Positions 1 through 64,000 of a stretch of DNA of 64,000 bases are shown here, piece by piece (position 1 is the first letter of the stretch; the number at the start of each line of letters is the position of its first letter). Source of the stretch: Bathymodiolus brooksi (taxonomy: Eukaryota; Mollusca; Bivalvia; Mytilida; Modiolidae); NCBI GenBank assembly GCA_963680875.1, contig OY804578.1:99477689-99541688 (forward strand). Reading direction: 5' to 3'. The notes below the pieces were generated by a model, which made no database searches, was not told the DNA's origin, and saw nothing but the letters and a program-made list of their open reading frames with translations. Position numbers and translations under genes: made by a program.

Positions 1-256
1 CTGGTTATTGGCAAAAAAAATGTTTAAGATGGATTCATGCTTACGTGGTGCAATTTTAAATTTGACGGCGTTCTGTTCAATTTGGACACTTATAGAAGAA
101 TGTAGTTGCATGGATAAAATAGCTATTGATAGAAATTTACTTTAAGAACTTTATTCTTCAAGTTCTTACATATGTAGAGAAGCTTTAATCTAATGAGAAG
201 TTACACACAGAGGAATAAATAAATATGGAAACAGATACACGACGCGTATCATGACC

Positions 257-463
257 TCATTCTTTCGCTTTGTAGACAAACGAGCGATTTATCGATGGTA
301 TAATCTCATTCGCACATGCGCCGGTGAAGGTGACTGACTTTTCCATTGGCATCATAAATTGTGTGCGACATTTTCCGCAAACGTAAATATAAATTACCGT
401 CTTCCAATCAAAGTATACTACCGTATTTGTACTCTTAGACATATCAGAATCGAAATAAATCAT
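257..463 (-). CDS. hypothetical 68-aa ORF beside a palindromic MITE
   Basis: Open frame from an ATG at 463 that lies inside the arm of the palindromic repeat at 452-608. The product is not recognised. It carries a CGKC pair and further cysteines but no signal peptide or membrane segment. The first ~25 codons are matched at 39859-39936, where the string MSxSTNTVV survives but an extra base and a stop break the frame. That suggests either a small gene with a decayed copy or simply a longer repeat that contains this ORF. The first 256 bases of the window hold nothing I recognise. Coding status is doubtful. Confidence 0.2.
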   Translation of the reverse strand: MIYFDSDMSKSTNTVVYFDWKTVIYIYVCGKCRTQFMMPMEKSVTFTGACANEIIPSINRSFVYKAKE

Positions 464-608
464 GGAAGCCAGAATACGCTTTGAGTTTTAACATGGGTTG
501 GCGGATAATAGTAAATTTTATCCCTCGCCTCTGGCTCTGGATAAAATACTAATATCCGTCAACCCATGTTAAAACTCCCAACACATTCTGGCTTCCATGA
601 TTTATTTC
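452..608. mobile_element. palindromic MITE, copy 1 (family also at 39788 and 55862)
   Basis: Near-perfect inverted repeat of 157 bp. Outer arms read GAAATAAATCATGGAAGCC and its complement, and inner arms carry AACATGGGTTGGCGG / TCCGTCAACCCATGTT. Two other copies in the window share the same ends, so this is a dispersed family rather than a chance hairpin. No clear target-site duplication is visible. Confidence 0.7.
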
Positions 609-919
609 TTAATTATACTTATTAAATATTAAACATATATTCATTGTTGGTAGTGCGTTGAGCAGTTTATTATCAAACATCTTTTAAAGATATTTCTCCG
701 TCCATTTACTTAAAGAAATAATCAAATTACAAACACAATTATGAATGAGAAACCTGTAAGAGGACTTCTCCAAAAGTTAATATATGTTCAGTTTAGTTTT
801 ATCTTTAAATTAGAAAGAATAAGTTAATTTTCTTAGGCAAATATTCCTGGGTAAAATTAATCTAGGAAGAGAATACAGATATGCGTGCTGGTGTAACTTA
901 TTGTCTTGTTTAGTATCTT
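609..919. other. no recognisable feature
   Basis: AT-rich single-copy-looking sequence with stops in all frames. I see no gene, RNA or repeat here. Confidence 0.5.
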
Positions 920-1015
920 GAACTATTAGATTGGACAAAATTACATCAGATAACATAAACTAAATATTATTTAGTTTAATGTTTTCTGATGTAATTTTGT
1001 CCAATCTAATAGTTC
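920..1015. mobile_element. short hairpin MITE
   Basis: Inverted repeat with arms of about 38 bp (GAACTATTAGATTGGACAAA... and its complement) around an AT-rich loop, with two or three mismatches. It is too long and well matched to be chance, and has the size and form of a MITE. No TSD could be fixed. Confidence 0.55.
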
Positions 1016-1194
1016 ATGACTGATCACAAATATTACGATCCAATCCATTTACTACATTTGTTTTGTATTTCTATAATACAATTCCTAAACTTATTTAAAC
1101 AATATTATTAAGAAAAAACTGGTGGAACGAGCTAATCTGGAATTTTATTTGTGAATTTTACAGTTAAATAAATGTTATGTTTCGACAGTTTAAG

Positions 1195-1617
1195 CACAGG
1201 CACTTGGGGCATGGATTTCGTTTCCTCCTCCCCCCTTTTCTCTACTACCCCCCCTTTTTCAAAATTTTCATATAAATCATTCCTTTTTCAAAATTTTCAT
1301 AATCATTCGTTTTTTCTTCATTTGACAATATCAGTAGACGTCATACATCATGAATAATACGTGTATTCTGTGTCCACATTTTTTCGACTGATACAGTACT
1401 CTCCTATACTGTATCAGTCGAAAAAATGTGGACACAGAATACACGTATTATTCATGATGTATGACGTCTACTGATATTGTCAAATGAAGAAAAAACGAAT
1501 GATTATGAAAATTTTGAAAAAGGAATGATTTATATGAAAATTTTGAAAAGGGGGGGGGGGGGGGTAGTAGAGAAAAGGGGGGAGGAGGAAACGAAATCCA
1601 TGCCCCAAGTGCCTGTG
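1195..1617. mobile_element. 423-bp foldback element with 8-bp target duplication
   Basis: Left arm 1195-1398 and right arm 1407-1617 are exact complements apart from a mononucleotide tract: 7 C and 5 T on the left against 15 G and 4 A on the right. The loop is 8 nt. The element starts CACAGGCACTTGGGGC and ends with its complement. The 8 bases AGTTTAAG occur directly on both sides (1187-1194 and 1618-1625), the duplication size expected of hAT-type elements. There is no internal gene; open frames in the arms are incidental. Near-perfect arms imply recent insertion or arm conversion. Confidence 0.85.
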
Positions 1618-1625
1618 AGTTTAAG

Positions 1626-2095
1626 GAGAAAAATAAAAATTTGTTGCGACTAAAGCTTAAATCAGCGTTAAAAATTGAACAAATATCAGTGGTTTTGTAA
1701 ATGAGATTTATTCTAAATAGAAAATCTGAGTTTATTATTTATTAATTTATTATTAATGATACAATTTCAAATCCCTTGGGAGGGGGAGGGGGGCTATGAT
1801 GAAAATTTGAAATAAAAACACAGAACCGGACTTTAAGCAAAAATAATAATCCAGGATTATTTTTTTATTAAAAAATCCCGGATTCCTGTGTCCACGATTT
1901 TTTTTTTTTTAAAGTTAATAATATGAAATATTGACATTCACACTTGCCTTTTGGACAGCACATTTCTGTGTCTACACTTGTTATTAGTAAAAAATAAAAT
2001 AAGTTTTTTCGTCAAATGGTTATGGGGGTCCACCAAAAAAAATTAAGAGTAAAAGTGGACCATGGGGGAAAAAAGGTTGAGAACTGCTGTGTTAA
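1626..2095. other. intergenic, with a possible hAT terminus at 2075-2089
   Basis: AT-rich sequence with no gene. At 2075-2089, GGTTGAGAACTGCTG read on the other strand (CAGCAGTTCTCAACC) resembles the ends of Charlie-type hAT elements. The opposite end was not found, so this may be a solo remnant. Confidence 0.3.
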
Positions 2096-2510
2096 ATGAT
2101 GTTTAGATTTAATTACATGATGTTGACTGTAATGACTGCCCTGTCTGTTCTCTTTTTTTTTTTATCAAGTTTGACTATTTCATCATGTGACCTGTGTAAG
2201 ACAGTGTTGGGTGGGTTGGGGCTTTGGGTAATATATAATAGCTTCGAGTTTGTTGCAGACGCAGTGTACATGTACATGTCTGACCTAATATAACGTAATA
2301 TTTTAACTAAGGTATTCCGCTATATTTCCTGAGCATGTATGCCTGACTGCCTGTGTAGGCCTACCGGATCTACCTCCTTCAGGGCCCAAGTAAGGAGCCT
2401 CATAACTTAACGAAGACAGGGCCGTATTTACTCTAAATCCGGCACTGTGCAAACCCTTCCAGAGCAGATAAGTTTTTAGTGGGCTTCGTTTGCTTGATCT
2501 TTTTCTGTGT
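2096..2510. other. no recognisable gene
   Basis: Contains short open frames on both strands with no recognisable domain or splice context. Somewhat more GC-rich at 2330-2480, but nothing there can be named. Confidence 0.4.
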
Positions 2511-2640
2511 AGTTCTTTGTATATCATTGTTTGTCCTTAACATTGTTATTTTCTTTTTTGCCATCGTTTGATTGTATTGTCTGTCCTTCTTCTATTGACG
2601 GCTTCTGATTACCCATTTAGTATCTTCAAACTTTTCTTAT
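2511..2640 (+). repeat. dispersed repeat equal to the uninterrupted target of the giant array
   Basis: This stretch is homologous to 8986-9029 joined to 26532-26611. Shared landmarks in order are TTTGTATATCATTGTTTGTCC (left flank), GCCAT, TTGTCTG-TCCTTCTTC, GATTnCnnnTTnGTATCTTCAAA. It is therefore a copy of the sequence into which the large element at 9029-26531 inserted. Similar sequence is, from general knowledge, abundant in bivalve genomes and transcripts. Confidence 0.6.
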
Positions 2641-3505
2641 GGTGATTATTAACCATGGGTCAGTTTCAAGTGACATTTACAGATTTGAAAATATGAAATG
2701 TATTTTGGAGAATATATTCCGAATCTGCAGGATTTTCCGCCAATGGTTTAGAATTCAGAATAAAAGATACAATAAGGGTAATAACAAAATTACCGAACTC
2801 CGAACAATCTAACAAAGAGAAAATAAAAACTCATAAGTATATAAACAGACAAAATCAATCAACAATCGGAAAACTGTGAAAACCGCAATGACCCTGACTT
2901 GGTACAGGCATTTCTAAAGAAATGGTCGGTTGAATCAGATTTTAAAGCGCCAAACCTCCCAATTTCATTACGGCTCAAATGATCTTAAATTTTCTTCCAG
3001 TTTGACCAAGACAGCAAGCACCTGAGTCACTTAGTCAGTGGGTGTGATTCATGTTGCAGGCAGTGATCTGACAACATCGTTTTTGCGCTGGAACAGATAG
3101 TATTATTTTGGCCTAATCTTAATTTATTTATTTGTAATATATAAATATAGTATTCTACCACACTTTTACAGAAATACTTCATTTAATTCTGCTTTTAATT
3201 CGTTGATGGAAAAATGGTCAAAATCAGACATCAATCGACTTTGAACAGGATAATACATGTAGGTTGAAAATTTGTAGAACAAATGAAATGCCGGTTTTGG
3301 TCAATCAAGTACGACTCCAGTAGAGGGTACCAGTCACAATTTCCTTTACTCTGATTTACTCCGTCATCGGTTCTATTATTGATATTTTTTGCAAGACATT
3401 TCGGAGAGAGTTTTTAAGTAATATGTAAGCTGGTTAGTTATTTTATTTTCAGAATTTCAATGGGGGTAATAATTTCTATATTGACAGGTTCCCCCATAGA
3501 TCACT
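2641..3505. other. no recognisable feature
   Basis: AT-rich, stops in all frames, no repeat recognised elsewhere in the window. It borders the left end of the hAT element. Confidence 0.45.
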
Positions 3506-4968
3506 CATACATGCCAACCCTTATTGTTCCAAAAGCGGTAGGGGGGTAAATTTTTGTTGACGAACAGATGGAAAATGGTGCACTCTGAGTCTGAGAGCAT
3601 TTGGGGTTGAAAAACTACCATACAGTTTCTGTAATTTTATCAATATATGTCTGTAGTTATTGTTTTGTTTCTCGGTGACGTACTTTCCTTTGTCTACGTT
3701 TTTTTTAATTGATACCTCGGTTTTCATAATAAAAAAAAACTCAATATGTGTACATTTTATATCAACTTAATTTTTTTATTAATTGAAAAGGATAATTCAA
3801 ACATCAATATTTAACTGTCAAATTAATTCATGTTTAATGATTGAGAGCTTCATATGTTGCCGATTTGGCTCTTTTAAGAACGTCATTTGATGGATTCCAT
3901 TCGTGGCATTCTGTCTTTTTAAACACATTGATTTTAGTGGTAAGAAGTCCACAGAGAGTGTTCCTAATACCGTGTACATCGCTGTATACACTGGTAGCTG
4001 CATGGCCCTCTTTACCTCTACCCAGCTGACTCCTCATGTCGGTGGTAAGTTTTTTTACCATACTGAAGAGGGTCTCACAGTATGCATTACTGTGCGGAAT
4101 GAGAACGACATGCTTAGCTAATCTACATAATGTAGGATACATCAGATTTTGAGTAGCTGGGTCCTTAAGCTTTTGCATTGATGACCAAAATAGGTTGATA
4201 CGGTCACCAATCTCATAACTAGGGATTAACGTGGATTCCATTGATTGGTACTCACAAAATTCAGCACACAATGCCTCCCTACTCTCAGGTTAAATAATTT
4301 GTTCAGGGAGTGCAGAGATGAGTTCAAGCAACGATTGCTGGGATACTGTTTTCCTGTTTAAAGGGTCTATCAAAACAGCATGTTTAATGATAGCATCATT
4401 CAGTGGGAATTTTTTTTTAATGTACGTCAGACAACCAACATAGAACGATCTCACCTCTTTCCTAAATATTGACACTCCGCTAGTACCCTCCATGTTGTTT
4501 TTCTGTATGCACTGCATAGCAGCAAACCCTATGAAAAGTTCCTTATCCGATTTTTGGATTTCAGAATTTTCCAAGTCCACAGCCAAACAATCATCAACTA
4601 TTGCAGTGGGTAATACCAGACATGACAGTAGCTTCTGTGAAAAATTAGACACAGAGAGTGTGATTAAATGTGTAATTATTGTAGGAGTTCAATTTTGAAT
4701 AGCTAATAAATTGTGAAAGTTAGGAAGGTACACTATTACATTAAAGGAATGTGAATTTTCCTATGAAACTGTTTATTGAAAATATCTACGAGAAACATCA
4801 ATACCTTTTACCTTGTTTATTAATACCAAATCTCTAAGAAATGAACTTATTTTTTATTATATGATATTTCCAACTTAACCGCATACATACGGTTTATGCA
4901 ACAGTGTATTCATTTTTTTCTTAAGCAATCATTATAGTATGACATGCCTTAATCGATCATTGGCAAGA

Positions 4969-5118
4969 AAAATGAAGAGATATGGAGTAATTGTACATGA
5001 GACAAAATCCCAATTAATGCATGGTAAAAAGCAATGAAACAACGCTTTTATTGTTGTTCTTCATCTTGAAGTCACCATGAATCCTTCAACAATGAGCAAT
5101 TTCTCATACCTCATAGTA
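4969..5118 (+). repeat. ~150-bp repeat in transposase intron 3
   Basis: Shares long identical runs with 5783-5932 in intron 2, for example AACGCTTTTATTGTTGTTC and TTCATCTTGAAG, in the same orientation. The two copies are roughly 85% alike by eye. They flank exon 3 as direct repeats. Confidence 0.7.
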
Positions 5119-5782
5119 AGTTCAAGACGGTTCTAGCACCGGCTTAAGCAGAATTCATTGCTAGATGTCGATCAATGCTACATTCTCATGCATCCTTCCT
5201 TTTTATTGACCACGGGTGCGGGATTGTCAACAAACATAAAAATTACTGGCAAAGTATTCTTACAAACAAGCATGTCAGTATGACTCGTACATTACATCAA
5301 ACATACCCTGTATAGTTTTAACATCGATGGGTGTAAGATGTGTATCAGCGGTTCCTCACTTTGTAGAAGTGTGTTGAAACTATCAAAGTATGGCATGACA
5401 GCATGGAGAAAATGGATATACAGTTGTGTGCTGGGTTCTGTAAAAACCTTTAAAAGTCTCTGTTCTCTAGGTCCACCCTTTTGTTTAGACTTTTGAGTGG
5501 AACAAGACCTATAAACGGATTATGAAGACTGCAATATTTTGAAGAAATGAAAATCATATATCAAGCTAGTATGCTTTATATGTTCATGTTGTTAGTTTGT
5601 TTAATGATGTTTAACACTGTTTTCAAGGTTTATGTTTGTCGGGCAATTACAGCAGAGACAGTGTAATATACTATGAAAGTCAACTTCTCTTTAAAGCTAA
5701 CATTTTAAACAATTTCTGAATCTCATCACCGTCAATAAAGTTTTTTTTCGTTACATCAAATATATCAACTTACTAGAACAAA

Positions 5783-5932
5783 TGAAAGGATACCGGTATG
5801 GGGTAAATGTACATGAGAGAAAATCACAATCAATACAGGGAAATACAAAGCAATGGAACAACGCTTTTATTGTTGTTCTTCATCTTGAAGTTACCATGAG
5901 GCCTTCAACAAAAAGCAAAGTGCTCATACTAG
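5783..5932 (+). repeat. ~150-bp repeat in transposase intron 2
   Basis: Partner of the copy at 4969-5118. Together they bracket exon 3 (5307-5508), so the exon sits between direct repeats about 810 bp apart. Confidence 0.7.
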
Positions 5933-7988
5933 TTTTATGGCAATATAATAAATTACATGATTTCACTTTATTGAGTTACCTTTTCCGCTTTGACTCATCC
6001 TCATCCTCAACATCATAATGGGACAAAAAATAAGATCTTAGGCCTTCCCATAAATTCAGGACTCTCTCTAGACATTTATGAAGGCTAAGCCACCTAGCTG
6101 AAACGTGCTTCAAAACTTTTCTAACTTCTGTGTTGCAAAACACTAGATAGTCACGTAGTTCTTGTTTTCTCTTTGCACTGAAAATTTTAATTATATACAA
6201 ATACTTTTTGGGCTCAGACTTATTAACAATAAATGGTTAGGTACTATATCAAGCAGTAATATTTAGACTATATATCAATCCAATAAACACAATGAGGTGC
6301 AACTTGTAATATCATGTTATATTCATTGTTTCAAAATTTATTAAAAAAAAATTATTGTAAACTATTGCTCTAAAATATTTTTTCAGTTGTCTGCCATGAA
6401 ATTTAAATTGCCAAGTAAAACCAAATGTTTTTTAAACCTTCTTTATAAAGTATCAAGTTGTTTTTTATTTCAAAAGATAACTAGACAAAGTTTTATTCAT
6501 TTAAAGTGACTCGTCCTGAGATTTTATGTTATTTATCAATTTAAACTTCATGCTTTGATTGAAGAACATATATGGGATTAAGAAAAAAAATTACCTCTTT
6601 TCAAAGTGATAGTAAATATCAATAATAAAATCCTCTGGGTTGAAATGTTTGAGAGCCTTACTACCATGCTTCGCCGCTAAGGCAGACAGATGACATGCAC
6701 AACCTATTCCATAAATTTGTGGATTTTCTTGATGAAGCAAACCAAGTACGCCTTTATGTCTTCCGGTCATTACAGAGGCATTGTCCGTGGAGAAGGACAA
6801 ACACTGTTGAAGATCTAGACCAACATCTCCAAGCGATATTTTCATAGCAGTAGTAATGTTTTCACCGGTTGCCATATTTACAACAGGCATATCTATGAAC
6901 GAAGTTGTCACAAGTCCTGTATGAACATCCTCGTGTGTGATAATAATAGGGAAAAACTTGTCTTCTTCATCGCTACTACCGTCTGTTGCTAAAGAATCCA
7001 TTAATCTGCCAGCAACAACATCCCTCTTAATTGTTTCAATAGAATCAGCAGCAATAGCATATATTATATGCGTTGATTTTGTTCTAGCACACGAATATTG
7101 TTTAGCAATTTCACTGTCCGGAAACATACGCCTGGTTAGTTTAGAAAAATGGTCATTGATGGCAAGTGGCAAGTTATGTTCAGTAACAAAACCTTGGAAT
7201 ACTGTTTCTGCATGAATAACGGACTGTGCTATACTTCTTTTGCTACTACCAGGGGCGAACATTGATAGAGACTGAGATGTTTCTACATCTTTAGCATTTG
7301 ATTTATGTTTGTCTGTGCTTATGAAGTTATGTGCCTCGTAACATCACCTAAACCTGCATGACTTATGGAAAAGTCAGATCTACACAGTTCACAAAAACAG
7401 TGTTTTACACCCTTTCTAGATGCTTTTATGAATGGATAAGATGATGTCCATGACTTTTTAAAAGAGTTGTCATACCGCGGCGTTGTTTTTTTCTTTTCTG
7501 GTGTATTAGACATGATTTCATTCATTTGAAGTTCAAAATTTAGCGCATCTACAACTTTTTCAAATAACAGAGAAAAGAACGTTTTCATTGGTTTAACTAC
7601 TTCACATTTAACCAATGGAAATAACTCTTACAAAGTTTGTCATATATGCATCGTAATTGACAGACGAAGGCAAGTTGGAGACCAGTTTTAAATGGGACTT
7701 CATGTTTATTTTTAGGTCGGCAAAAATATTTTTTACAGATTGTCATGATTTTTAATGTATAATTTTTATAGCAGTAATATTTTACAAAAGCGGTAGAATA
7801 TTATTCAAAATCGGTAGGCGGTAGAACATATTAAAAATCGGTAGTCTACCGCGTAAATCGGTAGGGTTGGCAAGTATGGATCACTTAAAAATACACTTCT
7901 ACCTTTCGATACTAATTAAACCTTGAACACCAGATAACAAAAGGGATACGGATTAATATAAGTATAACCACTTGTTTCCGAATCCTAT

Positions 7989-8626
7989 GAATCCGAGTCG
8001 TTTCGCCCCGGAAAGTGAGTCGATTCGCCCCACTTAATCGCTATTATATTATAATAGATGAAGTCTTTTTCGACAATTTTTTGGTAATTATTTATTTACT
8101 AGTATGCAAAAAAAAAAAAAAAATTATTCATTTTGGTCTACTTTAATTATTTATTTATTAGTTGTATACAAAAAAATAATAATTCATTCATTTTGGTCTA
8201 CTTTTGTCAAAAATCTCAAGCGAAACTTTTCTTGCAAAAATTTTTTTTTTTGTACCAACGCAAAAGTGCATGAAATGACTAAGATGCTGTACAAGTGCGC
8301 AAATAACCTCTTTTTTTAATGAATTACGCATCAAATGCTAAAATAGTATAAATTTAATCAGATGTCAAACAAAGAGTGAAGCAATACATAATATTAAACA
8401 CGTCAAGAAAGCATGTTAATTATGAGGAAGACAAAAATAAAGTACCCATGATTGGCATGAACAAGCCTTACAACATCCAAAATACGAATATTTGCAATGG
8501 TATTTTCCATATTTCATTTTTCAAAGCTCTATTAATAAATGAGGGTGAAACGACCCGGGGCAAACGGGAATAGGGGCGAAACGACTCAGGGGGCGAACAG
8601 GATTCGGGGCGAAACGACCCGGTACC
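7989..8626. mobile_element. non-autonomous element with GC-rich terminal repeats and 8-bp TSD
   Basis: Left end GAATCCGAGTCGTTTCGCCCC is matched in reverse complement by the right end (GGTACCGGGTCGTTTCGCCCC), about 17 of 21 positions. AATCCTAT occurs immediately outside both ends (7981-7988 and 8627-8634). The GGGCGAAACGAC motif recurs at least three times near the right end. The interior is AT-rich with a tandem ~73-bp duplication around 8085-8205 and no transposase. Superfamily is open: 8-bp duplications occur in hAT, P and Merlin elements. Confidence 0.8.
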
Positions 8627-8634
8627 AATCCTAT

Positions 8635-8985
8635 TGATTAATTTAAATATCTATATAATTTATATGTGTATTATCATAATATGTAATATTTAATTAATTA
8701 ATAAAATATGTTTATACTAAAAGTGTTGTTACTAGTACATGTATCATACATGTATGACTAATAACGAATTGTGGACTTGCCCACACTGGAGTGTCATGGC
8801 CACAGCACAGCAGCTCAGGTACAATTGCTGGTAAAGGTCCACAGTCCCAGGCCTTAAACCTACAGAGTTGTTCATCACATCCCCGGGTGGTGGATAATAG
8901 GTCCCATCTAGATGGGGAGGAGTTGTCGGGTTATAATACGGAAATCGTGGATGTGGACCAAACTTCCTAAAGTGGGTAGTTTTAT
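8635..8985. other. no recognisable feature
   Basis: Unique-looking sequence, more GC-rich at 8780-8960. No open frame of note and no match to other parts of the window. Confidence 0.4.
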
Positions 8986-9028
8986 ATGTATGTTTTGTAG
9001 ATCGTTGTTTGTCCTTTTGTACTTTTTA

Positions 9029-12000
9029 GTTCACCTGGACCAAAGGTCCATGTGAACTATTGCCATCACTTGGCGTCCGTCGTCTGTCGTCTGTAAACTT
9101 TTCACATTTCAAGCTTCTTCTCCGAAACCACTTGGCCGATTGGAACCGAACTTAGCAGGAATATTCCTTGGATGGTCCTCTACAAAGTTACCGTTTTTCG
9201 TTCCAGTCGGATATTCAATATGGCTGCCAGGGCCAATAATATGCTCTGATTGGCTGAAATTTCAAAGATCTTCTTCTCCGAAACTAATGAACTGACTGAA
9301 CCCAAACTGTAAAGGAATGATCATTGGAATGTCCTTTACCAAGTTACTGTTTTTTATGCCGATCGGAAATCCAAGATGGCCGCCATCGCAGGACATAGAT
9401 TAACATTGGACCCTATGGGAAAATGTTCAAATGCCTTCTTCTCAGAAACTACAAATATGATTAAAGCCAAACTGTACATGAATGTTCATTGGATGGTCCT
9501 CTACAATCGTAAGGTTTTTTGTTCCGATATGAAATTCAAAATGGCGGCTACGGCAGGACTTAGTTTAACATTGGACCCTATGGGAAAAATGTTTCAAAAT
9601 GCTTCTTCTCTGAAACCACTTGGACAGTTGAAACCAAACTGCCCAGGAATGATCATTGGAAGGTCCTCTACAAATTTTATGTTTTTTATGCCAGTCGGAA
9701 ATCCAAGATGGCCGCCACCGCAGGACATAGATTAACAATGGACCCTATGGGAAAATGTTCAAATGCCTTCTTCTCAGAAACTACAAATATTATTAAAGCC
9801 AAACTGTACATGAATGTTCATTGGATGGTCCTCTACAATCTTAAGGTTTTTTGTTCCGATATGAAATTCAAAATGGCGGCTACGGCAGGACTTAGTTTAA
9901 CATTGGACCCTATGGGAAAAATGTTTCAAAATGCTTCTTCTCTGAAACCACTTGGACAGTTGAAACCAAACTGCCCAGGAATGATCATTGGAAGGTCCTC
10001 TACAAATTTTCTGTTTTTTATGCCGGTCGGAAATCCAAGATGGCCGCCACCGCAGGACATAGATTAACATTGGACCCTATGGGAAAATATTCAAATGCCT
10101 TCTACTCAGAAACTACAAATATGATTAAAGCCAAACTGTACATGAATGTTCATTCGATGGTCCTCTACAAACTTTACGTTTTTTGTTCCGGTATGAAATT
10201 CAAAATGGCGGCTACGGCAGGACTTAGTTTAACATTGAACCCTATGGGAAAAATGTTTCAAAACGCTTCTTCTCTGAAACCACTTGGATAATTGAAACCA
10301 AACTGCCTAGGAATGATCATTGGAAGGTCCTCTAGAAATTTTATGTTTTTTATGCCGATCGGAAATCCAAGATGGCCGCCACCGCAATACATAGATTAAC
10401 ATTGGACCCTATGGGAAAATGTTCAAATGCCTTCTTCTCAGAAACTACAAATATTATTAAAGCCAAACTGTACATGAATGTTCATTGGATGGTCCTCTAC
10501 AATCTTAAGGTTTTTTGTTCCGATATGAAATTCAAAATGGCGGCTACGGCAGAACTTAGTTTAACATTGGACCCTATGGGGAAAATGTTTCAAAATGCTT
10601 CTTCTCTGAAACCACTTGGACAGTTGAAACCAAACTGCCCAGGAATGATCATTGGAAGGTCCTCTACAAATTTTCCGTTTTTTATGCCGATCGGAAATCC
10701 AAGATGGCCGCCACGCAGGACATAGATTAACATTGGACCCTATGGGAAAATATTCAAATGCCTTCTACTCAGAAACTACAAATATGATTAAAGCCAAACT
10801 GTACATGAATGTTCATTAGATGGTCCTCTACAAACTTTACGTTTTTTGTTTTGGTATGAAATTCAAAATGGCGGCTACGGCAGGACTTAGTTTAACATTG
10901 GACCCTATGGGAAAAATGTTTCAAAATGCTTCTTCTCTGAAACCACTTGGACAGTTGAAACCAAACTGCCCAGGAATGATCATTGGAAGGTCCTCTACAA
11001 ATTTTCTGCTTTTTTATGCCGATCGGAAATCCAAGATGGCCGCCACCGCAGGACAGATTAACATTGGACCCTATGGGAAAATATTCAAATGCCTTCTACT
11101 CAGAAACTACAAATATGATTAAAGCCAAACTGTACATGAATGTTCATTAGATGGTCCTCTACAAACTTTACGTTTTTTGTTCTGGTATGAAATTCAAAAT
11201 GGCGGCTACGGCAGGACTTAGTTTAACATTGGACCCTATGGGAAAAATGTTTCAAAACGCTTCTTCTCTGAAACCACTTGGATAATTGAAACCAAACTGC
11301 CTAGGAATGATCATTGGAAGGTCCTCTACAAATTTTCTGTTTTTTATGCCGGTCGGAAATCCAAGATGGCCGCCACCGCAGGACATAGATTAACATTGGA
11401 CCCTATGGGGAAATATTCAAATGCCTTCTACTCAGAAACTACAAATATGATTAAAGCCAAACTGTACATGAATGTTCATTAGATGGTCCTCTACAAACTT
11501 TACGTTTTTTGTTCCGGTATGAAATTCAAAATGGCGGCTACGGCAGGACTTAGTTTAACATTGAACCCTATGGGAAAAATGTTTCAAAACGCTTCTTCTC
11601 TGAAACCACTTGGATAATTGAAACCAAACTGCCTAGGAATGATCATTGGAAGGTCCTCTAGAAATTTATGTTTTTTATGCCGATCGGAAATCCAAGATGG
11701 CCGCCACCGCAATACATAGATTAACATTGGACCCTATGGGAAAATGTTCAAATGCCTTCTTCTCAGAAACTACAAATATTATTAAAGCCAAACTGTACAT
11801 GAATGTTCATTGGATGGTCCTCTACAATCTTAAGGTTTTTTGTTCCGATATGAAATTCAAAATGGCGGCTACGGCAGAACTTAGTTTAACATTGGACCCT
11901 ATGGGGAAAATGTTTCAAAATGCTTCTTCTCTGAAACCACTTGGACAGTTGAAACCAAACTGCCCAGGAATGATCATTGGAAGGTCCTCTACAAATTTTC

Positions 12001-15000
12001 CGTTTTTTATGCCGATCGGAAATCCAAGATGGCCGCCACGCAGGACATAGATTAACATTGGACCCTATGGGAAAATATTCAAATGCCTTCTACTCAGAAA
12101 CTACAAATATGATTAAAGCCAAACTGTACATGAATGTTCATTAGATGGTCCTCTACAAACTTTACGTTTTTTGTTCTGGTATGAAATTCAAAATGGCGGC
12201 TACGGCAGGACTTAGTTTAACATTGGACCCTATGGGAAAAATGTTTCAAAATGCTTCTTCTCTGAAACCACTTGGACAGTTGAAACCAAACTGCCCAGGA
12301 ATGATCATTGGAAGGTCCTCTACAAATTTTCTGCTTTTTTATGCCGATCGGAAATCCAAGATGGCCGCCACCGCAGGACAGATTAACATTGGACCCTATG
12401 GGAAAATATTCAAATGCCTTCTACTCAGAAACTACAAATATGATTAAAGCCAAACTGTACATGAATGTTCATTAGATGGTCCTCTACAAACTTTACGTTT
12501 TTTGTTCTGGTATGAAATTCAAAATGGCGGCTACGGCAGGACTTAGTTTAACATTGGACCCTATGGGAAAAATGTTTCAAAACGCTTCTTCTCTGAAACC
12601 ACTTGGATAATTGAAACCAAACTGCCTAGGAATGATCATTGGAAGGTCCTCTACAAATTTTATGTTTTTTATGCCGATCGGAAATCCAAGATGGCCACCA
12701 CCGCAATACATAGATTAACATTGGACCCTATGGGAAAATGTTCAAATGCCTTCTTCTCAGAAACTACAAATATGATTAAAGCCAAACTGTACAAGAATGT
12801 TCATTAGATGGTCCTCTACAAACTTTACGTTTTTTGTTCTGGTATGAAATTCAAAATGGCGGCTACGGCAGGACTTAGTTTAACATTGGACCCTATGGGG
12901 AAAATGTTTCAAAATGCTTCTTCTCTGAAACCACTTGGACAGTTGAAACTAAACTGCCCAGGAATGATCATTGGAAGGTCCTCTACAAATTTTCTGTTTT
13001 TTATGTTGGTCGGAAATCCAAGATGGCCGCCATCGCAGGACATAGATTAACATTGGACCCTATGGGAAAATGTTCAAATGCCTTCTTCTCAGAAACTACA
13101 AATATGATTAAAGCCAAACTGTACATGAATGTTCATTGGATGGTCCTCTACAATCGTAAGGTTTTTTGTTCCGATATGAAATTCAAAATGGCGGCTACGG
13201 CAGGACTTAGTTTAACATTGGACCCTATGGGAAAAATGTTTCAAAATGCTTCTTCTCTGAAACCACTTGGACAGTTGAAACCAAACTGCCCAGGAATGAT
13301 CATTGGAAGGTCCTCTACAAATTTTATGTTTTTTATGCCAGTCGGAAATCCAAGATGGCCGCCACCGCAGGACATAGATTAACATTGGACCCTATGGGAA
13401 AATGTTCAAATGCCTTCTTCTCAGAAACTACAAATATTATTAAAGCCAAACTGTACATGAATGTTCATTGGATGGTCCTCTACAATCTTAAGGTTTTTTG
13501 TTCCGATATGAAATTCAAAATGGCGGCTACGGCAGGACTTAGTTTAACATTGGACCCTATGGGAAAAATGTTTCAAAATGCTTCTTCTCTGAAACCACTT
13601 GGACAGTTGAAACCAAACTGCCCAGGAATGATCATTGGAAGGTCCTCTACAAATTTTCTGTTTTTTATGCCGGTCGGAAATCCAAGATGGCCGCCACCGC
13701 AGGACATAGATTAACATTGGACCCTATGGGAAAATATTCAAATGCCTTCTACTCAGAAACTACAAATATGATTAAAGCCAAACTGTACATGAATGTCCAT
13801 TAGATGGTCCTCTACAAACTTTACGTTTTTTGTTCCGGTACGAAATTCAAAATGGCGGCTACGGCAGGACTTAGTTTAACATTGAACCCTATGGGAAAAA
13901 TGTTTCAAAACGCTTCTTCTCTGAAACCACTTGGATAATTGAAACCAAACTGCCTAGGAATGATCATTGGAAGGTCCTCTAGAAATTTTATGTTTTTTAT
14001 GCCGATCGGAAATCCAAGATGGCCGCCACCGCAATACATAGATTAACATTGGACCCTATGGGAAAATGTTCAAATGCCTTCTTCTCAGAAACTACAAATA
14101 TTATTAAAGCCAAACTGTACATGAATGTTCATTGGATGGTCCTCTACAATCTTAAGGTTTTTTGTTCCGATATGAAATTCAAAATGGCGGCTACGGCAGA
14201 ACTTAGTTTAACATTGGACCCTATGGGGAAAATGTTTCAAAATGCTTCTTCTCTGAAACCACTTGGACAGTTGAAACCAAACTGCCCAGGAATGATCATT
14301 GGAAGGTCCTCTACAAATTTTCCGTTTTTTATGCCGATCGGAAATCCAAGATGGCCGCCACGCAGGACATAGATTAACATTGGACCCTATGGGAAAATAT
14401 TCAAATGCCTTCTACTCAGAAACTACAAATATGATTAAAGCCAAACTGTACATGAATGTTCATTAGATGGTCCTCTACAAACTTTACGTTTTTTGTTCTG
14501 GTATGAAATTCAAAATGGCGGCTACGGCAGGACTTAGTTTAACATTGGACCCTATGGGAAAAATGTTTCAAAATGCTTCTTCTCTGAAACCACTTGGACA
14601 GTTGAAACCAAACTGCCCAGGAATGATCATTGGAAGGTCCTCTACAAATTTTCTGCTTTTTTATGCCGATCGGAAATCCAAGATGGCCGCCACCGCAGGA
14701 CAGATTAACATTGGACCCTATGGGAAAATATTCAAATGCCTTCTACTCAGAAACTACAAATATGATTAAAGCCAAACTGTACATGAATGTTCATTAGATG
14801 GTCCTCTACAAACTTTACGTTTTTTGTTCTGGTATGAAATTCAAAATGGCGGCTACGGCAGGACTTAGTTTAACATTGGACCCTATGGGAAAAATGTTTC
14901 AAAACGCTTCTTCTCTGAAACCACTTGGATAATTGAAACCAAACTGCCTAGGAATGATCATTGGAAGGTCCTCTACAAATTTTATGTTTTTTATGCCGAT

Positions 15001-18000
15001 CGGAAATCCAAGATGGCCACCACCGCAATACATAGATTAACATTGGACCCTATGGGAAAATGTTCAAATGCCTTCTTCTCAGAAACTACAAATATGATTA
15101 AAGCCAAACTGTACAAGAATGTTCATTAGATGGTCCTCTACAAACTTTACGTTTTTTGTTCTGGTATGAAATTCAAAATGGCGGCTACGGCAGGACTTAG
15201 TTTAACATTGGACCCTATGGGGAAAATGTTTCAAAATGCTTCTTCTCTGAAACCACTTGGACAGTTGAAACTAAACTGCCCAGGAATGATCATTGGAAGG
15301 TCCTCTACAAATTTTCTGTTTTTTATGTTGGTCGGAAATCCAAGATGGCCGCCATCGCAGGACATAGATTAACATTGGACCCTATGGGAAAATGTTCAAA
15401 TGCCTTCTTCTCAGAAACTACAAATATGATTAAAGCCAAACTGTACATGAATGTTCATTGGATGGTCCTCTACAATCGTAAGGTTTTTTGTTCGGATATG
15501 AAATTCAAAATGGCGGCTACGGCAGGACTTAGTTTAACATTGGACCCTATGGGAAAAATGTTTCAAAATGCTTCTTCTCTGAAACCACTTGGACAGTTGA
15601 AACCAAACTGCCCAGGAATGATCATTGGAAGGTCCTCTACAAATTTTATGTTTTTTATGCCAGTCGGAAATCCAAGATGGCCGCCACCGCAGGACATAGA
15701 TTAACAATGGACCCTATGGGAAAATGTTCAAATGCCTTCTTCTCAGAAACTACAAATATTATTAAAGCCAAACTGTACATGAATGTTCATTGGATGGTCC
15801 TCTACAATCTTAAGGTTTTTTGTTCCGATATGAAATTCAAAATGGCGGCTACGGCAGGACTTAGTTTAACATTGGACCCTATGGGAAAAATGTTTCAAAA
15901 TGCTTCTTCTCTGAAACCACTTGGACAGTTGAAACCAAACTGCCCAGGAATGATCATTGGAAGGTCCTCTACAAATTTTCTGTTTTTTATGCCGGTCGGA
16001 AATCCAAGATGGCCGCCACCGCAGGACATAGATTAACATTGGACCCTATGGGAAAATATTCAAATGCCTTCTACTCAGAAACTACAAATATGATTAAAGC
16101 CAAACTGTACATGAATGTTCATTCGATGGTCCTCTACAAACTTTACGTTTTTTGTTCCGGTATGAAATTCAAAATGGCGGCTACGGCAGGACTTAGTTTA
16201 ACATTGAACCCTATGGGAAAAATGTTTCAAAACGCTTCTTCTCTGAAACCACTTGGATAATTGAAACCAAACTGCCTAGGAATGATCATTGGAAGGTCCT
16301 CTAGAAATTTTATGTTTTTTATGCCGATCGGAAATCCAAGATGGCCGCCACCGCAATACATAGATTAACATTGGACCCTATGGGAAAATGTTCAAATGCC
16401 TTCTTCTCAGAAACTACAAATATTATTAAAGCCAAACTGTACATGAATGTTCATTGGATGGTCCTCTACAATCTTAAGGTTTTTTGTTCCGATATGAAAT
16501 TCAAAATGGCGGCTACGGCAGAACTTAGTTTAACATTGGACCCTATGGGGAAAATGTTTCAAAATGCTTCTTCTCTGAAACCACTTGGACAGTTGAAACC
16601 AAACTGCCCAGGAATGATCATTGGAAGGTCCTCTACAAATTTTCCGTTTTTTATGCCGATCGGAAATCCAAGATGGCCGCCACGCAGGACATAGATTAAC
16701 ATTGGACCCTATGGGAAAATATTCAAATGCCTTCTACTCAGAAACTACAAATATGATTAAAGCCAAACTGTACATGAATGTTCATTAGATGGTCCTCTAC
16801 AAACTTTACGTTTTTTGTTCTGGTATGAAATTCAAAATGGCGGCTACGGCAGGACTTAGTTTAACATTGGACCCTATGGGAAAAATGTTTCAAAATGCTT
16901 CTTCTCTGAAACCACTTGGACAGTTGAAACCAAACTGCCCAGGAATGATCATTGGAAGGTCCTCTACAAATTTTCTGCTTTTTTATGCCGATCGGAAATC
17001 CAAGATGGCCGCCACCGCAGGACAGATTAACATTGGACCCTATGGGAAAATATTCAAATGCCTTCTACTCAGAAACTACAAATATGATTAAAGCCAAACT
17101 GTACATGAATGTTCATTAGATGGTCCTCTACAAACTTTACGTTTTTTGTTCTGGTATGAAATTCAAAATGGCGGCTACGGCAGGACTTAGTTTAACATTG
17201 GACCCTATGGGAAAAATGTTTCAAAACGCTTCTTCTCTGAAACCACTTGGATAATTGAAACCAAACTGCCTAGGAATGATCATTGGAAGGTCCTCTACAA
17301 ATTTTCTGTTTTTTATGCCGGTCGGAAATCCAAGATGGCCGCCACCGCAGGACATAGATTAACATTGGACCCTATGGGGAAATATTCAAATGCCTTCTAC
17401 TCAGAAACTACAAATATGATTAAAGCCAAACTGTACATGAATGTTCATTAGATGGTCCTCTACAAACTTTACGTTTTTTGTTCCGGTATGAAATTCAAAA
17501 TGGCGGCTACGGCAGGACTTAGTTTAACATTGAACCCTATGGGAAAAATGTTTCAAAACGCTTCTTCTCTGAAACCACTTGGATAATTGAAACCAAACTG
17601 CCTAGGAATGATCATTGGAAGGTCCTCTAGAAATTTATGTTTTTTATGCCGATCGGAAATCCAAGATGGCCGCCACCGCAATACATAGATTAACATTGGA
17701 CCCTATGGGAAAATGTTCAAATGCCTTCTTCTCAGAAACTACAAATATTATTAAAGCCAAACTGTACATGAATGTTCATTGGATGGTCCTCTACAATCTT
17801 AAGGTTTTTTGTTCCGATATGAAATTCAAAATGGCGGCTACGGCAGAACTTAGTTTAACATTGGACCCTATGGGGAAAATGTTTCAAAATGCTTCTTCTC
17901 TGAAACCACTTGGACAGTTGAAACCAAACTGCCCAGGAATGATCATTGGAAGGTCCTCTACAAATTTTCCGTTTTTTATGCCGATCGGAAATCCAAGATG

Positions 18001-21000
18001 GCCGCCACGCAGGACATAGATTAACATTGGACCCTATGGGAAAATATTCAAATGCCTTCTACTCAGAAACTACAAATATGATTAAAGCCAAACTGTACAT
18101 GAATGTTCATTAGATGGTCCTCTACAAACTTTACGTTTTTTGTTCTGGTATGAAATTCAAAATGGCGGCTACGGCAGGACTTAGTTTAACATTGGACCCT
18201 ATGGGAAAAATGTTTCAAAACGCTTCTTCTCTGAAACCACTTGGATAATTGAAACCAAACTGCCTAGGAATGATCATTGGAAGGTCCTCTACAAATTTTC
18301 TGTTTTTTATGCCGGTCGGAAATCCAAGATGGCCGCCACCGCAGGACATAGATTAACATTGGACCCTATGGGGAAATATTCAAATGCCTTCTACTCAGAA
18401 ACTACAAATATGATTAAAGCCAAACTGTACATGAATGTTCATTAGATGGTCCTCTACAAACTTTACGTTTTTTGTTCCGGTATGAAATTCAAAATGGCGG
18501 CTACGGCAGGACTTAGTTTAACATTGAACCCTATGGGAAAAATGTTTCAAAACGCTTCTTCTCTGAAACCACTTGGATAATTGAAACCAAACTGCCTAGG
18601 AATGATCATTGGAAGGTCCTCTAGAAATTTATGTTTTTTATGCCGATCGGAAATCCAAGATGGCCGCCACCGCAATACATAGATTAACATTGGACCCTAT
18701 GGGAAAATGTTCAAATGCCTTCTTCTCAGAAACTACAAATATTATTAAAGCCAAACTGTACATGAATGTTCATTGGATGGTCCTCTACAATCTTAAGGTT
18801 TTTTGTTCCGATATGAAATTCAAAATGGCGGCTACGGCAGAACTTAGTTTAACATTGGACCCTATGGGGAAAATGTTTCAAAATGCTTCTTCTCTGAAAC
18901 CACTTGGACAGTTGAAACCAAACTGCCCAGGAATGATCATTGGAAGGTCCTCTACAAATTTTCCGTTTTTTATGCCGATCGGAAATCCAAGATGGCCGCC
19001 ACGCAGGACATAGATTAACATTGGACCCTATGGGAAAATATTCAAATGCCTTCTACTCAGAAACTACAAATATGATTAAAGCCAAACTGTACATGAATGT
19101 TCATTAGATGGTCCTCTACAAACTTTACGTTTTTTGTTCTGGTATGAAATTCAAAATGGCGGCTACGGCAGGACTTAGTTTAACATTGGACCCTATGGGA
19201 AAAATGTTTCAAAATGCTTCTTCTCTGAAACCACTTGGACAGTTGAAACCAAACTGCCCAGGAATGATCATTGGAAGGTCCTCTACAAATTTTCTGCTTT
19301 TTTATGCCGATCGGAAATCCAAGATGGCCGCCACCGCAGGACAGATTAACATTGGACCCTATGGGAAAATATTCAAATGCCTTCTACTCAGAAACTACAA
19401 ATATGATTAAAGCCAAACTGTACATGAATGTTCATTAGATGGTCCTCTACAAACTTTACGTTTTTTGTTCTGGTATGAAATTCAAAATGGCGGCTACGGC
19501 AGGACTTAGTTTAACATTGGACCCTATGGGAAAAATGTTTCAAAACGCTTCTTCTCTGAAACCACTTGGATAATTGAAACCAAACTGCCTAGGAATGATC
19601 ATTGGAAGGTCCTCTACAAATTTTATGTTTTTTATGCCGATCGGAAATCCAAGATGGCCACCACCGCAATACATAGATTAACATTGGACCCTATGGGAAA
19701 ATGTTCAAATGCCTTCTTCTCAGAAACTACAAATATGATTAAAGCCAAACTGTACAAGAATGTTCATTAGATGGTCCTCTACAAACTTTACGTTTTTTGT
19801 TCTGGTATGAAATTCAAAATGGCGGCTACGGCAGGACTTAGTTTAACATTGGACCCTATGGGGAAAATGTTTCAAAATGCTTCTTCTCTGAAACCACTTG
19901 GACAGTTGAAACTAAACTGCCCAGGAATGATCATTGGAAGGTCCTCTACAAATTTTCTGTTTTTTATGTTGGTCGGAAATCCAAGATGGCCGCCATCGCA
20001 GGACATAGATTAACATTGGACCCTATGGGAAAATGTTCAAATGCCTTCTTCTCAGAAACTACAAATATGATTAAAGCCAAACTGTACATGAATGTTCATT
20101 GGATGGTCCTCTACAATCGTAAGGTTTTTTGTTCCGATATGAAATTCAAAATGGCGGCTACGGCAGGACTTAGTTTAACATTGGACCCTATGGGAAAAAT
20201 GTTTCAAAATGCTTCTTCTCTGAAACCACTTGGACAGTTGAAACCAAACTGCCCAGGAATGATCATTGGAAGGTCCTCTACAAATTTTATGTTTTTTATG
20301 CCAGTCGGAAATCCAAGATGGCCGCCACCGCAGGACATAGATTAACATTGGACCCTATGGGAAAATGTTCAAATGCCTTCTTCTCAGAAACTACAAATAT
20401 TATTAAAGCCAAACTGTACATGAATGTTCATTGGATGGTCCTCTACAATCTTAAGGTTTTTTGTTCCGATATGAAATTCAAAATGGCGGCTACGGCAGGA
20501 CTTAGTTTAACATTGGACCCTATGGGAAAAATGTTTCAAAATGCTTCTTCTCTGAAACCACTTGGACAGTTGAAACCAAACTGCCCAGGAATGATCATTG
20601 GAAGGTCCTCTACAAATTTTCTGTTTTTTATGCCGGTCGGAAATCCAAGATGGCCGCCACCGCAGGACATAGATTAACATTGGACCCTATGGGAAAATAT
20701 TCAAATGCCTTCTACTCAGAAACTACAAATATGATTAAAGCCAAACTGTACATGAATGTTCATTAGATGGTCCTCTACAAACTTTACGTTTTTTGTTCCG
20801 GTACGAAATTCAAAATGGCGGCTACGGCAGGACTTAGTTTAACATTGAACCCTATGGGAAAAATGTTTCAAAACGCTTCTTCTCTGAAACCACTTGGATA
20901 ATTGAAACCAAACTGCCTAGGAATGATCATTGGAAGGTCCTCTAGAAATTTTATGTTTTTTATGCCGATCGGAAATCCAAGATGGCCGCCACCGCAATAC

Positions 21001-24000
21001 ATAGATTAACATTGGACCCTATGGGAAAATGTTCAAATGCCTTCTTCTCAGAAACTACAAATATTATTAAAGCCAAACTGTACATGAATGTTCATTGGAT
21101 GGTCCTCTACAATCTTAAGGTTTTTTGTTCCGATATGAAATTCAAAATGGCGGCTACGGCAGAACTTAGTTTAACATTGGACCCTATGGGGAAAATGTTT
21201 CAAAATGCTTCTTCTCTGAAACCACTTGGACAGTTGAAACCAAACTGCCCAGGAATGATCATTGGAAGGTTCTCTACAAATTTTCCGTTTTTTATGCCGA
21301 TCGGAAATCCAAGATGGCCGCCACGCAGGACATAGATTAACATTGGACCCTATGGGAAAATATTCAAATGCCTTCTACTCAGAAACTACAAATATGATTA
21401 AAGCCAAACTGTACATGAATGTTCATTAGATGGTCCTCTACAAACTTTACGTTTTTTGTTCTGGTATGAAATTCAAAATGGCGGCTACGGCAGGACTTAG
21501 TTTAACATTGGACCCTATGGGAAAAATGTTTCAAAATGCTTCTTCTCTGAAACCACTTGGACAGTTGAAACCAAACTGCCCAGGAATGATCATTGGAAGG
21601 TCCTCTACAAATTTAAGGTTTTTTATGCCGGTCGGAAATCCAAGATGGCCGCCACCGCAGGACATAGATTAACATTGGACCCTATGGGAAAATATTCAAA
21701 TGCCTTCTACTCAGAAACTACAAATATGATTAAAGCCAAACTGTACATGAATGTTCATTCGATGGTCCTCTACAAACTTTACGTTTTTTGTTCTGGTATG
21801 AAATTCAAAATGGCGGCTACGGCAGGACTTAGTTTAACATTGGACCCTATGGGAAAAATGTTTCAAAACGCTTCTTCTCTGAAACCACTTGGATAATTGA
21901 AACCAAACTGCCTAGGAATGATCATTGGAAGGTCCTCTACAAATTTTATGTTTTTTATGCCAATCGGAAATCCAAGATGGCCACCACCGCAATACATAGA
22001 TTAACATTGGACCCTATGGGAAAATGTTCAAATGCCTTCTTCTCAGAAACTACAAATATGATTAAAGCCAAACTGTACATGAATGTTCATTTGATGGTCC
22101 TCTACAATCTTAAGGTTTTTTGTTCCGATATGAAATTCAAAATGGCGGCTACGGCAGGACTTAATTTAACATTGGACCCTATGGGAAAAATGTTTCAAAA
22201 TGCTTCTTCTCTGAAACCACTTGGACAGTTGAAACCAAACTGCCCAGGAATGATCATTGGAAGGTCCTCTACAAATTTTCTGCTTTTTTATGCCGATCGG
22301 AAATCCAAGATGGCCGCCACCGCAGGACATAGATTAACATTGGACCCTATGGGAAAATATTCAAATGCCTTCTACTCAGAAACTACAAATATGATTAAAG
22401 CCAAACTGTACATGAATGTTCATTAGATGGTCCTCTACAAACTTTACGTTTTTTGTTCTGGTATGAAATTCAAAATGGCGGCTACGGCAGGACTTAGTTT
22501 AACATTGGACCCTATGGGAAAAATGTTTCAAAACGCTTCTTCTCTGAAACCACTTGGATAATTGAAACCAAACTGCCTAGGAATGATCATTGGAAGGTCC
22601 TCTACAAATTTTATGTTTTTTATGCCGATCGGAAATCCAAGATGGCCACCACCGCAATACATAGATTAACATTGGACCCTATGGGAAAATGTTCAAATGC
22701 CTTCTTCTCAGAAACTACAAATATGATTAAAGCCAAACTGTACATGAATGTTCATTAGATGGTCCTCTACAAACTTTACGTTTTTTGTTCTGGTATGAAA
22801 TTCAAAATGGCGGCTACGGCAGGACTTAGTTTAACATTGGACCCTATGGGGAAAATGTTTCAAAATGCTTCTTCTCTGAAACCACTTGGACAGTTGAAAC
22901 TAAACTGCCCAGGAATGATCATTGGAAGGTCCTCTACAAATTTTCTGTTTTTTATGTTGGTCGGAAATCCAAGATGGCCGCCACCGCAGGACATAGATTA
23001 ACATTGGACCCTATGGGAAAATATTCAAATGCCTTCTACTCAGAAACTACAAATATGATTAAAGCCAAACTGTACATGAATGTTCATTGGATGATTCTCT
23101 ACAAACAATACGTTTTTTGTTCCGATATGAAATTCAAAATGGCGGCTACGGCAGGACTTAGTTTAACATTGGACCCTATGGGAAAAATGTTTCAAAATGC
23201 TTCTTCTCTGAAACCACTTGGACAGTTGAAACCAAACTGCCCAGGAATGATCATTGGAAGGTCCTCTACAAAGTTTATGTTTTTTATGCCGGTCGGAAAT
23301 CCAAGATGGCCACCACCGCAGGACATAGATTAACATTGGACCCTATGGGAAAATGTTCAAATGCCTTCTTCTCAGAAACTACAAATATGATTAAAGCCAA
23401 ACTGTACATGAATGTTCATTGGATGATCCTCTACAAACTTTGCGTTTTTTGTTCCGATATAAAATTCAAAATGGCGGCTACGGCAGGACTTAGTTTAACA
23501 TTGGACCCTATGGGAAAAATGTTTCAAAACGCTTCTTCTCTGAAACCACTTGGATAATTGAAACCAAACTGCCCAGGAATGATCATTGGAAGGTCCTCTA
23601 CAAGGTGTGTGTTTTTTATGCCGGTCGGAAATCCAAGATGGCCACCACCGCAGGACATAGATTAACATTGGACCCTATGGGAAAATGTTCAAATGCCTTC
23701 TTCTCAGAAACTACAAATATGATTAAAGCCAAACTGTACATGAATGTTCATTGGATGGTCCTCTACAAACTTTGCGTTTTTTGTTCCGATATAAAATTCA
23801 AAATGGCGGCTACGGCAGGACTTAGTTTAACATTGGACCCTATGGGAAAAATGTTTCAAAACGCTTCTTCTCTGAAACCACTTGGATAATTGAAACCAAA
23901 CTGCCCAGGAATGATCATTGGAAGGTCCTCTACAAGGTGTGTGTTTTTTATGCCGGTCGGAAATCCAAGATGGCCACCACCGCAGGACATAGATTAACAT

Positions 24001-26531
24001 TGGACCCTATGGGAAAATGTTCAAATGCCTTCTTCTCAGAAACTACAAATATGATTAAAGCCAAACTGTACATGAATGTTCATTGGATGGTCCTCTACAA
24101 ACTTTGCGTTTTTTGTTCCGATATAAAATTCAAAATGGCGGCTACGGCAGGACTTAGTTTAACATTGGACCCTATGGGAAAAATGTTTCAAAACGCTTCT
24201 TCTCTGAAACCACTTGGATAATTGAAACCAAACTGCCCAGGAATGATCATTGGAAGGTCCTCTACAAGGTGTGTGTTTTTTATGCCGATCGGAAATCCAA
24301 GATGGCCACCACCGCAGGACATAAATTAACATTGGACCCTATGGGAAAATATTCAAATGCCTTCTTCTCAGAAACTACAAATATGATTAAAGCCAAACTG
24401 TACATGAATGTTCATTGGATGGTCCTCTACAAACTTTGCGTTTTTTGTTCCGATATAAAATTCAAAATGGCGGCTACGGCAGGACTTAGTTTAACATTGG
24501 ACCCTATGGGAAAAATGTTTCAAAACGCTTCTTCTCTGAAACCACTTGGATAATTGAAACCAAACTGGCCAGGAATGATCATTGGAAGGTCCTCTACAAG
24601 GTGTGTGTTTTTTATGCCGGTCGGAAATCCAAGATGGCCACCACCGCAGGACATAGATTAACATTGGACCCTATGGGAAAATGTTCAAATGCCTTCTTCT
24701 CAGAAACTACAAATATGATTAAAGCCAAACTGTACATGAATGTTCATTGGATGGTCCTCTACAAATTTTGCGTTTTTTGTTCCGATATGAAATTCAAAAT
24801 GGCGGCTACGGCAGGACTTAGTTTAACATTGGACCCTATGGGAAAAATGTTTCAAAACGCTTCTTCTCTGAAACCACTTGGATAATTGAAACCAAACTGC
24901 CCAGGAATGATCATTGGAAGGTCCTCTACAAGGTGTGTGTTTTTTATGCCGATCGGAAATCCAAGATGGCCACCACCGCAGGACATAAATTAACATTGGA
25001 CCCTATGGGAAAATATTCAAATGCCTTCTTCTCAGAAACTACAAATATGATTAAAGCCAAACTGTACAAGAATGTTCATTGGATGGTCCTCTACTAACTG
25101 TACGTTTTTTGTTCCGATATGAAATTCAAAATGGCGGCTACGGCAGGACTTAGTTTAACATTGGACCCTATGGGGGAAATGTTTGAAAACGCTTCTTCTC
25201 TGAAACCACTAGAACAGTTGAAACCAAACTGCCCAGGAATGATCATTGGAAGGTCCTCTACAAATTTTATGTTTTTTATGCCGATCGGAAATCCAAGATG
25301 GCCGCCACCACAATACATAGATTAACATTGGACCCTATGGGAAAATGTTCAAATGCCTTCTTCTCAGAAACTACAAATATTATTAAAGCCAAACTGTACA
25401 TGAATGTTCATTGGATGGTCCTCTACAATCTTAAGGTTTTTTGTTCCGATATGAAATTCAAAATGGCGGCTACGGCAGGACTTAGTTTAACATTGGACCC
25501 TATGGGAAAAATGTTTCAAAACGCTTCTTCTCTGAAACCACTTGGACAATTGAATCCAAACTGCCCAGGAATGATCATTGGAAGGTCCTCTACAAAGTTT
25601 CTGTTTTTTTATGCCGATCGAAAATTCAAGATGGCCACCACCGCAGGACATAGATTAACATTGGACCCTATGGGAAATTGTTCAAATGCCTTCTTCTCAG
25701 AAACTACAAATATGATTAAAGCCAAACTGTCCATATGTGTGTACATTGGATGGTCCTCTACAAACTTTACGTTTTTTGTTCCGATATGAAATTCAAAATG
25801 GCGGCTACGGCAGGACTTAGTTTAACATTGGACCCTATGGGAAAAATGTTTCAAAACGCTTCTTCTCTGAAACCACTTGGATAATTGAAACCAAACTGCC
25901 CAGGAATGATCATTGGAAGGTCCTCTACAAGGTGTGTGTTTTTTATGCCGATCGGAAATCCAAGATGGCCACCACCGCAGGACATAGATTAACATTGGAC
26001 CCTATGGGAAAATGTTCAAATGCCTTCTTCTCAGAAACTACAAATATGATTAAAGCCAAACTGTGCATAAATGTTCATTGAATGGTCCTCTACAAAATAT
26101 ACGTTTTTTATTCTGATATGAAATTCAAAATGGCGGCTACGGCAGGACTTAGTTTAACATTGGACCCTATGGGAAAAATGTTTCAAAATGCTTCTTCTCT
26201 GAAACCACTTGGACAGTTGAAACCAAACTGCCCAGGAATGATCATTGGAAGGTCCTGTTTTTTATGCCGATCGGAAATCCAAGATGGCTGCCACCACAGG
26301 TCATAGTATTAACACAGAACCATATGGGGAAAATACAGAAATATATTCTTCTCTGAAGCTATTGCACTGATTGAACCTAAACTGTGCATCAATCATTGGA
26401 AGGTCCTTTACAAACTTTGTGTTTTTTATGTTGATCGTAATTCCAAGATGACGCAGGACATAGTTTTTACATAGGACCAATTGGTTTTTTTTATTACCAG
26501 GTGAACGATACAGGCTCTTGAGAGCCTCTGG
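9029..26531 (+). mobile_element. giant Helitron-like (pearl/HINE-type) element with amplified tandem core
   Basis: The 5' end is a hairpin: AGTTCAC(C)TGGACC, AAA loop, GGTCCA(T)GTGAACT (9028-9058). The 3' end is a hairpin AGGCTCT / AGAGCCT (26512-26527) followed by CTGG, fitting the hairpin-plus-CTRR terminus of Helitrons. Between them lies the tandem array. The flanks 8986-9029 and 26532-26611 form one continuous repeat at 2511-2640, so the whole 17.5 kb behaves as one insertion. No Rep/helicase gene is present. A small relative with only about five core units is at 44312-45301. Confidence 0.75.
9370..26300 (+). repeat. 332-bp dimeric satellite-like array (~51 dimers)
   Basis: The period is 332 bp, made of two related ~166-bp monomers. 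Monomer A carries CCAAGATGGCCGCCACCGCA and ATTCAAATGCC or GTTCAAATGCC. Monomer B carries TTCAAAATGGCGGCTACGGC and TTGGACAGTTGAAACC or TTGGATAATTGAAACC. Variant units recur in the same order at offsets of 994, 2322, 5969 and 6963 bp, showing higher-order duplication. Edge monomers (9100-9370 and 26300-26480) are the most diverged. Open frames of 80-163 codons recur once per dimer, but the period is not a multiple of three and I treat them as non-coding. Confidence 0.95.
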
Positions 26532-26611
26532 TTCTTTTGGCCATTGTGTTGTCTGTTCTTCTTCGATATACAGATTCTGATTGCTCCTTTGGTAGCTTCA
26601 AATTCTTCTTA

Positions 26612-26985
26612 CAGTAACAATTTTTTTGACATGTTTGGAGAGGCTCTTTTGTAGATTTCGAAAATAGTAGGCATATTGTAGCCACTACAAAACACTTAAT
26701 TTTTCATCGCTACACAACTACCCAGACTTTTCCAGTGTCCGTCAAAGGGTGTTGCCCCGGTTGTCCCATCCTTCTCTTGTTTATGTACACATTGTATTGT
26801 TGAACCCGTTCTTGTCCTAAAAACATTGTATAGCTAAAATACTGCTCGCTGAATGCTAAAAAATAAAATGATCATATAAATCACAGGTACACGGAGGACA
26901 AAACCCTCTTTTTGTAACAATTTGTTGTATTTTATTACTCGCCAGCAATTTGTAGAGAATTACAAATGTAATGAGTGAGTGCTGT
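26612..26985. other. no recognisable gene
   Basis: AT-rich sequence between the array flank and a dispersed repeat. No gene seen; short - strand open frame near the array edge is judged incidental. Confidence 0.4.
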
Positions 26986-27290
26986 GCATGGTTGTTGTTG
27001 CTAATGAGTAATTTTTTAGCTATATCATGGGGAGAACAAGTTAGTACTTACATTTGAAGAGATGATGATATTCGCTTTGTACTAGACCAACATTAACATG
27101 CTAAGTCCACAGGTAGAGATGTTGCTTCATTGTGACACATTAACCTGATTCTGAGCCAACCAGTCTTTGCTCTTACTCCTTAAGTTAATGCCGCATGCCT
27201 GGCGGAGAAGCAGCTATTACCAATTTTATCGTCTTTGGTTTGACCCGACCAGGGCGTGCATCCATGAGCTTCATAACCTCCCCCTCCTCC
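26986..27290 (+). repeat. dispersed repeat family B, copy 1
   Basis: Landmarks in order: a TTGTACTAGACCAAC phrase, TGATTCTGAGCCAACCAGTC, ACTCCTTAA, GCATGCC, AGAAGCAGC, ATACCA-like and GGTTTGACCCGACCAGG. The same order occurs at 33200-33560, 58172-58420 and 61605-61800, and in reverse at 43540-43615. The promoter-like head is weaker than in SINE family A; likely a SINE or short interspersed repeat. Confidence 0.6.
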
Positions 27291-27760
27291 ATTACCAATA
27301 TTACACAAGCAAATGTTCATTAATCATTGTATTGAAATTTAATTTATATTATATTGATATAGTAAATTTTCATGAAAATGATGTCTTCCTATTATTGATG
27401 GACCATAGTTTTTTTTAACACTCAATAAAAAATCTGTAAAATTATCAAATTGTGTAATATTTGCAATAAAATAAATCTGTTAGTATATAAATGGTACATG
27501 TGTAACATTGTCTCCTGAGAAAATTCCATAGTGCAGGTATTATTAATTCCTGATTGCTTGAAAATTTGTTAATTTTACAGGGAAATGAACTTCATTGAAT
27601 AAATTTATTCTGAAAAATTATTACATATGAAATGAATTAAAAGAGTCCAGTATCTAAGTTCCTTTTATAAAAAGAATGGTTGAAAAACACCACAAATTTG
27701 TGCCAGGACCTGGATACCCAATTTGCAACTCAATCTGTTGTGGTCCTTTTCGTGTTTGTT
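27291..27760. other. no recognisable feature
   Basis: AT-rich, no gene or repeat recognised. Confidence 0.4.
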
Positions 27761-27763
27761 GGT

Positions 27764-28135
27764 TTGAGGTGAGAGCTGGTTGTTTGGTTTGAGGTGAAAA
27801 GTGGTTGTTTGGTTTGAGGTGAGAGATGGTTGTTTGGTTTGAGGTGAGAGGTGGTTGTTTGGTTTGAGGTGAGAGGTGGTTGTTTGGTTTGAGGTGAGAG
27901 GTGGTTGTTTGGTTTGAGGTGAGAGATGGTTGTTTGGTTTGAGGTGAGAGATGGTTGTTTGGTTTGAGGTGAGAGGTGGTAGTTTGGTTTGAGGTGAGAG
28001 GTGGTTGTTTGGTTTGAAGTGAGAGATGATTGTTTGGTTTGAGGTGAGAGGTGGTTGTTTGGTTTGAGGTGAGAGGTGGTTGTTTGGTTTGAGGTGAGAG
28101 GTGGTTGTTTGGTTTGAGGTGAGAGATGGTTGTTC
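27764..28135 (+). repeat. 25-bp minisatellite, ~15 units
   Basis: Unit GGTTTGAGGTGAGAGGTGG plus TTGTTT, 25 bp, with GAT/GGT variants. On the - strand it is open in more than one frame because 25 is not divisible by three, giving a 25-residue Thr/Gln/Asn-rich repeat peptide. I regard that as non-coding. It runs directly into GGAATTGTTGACCATCACTG, a phrase shared with the 30-bp minisatellite locus at 61335. Confidence 0.9.
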
Positions 28136-28364
28136 ATTTTGGTGGAATTGTTGACCATCACTGTTTAAGCATTGTTTCATTATTAAATAATTTAATTTGA
28201 TGTAAATACTGCAATCTGATTGGCTGATCTGCCTGGGGCAATATTGCTTATACATGATAACCTGGGTTGATATTGTCACCAACGTATTCATTTGCAGACG
28301 ACTATTTCAAATCATCTCATGTAATAATCGAAATTAAAATTGACTAATCATTAAATCTTGTAAA

Positions 28365-28548
28365 AATTAAATTATAAGGAATATTTGAAATTTTTGAACT
28401 GGTTATTCTTGTATTTAACATAGTTTGGAACAGTTTATACTTTTCATAAAACGCTTCATGGCTTATTAAGTGTAGACTGCCCCAAACCAGGTTATATCAT
28501 ATAACCTGTTCAAAAATTGAAAATATTCCTTAAATAATTAAATGTTAT
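28365..28548. mobile_element. inverted-repeat MITE
   Basis: Left AATTATAAGGAATATTTGAA...TTTTTGAACTGGTTAT is matched in reverse by ATAACCTGTTCAAAAATTGA...AATATTCCTTAAATAATT, arms of about 42 bp with several mismatches. The interior (~100 bp) has no gene. Flanking 28136-28364 and 28549-29100 hold no gene that I recognise. Confidence 0.5.
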
Positions 28549-29125
28549 TTTTTTGTACATGAATTCTAGTCTTGAAGCAGTTGTGTTAAACATGATTTAA
28601 ACATTAAATATAGATTTACACCTTGTTAATCATTATAATAGCCTGAAGGTGATATTGGAGATATACAGAATATGTGTGCATAACATGTATAGTTACATTG
28701 TACATGCAGGAATTTCAATATTTTTCAAGTGCACCAGTACTTCACTATTTACAGGTGGTATTTTTTATTAAAATTTGAACAATTTTCATAAATATCTTGC
28801 ACAACACTCTTTAAAACCAGGAGGTACCAAAGATCATTTTTGGCAGATAAAAGTACCTGAAAGGCCTGACATGTATATATAAAAATCAGTCATCCTATTT
28901 TATAAATAGATGTTTCACAAAATTATGTACATTGTATTTAATTACTTGTAGTTTGACTTTTTTATGTTTACTTCCTTAATCTGAAATAATTTTTTTCATC
29001 ACTAGTTTTTGTTGACTCGTGATTTTTTTTTTTTTACAGAAGGAAGTTATTTTTTTTACAGAAGGAAGTTATGCTAATCTTACTACTAACTGAATATTTG
29101 ATTCTAATCATTATAAGCAGACCAT

Positions 29126-29129
<4 letters not shown>

Positions 29130-29157
<28 letters not shown>

Positions 29158-29340
29158 CGTCTGAAAATTAAACCAAACAGTGTTAGAATTAGATTTTAGA
29201 TCTGTCAAATTTTTGTTCTTCCCTGGACGGGATTTGAACCCACACCATTGTTACACTGCAGCACCATTCGCTTAGCCTTATGTCCAGTGCCCTAGACCAC
29301 TCGACTACATCCACTTCCTTATATATATATATATATAAAT
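29130..29340. repeat. two TA microsatellites bracketing a tRNA-like sequence
   Basis: TA runs at about 29131-29157 and 29321-29336 surround the tRNA-like segment. This is the usual look of a SINE or tRNA pseudogene inserted in, or carrying, an AT-rich tail. Confidence 0.6.
29224..29318 (-). repeat. tRNA-Ser/Leu-like sequence, probably SINE head or tRNA pseudogene
   Basis: On the - strand GTAGTCGAGTGGTCTAGGGC resembles an A box with a class II D-arm, and GTGGGTTCAAATCCCGTCC is a good B box and T-arm, with a long variable region between them. The 5' and 3' acceptor strands do not pair, so it is not a working tRNA gene. It is better read as a tRNA-derived repeat. Confidence 0.55.
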
Positions 29341-29748
29341 TTATTATAAGTACTAATATATATTAATTACTAGTAATAATTTTCTTTTCCTAATGTGTGT
29401 TCATTTATGACATGGGTAATACATTGTACATTAGGGAAACAACCATTTAACTTTAAGGGGGGCTTTCAACAAAATTATTTTGCCAAATTTTTATAGAAAA
29501 TAAAAATTAGACACAAAAGAAAATAATGTATTGTAATAATAACAAGAATTTTGGTTAAATTAAAAAAAAAGAATTACAGATTTTTCATCTTAATTTTTTT
29601 TATTAATGTGTGTTAAAAATAATTTCTGGCTTGCGGAAAAAACATAACTAGACAAGTGTACTGAAATTTTACTTGACCCATATTTTTGTGTTGAAACTGA
29701 TAAGATACAGTAAGGCAAAGTTAATCATAGTAGGTATCCTACATCAAC
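29341..29748. other. no recognisable feature
   Basis: AT-rich; many homopolymer runs; no gene seen. Confidence 0.4.
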
Positions 29749-29998
29749 AGGGGCCGTCATGGTCGTGATCGTGTGGTAGTTAGATTTACAACTACCTATG
29801 CAGTCAGTACCTATCGCCCCCAAAGTTGTTTTGTAACCCTGTTCATGGTGAGGTGTACTCGATACAACATTATTTGATAAAGTTTGTCAGTGGTTTTCTC
29901 CAGGTCCTCGGGCTTCCTCCGCCAATAAAACTGACCTCCACAATATAACTGAAATATTGTTGAAAGTGGTGTTAAACACCATAACCCTAACCCCCTTT
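29749..29998 (+). repeat. SINE family A, copy 1
   Basis: Head GGGCCGTCATGGTCGTGATCG, then a GGATTTACAACTACCTATGC-like stretch, a degenerate B box (full form GTGAGTTCGAACCC in other copies), the central block GTGGTTTTCTCCAGGT, and the end ATATAACTGAAATATTGTTG...GTGTTAAACACC. This tRNA-derived plan with a conserved central domain is typical of mollusc SINEs. Other copies: 33645, 34440, 37940, 38947, 39945, 43004, 54899, 59583 and 63295. Confidence 0.8.
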
Positions 29999-30110
29999 TG
30001 CACATTCCTGATTTGATTATAAAATTGTTTTTATAAGAGTTACTTCCCTTATGATGGACAAAATGGTATACATTTTTGTGATTTTCTTACAATTTGGATA
30101 AACTTGAACC
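29990..30110 (+). repeat. segment duplicated in inverted orientation at 34365-34450
   Basis: The run from the SINE end through TTTGCACATTCCTGATTTG and GAGTTACTTCCCTT recurs on the opposite strand immediately next to the SINE at 34440. A fainter third copy may lie at 34128-34205. Confidence 0.6.
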
Positions 30111-30242
30111 TTGTAAAATATTCTGTGGATAATTTTATAACAACTAGAAAATGAACTAAATTTTACAACCCCTCTGTAAGTACAACACAAGGTAAAATAA
30201 ATACAAATGTACATGTATTACATGTGGCTTTTTATTTTGCAG

Positions 30243-30291
30243 GGAATGTGGATGTAAACTTTTGTTTTTGTTCTCATCATGAAGAGAGACC
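30243..30291 (+). promoter_or_regulatory. Dok 5' UTR with two upstream ORFs
   Basis: An acceptor (TTTATTTTGCAG) ends at 30242, so an untranslated exon must lie upstream. The leader carries a 3-codon ORF (ATG at 30246, stop at 30257) and a 12-codon ORF (ATG at 30279, TGA ending at 30317) that overlaps the Dok start in another frame. Overlapping upstream ORFs usually lower translation of the main frame. Confidence 0.5.
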
Positions 30292-30390
30292 ATGATGGCT
30301 CAAAATACTATTTATGAAGAAATCCGTGAAGATAAAAAAACCATAATAAAGAGAGGTTATGTAAGAATGAAGGGCAGATTCCTGGGCAGG
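30292..30390 (+). CDS. Dok4/5/6-like docking protein, exon 1 (start of PH domain)
   Basis: Docking proteins are adaptors recruited to receptor tyrosine kinases through an N-terminal PH domain (membrane) and a PTB domain (phosphotyrosine). This exon has 33 codons beginning with two ATGs, and includes KRGYVRMKGRFLG, the first strand of the PH domain, matching the KQGYVKMKSRKLG type of Dok4/5/6. It ends at a donor GTAAG in phase 0. The start was chosen because the frame continues into all later exons and the PH domain begins about 20 residues in, as in vertebrate Dok4/5/6. All five exons join without frame conflict; they lack the Tyr-rich tail of Dok1-3. Confidence 0.85.
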
Positions 30391-30978
30391 GTAAGATTAA
30401 ACTTGTTGTAGAAGTAGTATTAGGCTAGTTTAACCAAATGTCCTTTTGTAAATTTTTCAACGGGTCAAACATTTTAACATTGTAGATACGGTAAGTATTT
30501 TACGGATCAGTTCCTAAGAAATATGCTTAGAATATTCAAATATTCAATTCAATTAAAATTAAAATCTAATTAAACTTTGTTTAAATGTAATTAAAATTAG
30601 ATATTTGTGTAGCAGTTGCTCAATAAACAGTCTTTTTTGACTGCTGCTAATGTTTGATTCATGCATTGGGTTATTTAAAAAAAAGAAATATAAAATGTGA
30701 GAGTATGAAGTACGACTCTTAATTTAATTCTTCTATATTATAACATTAAAGAAGAATTTACCATAATAATTTATTGGCATATCAATTTTAATAGACTTTA
30801 TCTCAATGTTTTATGACGTTTAGAGTGTTATTTTTAATGGGAAATGATATGAGTATGAAAAATATGAAACAGTTACATATTGTGAGGGTCCACACACAAA
30901 CTTACCAACCTTAAAAACATGACCACCCCTCAAATTCACTACAAAACTACACAACACACAAAGAAAACAATATTGATG

Positions 30979-31810
30979 TCATGATTTTGAATTGTGAATA
31001 TAGATTAGATGTCATGAATTGTGAATATTTATGTCATGAATTGTGAATATTGATGTCATGAGTTGTGAATTTTAATGTCATGATTTGTGAATATTATTGT
31101 CATGAATTGTGAATTTTAATGTCATGATTTGTGAATATTATTGTCATGAATTGTAAATATTGATGTCATGAGTTGTGAATTTTGATATCATGAATTATGA
31201 ATATTGATGTCATGAATTGTGAATATCAATGTCATGATTTATGAATATTGATGTCATGAATTATGAATATTGATGTCATGAATTGTGAATATTGATGTCA
31301 TGAATTATTTTGAATTTTGATGTCATGAATTGTGAATATTGATGTCATGAATTGTGAATTTTGTTGTCATGAATTGTGAATATTGATGTCATGAATTGTG
31401 AATATTGATGTCATGATTTATGAATTTTGATGTCATCAATTGTGACTATTGATGTCATCAATTGTGACTATTGATGTGATGAAGTGTGAATATTGATGTC
31501 ATGAATTGTGAATATTGATCATGATGTCATGATTTGTGAATATTGATGTCATGAATTGTGAATATTAATGTCATGAATTGTGAATATTAATGTCATGAAT
31601 TGTGAATATTGAATATTGATGTCATGAATTGTGAATATTGATGTCATGCATTGTGAATTTTGATATCATGAATTGTGAATATTGAATATTGATGTCATGA
31701 ATTGTGAATATTGATGTCATGCATTGTGAATTTTGATATCATGAATTGTAAATATTGATATCATGAATTGTGAATATTTATGTCCTGAATTTTGAATATT
31801 TATGTTATGA
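30979..31810 (+). repeat. 22-bp AT-rich minisatellite in Dok intron 1
   Basis: About 35-38 degenerate units of GATGTCATGAATTGTGAAT plus ATT (22 bp). Variants include GATTT and ACTATT units, and a few longer or shorter units. It ends only 30 bp before exon 2. No open frame of note. Confidence 0.9.
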
Positions 31811-31840
31811 TTTGCCGATTAATTTTAACCCTTTTTTCAG

Positions 31841-32069
31841 TCCTGGAAGAAGAAAATATTAGTTTTATATAGGCCGTCTAGTAATGGCTCGTCACGTCTT
31901 GTGAAATATACCAGTGAGAAAGCATTTGAAGATGAGGAATCATCGTCAGAGATCTATTTGACAGACGTAGCTAGTGCTCTGAGATGTAAAATGTCGGATG
32001 GTGCTGATTGTGATGGTATAACTCTAAAGATGATGGATCGTAGCATTAAACAGTTTATATGTGATTCAG
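31841..32069 (+). CDS. Dok4/5/6-like docking protein, exon 2 (core of PH domain)
   Basis: Acceptor CTTTTTTCAG, 76 codons plus one base, donor GTAAAG. It begins SWKKKILVLYRPSSNGSSR, which lines up with the Dok PH strand CWLVF-RKSSSKGPQR, then has LVKYTSEKAF and ends KQFICDS, the last PH strand (compare FTCDS of Dok4/5/6). Phase 0 in, phase 1 out. The polypyrimidine tract is short because the minisatellite comes close to the exon. The acidic and serine-rich middle (EDEESSSE) is a variable PH loop. Confidence 0.9.
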
Positions 32070-32180
32070 GTAAAGTCTCTTTACATAGGATTTCATTAGT
32101 GTTTGGTACAAATCTGTCTTAATAGTGTAGGAATCTAGATAAAAACTAGACATACTATTTGTGTGTTTTTGTTGTTTTTT

Positions 32181-33010
32181 ATGTCCCTGCCACTAAGTGG
32201 CCGGGACATATAGTGTTACCCATGTCTGTCATTCCATAATTCCGAAATAAAACAGTTGTCACCACTTCTTTTCGCTATGCTTTGAGATATTTATTTGATT
32301 TTTGGTATGTGAGTGTATAATGATGGGTTACAGATCAAGTTTACATTTCGTTACGGTCCAATGATTTTTGGTCAAGTTATGGCCCTTGGACTTTGAAATT
32401 TGGCCAAATATTTAGTTGTCACCACTTTATTTCACAATGATTTGAGATATTGACTTAATGTTTGGTATGAGAGTGTATAATCATAAATTACATATCAATT
32501 TTGAAATTAATTCCAGTTGAATGATTTTTGGCCAACTTACAGCATTGGGCTTTGAAATTTGGCCAAATATTTAGTTGTCACCACTTTATTTCACAAATGA
32601 CCTACAACAGTGTGTGACCAACCCCACCACAATCTACGGATCAACATTGGACCTTGTTTTCACTGGAGGACATTTGCCATCAATAATTTACAATGGTTGT
32701 TATTACTGAGACCACATGACACTTTTAATTCAGAAAAAAATTCAATGACTATTAAAAGGTAATGTTTTATAGGTATAGGACTTCTTATTCATATGCAAGT
32801 GTTGTAGATTCCTGATCATATCAAGATTTGTTCAAGCAATATTGTTTCCTTGAATAAATCTTTTGAATTTAAGGAGGCTTGAGGATACAGATCTGAAACA
32901 ATAGTTTGTTATTCTTAGCCTATTACTGAGGGAATTAAAAAAGGGTGAAACATTTGCAAACCTCCTTAATATTCACGGTGGGGACATTCGTGTCGTTCCG
33001 ACACATCTAG
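32181..33010 (+). mobile_element. Helitron-like hairpin-ended element in Dok intron 2
   Basis: The 5' hairpin is ATGTCCC(T)GCCAC, TAA, GTGGC(C)GGGACAT (32181-32209). Two ~180-bp core units share TTTGAAATTTGGCCAAATAT and TTAGTTGTCACCACTT. The 3' end has the hairpin GTGTCG TTC CGACAC (32990-33004) followed by ATCTAG before a T run, a Helitron-type CTRR end. The interior also holds an endonuclease-like remnant. Not capable of its own movement. Confidence 0.6.
32599..32745 (+). pseudogene. fragment resembling APE-type endonuclease domain
   Basis: One frame reads CVTNPTTIYGSTLDLVFTGG, then about 15 residues, then CYY, a TGA, DHMTLLIQ. That matches the conserved end of APE-type endonucleases of LINEs and Helentrons (PT-x-GSTLDLVFTN ... 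YYSDH). The TGA falls exactly where the Ser of SDH is expected. Only ~48 codons remain, with a second stop after them. Its place inside a hairpin-ended element favours a Helentron origin, but a LINE fragment is not excluded. Confidence 0.5.
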
Positions 33011-33199
33011 TTTTCTTTAGGGGTGGGGGTGTTCCCAGGGAGTTAATTTGTTAAAAGAGACTTGAAAAAATGTGTATTGGCATTCAGTACCTTTTAATCT
33101 TCCATCTCAAAATATAGGATTTTAGCCGTATTATCGTCTGAAAAAGCTATACTTTATTCCTGAGTACCGATATGTGTTGGTGGTAACACTAACTTGGAG

Positions 33200-33560
33200 T
33201 GTGTGTCTGTGTGAGTGATTGTTGTTTACTGCCAAGTATTTAGTAAGCAATTTCTCAGCTATATTATGGTGATAATCTGTTACATTTCAATGAGATAACA
33301 ATGATGTCCACTTTTTATTGTTTACCACTGTAGTGACACTGAAACAACAATCCACAGATAAACATGTCACTCCACTGAGACAGATTGATCTGATTCTGAG
33401 CTAAACAATCTTTACTCTAAGTCTTACTCCTTAATGCTGCATGCTTAGCAGAGAAGCAGCAAATACCAGTTTTTGAAGTTTTTAGTTTGACCTGACCAGG
33501 ACTCAATTTCACTATCTGTCGCACTCTACAATGCATCCGAGGCTGGTACACTAACCATTA
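33200..33560 (+). repeat. dispersed repeat family B, copy 2
   Basis: Same landmark order as 26986-27290: GATTCTGAGCTAAACAATC, ACTCCTTAATGCTGCATGC, AGAGAAGCAGCAAATACCAG, TTTGACCTGACCAGG. After it, ACACTAACCATTACACGGC resembles a degenerate tRNA-like tail also seen at 61770. Confidence 0.6.
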
Positions 33561-33644
33561 CACGGCTGATCCCGGAAAGACAAGACGATGCAAGCAATGC
33601 AAACCTAGTTTTAGATCATGGTTTAATGTGAGGTAAATTGGGAG

Positions 33645-33866
33645 GTTAGGGTTATGGTGTTTAATGCCACTTTCAACAATATTTCAGATATATCGTGGCG
33701 ATCAGTTTTAATGTAGGAAACCAGAGTACCTGGAGAAAACCACTGACCTGCCACAAGTCACTGACAAACTTTATCACATAATATTGTATCGAGTATACCT
33801 CGTCTGAGCGGGATTCAAACTCACAATATTAGTGGTGATAGGCACTGATTGCATAGGTTATTATAA
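33645..33866 (-). repeat. SINE family A, copy 2
   Basis: Reverse-oriented copy: GGTGTTTAATGCCACTTTC, AATATTTCAGATATATCGTG, CCTGGAGAAAACCACTGACC, ATTGTATCGAGTATACCTCG, CTGATTGCATAGGT. The head is truncated by the hairpin element that follows at 33870. Confidence 0.8.
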
Positions 33867-33869
33867 ACA

Positions 33870-33966
33870 TACTGCCTTTAGTTGAGGGTGTTACAGTAGA
33901 TTACCACAAGGTGATATTTTTTCTGAGTGTGGTAATCTACCGTAACACCCTCAACCAAAGGCAGTA
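33870..33966. mobile_element. hairpin MITE, copy 1 (family also at 51277)
   Basis: Arms of 39 bp (TACTGCCTTTAGTTGAGGGT... 33870-33908 and complement 33928-33966) with few mismatches. The sequence just downstream (ATATTATACTGAATGCC) is also shared with the copy at 51277-51409. Confidence 0.7.
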
Positions 33967-33994
33967 TATTTTATATTATACTGAATGCCCTTCG

Positions 33995-34040
33995 GAGGGT
34001 GGTATTGCGGGATGTTGTATATCCTTGCAATACCACCCTC
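33995..34040. repeat. 14-bp perfect hairpin
   Basis: GAGGGTGGTATTGC (33995-34008) pairs perfectly with GCAATACCACCCTC (34027-34040). It follows the MITE directly and may be part of the same composite. Confidence 0.6.
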
Positions 34041-34364
34041 TGCTTTGGTGGGCGGGGTTAAGAAAAGTTAGAGAAAAATACCACATCTACATTTACTAAG
34101 TGAGAGAGATAGATTATTTGTTATTTCTGACTTGATTCTAAAATTATACGTCTTTAAACATTTTTTTTTAGGAGTTATTCATCTTTTAGGTGGGCAAAGG
34201 TTCCATTTCATGAAAAGTTTGTTGAAAATTACATATTCATGTACAATGTATTTATTTCCCCCATAATATGCAAAATAATTTAGTGAATTTTCTAGTTGTT
34301 ATAAAATTGACCTCTGATTTTTTTACAAAGTTCAAGTACATGTATATACAAATTGTAAGAAAAT

Positions 34365-34560
34365 TATATCATTTTGCCCATCGAAAGGGAAGTAACTCTT
34401 ATAAAAAATATAATTTTATTATCAAATCAGGAATGTGCAAAAGAGATAAGGGTTATAGTGCTTAACACCACTTTCAACAATATTTCAGTTATATCGTGGC
34501 AGTCAGTTTTATTGGTGGAGGAAACCAGAGTATCCGCAGAAAACCACAGACCTGTCGCAA
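34365..34560 (-). repeat. SINE family A fragment, copy 3, with shared flank
   Basis: GTGCTTAACACCACTTTC to CAAGTCACTG is the tail half of the SINE on the - strand. The bases before it (34365-34450) are the inverted partner of 29990-30110. Confidence 0.65.
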
Positions 34561-34619
34561 GTCACTGTGCAAAAGGTCTATTATTTTTAAATAACATAAA
34601 TGATTGTGTTTCATTTCAG

Positions 34620-34688
34620 AATCTGAGTCCGAAGCTTGGTTTAAAGCTATACAACCACAAGTAGGTAACGCAGACAACTTGCCTGATG
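34620..34688 (+). CDS. Dok4/5/6-like docking protein, exon 3 (PH C-terminal helix)
   Basis: Acceptor TTTCATTTCAG, donor GTAGGT, phase 1 at both ends. Encodes ESESEAWFKAIQPQVGNAD, the last PH helix with its invariant Trp (compare ELEAEEWYKTL in Dok4/5/6). The linker to the PTB domain is short: NLPDG, then straight into exon 4. It lacks the ~20-residue linker of the vertebrate proteins. Confidence 0.85.
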
Positions 34689-34734
34689 GTAGGTACAAGT
34701 ATTTCTATAATTTTTTATCCCCTCGCCAACGAAG

Positions 34735-35092
34735 TTGCGAAGGGATATAGTAACGCTACCGTCCATCCTTCCGTAATATCCTTGTGGCTACTCTAGAATC
34801 AACATCCTTCAATGGATTTTGACCAAACTTGGTACATACTTAGTCCTTAGGAGAGTCTGGAACCCTATTGATTTTCAAGGTGAAAGGTCAAGGTCACCGG
34901 GTCTAATTTTTACCGCATAACATCCTTGTGAACACTCTAGGATCAACACCCTTCAATGGATTTTGACCAAACCTGGTACATACTTAGTTCATAAGAGAAT
35001 CTGGAACCCTATTGAGTTTCTAGGTCAAAGGTCAAGGTCACCGGGTCAAATTGTTAGGAGAGGGGATACGCCACGCATTGCGTTGCCCTTGT
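34735..35092 (+). mobile_element. hairpin-ended tandem-core repeat, family C copy 1
   Basis: Starts CCTCGCCAACGAAGTTGCGA AGGG (a hairpin). It continues with two ~125-bp units around CAATGGATTTTGACCAAAC, TTGGTACATACTTAGT and CTGGAACCCTATTGA, then GGTCAAGGTCACCGGGTC. It ends near the hairpin ACGCATTGCGT and CCCTTGTT. The inverted copy is at 57650-58172. Confidence 0.6.
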
Positions 35093-35329
35093 TTTCAATT
35101 TAAGCACTCCAAATTACTGCAGTATGTTAAAATAGTTCAAGCTAAATGTTGATTCAATTAAGACAGACTTAAGCCACCCTTGTTGAGACAATCACGACAC
35201 ATACATTTCTTATCTTTCATTATCCCTCCTTGTAAGACTCAACAAAAACAAGAATAGTTTAGTTTTTCCCTGGCACGATATCTGACTGGAATCATCTGCC
35301 ACAGCCAGCCTATAGTTATGCGTCTCTCT

Positions 35330-37872
35330 TTTGAAACATTCAAGCCTGATGTCTCCTCTATCAAACATTCATGCCTGCTGTCTACTCTATCAAACATTCA
35401 AGCCTGCTGTCTCCTCTATCAAACATTCAAGCCTGCTGTCTCCTCTATCAAACATTCAAGTCTGCTGTCTCCTCTATCAAGCATTCAAGCCAGCTGTCTC
35501 CTCTATCAAACATTCAAGCCTGCTGTCTTCTCTATCAAACATTCAAGCCTGCTGTCTCCTCTATCAAGCATTCAAGCCTACTGTCTCCTCCATCAAACAT
35601 TCAAGCCGGCTGTCTCCTCTATCAAACATTCAAGCCTGCTGTCTCCTCTATCAAACATTCAAGGCTGCTGTCTCCTCTATCAAACATTCAAGTCTGCTGT
35701 CTCCTCTATCAAGCATTCAAGTCTGCTGTCTCCACTATCAAACATTCAAGCTAGCTGTCACCTCTATCAAACATACAAGCCTGCTGTCTCCTCTATCAAA
35801 CATTCAAGTCTGCTGTCTCCTCTATCAAACATTCAAGCCTGCTGTCTCCTCTATCAAACATTCAAGTCAGCTGTCTCCTCTATCAAACATTCAAGCCTGC
35901 TGTCTCCTCTATCAAACATTCAAGGCTGTTGTCTCCTCTATCAAACATTCAAGTCTGCTGTCTCCTCTATCAAACATTCAAGCCTGCTGTCTCCTCTATC
36001 AAACATTCAAGGCTGTTGTCTCCTCTATCAAACATTCAAGTCTGCTGTCTCCTCTATCAAACATTCAAGCCTGCTGTCTCCTCTATCAAACATTCAAGCC
36101 TGCTGTCTCCTCTATCAAGCATTCAAGCCTGCTGTCTCCTCTATCAAACATTCAAGCCTGTTGTCTCCTCTATCAAACATTCAAGTCTGCTGTCTCCTCT
36201 ATCAAACATTCAAGCCTGCTGTCTCCTCTATCAAACATTCTAAGCTGCTGTCTCCTCTATCAAACATTCAAGCCTGCTGTCTCCTCTATCAAATATTCAA
36301 GCCTGCTGTCTCCTCTATCAAACATTCAAGGCTGTTGTCTCCTCTATCAAACATTCAAGTCTGCTGTCTCCTTTATCAAACATTCAAGCCAGCTGTCTCC
36401 TCTATCAAACATTCTCTATCAAACATTCAAGTCTGCTGTCTCCTCTATCAAACATTCAAGTCTGCTGTCTCCTCTATCAAACATTCAAGGCTGCTGTCTC
36501 CTCTATCAAACATTCAAGGCTGCTGTCTCCTCTATCAAACATTCAAGTCTGCTGTCTCCTCTATCAAACATTCAAGGCTGCTGTCTCCTCTATCAAACAT
36601 TCAAGGCTGCTGTCTCCTCTATCAAACATTCAAGGCTGCTGTCTCCTCTCAAACATTCAATGCTGCTGTCTCCTCTATCAAACATTCAAATCTGCTGTCT
36701 CCTCTATCAAACATTCAAGCCTGCTGTCTCCTCTATCAAACATTCAAGTCTGCTGTCTCCTCTATCAAACATTCAAGTCTGCTGTCTCCTCTATCAAACA
36801 TTCTAAGCTGCTGTCTCCTCTATCAAACATTCAAGTCTGCTGTCTCCTCTATCAAACATTCAAGGCTGTTGTCTCCTCTATCAAACATTCTAAGCTGCTG
36901 TCTCCTCTATCAAACATTCAAGCTTGCTGTCTCATCTATCAAACATGCAAGGCTGCTGTCTCCTCTATCAAACATTGAAGGCTTCTGTCTCCTCTATCAA
37001 ACATTCAAGGCTGCTGTCTCCTCTATCAAACATTCAAGGCTTCTGTCTCCTCTATCAAACATTCAAGGCTGCTGTCTCCTCTATCAAACATTCAAGGCTG
37101 CTGTCTCCTCTATCAAACATTCAAGGCTGCTGTCTCCTCTATCAAACATTCAAGCTTGCTGTCTCATCTATCAAACATGCAAGGCTGCTGTCTCCTCTAT
37201 CAAACATGCAAGGCTGCTGTCTCCTCTATCAAACATTCAAGGCTGCTGTCTCCTCTATCAAACATTGAAGGCTTCTGTCTCCTCTATCAAACATTCAAGG
37301 CTGCTGTCTCCTCTATCAAACATTCTAAGCTGCTGTCTCCTCTATCAAACATTCAAGTCTGCTGTCTCCTCTATCAAACATGCAAGGCTGCTGTCTCCTC
37401 TATCAAACATTGAAGGCTTCTGTCTCCTCTATCAAACAGTCAAGGCTGCTGTCTCCTCTATCAAACATTCAAGGCTGCTGTCTCCTCTATCAAACATTCA
37501 AGGCTGCTGTCTCCTCTATCAAACATTCAAGGCTGCTGTCTCCTCTATCAAACATTCAAGGCTGCTGTCTCCTCTATCAAATATTCTAAGCTGCTGTCTC
37601 CTCTATCAAACATTCAAGCCAGCTGTCTCCTCTATCAAACATTCAAGTCTGCTGTCTCCTCTATCAAACATTCAAGCCTGCTGTCTCCTCTATTAAACAT
37701 TCAAGTCTGCTGTCTCCTCTATCAAACATTCAAGCCTGCTGTCTCCTCTATCAAACATTCAAGGCTGCTGTCTCCTCTATCAAACATTCAAGGCTGTTGT
37801 CTCCTCTATCAAGCATTCAAGGCTGCTCTCTCCTCTATCAAACATTCAAGCCTGCTGTCTCCTCTATCAAAT
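35330..37872 (+). repeat. 29-bp minisatellite, ~88 units, in Dok intron 3
   Basis: The unit is 29 bp, CAAACATTCAAGCCTGCTGT plus CTCCTCTAT, with C/G/T variants after CAAG and a few deletions (36416, 36650). As 29 is not divisible by three and the unit has no stop in any + frame, long open frames (up to 792 codons) arise and show the same 29-residue Ser/Leu/Cys-rich peptide in every frame. I read this as a by-product of the repeat, not a gene. Confidence 0.95.
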
Positions 37873-37939
37873 ACTAATTTTTGAGACCTGTAAATGGTTT
37901 TAAGCTTTTTTAGTTGTTATGGGCAACCTCTGACATATT

Positions 37940-38030
37940 CTTCAAGGGACCACCTTGGTCGTGATCATAAGTTAGTTGGATCTACAACATCCTATCAGTA
38001 CCAATCGCCACTAACGTTGTGAGTTCAAAT
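37940..38030 (+). repeat. SINE family A, 5' half, copy 4
   Basis: GGGACCACCTTGGTCGTGAT, then GTTAGTTGGATCTACAACAT and CGTTGTGAGTTCAAAT. Only the tRNA-like head is present. Confidence 0.7.
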
Positions 38031-38118
38031 AATAACACAAGAAAGAGAATCTGCATATACATATTTTTATATTTAACATACATTTCAAATGCAAATGCAT
38101 GCTGTACAGTTTATGTCA

Positions 38119-38121
<3 letters not shown>

Positions 38122-38150
<29 letters not shown>
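38122..38150 (+). repeat. poly-C tract (~28 C)
   Basis: Uninterrupted C run in Dok intron 3. A similar run of about 18 C is at 41793-41811, and G runs occur at 1550-1564 and 57489-57508. Lengths in the assembly are unreliable. Confidence 0.8.
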
Positions 38151-38400
38151 GAATTCTCCATGCTTTTCCTTTTTAAAATAAACAATTCACTATATGTAAG
38201 TTTTCAATATTTTATAAACATGCAAGTCCTAACAATCAGCCATATTATTACATAATAACCTTCACCCAATACACTAAAATACGGAACTACTATTTTGATT
38301 GACATGAAGGGGAAATAACTCACATTGTTTACATGATCGTCTGCTAAAAGTACATAAACAAACACGAAACTAAAAACAGCTGATAAAAGTGAGAAATAAA

Positions 38401-38492
38401 ATCAAACACTGGCAAAAAGTGCAAGACAGGGAAATCTCGGACCCCCTCGGGTGTCAGAGATCTCCCTGTCTTCCACTTTTGTCAGTGTTAGA
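38401..38492. mobile_element. 92-bp hairpin MITE
   Basis: ATCAAACACTGGCAAAAAGT ... pairs with ACTTTTGTCAGTGTTAGAT, arms of about 44 bp with few mismatches, including GACAGGGAAATCTC / GAGATCTCCCTGTC. No gene inside. Confidence 0.65.
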
Positions 38493-38570
38493 TTCTATAT
38501 GTCTTCCAAGCTCTGATACCTTGTTGAATGTGTGATGAATGCAATATTGTGTGACTGTATAATACATGTA

Positions 38571-38642
38571 TGTTCATGTATTTGTAGGAATATTTCAAAT
38601 CTTTCTTTTACCCTGTGCCACACTAAATTTCCACGGTGAATG
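38571..38642 (+). pseudogene. partial duplicate of Dok exon 4 with its acceptor
   Basis: Lies 95 bp upstream of the true exon start and repeats its acceptor (GTATTTGTAG) and first ~52 bases. Shared text includes TTACCCTGTGCCACACT and ACGGTGAATG. Reading on from this acceptor in the right phase gives IFQIFLLPCATLNFHGEC, then a TGA. It is a decayed exon copy that could act as a decoy acceptor. Confidence 0.7.
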
Positions 38643-38682
38643 CCACACTAAGTGACTTTATTCAATGTTCTTGTATTTGTAG

Positions 38683-38878
38683 GAATGTTCAGAGCCTTTC
38701 TATTACCCTGTGCCACACTGAATTTTGACGGTGAATGTGTGGTTTGTGTAACTGCTGAATATGTACATATTTATGACAATGAAAAAAAGGAAAATTTGAT
38801 AACAGAGTGCCATATAACAAACATTAGGAGGTATGGTGCTGATATTAAAAAGAAACAGTTGTTAATAGAAGTTGGAAG
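38683..38878 (+). CDS. Dok4/5/6-like docking protein, exon 4 (first part of PTB domain)
   Basis: Acceptor GTATTTGTAG, donor GTTAGT; phase 1 in, phase 2 out. It encodes FRAFLLPCATLNFDGECVV, matching the start of the Dok4/5/6 PTB domain (FNVFLLPCPNLDVYGEC). It continues with YVHIYDNEKK and NIRRYGADI, then ends LLIEVG. The RRYG arginine pair that contacts phosphotyrosine is kept. The second contact arginine, expected straight after EVG/EAG, is split by the splice site and becomes serine in exon 5. Confidence 0.9.
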
Positions 38879-38946
38879 GTTAGTAGGATAAGGCAAGCTT
38901 TAAATATACATTGTATATTTATTTAATACAATTACATCGGTTTTGA

Positions 38947-39172
38947 AGGGGCCGTTGTGGTCATGATCGTTTTGTAGTTGGATTTACAACTATCTATGCA
39001 ATCGATTGCGAGGCGTACTTAATACAACATTATGTGACAGAGTTTGTCAGTGACTTGTGGCAGGTTTGTGGTTTTCTCCTGATACTCTGGTTTCCCCCAT
39101 CAATAAAACTGACTGCCATGATATAACTTAAATAATGTTAAAAGTGGCTTTAAATACCAAAACCTTTACCTC
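38947..39172 (+). repeat. SINE family A, copy 5
   Basis: GGGGCCGTTGTGGTCATGAT to TGGCTTTAAATACC. Head and central block (GTGGTTTTCTCCTGATACTC) are present, while the B-box stretch is deleted. Confidence 0.8.
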
Positions 39173-39787
39173 CACATTGTTTGTTGACAATTTCTACACT
39201 CTATAAATGTAGTTCCCATTAACAGAGATTTGTAATATCTTGACTCAATGATAAAACTCATTTTCAAAATACGGTTCAGGTTTAAATTTTAGTATTCTGA
39301 TTTCTTGTGGGTTTTTTTTTATACAAATGTCAGTTTATAGGAATAAACTAAAAAGAACTTTTTTTATCACCACTGAATTTTGTTGTAAAATCGTTCCGCT
39401 GTAGATATGAAAGTACACTACATGCATATAAGTGTATGAACAAATGTTTGTTTACTTTCCAGGGTACAAAATTTGTATTAAATTTGCTAGTTAAAGGTGA
39501 GGCAATGTTGTTCACTAACCCAGTGTTATTGTATTTTCCCTCTGTGTATTTATTCCTTGTTGATATGGTTGACTAGTTGCTTTAACTCAGTTGGTGACCA
39601 GTTTCAGTGGTGGAGGAGTCGTCAAGTATTAATGGAACACCTCGTAAACTTTCTTTTTTTCTCTCTCTAGTCCGGATTTTACAAATTTTACAAAACGCCC
39701 TCCTCCATCACAAGCTGACTACATCAAACATTTACATGTTTAACTTTTATACATTAAATTAGCCATTATATTCAATTTTTTGTTTAA
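39173..39787. other. Dok intron 4, no recognisable feature
   Basis: AT-rich; no exon with both splice sites and an open frame recognised. Confidence 0.4.
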
Positions 39788-39871
39788 GAAATAATTCATG
39801 GAAGCTGCTACTAATATCCTGTCAACCTATGATAAAACTCCCAACAAATTATTGCTGTCATGAATTATTTC
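39788..39871. mobile_element. palindromic MITE, copy 2 (short form)
   Basis: GAAATAATTCATGGAAGC ... CATGAATTATTTC, the same ends as 452-608 but with most of the interior missing. The right flank (39872-39936) is also homologous to the flank of copy 1, so the repeated unit is larger than the palindrome. Confidence 0.65.
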
Positions 39872-39944
39872 GAATTCTAAAATGTCAAACAGTACAAATA
39901 CGGTAGTACAAGAAAGATGGTAATTTATGTTTATGGATCCTGGC

Positions 39945-40052
39945 TAGGTCGATGGTTTTCTCCGGGTACTCGGGTTTCCTCCACCAAAAAAACCGACGGC
40001 CACGATATAACTGAAATTAATGAAAGTGGCGTTAAACACCATAAACCCACCA
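39945..40052 (+). repeat. SINE family A, 3' half, copy 6
   Basis: GGTTTTCTCCGGGTACTCGG, then CGACGGCCACGATATAACTG and AAAGTGGCGTTAAACACC. This is the central and tail part only and is close to the likely family consensus. Confidence 0.75.
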
Positions 40053-40360
40053 ACCACAATTTATATGACTTAGTTGTCTGTACCAGCATCTAACGTGTCA
40101 AACTCAGCAAAGTTTTCACTCATAAATTAAATCTATTTGCATATATAAAAAGAACAATAAATCAAGAGACAGGAAATGATAATTTTGTATAAGATTTTAC
40201 AGAAATATTTACAATACAGAATACAGTATTCATGGCATTAAAATGCATCCACTAATCTTCATCTTTGCAGTTCAGATGGTATTAAGTTTCTGACTTTTTC
40301 CAATTTAAAGCATTTAGCAAGAAGTGAATTGCTAAAAAAATATCTTAAATAAAGTAGTAT

Positions 40361-42417
40361 CCAGGGTTGTTCAAAACAATGGATAAAGTTATCCACTGGA
40401 CAAATGTGATTTATCTTGGACAACTTCTGTCCAGTGGATAAATGTGGTTGTTCAAAAGTTATCCACTGGACAAAAATGATTTATCCTGGACAACTCTGTC
40501 CAGTCTAATTTGGTACAGATAAAGTTTTGTCCAGTGGATAAATATGATCGCCAATTGAAATTACATTAGATTTTTTGTTTGTTGTCATGAAATTTTCCTC
40601 TATTCAATTTCAAAAATAGCATTTCCCCATTTTGGAAATAGATTACACATAACAGGAGATAAGATAAATAGACAGATTTTAAATACAAATGTAAATAAAT
40701 AAATGTTATACAAAAAATTGAGGAGAAAAAAAAGATGCATTCCATCAGAACTGATTTCAGATTTAATTTGTTGTGCAGTGCAAGTAAATTAAAGAGAGGT
40801 GTAATTGAAAAAAAAATTGCTTTTGGTTTTCCGTATTCGTGAATTTTCCTTCCCCCAATATTTTTGTTGGTTTTTTTTTTTGCCGTGAATCATGATGGGG
40901 ACATTGTCCGTGAATCTTTTTCAGTCATATTTATTTTACATTCTTTATGATATATGCCTCTCGTCTACATTTTTATGAACCTTTTTTCCAATGTGATCTT
41001 CTGTGTTTGTTCTTTGTTGTTTTTATTCTCTCAACCCGATGTCAATATTACATGAATTACTGGACACATCCACCGTTCAATTGTTGACAAAATAGACCCG
41101 ACTAGTGAGTATGTAGAAATGGTAAAAAAAATACCTTATCAATTACATTGGGTTACATATTTTTGTGAAATGTGATCAGAAGAATTTATTTACCGTGCCT
41201 TCAATTGATCAGTAAAAATACTTTTGATGAACCGTAACGAGGACCCCCCCCCTCTTTTTTTAACCTCAAAAGTGGAAGGATGGCTAATAATGTCATTTTT
41301 TCTGGAAAATTGTTTACTAGATCTGTTTGTTGTTTTGGATTTAGACTTGGGATCGATTTTAATTGATAATTCTTTTTTTCAGTCTCTCAAAAGTTGGAAA
41401 TAAATATTATTTATTTTATTTGTTTTTGACAACAGTATGAAAAAGGTCATTCAGTGTACGTGTGTAGATTTCTATTAAAATATCCTATCCGAAGACATGT
41501 ACGTTAAATGTCCCAAGATCCAATCAACATATTTTGTAAACCGTGATATTTACATGTATATACATTGTAGGCAGTAGCGCGTAGTCCCAAAAATGTCACT
41601 TATTTCAGGCCAGCCCACTTCAATAGATTCCATATCTTCCAGAATACAATTAGGATTTTATTGTTGTAAGATTCTATTACACTACATCTTTAAGTACAAT
41701 AATTGAACTGGATCATAATAAAATATTTCTAAAGTTTTGTAAAATTGTGTTTTTCGTAAAATAAAGATATCTTCATATTTTTATCTACATACCCCCCCCC
41801 CCCCCCCCCCCAAATTATACTACAAGACATGAATGACAAAATGACACACCCTTTAATTACTCTTGCCCTTGCCTCAATACCGATAAATCTTTTAGGCAAG
41901 AAATGAAGTAACTAGCTTTAATTTATTTAAGCAAATAGTAACTTTGGATTATTATTTCATGATCTGAAAAAAATGGTTTCGCTTAAAAAAACTTGTCTAA
42001 TATACTGTGTAAGTAAAAACTAATTAGAAAACAAATGTGTGATTAATCACAATTTGTCTAACAAAAATTTGATTACCACATGATCTGGAAAAAATTTCTA
42101 TGGAGACATAAATTCCCAGCTCCAACACAAAGATAACAAAATGATTGGTCATAAATCATTTGCAGATTGGAACAAATAACTTGAACTGCCTGAAAAATAA
42201 CTTGAGATGTCGCTGAACTTAGCAGACCCTTTTTTATTTTTTTATTTTTTTAAACAGGAAGTGCAAAGAATTATGGGAGTTGTTCACTGGACAAAATTTT
42301 ATCCAGTGGATATCTAGCCAACCATTGTCTTTGCTTTTGAACAACCAATTTTATCCACTGGATAAGTAGTTGTCCAGTGGACAACTTTATCCAGTATTTT
42401 GAACAACCGGGCCCAGG
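40361..42417. mobile_element. ~2.06-kb element with long subterminal inverted repeats
   Basis: The left end (GGTTGTTCAAAACAATGGAT, then AAGTTATCCACTGGACAA) is the inverse of the right end (AGTGGACAACTTTATCCAGT, ATTTTGAACAACCGGGCC). The GTCCAGTGGATAA motif recurs in both orientations within ~180 bp of each end. The interior (40570-42270) is AT-rich without a transposase, so the element is non-autonomous. The target duplication could not be fixed, so the superfamily is open. Confidence 0.7.
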
Positions 42418-43003
42418 TGTTGCCAGGTTTCTTGGAAACTACGTCACCGGATGACTACAACTTACAAAAGTCATTTTCCCCCAGGAGAAAAAAAATATGA
42501 ATGTATTAAAAACCAAAGCAAACATGTTTGTATGCACCACAGACATGCATAAATTCATGAAATCAATATAAATGATGTCCATAATTTATTCGACAATACA
42601 CATGTGCGAAGTAAAATATATCAGGAATTTTATCATGGCATTCATTGCTCATATAGCCAATGAAGGATTTCATATTAGAATTTAATATAATTTATTTATA
42701 ATTATATTACAGTCATACATGTACATGTATATATAGCACCTGAATCCTTATATCGACTTGCACACATATACACAATCACTTACATACATAGGTACCCTGT
42801 TGGCAGTTCGTCAGCCAAAAATGTTTTCTTATTTGTAAATCACTTATTATCAGGTTAGATCTTCATGGATAACAAGCTACTTTAATTGACAGATAAGAAA
42901 TCATATAAACCATAATGGCATGAGGTATTGTCTGAATATACAAATATCTTAAATTGGAAATATATTCTGTTTTCAACTACAGTAGTTTACATTTAATTTT
43001 AGG
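42418..43003. other. Dok intron 4, no recognisable feature
   Basis: AT-rich; short ACATGTA runs near 42720; no gene. Confidence 0.4.
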
Positions 43004-43252
43004 GGCCATCGTGGTTGTATTCATATGGTAGTTGGATTTACAGCTACCTATGCAATCAGTATCTATCACCACTAAAGTTGAGTTCGAAACCCGCACATGG
43101 CGAGGTGTACTAGATACAACATGTAATAAAGTTTGTCAGTGACTTGTGGCAGGTCAGTGGTTTTCTCCAGGTACTCCGGTTTCCTACACCAATAAAACTA
43201 ACTGCCACGATATAACTGAAATATTATTGAAAGTGGTGTTAGACATCATAAC
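43004..43252 (+). repeat. SINE family A, copy 7
   Basis: Full-length copy: GGGCCATCGTGGTTGTATTC, a B box GTTGAGTTCGAAACCCGCAC, GGCGAGGTGTACTAGATACA, GGTGGTGTTAGACATC. Among the better-preserved copies. Confidence 0.85.
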
Positions 43253-43539
43253 CCTTTCATATCAAAAATGACCACCAAGACTTAGGTACATTGTAAAATA
43301 TCACATGATTATGAGAAGTTCCTGAAAAGTGACTAAAAACTGTTTAATGAACGTCTATGTATAATATATATATATACCACCACCAATAGTGACATTTTAC
43401 CTGTGATTACAGGGTGCTCCGAAGTCAACGGAGGAATTTACTAACAACAACAATATGACCACTAAAACTACACTCGCCTCCAGTGCGGTAAACATGGGTT
43501 CAAGTCCTGGTTCGGTCAAACCAAAGACAGTTAGACTAT

Positions 43540-43615
43540 AAAATTGGTATTTGCTGCTTTTCTGCTAAGCTCACAGTAAGAGCAAAGACTGGTTGGCTCG
43601 GAATTAGGTTATAAA
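43540..43615 (-). repeat. dispersed repeat family B, fragment
   Basis: GGTATTTGCTGCTTTTCTGC and GAGCAAAGACTGGTTGGCTC are the complement of family B landmarks. The rest (43616-44012) shows nothing recognisable. Confidence 0.5.
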
Positions 43616-44012
43616 TTAACAACTTTTTTACCAGTGAATTGTTGTTTAAGTTAGCTAATACTATAAAAATCCAACTAAGTGTGTTGGTGTAGTACAATGC
43701 GGACCTTCTCATCGAAGGTAACTTGTTTAAGCCGTGATATAGGTAGCTGAAAAATTGCTCATCTGGCTTTAAACAGGAATCACTAATTTTACTAGACAGT
43801 TGCAGTCCTCGAAATGAAAATTTCAATTTACTGGTCCGAATCAAATTCTTGAATTTGTTTTTATATAAGTTCAAAACAAAACTGAAAAATGAATTGGTCC
43901 GAATAAAATTTTACTGGTCTTGGGCCGGAGGACAGGAGAACAGGAATATCTGGTGCGTTATCTTCTGACATATTTGATTAATTTATAACTTGTATTATTT
44001 ATTTTTTTACAG

Positions 44013-44179
44013 CATGAACCCCACAGGAGAAGGATTATATTTGTTTAGAACTGTATATGTTAATGAGATACATAATTGGTTGGAGTATAGTGCAGATAAT
44101 ATAAAGAAAAATTCCACCAAACTACAATCAGCTGACAGAGTTGGTCGAACATCAGGTGACAGAGTTGGTCGAACATCAG
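44013..44179 (+). CDS. Dok4/5/6-like docking protein, exon 5 (end of PTB domain)
   Basis: Acceptor TTTTTTTACAG, phase 2 in, phase 1 out at GTAAAAG. It encodes SMNPTGEGLYLFRT, then EIHNWLEYSAD, corresponding to the GEGLYTFQT strand and final helix of the Dok PTB domain. The exon ends with a perfect 24-bp tandem duplication encoding DRVGRTSG twice. Each copy ends in CAG-GT, so an alternative donor at 44155 would drop exactly eight residues in frame. Downstream coding exons are uncertain; see 62436-62616. Confidence 0.85.
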
Positions 44180-44311
44180 GTAAAAGATACATGTATTATT
44201 TGTATAAAGTAATAACTATACAGCACTCTTTTTAATCAACCCGATTTAAATAATGATAGATAATATAATTAAATATGAATTCGACTCATCTGAAAATTAT
44301 ATTTTTTTAGA

Positions 44312-45301
44312 TACCTTGCCAAAGGCAATGTGAGCTTTTGCCATCACTTTGTGTCCGTCGTATGTCGTCCGTTAACTTTCCACATTTTAATCTTCTCCTC
44401 TGAAACCCCTCAGCCAAATGAAGTGAAACTTGGTAGGAAGCATCTATGGAAGGTCCTCTTTAAAGAATGCTCATTTTGTCCCAATCCATTAACAAACATG
44501 GCCACCATAGGCAATTGTTGTTTCTGATTGGCCGATTTAAACAAATTTTCTCCTCTGAAACCGCTTGGTCAAATGAACCGAAACTTGGTACGAAGCATCT
44601 ATGGCAGGTCTTCTATAAAGATTGCTCATTTCGTCCCGTTCCATTAGCAAACATGGCCACCACAGGCAATTCTTGTTTCTGATTGGTTAATTTCTAAAAA
44701 ATCTTCTCCTCGCAAACTGCTTGGCCAAATGAATCGAAACTTGGTAGGAAGCATCCTTGGAAGGTCCCCTATAAAGATTGCTCATTTATTTCCGATCCGT
44801 TAACAAACATGGCCACCACAGGCAATTCTTGTTTCTGATTGGTTGATTTCTAAAAAATCGTCTCCTCTGAAACCGCTTGGCCAAATGAATCGAAACTTGG
44901 TAGGAAGCGTCCTTGGAAGGTCCTCTATAAAGATTGCTAATTTAGTTCCGATCTGTTAACAAATATGGCCGCCACAGGCAATTCTTGCTTCTGATTGGTT
45001 GATTTCTAAAAAAAATTTCTTCTCTGAAACCGCTTTGCCAAATGAATCAAAACTTGGTAGGAAGCATCCTTGGAAGGTCATCTATAAACATTGCGCATTT
45101 AGTTCCCATCCGTTAATAAACATGGCCACCACAGGCCATTCTTGTTTCTGATTGGTCGATTTCTAAAAATCTTCTTCTCTGTAACTGCTTAGCCAAATGA
45201 ACCGACACTTGGTGGGAAGCACCTATGGAAGGTTCTGTATTAAGTTTCCTCAAAGCAGAATGAAAGGTGAGCGACACAGGCTCAGCCCACTGAGCCTCTA
45301 G
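44312..45301 (+). mobile_element. Helitron-like (pearl/HINE-type) element, ordinary size
   Basis: The 5' end ACCTTGCC AAA GGCAATGTG is a short hairpin, followed by a GCCATCACTTTGTGTCCGTC leader shared with 9060-9090. There are five to six ~165-190-bp units with GAAACTTGGTAGGAAGCAT and AACATGGCCACCACAGGC. The 3' hairpin is AGGCTCA (45278-45284) / TGAGCCT (45291-45297) followed by CTAG. It shows what the giant array at 9029 looked like before amplification. It lies in the presumed next Dok intron. Confidence 0.75.
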
Positions 45302-45482
45302 TTTTATTTAAAACGATATTTTCCTCATTTGAAAATAATATGTTATTTTATACAATATTCTCCTCATTATGTATTTTATATGATATTCTCCACATCTGAA
45401 AAAAATATTATTTAATATGATATTCCCCTCTTCCGACAGAACTACCTCTAACATTTTCATGCTGTACAGCTGAACTTAAGTA

Positions 45483-45663
45483 CGGTCTAACCTGTCTATG
45501 TGACCACCTCTATTAAGCAGCCACCTGTATTAAAGGGTCACCTTTATCTTGTCCTGTTATAGAAAATTTCATATTGAGTTGAACCTCTTTAAGAGGTCAC
45601 CTTTCTTTATATAAGGTCACTTTTTCTTGTCCCAAAGGTGACGTCTTAATACAGGTTTGACTG
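45483..45663. mobile_element. 181-bp MITE with TA duplication (pogo/Tigger-like ends)
   Basis: Left CGGTCTAACCTGTCTATGTG and right, inverted, CAGTCAAACCTGTATTAAG; TA on both sides. Internal sequence repeats the ACCTCTnTTAAGnGGTCACC theme. No gene. Confidence 0.7.
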
Positions 45664-45699
45664 TATTTCCATTTGATTGTCTCTGGGTTTCTGGAATAA

Positions 45700-46390
45700 C
45701 CTTCATCAGGTACGCTCAAAGTTAAAAGATTGGAAATCAAAAATTTTAAAAGTCTTTGGGAGCAAGACACCCAAAGGGCCTAAATAGGGTATCCTAAATC
45801 AACTAAAAATGTCTGGGGTCAGGATGAGTTCAAATCTCACTCAACCATTCAGCGAAGAGCCTAAGAAATATTTAGATATTGAACAGTTTATGAAGGAGAG
45901 TTTCCAAATGTTAATGAAGATTACCTGAGGGGAAATGACCTTACGGTTATAAAACTTTTGACCATGAGTTTGTACTCGTACTCTGGAAAAAACAGCCAAT
46001 TAAAACACAGAATCAAATAAATACTTTGTTTTGATTGGACAGTTTGGGAGTAGAAGTACACTTATAGTATTTTACAGGTATTTTTAAAGTACTAGACTTC
46101 TCTACAATGGACTGCATACATTACACAATCTTTTATGGTATTTTTCAGGTCCTGTGTATGAGAATCAGAAGTACTAGATTTTGTGATATAATTGTTCTCT
46201 ACAATGGACTGCATACGTTACACAGTCTTTTATGGTATTTTGCAGAGAATAAAAAGTTCTAGCATTGTGATAGAAGATATGTCCAAGACACATTCCAAGA
46301 TTGACTTCTGTGAAGTGTTTTAGTCTTAAATGTTTGGATAGGCATTTAAAGATTAACATGACTGAATTTTAATATTATAATATTATACAT
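45700..46390. other. no gene; small local duplications
   Basis: A phrase at 45697-45725 (GGAATAACCTTCATCAGGTA) recurs at 60935. A ~108-bp tandem duplication covers about 46093-46248 (CTCTACAATGGACTGCATAC twice). Nothing coding recognised. Confidence 0.5.
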
Positions 46391-46393
46391 ATA

Positions 46394-47586
46394 CAGTAGA
46401 GTTCGTTTATAACGAAATCAGGCTTATAGTGAAGTAAAGATAAATCCCCGGTCCCATTGCTATTTATACAATGTATTTGTGAAGGCCTATTACAAATTTT
46501 TTATAGCGAAATCAGGCCTATAACAAAGAGAATTTTAAACCCAAACAACGTTTTTATTACTCAAAATTGACATGATATAACAAAGAAAATTGCTGAACAA
46601 ACAAATCGCTTACCTGTCTTCTGTTATGCACGGACGATCACATATTAGAATGGTCAAAAGCACTTGACACTTCCGTTATTGATAATTGAAAAATCAATAA
46701 TCCCACCTTTGATGTTGTTAATGATGTCAATCAAGACTTTTCTTTAAAATATTCAAACAATAAAATGGGTATTAATGATTAACAAGTTGTCGATTAATAA
46801 CACACGCACTAATTTATTGCATTAAAAATTAATTAAACGTAATCTAAATTTTAATGAATGGATGCACAAGCTAAAGAAATTAAAAACAGTCATGTGTGAG
46901 ATTAATTCATTTGCTATTGTTTGTTTTTTCTTTGATGATAGACTCTTTAATTAAACAACAAACTGCGTGGTCTCAAGGTTCATCTAAATACCAAAACCAA
47001 AAGAAATGTACTCGTTCTGAAATTTCGATTAACCTGAGTTTTTATGTGTATATAATACCAAAAAGAAACAATTATTCTTCAAATTCAAATAAAAAAAAAG
47101 GAAAATGGCTACAATCTTAAAATTGGCCATTAAAAATTTATATCCGAATTATCAGCATTATACCGATATCGACCTCATATTTCCTGTTTATAAAATAGAT
47201 CGTGAACAAAGTTGAAAAAATGTTTTTAAGGAACATTTGAAGATACCAAAGACGTATTCAGAAGCCGTAGTCTTTGAGAACTGTCTAAAGGATTAAATAT
47301 TATTTTACGATAAAGGCCCACTTTACTGTGCATCAGTTATCATAGCGTAATGAATGTCCGGGTCAGAACCAGATTTTTTCTCTCTCTAAATTTACGCGAC
47401 CTCGGTGGCTCGAACTACCGATAGCTAGAACAGATTTTGAGTCCCTTCGAGCTCGAGCCAGCGAAGTTCTACTGTACGATTTTCAAAAGGGGAGGTAATT
47501 CTACATTGTTTCTCTTATAACGAACGATGCCTATAACGAACTAATATCGAGAGTCCCCTGGACTTCGCTATAAACGAACTCTACTG
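46394..47586. mobile_element. Tigger/pogo-like non-autonomous element, 1.19 kb
   Basis: Left CAGTAGAGTTCGTTTATAAC matched in reverse by the right end (CAGTAGAGTTCGTTTATAGC), with TA directly outside both. The ends match the CAGT-GAAC-TCGTTATAACG style of pogo/Tigger elements. Inner copies of ATAACGAA and TATAGCGAAATC lie near both ends. No transposase frame; a 74-codon open frame inside (46896-47120) looks incidental. Confidence 0.75.
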
Positions 47587-47639
47587 TACTCTACATCAGT
47601 GTATAGACTTTTTTTTTTTTTATAAAAGACATGAAGTTA

Positions 47640-48454
47640 ATTATATTTTTCACATAAATATACATACCAGTAATCAATTTTTTTTAAACACATGTATTTT
47701 CTGTATTTTATATCAATATTGAGAGATATGAAATGGTATTGAGAGAGAACATTTTATTCACTTCTTGCATAAAAATTCTTAACGCTGATTTTGGAAAATC
47801 GGCAGGCATGACAAAGTGTATCATTAAAAACATGTTTTATTAGAATTATTACAGTGAGTACAGTTTTAAATTTTATTTGGGAGGTGGGTGGGGGAGATTT
47901 TAATCTTGTGGTTGAATGGTATTTTATATATTATTTATGTATTTTGATGTATTATTTTAACAAAGCATATATTAATAGGTGATTGCAGTGTTATGTAAAA
48001 TATAGGAGGATATTTTACAAGTCCATATGTGTATTGAAAACTCATATTGGACGAGACGCTGCAGGGTTTTCAACAGACGAGTACAATATCAACCCATATT
48101 GTACACAACACTGCACAATAACTGATTTTTTATACAGCTGAAAAATTAATGAGATTTTTTCAAACTTTTTAATATTCCAACAATAACAAAATATCTAAGC
48201 AAATATTCTATATTAACAGATTTAAAGTTTTCATTTGGTGTTTTTATGGTATCTGTGTCTTAACGAAATCATTATTTTAATCCATTCAAGATTGCAAACA
48301 TTGTTTTGCTGTGTTTACGATAGCAGACGACACAAGTAATGTCCCTTATACGACTTCTCGTTGTACAATACAGAAAAAAAAGACTTCCGGTTGTATAATA
48401 TGAAAAAAAAATGTATAGATGAATGTTTCTAACTGGATTAAAATTATAACTATG

Positions 48455-48486
<32 letters not shown>

Positions 48487-48610
48487 AAAAACACATTTGA
48501 ATACAGTATTTACTTTGGGAAGTGGGTGCCGTCCAAATTGACTACCGGTAGATCAATACAAATTGTTATGCTCATAAAATGTAACTCAAATGTTTTAAGA
48601 TTATTTTTCT
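47640..48610. other. no gene; TA microsatellite at 48455-48478
   Basis: AT-rich sequence with a G-rich stretch near 47880. No feature beyond the TA run. Confidence 0.4.
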
Positions 48611-48612
48611 AA

Positions 48613-49785
48613 TAAAGGACGAAGTCCTTCTAATGGTAAGCTGTCCGATTTTTCCTTCTATATTGATAGCCAAATATTTGTTCACCGGAAGTTTAAAAAA
48701 TAGATCAATTGATAATTTAGAAATGCACAAGAAATATATTTCAATGAAAAATTCCCAATTCTTTAATTATTTACTCTATGCAAAATCGATATAAACTTGA
48801 AATAAAATTCTAATAAAAAAATCTCTTTCTACGAAACTCCCGATGGAAGAGCGGCATAGGTAAAATGAATGCCATAACAAATCGGCTACACAATTCATTC
48901 AAAATAAAAGATAATAGCCTCACCGGATGCAATTTACGAACGAAATAAAAAGTATGTCCCCTAATTGTTCCTTCAAAACATGAATTAAAAAAAATGCTTT
49001 TATAAATAGATACCCCGCTAAATTACTCATGTTTTGGGAGAAAATTATTCATGCGCAGTTGTTGAATGTTGCAGACGACAGGTTTTCATATTTGTAAACA
49101 GAAAACGATCGACAATTGCACTTGGAATCTATCGCTAAAATTCATTGAGGTATGCATATTTTGTTATCTTATGCCTGTAATTGGAAAGAATATGATCTCC
49201 TGGTTCTATGCATATGTAGAACACATTGAAATTAAAACAAAAACAGTCAATATAATACATTTTCCTTACCTTGATCTATCCCAAAATGTCAAAATCCGTG
49301 ATGTACCTTATTCATTGAAGAGTCCAAGGAATTCCGAATGCAAACTGGAACACATTTATGGTATGAATAAAGGAAAGGTTTTTATGTCATGTGTATTATA
49401 TACAAATAGATATGTGAACGTAAATGAATGAATGCTCTTTCAATTTTAACAGTTGTCATTAAATAATTTACACTAGAAAGGTTATTATGATGTCGTTCGA
49501 AATTGTGTCCAGATCTAGGTCACAGAGTGACTAGAACAGGGTCATGAAAATCTGTTCTAAGTTAAAACCTGTAACAATGCATTGAATAATATATGGGCTA
49601 TGATTCAAAAGGAATATTGGTGTTTAATCTGAAATATGAACATGCAATCAGCTTCATCAATTTGGTCAAATTTATTTATCAAATGCCACGGTCAATATCA
49701 TCGAAATTGTTCGTAATTACATCCGATGAGGCTAACGTGTACGGATCATCGTATTATTAAAATTTTAGGACTTCGTCCTTCAAAC
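48613..49785. mobile_element. inverted-repeat element, ~1.17 kb
   Basis: AAGGACGAAGTCCTTC at the left is matched by AGGACTTCGTCCTTC at the right. About 300 bp in on the left, ATAGCCTCACCGGATGCAAT is matched near the right end by the complement of GTTAGCCTCATCGGATGTAAT. These are discontinuous but long terminal inverted repeats. It contains one open frame of 121 codons. No TSD fixed. Confidence 0.55.
49066..49431 (+). CDS. unrecognised 121-aa ORF inside the 48613-49785 element
   Basis: ATG-initiated frame ending in TGA. The product is Ile/Lys/Asn-rich with a hydrophobic stretch (EVCIFCYLMPVIG) around residues 28-40, and I recognise no domain in it. Its start lies in a stretch of slightly better codon quality than the surroundings, but AT-rich composition could give such a frame by chance. 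Function unknown; if real, the position inside inverted repeats would make it element cargo. Confidence 0.2.
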   Translation: MLQTTGFHICKQKTIDNCTWNLSLKFIEVCIFCYLMPVIGKNMISWFYAYVEHIEIKTKTVNIIHFPYLDLSQNVKIRDVPYSLKSPRNSECKLEHIYGMNKGKVFMSCVLYTNRYVNVNE

Positions 49786-50620
49786 AGGTTGCCTGTCTCA
49801 TATAAAGCTTAGTTTATTGATATGTTCCTCTCTTTATTTATATGTCATTTTATAATTTCTTTTTTTAATGTTTTGCGAAATACTCTTTTAACAGACCTCA
49901 CTTATTTCATAGTGGTTTAAAGCTATTACAATGTTAATGAAATGCAATAATCAAAGAATGCAAAAAAAAACCAGTTTTTAGTAAAAGGTGAAATAATGGC
50001 ATACAGCAAACATTTTTAATTGTTGACGGATTTTCAGAGTTAAATTTTTCTCTGATAGTTTCTTGCAAATGGCTTATATTTAAAAAAAAATACAGAATGG
50101 TTTTTTTTAACCTTAAGAAGTATGCTAAGAATTTTTTTTACCACAACCAAGCCACACCTTGTGTACATCGCTGGACTGTTTAAAGGATTATTTGTCCTGC
50201 TATGATTACAAACTTACAATGCATACATTTTTTTTTAGTATTTTCTATATCTTTGTGTATATGTATATCTCGGAAATGAATTTTTTTATACCGGTATTTT
50301 TAATTCTACTGTAAAATATTTACAATAAAATTGTGGAAAACACCAAGCATGAGATCTAAATTTGTAAATAAATGTTATTTATTTTGTTTTAGATTAACTA
50401 TATAAGAATATTAAAACAATATTAATCCAATAATAACACAAAATATCCTTTACGTAATACATGTACAATAAACCAAAATTTCAAATAAGGGAATGAACAT
50501 TTAAATTTTAGGGTGGTGGTAGGGGCCATGTTATTTTCTGACAAAAAATTTCTGTCACCCAATTTCATAGAAAAATATTAATAGACCTGAAAGATGAAAA
50601 AAATATAATCCGAAACTGCA
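49786..50620. other. no recognisable feature
   Basis: Very AT-rich, with many T runs. No gene or known repeat. Confidence 0.4.
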
Positions 50621-50621
50621 G

Positions 50622-50760
50622 TTTTCAATTAGCTGCGGAACCGTAGCTCTTTATGGTCCTTTTGTTTGTTTTTTAAGATATGGCGGACCATAGACCGCCA
50701 TATCTTAATAAAAAAAACCAAAAGGACCATAAAGAACTGCGGTTCTGCAGCTAGTTTTCA
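50622..50760. mobile_element. foldback MITE, 139 bp
   Basis: Arms of ~67 bp with an ACCA-type loop: AGCTGCGGAACCGTAG, CTTTATGGTCCTTTTG and GATATGGCGG are each followed by their complement on the right arm. Confidence 0.65.
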
Positions 50761-50879
50761 AAGAGAAATATTTGTAAAATTTGAATAAAAATTACAGGTT
50801 TTTCTTGTATAAAATATAATTACATGTAATCAGATTTTTGTTTCATGTGAAATATTTTTTTCTGGCTCAGGGGAAAAAC

Positions 50880-51090
50880 ATAGACCCCTGTTAATGTTAA
50901 ATTGTCAGCCCCTAAGACTTGATGGATTCTGCTAATAATAGTGTCTGTACAGCTATCAGACTTGGGGGGGATGGGGACTTAGACACCCTCTAAAAGTTAA
51001 ATAGTCAGTCCCTAAGACCTGATAGGATTCTGCTAATAATAGTGTCTGTACATCTATCAGACTGTGGAAGGGGAACTTAGACCCCCTAAA
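50880..51090 (+). repeat. tandem duplication, two ~110-bp units
   Basis: TAGACCCCTGTTAATGTTAAA ... and TAGACACCCTCTAAAAGTTA ... both contain TTCTGCTAATAATAGTGTCT and GTACAnCTATCAGACT. No coding sequence. Confidence 0.7.
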
Positions 51091-51276
51091 AGTTGAATAA
51101 TTGATAACATTGAGATAGTTGAGAAAAAGTTTACATTTTTATGAAGCAATATGCACACGATATAAGACTCATACATCAGATATACCAGTGAGTACTTAAA
51201 ACATCATAAGGAACTATCATTAAATGAATATTCATAAGAAACAATCGTAAGATCATCCATTTACATAATATAAATA

Positions 51277-51409
51277 TACTGCCCTTGGATAAGGGTGTTA
51301 TGGTAGATTATCACATGAAGAAAAAATCATCACCCGAGACGAAGTCGAGGGTGATGATTTTTTTCTGAGTGTGATAATCTACCATAAACACCCGCATCCA
51401 TGGGCAGTA
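51277..51409. mobile_element. hairpin MITE, copy 2 (with a second hairpin in its loop)
   Basis: Outer arms TACTGCCCTTGGATAAGGGT ... and complement, same family as 33870-33966. The loop contains another perfect hairpin, AAATCATCACCC ... GGGTGATGATTT, centred on GAGACGAAGTC. Confidence 0.7.
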
Positions 51410-51419
51410 TATTTTTTTA

Positions 51420-52330
51420 TCATACTGAATGCGTTATGATTTTTATGTTTATTTTGTTTGTTGTTACTAATTATTTGTGTGATTTTTTTGGTGTTTTGCT
51501 AATTTTTTTTGGTTATAAAAAAGTCTTATCATAATACATGTAATAAACATCAAGATAAATAATATAAAAGCAAAAAGTGAAAAACAGTAGAAATTTAATA
51601 ACAATGAATTTTTAACAGTAAATCTAAACCACTGAAAAATTTACTTTTTCAAAGTATAATATGATGTACTAGTTGGTACTGTCATAAACTATGTAATATC
51701 TTGCTATGTTTTTAAGGCTATCAGGAATTGTCCATTGTCGTCTGCTCCAGTAATGGCAGAAGTAGTGTGACGAATCGGAAAACCTCGGCTGGAGCAGGTG
51801 TTAATTTTTTCCGGGTCGGCAATCTTCGGTCACAGCGGGTGTTAATTTCACACATTATCACATGTTGCTATGTATGGGTGGGATATACGTCGAAATTATA
51901 ACATGTTGCTAAGTATGGGTGGAGCATATAGAAATTATGGAAAATTAACGCATGCCGTCTGTCCAATAAAAATACTGGGTTATTAAAGAAATTTGCATAA
52001 AGTATAATAATATATAATAATTATAATTTTTTTTAGACATTATAACAAGTAATTTCTGGAGTTGTGTAAATAGATAACAATCACTAGTATTAAATATAAA
52101 TGTACAGAAATAAAAAATAATTATATTACCCCCAGTACATTTATTTTAATTTCATTATCTTGAAGTGAAATATATATTAAAATTATATTGAAAATGAACT
52201 GAATAAGAGTTGGTAGGTAATGTGAGAATGCATATAAATTTAGAATAGTGCAACAATTCACAAATGTGTGATTTTAGCACTGGTCTTATTGCCCATGGCC
52301 AGTAAAAAAAATGATTAATTGAATTTTCAT
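51420..52330. other. no gene; imperfect 40-bp duplication at 51860-51945
   Basis: ACATGTTGCTATGTATGGGT and ACATGTTGCTAAGTATGGGT mark the duplication. Otherwise AT-rich with no recognisable feature. Confidence 0.4.
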
Positions 52331-52334
52331 TGTA

Positions 52335-52544
52335 CAGTGAAACCTGTCTAAACCGAACCCCGAGTAAACCGAAAACCTGCCTAAACTGAACTCTGAGTAA
52401 ACCGAAAACCTGCCTAAACCAAACAGATTTTACAGTCCCATCTACTAAATGGCTATGTAATTTTAACCTGTGTAAACCAAACACCTGTCTAAACTGAGCA
52501 AATTCTTCAGTCCCAAGGGGGGTCGGTTTAGACAGATTTTACTG
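52335..52544. mobile_element. 210-bp MITE with TA duplication
   Basis: Left CAGTGAAACCTGTCTAAACC, right inverted CAGTAAAATCTGTCTAAACC, with TA on both sides. The interior repeats AAACCGAAAACCTGCCTAAAC-type blocks in tandem. Confidence 0.75.
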
Positions 52545-52957
52545 TAATTGTTAATTTGCTATTTTTCTAAAGTACAGCCAGTAACTTCTGAAGTTTAAAA
52601 TCATAGAATAAATTCACATGTTGCATTCCCATTCGTCATATTATTTTAATAAGCAAGTTGAATTTCAATATTTTTAATGAAATTTTAAAAGCTCAGGAAG
52701 TAAACATTAATTTTTTACAAAAGTTAAAATATAAAAACATAATTCCATAATTATCAAAACTGTATTTTAAGTAATAATTTAATCTTATTGAGTACCAATA
52801 AATTATTGCAATTGTCATTAAATTATATATTTTTTAGTTTCAGATTTTAAAGACATTTATATTTTATAATGTAATATTTTTACTAGTTGTAAACTATATT
52901 GTTATTTATGTTTATGCTGATTTTTTTCCAATTTTACTTTGTTAATAAAGTCTTGTA

Positions 52958-53693
52958 CAGTGAAATCTACCTAAAACAGGCCTCGCTGGGACTAACTTTT
53001 GTGCTTGGAGTAGACAGGTGTTTGGTTTATACAGGTTAAATCCATAAAGATTTCCTACATTGCGACTTTATTTTCAAGTTCAGTTTATTTAAGATTCCTG
53101 TTTATTCAGGATTCAGTTTAGCACGGTTTATACAAGATTCCTGTTTATTCAGGATTCAGTTTAGCACGGTTTATACAAGATTCCTGTTTATTCAGGATTC
53201 AGTTTAGCACGGTTTATACAAGATTCCTGTTTATTCAGGATTCAGTTTAGCACGGTTTATACAAGATTCCTGTTTATTCAGGATTCAGTTTAGCATGGTT
53301 TATACAAGATTCCTGTTTATTTAGGATTCAGTTTAGCACGGTTTATACAAGATTCCTGTTTATTTAGGATTCAGTTTAGCATGGTTTATACAAGATTCCT
53401 GTTTATTTAGGATTCAGTTTAGCACGGTTTATACAAGATTCCTGTTTATTCAGGATTCAGTTTAGCACGGTTTATGCAAGATTCCTGTTTATTCAGGATT
53501 CAGATTAGCACAGTTTATGCAAGATTCCTGTTTATTCAGGATTCAGTTTAGCATGGTTTATACAAGATTCCTGTTTATTCAGGATTCAATTTAGCACGGT
53601 TTATGCAAGATTCCTGTTTATTCAGGATTCAGTTTAGCACGGTTTATACAAGATTCCTGTTTATTCAGGGTTCGGTTAAGGCAGGTTTCATTG
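52958..53693. mobile_element. TA-flanked MITE enlarged by a 42-bp minisatellite
   Basis: Left CAGTGAAATCTACCTAAAAC, right inverted CAATGAAACCTGCCTTAACC, TA on both sides. It is the same family as 52335-52544, but the middle holds a minisatellite that makes it more than three times longer. Confidence 0.75.
53085..53670 (+). repeat. 42-bp minisatellite, ~14 units
   Basis: Unit AAGATTCCTGTTTATTCAGG plus ATTCAGTTTAGCACGGTTTATAC with rare C/T and T/G changes. The unit is itself made of the MITE theme (GGTTTATAC, GGATTCAGTTTA). Confidence 0.9.
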
Positions 53694-53909
53694 TAATTCC
53701 ATATATACAATCGTTATATTTACTTGAAAAGACTCAAAACCAGAAGAATGGTTACCAGGAACAAGACAAGTAACATCAGAGTGTGTAAATAAACAATAGA
53801 GAAAACCAAAAGGGGCCAAATCAAGAATGGACAATCTAGAGACGTAGGCAACACAACACAGAAAACTAAAAAGATGAGCAACACAAACCTAAAAAATCTC
53901 TGACATAAT

Positions 53910-54805
53910 CAGCAAAAACGCCCTATCACCCACCCCCAATCATGACCCGCGGCGGGTCATCGTTTTCACCCGCAAAATCACCCACCAAAAATTGATGCCA
54001 AATGGGTAAAGAAAGATAACTCTAATTCAATTAAAATCGGATGTACAATGCTAGCTGGTGCTTTTCTTAGGAGCGGATGTAATCAACAAAAAATCGCTGC
54101 AAGACAATTTGGCGAGTTGTTTTTATAATCATAATGAATTAGATTTAAGAAATGGCTTCTTCAGGGAGGAGGAGGTCTTTGTCTGGACCCTGTACAAGTA
54201 CACCATCAAAACGCAAGAAATATGTTTGCAAATATCAGCAGTTCTGGGAGAAAGAGTTTACGTGGTTAAAAAAAAGCGATACTGGTGAAGACATGGCACA
54301 CTGTAAACTTTGTAATAACAATTTTTCAGTCGCTGCCGGTGCCCTTTATGATGTTAAACGACATGTCAAGAGGTCCACTCATGTTACTGCTGTAGAGGCA
54401 TCCTCAAAAACCAAGAGTATAACCAACTTTGTTGATGATAAGAAATCATCCAGTGTTATATTATCCGAGACATTATTCAGCAATTTTGTGGCTGAACATA
54501 ATTTGCCTTTTTCACTGGCAGACCACTTCACAAAATTACTACCAAAGCTATGTAAGTGACTGTTACGACTTTAAGCCATCACCTGATGTTCTAAAAAGTG
54601 CTAAGATGGCATGTGTTAATTACAATCTGAGTCTGAAATAAATTGTGTAACTGGTATTATATCATTCTTTCTATATATGTATGAACATATTTTCCAACAT
54701 TACGTAACTTTTCTTCAAAATGGCACGTCATGCGCTATGACCCACCATCACAGTCCTGGCTGGTGGGTCATGACCCACCATAGCATATCAAGAGGTTGGC
54801 AGGTC
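53910..54805 (+). mobile_element. internally deleted hAT element
   Basis: Begins CAGCAAAAACGCCC. Target duplication is GACATAAT on the left against TGCATAAT on the right, and the unoccupied site at 55770-55777 reads GACATGAT. The two ends are only loosely alike; both subterminal regions repeat TGACCCACC/TGACCCGC and its complement. It carries the first and last pieces of a transposase gene only. Confidence 0.7.
54152..54641 (+). pseudogene. hAT transposase remnant: BED finger joined to C-terminal end
   Basis: From the ATG at 54152 there are ~132 codons: a basic N-terminus, a BED-type finger (CKLCNNNF ... VKRHVKRSTH), then FSNFVAEHNLPFSLADHFTK, equivalent to FQGFVTEHNLPLAINDHFSK in the 3506-7878 element. 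After LLPKL the sequence jumps to DFKPSPDVLKSAKMACVN and a stop, equivalent to the last ~24 residues of that element (EWNPSNDVLKRAKSATYE). Catalytic and dimerisation parts are missing. A GTAAGT at the junction may be the old exon donor. Confidence 0.75.
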
Positions 54806-54898
54806 TGCATAATATTGTTTCATTCAATTTTGAATTTAAAAAAAGAACAATTTTATATATCTAACCAAAAAGAATATGGATATATTTATTAAAGAAAT

Positions 54899-55150
54899 GA
54901 GGGCTGTCGTGGTCGTGATCGTATGGTAGTTGGATTTACAACTATCTGTGCAATCAGTGCCTATCACTGCTAAAGTTGTGAGTTTGAACCCTGTTCAGGG
55001 CGAGGTGTACTCGATACAACATTATGTGATAAAGTTTGTCAGTGACTTGTGACAGGTCGGTGGTTTTCTCTGGTTTCCTCCACCAATAAAACTGATCGCC
55101 ATGATATTATTGAAATTGTTGAAAGTGGCGTTTAATATCCTAACCCAAAC
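54899..55150 (+). repeat. SINE family A, copy 8
   Basis: Full-length: GGCTGTCGTGGTCGTGATCG, GTGAGTTTGAACCC (B box), GGCGAGGTGTACTCGATACA, GAAAGTGGCGTTTAATATCC. It interrupts repeat unit A just where unit B continues into the palindromic MITE. Confidence 0.85.
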
Positions 55151-55155
55151 AAAAC

Positions 55156-55712
55156 CACAGGGGCGTCTGAAAAAAAAACAAAACAAAAAACTATATAACA
55201 GATTGTTCAGCCAATCAAAAAGCCCGTTAGAACTCTCTCAATTTTCACGTCTATGGCGTTTGTCAAGGATGCAAATGGGATTTCTTTCAAAAACAGACTT
55301 AAAGGACATATAAATTGGCGTAAGGTAAGAAATTTTATCATAATTTGAATGGATGAAAGTATTTAGCTAGTCAAAATGACTCGTTTACGCATGGGAAAGT
55401 CTGTACACAGATGGGAAGTGGTCATCCCAGCGTTTGTACGACTTCGGATTTTCACGCCGTTTTGTTTTGGTTCGTGTATGATACCTCAGCAGTTCGGAGT
55501 CCTACACTAACAATTGGGGTCTCTTTGGAAAGGAAAATTACTTGACTTTCGACTGGTGGAAACATTTTTTGAAAATATTACGGCGTTCCGAAGTTACGAT
55601 CAATTTAACACGACGACTTAAAAAAATGGGAGCAAGTGAGTTCGCCCCCTTGTAGTATTATATAGTATTTTTTTTTTTATTTTTTTTTTTTCGGACGCGC
55701 CTAACCCCTGTG
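55156..55712. mobile_element. 557-bp element with CACAGGGG ends and 8-bp TSD
   Basis: Left CACAGGGGCGTCTGAAAA, right inverted CACAGGGG(TTAGGCG)CGTCCGAAAA. AACAAAAC flanks both sides exactly (55148-55155 and 55713-55720). No transposase inside; the interior is less AT-rich than the surroundings. The terminal CACAGG is shared with the foldback element at 1195. Confidence 0.8.
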
Positions 55713-55718
55713 AACAAA

Positions 55719-55863
55719 ACACAACGCAGAAAACTAAAAAGATGAGCAACACAAACCTCAAAAATTTCGGACATGATGTTGTTTCATTCAATTTTTAGTT
55801 GAAAAAAAAAGAATACTGGTAATTTTAATCTACCAAAAAGAATATGGATAAATTTATTAAAGA
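55719..55863 (+). repeat. repeat unit B: unoccupied relative of unit A
   Basis: Carries GACATGAT-GTTGTTTC at 55770-55785, where unit A has the hAT copy inserted. It runs straight into the palindromic MITE at 55862. Confidence 0.75.
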
Positions 55864-56009
55864 AATGATTCATGGCAGCCATAGTTTGTTGGAGTTTTTA
55901 ACATGGACAACATTTTTTCATAAACAGTTTTTATCCAGAATAAAATGCAACTTAAATAATGTAACTCGTGTTAAAATGTCGTACAAACTATGACTTTCAT
56001 GAATTATTG
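55862..56009. mobile_element. palindromic MITE, copy 3
   Basis: GAAATGATTCATGGCAGCC ... CATGAATTATTGTGAC; same outer ends as 452-608, with inner AACATGG and CGTGTTAAAA remnants. More diverged than copy 1. Confidence 0.6.
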
Positions 56010-56254
56010 TGACTCTAATGGGAAAAATCTCAACCATTTTTTGAAGCAGAATGTAGTATTGGAAATTCATCTCATAATATAACAAAATCCACTATACATC
56101 GTGTTTATTGTTGTTGTTACCATAAAGAAAAATTCACCGAATTGCAATTAAGTTACTGACCTTTTCATATTTGATCGTACATACATTTTGATTTCAGCAA
56201 CTTAAAACTTTTTCTTAGAAACAACATGTATAAACTTGCTTGAACCCAAGCAGT

Positions 56255-56302
56255 GCGTGAAGAACCAGGTGAGCAATCTAGGCTCAGACGAGTCTCTATT
56301 TA
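56255..56302 (+). mobile_element. solo 3' end of a pearl/Helitron-like element
   Basis: CCAGGTGAGCAATCTAGGCT-CAGACGAGTCTCTA resembles the 3' ends at 26500-26531 and 45268-45301 (GGTGAGCGACACAGGCTC ... GAGCCTCTAG), with the stem now imperfect. The rest of the element is absent; 56303-56500 holds nothing else I recognise. Confidence 0.45.
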
Positions 56303-56505
56303 TTCAAGTTATTGTGTAGACAGTGAGAGAAGGAACTCTGCGCTATATTCCCTGCTCCAACGGCTGCGGAAATAAGATGTATATGGATATCAGTTTTTGA
56401 GAACTGATCATTTTAATCATAAGGGATTACATTCTCTTAGTCTTAGTCATGTTCTGTGAATACCTGGACAATGGGCGTAATTCAATTATAAAGTGAGTGA
56501 GTAAT

Positions 56506-57600
56506 TAAGTCTCCCAAACAACGTTTGGAGACTTATTGTTTTTGCTCCGTTTCTTATTATTAAGTCTCCCAAACAACGTTTGGAGACTTATTGTTTTTGC
56601 TCCGTTTCTTATTATTATTTTTATTTTTATTATTATTATTCTTATTCTTTCTTTCTGCGAAGCATGAACTTGTCCACGGCAGATCTCAGGAACTACAGGA
56701 CAGAATTTCATGAAACTTGGTGGAGTTATAGATATATGTTTCTAGTTGATCCTAAAGTTTTCAGATTTGTGGTAAAGGGGGTCAAAGCCATATTTTTGGG
56801 GGTTCAAAGGGGGTGGGGGTTACTATAGAATCCTATGGGAAACTTGAAATTTCGTACATTAATGTTGATAACTTCTAACTGGATAATGATAGAGACATAA
56901 AATTTGACATAGTGATAGGTCACCATTAGAGGAGCAATTCTGCATTTTCAAAATTTTCAAGATGTCTGCCATTTTCAAAATGGCTGCCAAAACACGGAAT
57001 AAAAATGGGGGGTAAAAATTCAACATTGTCCGATATCATCAAAATTTGATATGTGGGTAGATAGTGTCAATGGCCGGTTTGGGAGACTTCATAATCGTTA
57101 GATTATAATCATATCTTATTATTTTTATTATTATTATTCTTTCTTTCCGCGAAGCATGAACTTGTCCACGGCAGATCTCAGGAACTACAGGACAGAATTT
57201 CATGAAACTTGGTGGAGTTATAGATATATGTTTCTAGTTGATCCTAAAGTTTTCAGATTTGTGGTAAAGGGGGTCAAAGCCATATTTTTGGGGGTTCAAA
57301 GGGGGTGGGGGTTACTATAGAATCCTATGGGAAACTTGAAATTTCGTACATTAATGTTGATAACTTCTAACTGGATAATGATAGAGACATAAAATTTGAC
57401 ATAGTGATAGGTCACCATTAGAGGAGCAATTCTGCATTTTCAAAATGTCTGCCATTTTCAAAATGGCTGCCAAAACACGGCATAAAAATGGGGGGGGGGG
57501 GGGGGGGGTAAAAATTCAACATTGTCCGATATCATCAAAATTTGATATGTGGGTAGATAGTGTCATTGGCCGGTTTGGGAGACTTCATAATCATTAGATT
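56506..57600 (+). mobile_element. hairpin-headed repeat, family D, tandemly duplicated
   Basis: The head AAGTCTCCCAAAC AAC GTTTGGAGACTT (a hairpin) occurs twice, 66 bp apart. Two near-identical ~470-bp bodies follow (about 56635-57115 and 57130-57600), each with GCGAAGCATGAACTTGTCCA, GAAACTTGGTGGAGTTATAG and AAAATGGCTGCCAAAACACG, ending GGTTTGGGAGACTTCATAAT. They differ by a 13-bp indel and a long G tract at 57489-57508. Confidence 0.7.
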
Positions 57601-57649
57601 ATAATCATATCTTGTTTTTGCTTAAAGTTATCTGTTAGATCATAGTGAG

Positions 57650-58172
57650 AACAAGGGCAATGCAAAGCGTGGCATATCCCCTCACCTAAAAATTTGACCC
57701 GGTGACCTTGACCTTTGACCTTCAAAATCAATAGGGTTCCAGATTCTCTTAACGACTTAAGTATGTACCAAGTTTGGTGAAAATACATTGAAGGATGTTG
57801 ATTCTAGTGTTAACAAGGATGTTACACGGTAAAAATTTGACCCGGTGACTATGACCTTGAAAATCAATAGGGTTCCAGATTCTCTTAAGGACTAAGTATG
57901 TACCAAGTTTGGTCAAAATTCATTGAAGGATGTTGATTCTAGAGTGTTCACAAGGATGTTATGCATTAAAAATTTGACCCGGTGACCTAGACATTTGACC
58001 TATGACCTTGAAAATCAATAGGGTTCCAGATTCTCTTAAGGACTAAGTATGTACCAAGTTTGGTCAAAATTCATTGAAGGATGTTGATTTTAGAGTGTTC
58101 ACAAGGATGTTACGGAAGGACGGACGGTAGCATTACTATATCCCTTTGCAACTTTGTTGGCAAGGGGATAAC
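57650..58172 (-). mobile_element. hairpin-ended tandem-core repeat, family C copy 2
   Basis: Inverse of 34735-35092, with three core units instead of two (AATCAATAGGGTTCCAGATT three times, TTCATTGAAGGATGTTGATT). The head end, CCCTTTGCAACTTTGTTGGC AAGGGGAT, is at 58141-58168. Confidence 0.7.
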
Positions 58173-58420
58173 AATTTACATTTGATGAGATGATGAAGTT
58201 CTGCTTTGTACTAGACCAACACGCTGAGTTGGATTTTTGTAGTGCTAGCTCACTGAAACAATAGTCCACAAGTGGTTCCACTGGTACATATTTTTCTGAT
58301 TTGGAGCCACCCAGTCATAGCCCTTTATCCTTAATGCTGTCTGCTTAGCATTCGAGCAACAAAATACCAATTTACAGTTTTTGGTTTGACCCACACTCGA
58401 GGCAGTTCAATATATAGTGG
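58172..58420 (+). repeat. dispersed repeat family B, copy 3
   Basis: TACATTTGATGAGATGATGA, TTTGTACTAGACCAACAC, GATTTGGAGCCACCCAGTC, CTTAATGCTGTCTGCTTAGC, TTTGGTTTGACCCACAC. It starts exactly where the family C element ends. Confidence 0.6.
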
Positions 58421-58632
58421 AAGATGTGACAATATTCATGAAGAAAAATGTTTTTAAAAATGTATTTGTTAAATGTTTAAGAAATGGGCTGAATATGTTA
58501 GGGAGACACATAGTTGCTACTATTCCTATTACATTTTGATTCAGACATGTTAGTTGGAAATAAAAATAATTGCTACAAAACTTGGATCACATCTGTTTAA
58601 TTGTTTAAATCAAATAACAATAGAATAATTGT

Positions 58633-58668
<36 letters not shown>

Positions 58669-59582
58669 AGGTTAATTATAAAAACTTTCATACAGAGCCA
58701 TTTCTGTTATAATAAGTAGTAGTCAAGTCTGATGTGGTGCCACGACCCTAGAGCTGGTGTTTGACGGCAACACATGTAAACAATACACCTATTTATGTAG
58801 AGTTCAGTCTGTAACATGTTTGTATAAACTGTTTCATGTTAGTGTTTTGAAGGTGACAATTTTTATTTCTTTACTGCTAGGAGTACAACCTAAATTTTGA
58901 TAAGTAATTAAGACAGAGGACATTGCCTGGAGAGTATTGACTATATTTTGATGAATGGCAATACATATTCATAATAATGTACATTTAAAAAGTCATTTTG
59001 TATCTTAAAGTGTTCACAAGATATTACGCTAGTAACACTGGATATTACACTATATATAATCATCATAGTATACAACAAAGTTTGAAATGCTTTTTTCTTT
59101 TCATAAATAAATCCAGAGTACATCAGTGCACATAATTGAAGTCTACAGTGTGAAAAACACACCAGACAGCTCTGTAAAGATAACACACACTTTATACATA
59201 CACATTAAAACACATGTCAGAAAATAATTGTGATACCTCCATAATACAAGTTATAAACCCAAAAACAATACAGCAATGCAAATATTTATGGGATTTGATA
59301 CTTGGGACTTTTTTGTTCTTAATACTTTAAAAAAAAAATGATAAGAAAATATAAGTATTTAACAAATATAAGTAAAGCAGTTTAATTAAGAAGTTTAACA
59401 ATGTGAAGATGCCCAAGAATAGGCTATCATTATCTCATGACAGCAGTTAATACATATTTTTGATATTAAAAATAAAGTTATATTGTACAATGCATAACAA
59501 TAAGCTCAACTGAATATTCACCAATAATAGTTGATACATGTAAAAGGCTTAACACTGAAATCAATGATGAATCTTGTTCAAG
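58421..59582. other. no gene; TA microsatellite at 58637-58664
   Basis: AT-rich. A - strand open frame at 58941-59186 has hydrophobic runs but no recognisable domain or splice context. Nothing else is seen. Confidence 0.4.
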
Positions 59583-59852
59583 GTTAGGGGTTACGGTGTT
59601 TATCACCACATTCAACAATATGTCAGTTACATAGTGGTGTCAGTTTTCAATATTGGTGGAGGAAATTAGATTACCTGGAGAAAATCATCGACCTGTCGTA
59701 AGTCACTGACAAACTTTATCACATAATGTTGTATCGAGTACAAGTTGCCATGAGGGGGATTCAAACTCACAACTGCTGGAGTGATGATAGGCACTGATTG
59801 CATAGGTAGTTGTAAATCCAACTACCATATGATCACAACCACAATGGCCCTC
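59583..59852 (-). repeat. SINE family A, copy 9
   Basis: GGTTAGGGGTTACGGTGTTT ... TAACTGCAT-type reverse copy. It includes GACAAACTTTATCACATAAT, TTGTATCGAGTACAAG, the B box inverted (GGGGGATTCAAACTCACAAC), and CCAACTACCATATGATCACA at the head. Confidence 0.85.
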
Positions 59853-59885
59853 TGAATCTTGTCCATTCAGTTGATGTAGTAAGTC

Positions 59886-60500
59886 AGAGTTTTTGAGAAA
59901 AAAATTATGACTGCAGGACAATAGGTCCTACACTATATATATATATCAGTTTCTGCTGGACCTACTAGTTTTCTGCCGGACCTAAACACTTTAAACAGAA
60001 ATTTCTGAAAGCATGTAATTTTTATTCCATACCAATCTACAATAAACAATCTGTTACAAAAATAGAATCGCTTTTTTTTAGAAATCGACGTCATCGCCTT
60101 TAAACAATTTCCATTGGTCGGAACTAGTTTTAAGTTCTATATTTGGTAACTGTCGGTAATCACGAGATTGTTCGCGATATTCTTTAAAGGGATTCCCCTA
60201 ATACCACCAATCAATGATAACGTTACAGAACTACTGCGGATAACTTTGTTTACCGAATTTGCTATTTATGAAACCTGGACAAATACGACCATTATATTTA
60301 GAACCAAGGTTGCATAAGCAATCTGTTAAACAAGAAATCAATAACCACGGGACATATTTGGCAAAGCCATTACATACAAAACAACAAAAAAATGTTTGGC
60401 AGACAATAGGACCACCAAGTAATTGAAGTATGAGGCTTCTGTCGGACCTGACGAAAATCTGCCCCCTTCAGTCCGACAAATTTCAAAAACTCAGTATTTT
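59886..60500. mobile_element. inverted-repeat element, ~0.6 kb
   Basis: GAGTTTTTGAGAAAAAAATT...TGACTGCAGGACAATAGGTC at the left is matched in reverse at the right by CAGTCCGACAAATTTCAAAA...ACTCAG. A repeated (C/T)GGACCTA/GTCGGACC theme lies inside both ends. The interior has a TA run and no gene. It sits about 190 bp downstream of the NFS1 stop codon. Confidence 0.5.
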
Positions 60501-60689
60501 ATCATAAAGCTCTTTCACATTATATTGTGGATTGCAGCTTTTTTTTCTTAAACATCGATGAAGATATTATTTACATGTTGATTAAAGTATTCTTGTGGAT
60601 GATTTCTAGTTTCTGGAGGCATGACTGGACTCAACGGTCACATGATTATCATGTGCTTTATACAACATGTAAGTCATCATTCTAATATG

Positions 60690-60753
60690 TTAGTGTTGTG
60701 ACCACTTAATTGACTTCAGATCAATTCCATCCTGAATCATCTCCCATAAAGGA
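60690..60753 (-). CDS. NFS1: NFS1 cysteine desulfurase, last coding exon
   Basis: Reading leftward, acceptor TTTTAG, then one base completing Ser and 20 codons plus a TAA: PLWEMIQDGIDLKSIKWSQH. This is the highly conserved C-terminus of NFS1 (mammalian form ends SPLWEMVQDGIDLKSIKWTQH-like), which contacts the scaffold ISCU/frataxin side in the mitochondrial assembly complex. Phase 2 in agrees with the donor of the exon at 62153. The intron to it is ~1.4 kb and holds a 30-bp minisatellite and a family B repeat. Confidence 0.93.
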
Positions 60754-61364
60754 CTAAAATAAATAAACAAATACATAAATTAGTATGATATACAGAGTAG
60801 ACCCCCATCTTATAATGCCAATCTCTCCAAAAGGCCACCCCTCATACCAGACCAGATTTCACTTTGCAGAAGGAGGACTAATATATCTTGAAATAAAAAT
60901 GTAGATATCAAATCTAGTGAGCACGACAAGGTTCTGGAATAACCTTCATCAGGTACGTTCGTAATAAAAAAATTGGAAAGCTAAAAAGCAAGTAATCCAA
61001 AGAGCTTAAACACAGTGACCAAAATCAGCTATGGTCGCCTATGTCTGAGTACTGTGATAAATTGTTTTTCTTGGATAGCTCAAAGTAAAATTTGTTGGTT
61101 CATAGTACTTTTCAGCTTAATTTACTCCAGATAACTCGAAAACATTGGTCCCTTCAACATTGACACAAAAGACTTTTGACTGTATCACACTTTCAATCGT
61201 TGCTTTTGCATGAAGTATTTACTTCAACATTTCATGGTGAGAACAAGTCTCTTTTTGATAAGACTAATTTTGTGCCAGGAATGCATATGTCATAGTCTTT
61301 TTGTGTCATCAATGATTGGAGGTTAGAAGTAGTTGACCATTTTGTTGAAATTGGTTGAATTGTT

Positions 61365-61590
61365 GATCATTGCTGTTTAATTGGTTGAATTGTTGATCAC
61401 TGCTGTTTAATTGGTTGAATTGTTGATCATTGCTGTTTAACTGGTTGAATTGTTGATCATTGCTGTTTAATTGGTTGAATTGTTGATCATTGCTGTTTAA
61501 TTGGTTGAATTGTTGATCATTGCTGTTTAACTGGTTGAATTGTTGATTATTGCTGTTTAATTGGTTGAATTGTTGATCATTGCTGTTTTA
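61365..61590 (+). repeat. 30-bp minisatellite in an NFS1 intron, ~7.5 units
   Basis: Unit TTGGTTGAATTGTTGATCAT plus TGCTGTTTAA, almost perfect. It grew out of the phrase GTTGACCAT...GCTGTTTAA, also found once at 28140 and 63735. Confidence 0.9.
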
Positions 61591-61604
61591 AATATCTTTT
61601 CATA

Positions 61605-61800
61605 ATTTGTACTAGACCAACAAACTGTGTAGAAACAACATGTGACTCATGTCAGACAAATTATCAAGACTCTCCTTAATTCTGTGTACTTAGCAGAGAA
61701 GCAGCAAATACCAATATTAAGAGTCATTGTTTTGACCTGCATCGGTGTTCAAACCCATCATCTACCACAGGGAGCAGGCTAACCATTACACCGACCAAAA
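61605..61800 (+). repeat. dispersed repeat family B, copy 4
   Basis: TTTGTACTAGACCAACAAAC, TCTCCTTAATTCTGTGTAC, TTAGCAGAGAAGCAGCAAAT, TTTTGACCTGCATCGG, and a tRNA-like tail GTTCAAACCCATC with ACCATTACACCGACC. Confidence 0.65.
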
Positions 61801-62152
61801 GCTAGCACAATTGACGAAAAAACAATTAAATAAAAAAGTAATTTTACTGCTAAAATGGTAAAGCTATTTTATTAATTTCTAACTGAAAGCATAATATTTG
61901 ATAGATATAATGAAACAAAAAGTCTAAATTCAGCAATAATTAATGGTTATTTTGATGGAAAAACATATGTCTCCCCCTTCCATTTATTTTGATGACTCCT
62001 TCAAAAATGATCTGATCAAAATGCTATAATAATATGTGATTCTCCATATGGTAATAAGCAAAAATGCAGTTTTAAGGAATTCCCTTATAAATTGTTGCAC
62101 AAACAACCTTTTGTGACTGGGCGACAGATGGACGAAAACAATAATAATGTAC

Positions 62153-62242
62153 CTCATTTCTCTGAGCCGTGTTACGTGTTGTATTGTCAGGTCAGCAGTA
62201 TAATCTATTTCTTCTTCTGTTGTAAATCTTCCTATTCCAAAT
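62153..62242 (-). CDS. NFS1: NFS1 cysteine desulfurase, penultimate coding exon
   Basis: Acceptor ATTTGTAG at the 62243 side, donor GTACAT at the left. It encodes FGIGRFTTEEEIDYTADLTI and QHVTRLREM, matching the conserved RFGIGRFTTEEEVDYT region of NFS1/IscS. Arg before FG is shared across the splice from the exon at 63019. Phase 2 in, phase 2 out. The open frame runs on into the intron, but the family alignment and the in-phase last exon fix the donor. Confidence 0.93.
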
Positions 62243-62435
62243 CTACAAATATTGTACCGGTATATGAAATCAACTAAAACATTGACGTTATGCAGATGGA
62301 GATGTAGAAATTGAGTCATTTTCTAACTGATAATTTTATTAACAATTGTCATCCTATCATTAAGACTGAGAGTGACGAAATATTACTTTTTCTTGAAGGA
62401 AAATAAAACATGTTCGTATCTGTAGGTGATGAGAA

Positions 62436-62616
62436 AATATGTGATCAAGTTGGGTTAGATTCCATCAAGAGTTTTAAGAGGAGGTGTGGATTAGCAATGC
62501 ATAATGACAGCGTAAATGACATAGATATGCATGACACATGTATGCACAATGCTGCAAGACAATGGGTATTTGATCCACAACCGAATGTCGGCTCTGCTAA
62601 CAATTATTTTTCTTAA
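62436..62616 (+). CDS. candidate 3'-terminal exon, antisense within an NFS1 intron
   Basis: After a possible acceptor (TTCGTATCTGTAG) an open frame of 60 codons ends in TAA. Read in phase 1, the phase left by the Dok exon at 44013-44179, it gives GDEKICDQVGLDSIKSFKRR ... RQWVFDPQPNVGSANNYFS. The amino-acid mix (W, C, H, M, D spread evenly) looks coding, but I recognise no domain. It could be the Dok tail exon, 18 kb downstream and beyond the NFS1 stop, or an exon of another + strand gene, or chance. The pyrimidine tract is weak. Confidence 0.3.
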
Positions 62617-62639
62617 TTGATGTATCATTCATCACAAGG

Positions 62640-62695
62640 TTTGTATTTTGAACCACAGACTTCAGTCAAGGTTTTACATCGTTAATGGTCTGTGG
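62640..62695. repeat. short hairpin
   Basis: AACCACAGAC (62650-62660) pairs with GTCTGTGGTT (62689-62698). Local structure only; function unknown. Confidence 0.4.
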
Positions 62696-62699
62696 TTAA

Positions 62700-63018
62700 C
62701 AAAACAAAACAGTCCCAAAAGTCTTTGGTTTGATCCAACAGGCTATTGATACTAAAACACTAACTTTGGCTTTACAGTCAGAAAACTTTTGAGTGCAAGT
62801 TTTACACTCGTTCTACAAAATCGTCAAATCACAGCACAGTATGCAGTATACACAGTGTTCTTATTGTATGATCTTAAGAGTAATCATCCAATCAGAACAC
62901 AGTATCCAGTATAAAAAGTTGTTCTGATTGGCTGATCTTAGAGTATGAGAGCAAAACAGTTTTATGACCATAAGGCATTGTGAATGATGCTAATTATTAC
63001 ACCAGAGGTAGTTAATAC
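62700..63018. other. NFS1 intron, imperfect duplication, no gene
   Basis: An imperfect duplication around 62825-62930 (CAGTATnCAGTATA twice, with AATCAnAnCACAGTAT). No other feature. Confidence 0.4.
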
Positions 63019-63102
63019 CTGATTGAAGAATGAGCCAAGTCATCATCGGCACCAACAGCTCGTAATACATAAGATGGTTCTAATGACGCTGACGTACAGG
63101 CA
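63019..63102 (-). CDS. NFS1: NFS1 cysteine desulfurase, exon with catalytic cysteine
   Basis: NFS1 takes sulfur from L-cysteine onto an active-site cysteine for Fe-S cluster assembly in mitochondria. This exon starts [20 protein letters not shown] after the Ser completed across the splice site. The CTS loop therefore follows SSGSA, and its Cys is the persulfide-carrying residue of the family. It continues DLAHSSI and ends before the shared Arg. Acceptor TTTTTTTCAG, donor GTATTA; phase 2 in and out. Confidence 0.95.
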
Positions 63103-63294
63103 CTGAAAAAAATATATCAGTGTGTAAAAATTTGGTAATTAAGAATGTTGTCTATTTTTTTTTATTATCAGTAGATGCTTTCAATCTTACACAAATGTAT
63201 TGATAATCATAGTGTCCACACAGTGCAGATTTTTGGACGTCATGTTTTCAATCCATTTCTCTGTACTGAGTATATGATATTGTAAATTAAATTG

Positions 63295-63560
63295 ATTTTA
63301 TTTTATTTATTGTGTTTAACGCCATTTTCAGCAATATTTCAGCTATATCATGGTGACCAGTTTTAGTGGTGGAAGAAGCCGGAGTACCACCGACCATGAG
63401 CAAGCAACTGGTAAACTTTATCACTAGAGGCTGCGAGTCGAGTGTACCCTTTTTTGTAATTTACAAAGCCGGGTGCAAACCCATGCCGTATTGGTGATAG
63501 GCTTGTATGAATTGTTAGGTAATCCAACTACGTAACTCATTGAGCCACCCGGGCCCCTGT
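63295..63560 (-). repeat. SINE family A, diverged copy 10
   Basis: GTGTTTAACGCCATTTTCAG, AATATTTCAGCTATATCATG, GGTGACCAGTTTTAGTGGTG, then a less similar head with GCCGGGTGCAAACCCATGCC. Ends at GAGCCACCCGGGCCCC. Older than the other copies, or a sister subfamily. Confidence 0.7.
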
Positions 63561-63806
63561 AAATTGAATTGCAAGAAACTGGAAATCAATATATATGAAA
63601 TTTTCGCAGCTGCACATTTTTTGTGCACTTAGCAGTCCCATGCCAGAATCTGGATTTCCAATGCCATATGTCGTGGATTTTTGTTGTGTTCAGAGGTCCG
63701 AGCCGTAAGTGATTGTTTGTTTTGTTGATATTGATGGAATTGCTGCCCATCACTATTTAGACTTTCTTTTATAAAACAGTTCCAATTTATACACCAGAGT
63801 TCTTAC

Positions 63807-63888
63807 CTTCCAGAAGAGAGAGCAACATCTTTTAAAGCCATTAATAAACTTTCTCCTTCAACATAGGCAAAGGAAAGATTTAAACAAC
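63807..63888 (-). CDS. NFS1: NFS1 cysteine desulfurase, exon upstream of the catalytic loop
   Basis: Encodes (G)[20 protein letters not shown] and VALSSG, then two bases of the Ser before the Ala-Cys of the next exon. It matches the [20 protein letters not shown] region of NFS1. Acceptor ATATTTCAG at 63889, donor GTAAGA at 63806; phase 1 in, phase 2 out. PLP-binding Lys and the mitochondrial targeting part lie in exons beyond the window edge, so the gene is partial here. Confidence 0.95.
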
Positions 63889-64000
63889 CTGAAATATTAA
63901 AAATTATTTTAACATTTTTTTCAAGGTAGCCGGATTTTACATTCTCTTTAGGGGATGTATATGCCTGCATAAAGTAATAACCATGCAATCAAAATAGGCA

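Follow-up and report, generated by a model that had tools for sequence, protein, structure and literature searches.

A central array of 332-bp A/B dimers

The window, that is, the whole 64-kb stretch of Bathymodiolus brooksi DNA analysed here, contains a central tandem array of about 17 kb at 9260-26256 (TRF: period 332, 51.2 copies, 95% matches); this and all features below are given on the forward (+) strand. The array is built from an A monomer of ~165 bp and a B monomer of ~167 bp, which share 78% identity and together form the 332-bp dimer. Specifically, 101 monomers could be anchored (the TRF figure is 102.5), and strict A/B alternation holds across all of them (101/101). Open frames of 120-200 aa through the array follow the repeat. 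Rfam at gathering thresholds returned no RNA genes, no tRNA was found, and a 21-base monomer pattern gave 0 matches against viral contigs.

Sequence divergence is unevenly distributed along the array. In a young zone comprising dimers 0-35 (9405 to ~21341), every dimer (36/36) has another dimer at most one edit away, whereas only 3 of the 14 dimers in the older right part, dimers 36-49 (21342-26256), do so; in the latter part a single dimer has expanded locally (dimers 42-46, 23335-24994). The mean nearest dimer distance along the array is 0.14, followed by 4.5, 1.6 and 12.0 in three stretches. Outside the array, a diverged monomer-like piece lies in the left flank at 9107-9259, of which 9107-9229 is 78.6% identical to a B monomer, and decayed monomers occupy the right edge at 26257-26466, with 26319-26466 being 73% identical to a B monomer.

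Putative Helentron ends frame the array

At the 5' end, a near-perfect hairpin (9027-9059) is formed by a subterminal inverted repeat, GTTCACCTGG (9029-9038), and a complementary inner arm (9045-9057), with one internal mismatch between the arms. Its DNA fold has a z of -6.44, and none of 200 shuffles folds as well. A short GTC-type microsatellite follows in the left flank (9075-9093), recognised from the sequence and from its alignment with contig L001, in which it is longer. At the 3' end, the subterminal inverted repeat CCAGGTGAAC (26497-26506) is the exact 10-bp complement of 9029-9038 and the sole other exact copy of this 10-bp repeat on both strands of the 64 kb; by itself such a repeat is weak, because two random 100-nt pieces contain one as good in 2.3% of 20,000 trials. 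The palindrome AGGCTC-TTGA-GAGCCT (26512-26527) lies close to the 3' end of the element, with a fold z of -2.28 (5/200 shuffles as good).

A second, homologous element at 44304-45303 (ends approximate) carries 5.5 copies of a 156-bp repeat. Its left end is 83% identical to that of the first element over 100 bp, and it has the same kind of 3' repeat and a palindrome that folds more strongly than the first element's (z -3.14; 0/200 shuffles as good). In both window elements the microsatellite and the central tandem repeats keep a fixed orientation relative to the ends, and T runs are found at the 5' edges; no empty site was found. A Pfam scan of 6 of the 44 window ORFs gave no Rep or helicase, the one match being a hAT piece. 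Judged on these sequence features, the array looks like the centre of a HINE/pearl-type element, a non-autonomous Helentron.

Related copies were found in L001 and L002, two contigs binned with a Bathymodiolus symbiont. The left end in L001 is nearly identical inside the element and unlike it outside, and from this occurrence in different flanking DNA, at few loci, we infer that the family has transposed. The 5' repeats are degraded in L001 and in the second window element. L002 (8 kb) holds an A/B array at another locus, whose 8 A units are 95.7-100% identical to the A consensus, and shows no recognisable left or right element end; the 3' motif, searched with up to 3 substitutions, was found in neither contig. 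Because the A/B dimer is not confined to one array or locus, it is probably dispersed and older than the multi-dimer blocks described below, which are seen only at the 9260-26256 array. The preliminary description of this DNA had treated dimer and amplification as one recent product; recency thus holds for the amplification, but probably not for the dimer.

Multi-dimer blocks recur in register

Self-comparison of the array gives 21 maximal gapless diagonals of at least 600 bp, each with an offset no more than 14 bp from a whole multiple of 332. Among them are 11055-14651 versus 18018-21614 (offset 6963; 3597 bp, 2 mismatches), 9363-12251 versus 15332-18220 (offset 5969; 2889 bp, 2 mismatches), 11665-13796 versus 13987-16118 (offset 2322; 2132 bp, 2 mismatches) and 17024-18220 versus 18018-19214 (offset 994; 1197 bp, 0 mismatches). 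The preliminary description had reported repeats at these four offsets, and gapless comparison of the intervals that it named bears this out for 17120-18113 at +994 (0/994 differ), 11697-13340 at +2322 (1/1644, 13172 C versus 15494 G) and about 11120-14650 at +6963 (2/3531). For about 9300-12240 at +5969 the diagonal is real but starts at 9363 (15/2941 differ, 13 before 9363 and 2 after), and a T/C difference placed at 10853/16822 exists but sits at 10851/16820. The offsets are, as had been noted, close to multiples of 332 (2.99, 6.99, 17.98 and 20.97 × 332). The amplification had been given an extent of 9370-26300; the block pattern, however, stops short of 26300, because the young zone is limited to dimers 0-35 (to ~21341).

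When one 994-bp tandem duplication is omitted, the 5969 and 6963 diagonals merge into a single 5289-bp block with 4 substitutions. Copy 1 (9363-14651) lies at an 18-dimer offset from copy 2, which, by the maximal diagonals and with the 994-bp duplication included, spans 15332-21614; the duplication itself, of 3 dimers, covers 17024-19214 and is perfect over 1197 bp. At each of the four differing positions the odd base is present in one dimer only among the dimers scorable at that column (18, 21, 22 and 35 of 50), which argues that the four differences are new mutations. Between the copies, 14652-15331 appears as a remnant of a 7-dimer (2322-bp) duplication: it lies within 14048-15331, which is identical to 11726-13009, 2322 bp upstream (1284/1284), whereas it differs from the sequence after copy 2 by 23 edits in 680 (3.4%, gapped).

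Allowing 2 edits, at most 10 dimers in succession are collinear with others in the array (start dimer 5, offset 21). When the order of the 50 dimers was shuffled 2000 times, the maximum was 5, and 0/2000 reached 7 or 10; the collinearity is therefore not due to chance. Blocks of 2 to 11 dimers are never repeated in full three times in a row at up to 2 (or 3) edits per dimer; such a triple occurs only for a single dimer (dimers 42-44).

A proposed history of growth

We propose, with a probability of about 0.73, that a single non-autonomous Helentron-like element makes up the locus and that its A/B array has grown in place to ~102 monomers, lastly by unequal exchange. Starting from central ~166-bp repeats already organised as the A/B dimer, the last growth would have come from sister or homologous arrays that paired with their dimers in phase and exchanged unequally. 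A 7-dimer (2322-bp) duplication would have come first, followed by a step of 18 dimers (5969 bp), for which the simplest account is a crossover between an allele with the 2322-bp duplication and one without it, and then by the 3-dimer (994-bp) tandem duplication, which is probably the youngest event. The unbroken A/B alternation and the in-phase offsets are what one would expect if A and B, at 78% identity, are too different to pair. Recent unequal exchange had also been suggested in the preliminary description; the in-phase offsets and the two-copy blocks speak for it, as do the 4 differences across 5289 bp, each of which is a singleton among the scored dimers. The further suggestion of a satellite still expanding goes beyond what one assembled allele can show.

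The sequence itself shows the frame, the dimer, the blocks with their identity and the singleton differences, whereas the order and type of these events are inferred. A plain 18-dimer tandem duplication alone is not favoured. It would predict that 14652-15331 resembles the sequence after copy 2 as closely as the remainder of the block resembles its copy, but the segment has 23/680 edits, compared with 4/5289 for the remainder and 0 in the comparison with the upstream copy, so that the second event needs an extra assumption. Such a duplication could still have occurred if the right copy was rearranged afterwards, since dimer 16 matches dimer 39 with 0 edits and dimer 17 matches dimer 40 with 2. 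The same traces could also stem from gene conversion or break-induced replication. Three events of the unequal-exchange type can explain the blocks without rolling-circle copying.

Kilobase blocks of such high identity within a satellite also invite the explanation that the assembler passed twice through a repeat graph, or placed two haplotypes one after the other, within the array. We regard this as unlikely, because four singleton substitutions and a 994-bp copy-number step set the copies apart and because the blocks do not make one simple loop, although this is no proof, since a haplotype join could produce such differences too. It is still less probable that blocks were cut out as circles that were copied and inserted again, or multiplied during aberrant Helentron rolling-circle replication. 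The host element does belong to a rolling-circle class, and such a process has been named for oyster arrays (PMC8268682, excerpts) and for Helitrons (PMC12628747). However, the aberrant rolling-circle model often yields numerous 5' ends but a single 3' end (PMC12628747), and here the element has one of each, and only a single dimer (42-44), not any 2-11-dimer block, occurs three times in a row. The rolling-circle copying of blocks raised in the preliminary description thus finds no support; we set it aside as unneeded, noting that reinsertion of one copy would look like unequal exchange.

The frame, in turn, would be coincidental if an ordinary satellite array happened to have a transposon fragment on each side. 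In oyster, CgiSat01 arrays that exceed 100 monomers mostly stand alone (PMC8268682, excerpts), and L002 has the dimer without recognisable ends. Against this, the two ends are ordered and oriented as they should be, the repeat family of the array also includes the diverged monomers beside each end, and the second element has the same plan, so that we give coincidence hardly any credence. Unequal exchange within a framed array is hence our preferred reading. Its fullest form is a transposon on its way to becoming a satellite: a Helentron that still has both ends, that has a core beyond the presumed size limit for mobility and that grew by three exchanges, including one between length alleles, without any part played by rolling-circle copying. 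We offer this form only tentatively, at less than even odds.

Comparison with known elements and satellites

In human alpha-satellite higher-order arrays, layered block duplications likewise arise locally by unequal exchange, with old monomers at the edge; unlike the present array, they are centromeric, span megabases and lack a transposon frame.

The closest architectural parallels are in bivalves. Cg_HINE elements of Crassostrea gigas, which are non-autonomous Helentrons, share the 5' subTIR, the complementary IR, the GTC-type microsatellite, the 3' subTIR and the 3' palindrome, and their central repeats are mostly 140-180 bp, similar to those here (PMC7492417). They also have a T-rich site, to which the T runs at the 5' edges here may correspond. 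Their arrays have at most 29.3 repeats (PMC7492417), compared with ~102 monomers, an A/B dimer and multi-dimer blocks here, and the likeness described is one of architecture. The pearl family (CvA, CvE, MgE) and DTC84 are also modular, with ~160-bp central repeats (PMC7492417, PMC5139131), pearl elements being reported with up to six repeats (PMC7492417). In Drosophila and a mite, DINE-1/HINE elements have subTIRs, a 3' palindrome, a T-rich target and, in some copies, tandem repeats; excerpts of PMC4067079 contain no arrays of comparable size, and the likeness again concerns architecture.

CgiSat01 (Cg170/HindIII) arrays of C. gigas mostly have Helitron boxes on one or both sides; the longest element-associated array has 89 monomers and the longest standalone array 232 (PMC8268682, excerpts). 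With ~102 monomers, the present array slightly exceeds the former and has both element ends. Neither "dimer" nor "higher-order" appears in the main text of PMC8268682. A literature text search with six BIV160/Cg170 motif strings returned no matching paper, and the titles and abstract openings covered mention no multi-dimer blocks within a Helentron, from which we do not claim their absence from print. The locus is a further example of a known element type, unusually large and legible.

In bivalves, it is an open question how the short repeats of transposons grow into long satellite arrays, for which capture, end decay, rolling-circle copying and unequal exchange have been modelled (PMC12628747; PMC8268682, excerpts). 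This locus provides a framed array with readable growth steps, in which the singleton mutations serve as a clock, and alleles from a few individuals could separate the models of satellite growth at such a locus.

Block duplications in the dimer array

Delimiting the monomers of the central tandem array (9260-26256) at a conserved motif gives 102 anchors and 101 monomers of about 166 bp, in which types A and B (78% identity between consensus sequences) alternate without a break across all 101. Distinct sequences number 44 among the 101 monomers and 28 among the 50 A/B dimers of 332 bp (numbered 0-49). The mean dimer-to-dimer distance is 14.5 edits; a partner at no more than 1 edit exists for all 36 of dimers 0-35, versus 3 of 14 for dimers 36-49. 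Additionally, a collinear run of 10 dimers is observed, compared with at most 5 in 2000 shuffles of dimer order. The motif ATGGC[CG]GC, present once in most monomers, occurs 89 times in the array (about 102 monomers) versus once in the remaining window, counting both strands; it resembles the YY1/Pho core.

Sequence comparison finds all four repeats of the preliminary description (offsets 994, 2322, 5969 and 6963), and a systematic search places the five longest gapless diagonals of the array at offsets 6963, 5969, 4641, 2322 and 994. The proposed closeness of offsets to multiples of 332 also holds, as none of the 21 diagonals that reach 600 bp deviates by more than 14 bp from a whole multiple. 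Specifically, the 994-bp offset diagonal runs for 1197 bp with 0 differences and represents three dimers duplicated in tandem. When one 994-bp copy is omitted from the second block (15332-21614), it aligns without gaps to 9363-14651, the two differing at 4 of 5289 positions. In this assembly the blocks are genuine, and they are recent, as had been claimed of the amplification; the correctness of the assembly itself is a main doubt. Because the odd base at each of the four differences occurs in a single dimer (among 21, 18, 22 and 35 scorable dimers of 50), these differences look like mutations acquired after the duplication rather than older variants combined in a mosaic. Spread over the two 5289-bp copies, four mutations amount to 3.8e-4 per site per copy; with an assumed mutation rate between 1e-9 and 1e-8 per site and year, the age of the blocks would lie between tens of thousands and hundreds of thousands of years.

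Over its 1284 bp, the segment 14048-15331 shows no difference from the sequence 2322 bp upstream, and its last 680 bp differ by 23 edits, in a gapped alignment, from the sequence that follows the second block. Together with the block alignment and the 994-bp duplication, these observations suggest a three-step history of 7-dimer, 18-dimer and 3-dimer events. A 7-dimer duplication would have arisen within one allele, which would then have exchanged at an 18-dimer offset with an allele lacking it, and the 3-dimer duplication would have followed this exchange. A larger duplication followed by deletion would also fit, as would conversion, and a plain 18-dimer duplication whose right end was rearranged later is possible because dimers 16 and 17 differ from dimers 39 and 40 by only 0 and 2 edits. 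The preliminary description had left unequal exchange and rolling-circle copying side by side; we favour the former as the most likely process. Rolling-circle copying as the source of the blocks is argued against, since no block of 2 to 11 dimers is present three times in full and in succession when 2 or 3 edits per dimer are allowed. The closest approaches, both only at 3 edits, are 2.5 copies of two dimers (dimers 42-46) and 2.3 copies of seven dimers (from dimer 7), although one single dimer does attain three consecutive copies (dimers 42-44).

The transposon frame and its relatives

The array lies in a HINE/pearl-type (non-autonomous Helentron) frame, here the first element, with ends near 9027 and 26527. 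From inside to outside, its left side comprises a diverged monomer piece, a GTC microsatellite and a hairpin whose outer arm begins GTTCACCTGG, and its right side comprises decayed monomers, CCAGGTGAAC, which is the exact complement of GTTCACCTGG, and the palindrome AGGCTC-TTGA-GAGCCT. The 64-kb window holds no further exact copy of this 10-bp subterminal repeat on either strand. Because a 10-bp inverted match alone arises in 2.3% of 20,000 random pairs of 100-nt pieces, the case for the frame rests on the whole order of parts. The 5' hairpin folds with a z of -6.44 (0 of 200 shuffles as good) and the 3' ends of the first and second elements with -2.28 (5 of 200) and -3.14 (0 of 200), respectively. 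A second element (about 44304-45303) has its parts ordered as in the first, namely left end, repeats, AGGTGAGCGACACAGGCTC and palindrome; its left end is 83% identical to that of the first over 100 bp, its core holds 5.5 repeats of 156 bp and its 5' repeat is degraded.

In a GTDB-based collection, a single exact pattern scan matched two contigs, L001 (JACCHT010000015.1) and L002 (JACCHT010000004.1), both from a Bathymodiolus septemdierum symbiont metagenome-assembled genome; viral contigs, scanned as well, yielded no match. These Candidatus Thiodubiliella endoseptemdiera contigs contain Helentron-like DNA and satellite of the mussel type. What they hold looks like DNA of the host mussel, and host contamination of this public genome is probable. 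L002 holds, at 1179-3785 and in the A/B order of the window, eight A units at 95.7-100% of the window A consensus (six at 97.5% or more) and eight B units at 91.5-96.4% of the B consensus; a second count, by edit distance and on units cut slightly off register, places those of this stretch at 6-15 edits from the nearest window A and 5-18 from the nearest B. The remainder of L002 is more diverged, perhaps owing to poor sequence quality, and does not enter the comparison; neither end of the first element was found in this contig. L001 carries the left end, nearly identical inside the element except that its microsatellite is longer and its outer repeat damaged, next to outside DNA unlike the window flank; it also holds an element of the second type with degraded ends. 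The 3' motif, with up to 3 substitutions allowed, was not found in either contig. The left end in unlike flanks and the A/B units of L002 therefore indicate that the element family is dispersed, and the window itself probably derives from a bathymodioline or a close relative of one. The A/B dimer probably predates the blocks, and multi-dimer blocks are seen in the window only, compared with the two contigs.

Other repeats in the window

The 64-kb window is rich in tandem arrays. A 29-bp unit minisatellite (35334-37871; 87 copies, 92% matches) has one frame open for 812 codons through the array, and further minisatellites lie at 53083-53677 (43 bp units), 27752-28134 (25 bp), 31008-31814 (22 bp) and 61349-61588 (30 bp). 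A second modular repeat, with inverted copies about 88% identical at 34708-35097 (+) and 57646-58178 (-) and internal units of 144-151 bp, may be a further transposon that carries tandem repeats. At least eight sites (29750, 33645, 34450, 39005, 39945, 43003, 54900 and 59585) bear copies of a dispersed repeat about 100-270 bp long, with pairwise identities of about 72-88%. It resembles a SINE or MITE family, and L001 also holds relatives of it. A hAT-type transposon remnant occupies 3834-7343 (-), with a PF05699 match at 3834-4289; not far from this match, the frame 6591-7343 lacks a Pfam match of its own and has a 98% identical relative (85 member sequences, domain PF27073).

Comparison with published bivalve arrays

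HINEs are defined in PMC4067079, and decay at array ends is described together with pearl elements in PMC5139131. According to excerpts of PMC7492417, the oyster Cg_HINE elements share all parts, their order and their orientation with the first element, favour T-rich sites and reach 29.3 monomers in their longest array. For CgiSat01, according to excerpts of PMC8268682, the longest element-associated array reaches 89 monomers (arrays with a single box are included in this class) and the longest standalone array 232, with arrays above 100 mostly standalone; transposition is suggested to drop as repeat number rises. The words "dimer" and "higher-order" are absent from its main text. In six oysters, element association is the dominant form of Cg170/HindIII (PMC11136912). 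Excerpts of PMC12628747 present models of array growth, including aberrant rolling-circle replication, and many arrays with multiple 5' ends and one 3' end; those of PMC7754599 and PMC10048060 add nothing on blocks within Helentrons. The process behind the blocks, most likely unequal exchange, is a known one, and the blocks sit inside a framed, unusually long HINE-type array; what is uncommon in this locus is the place of the blocks and their legibility.
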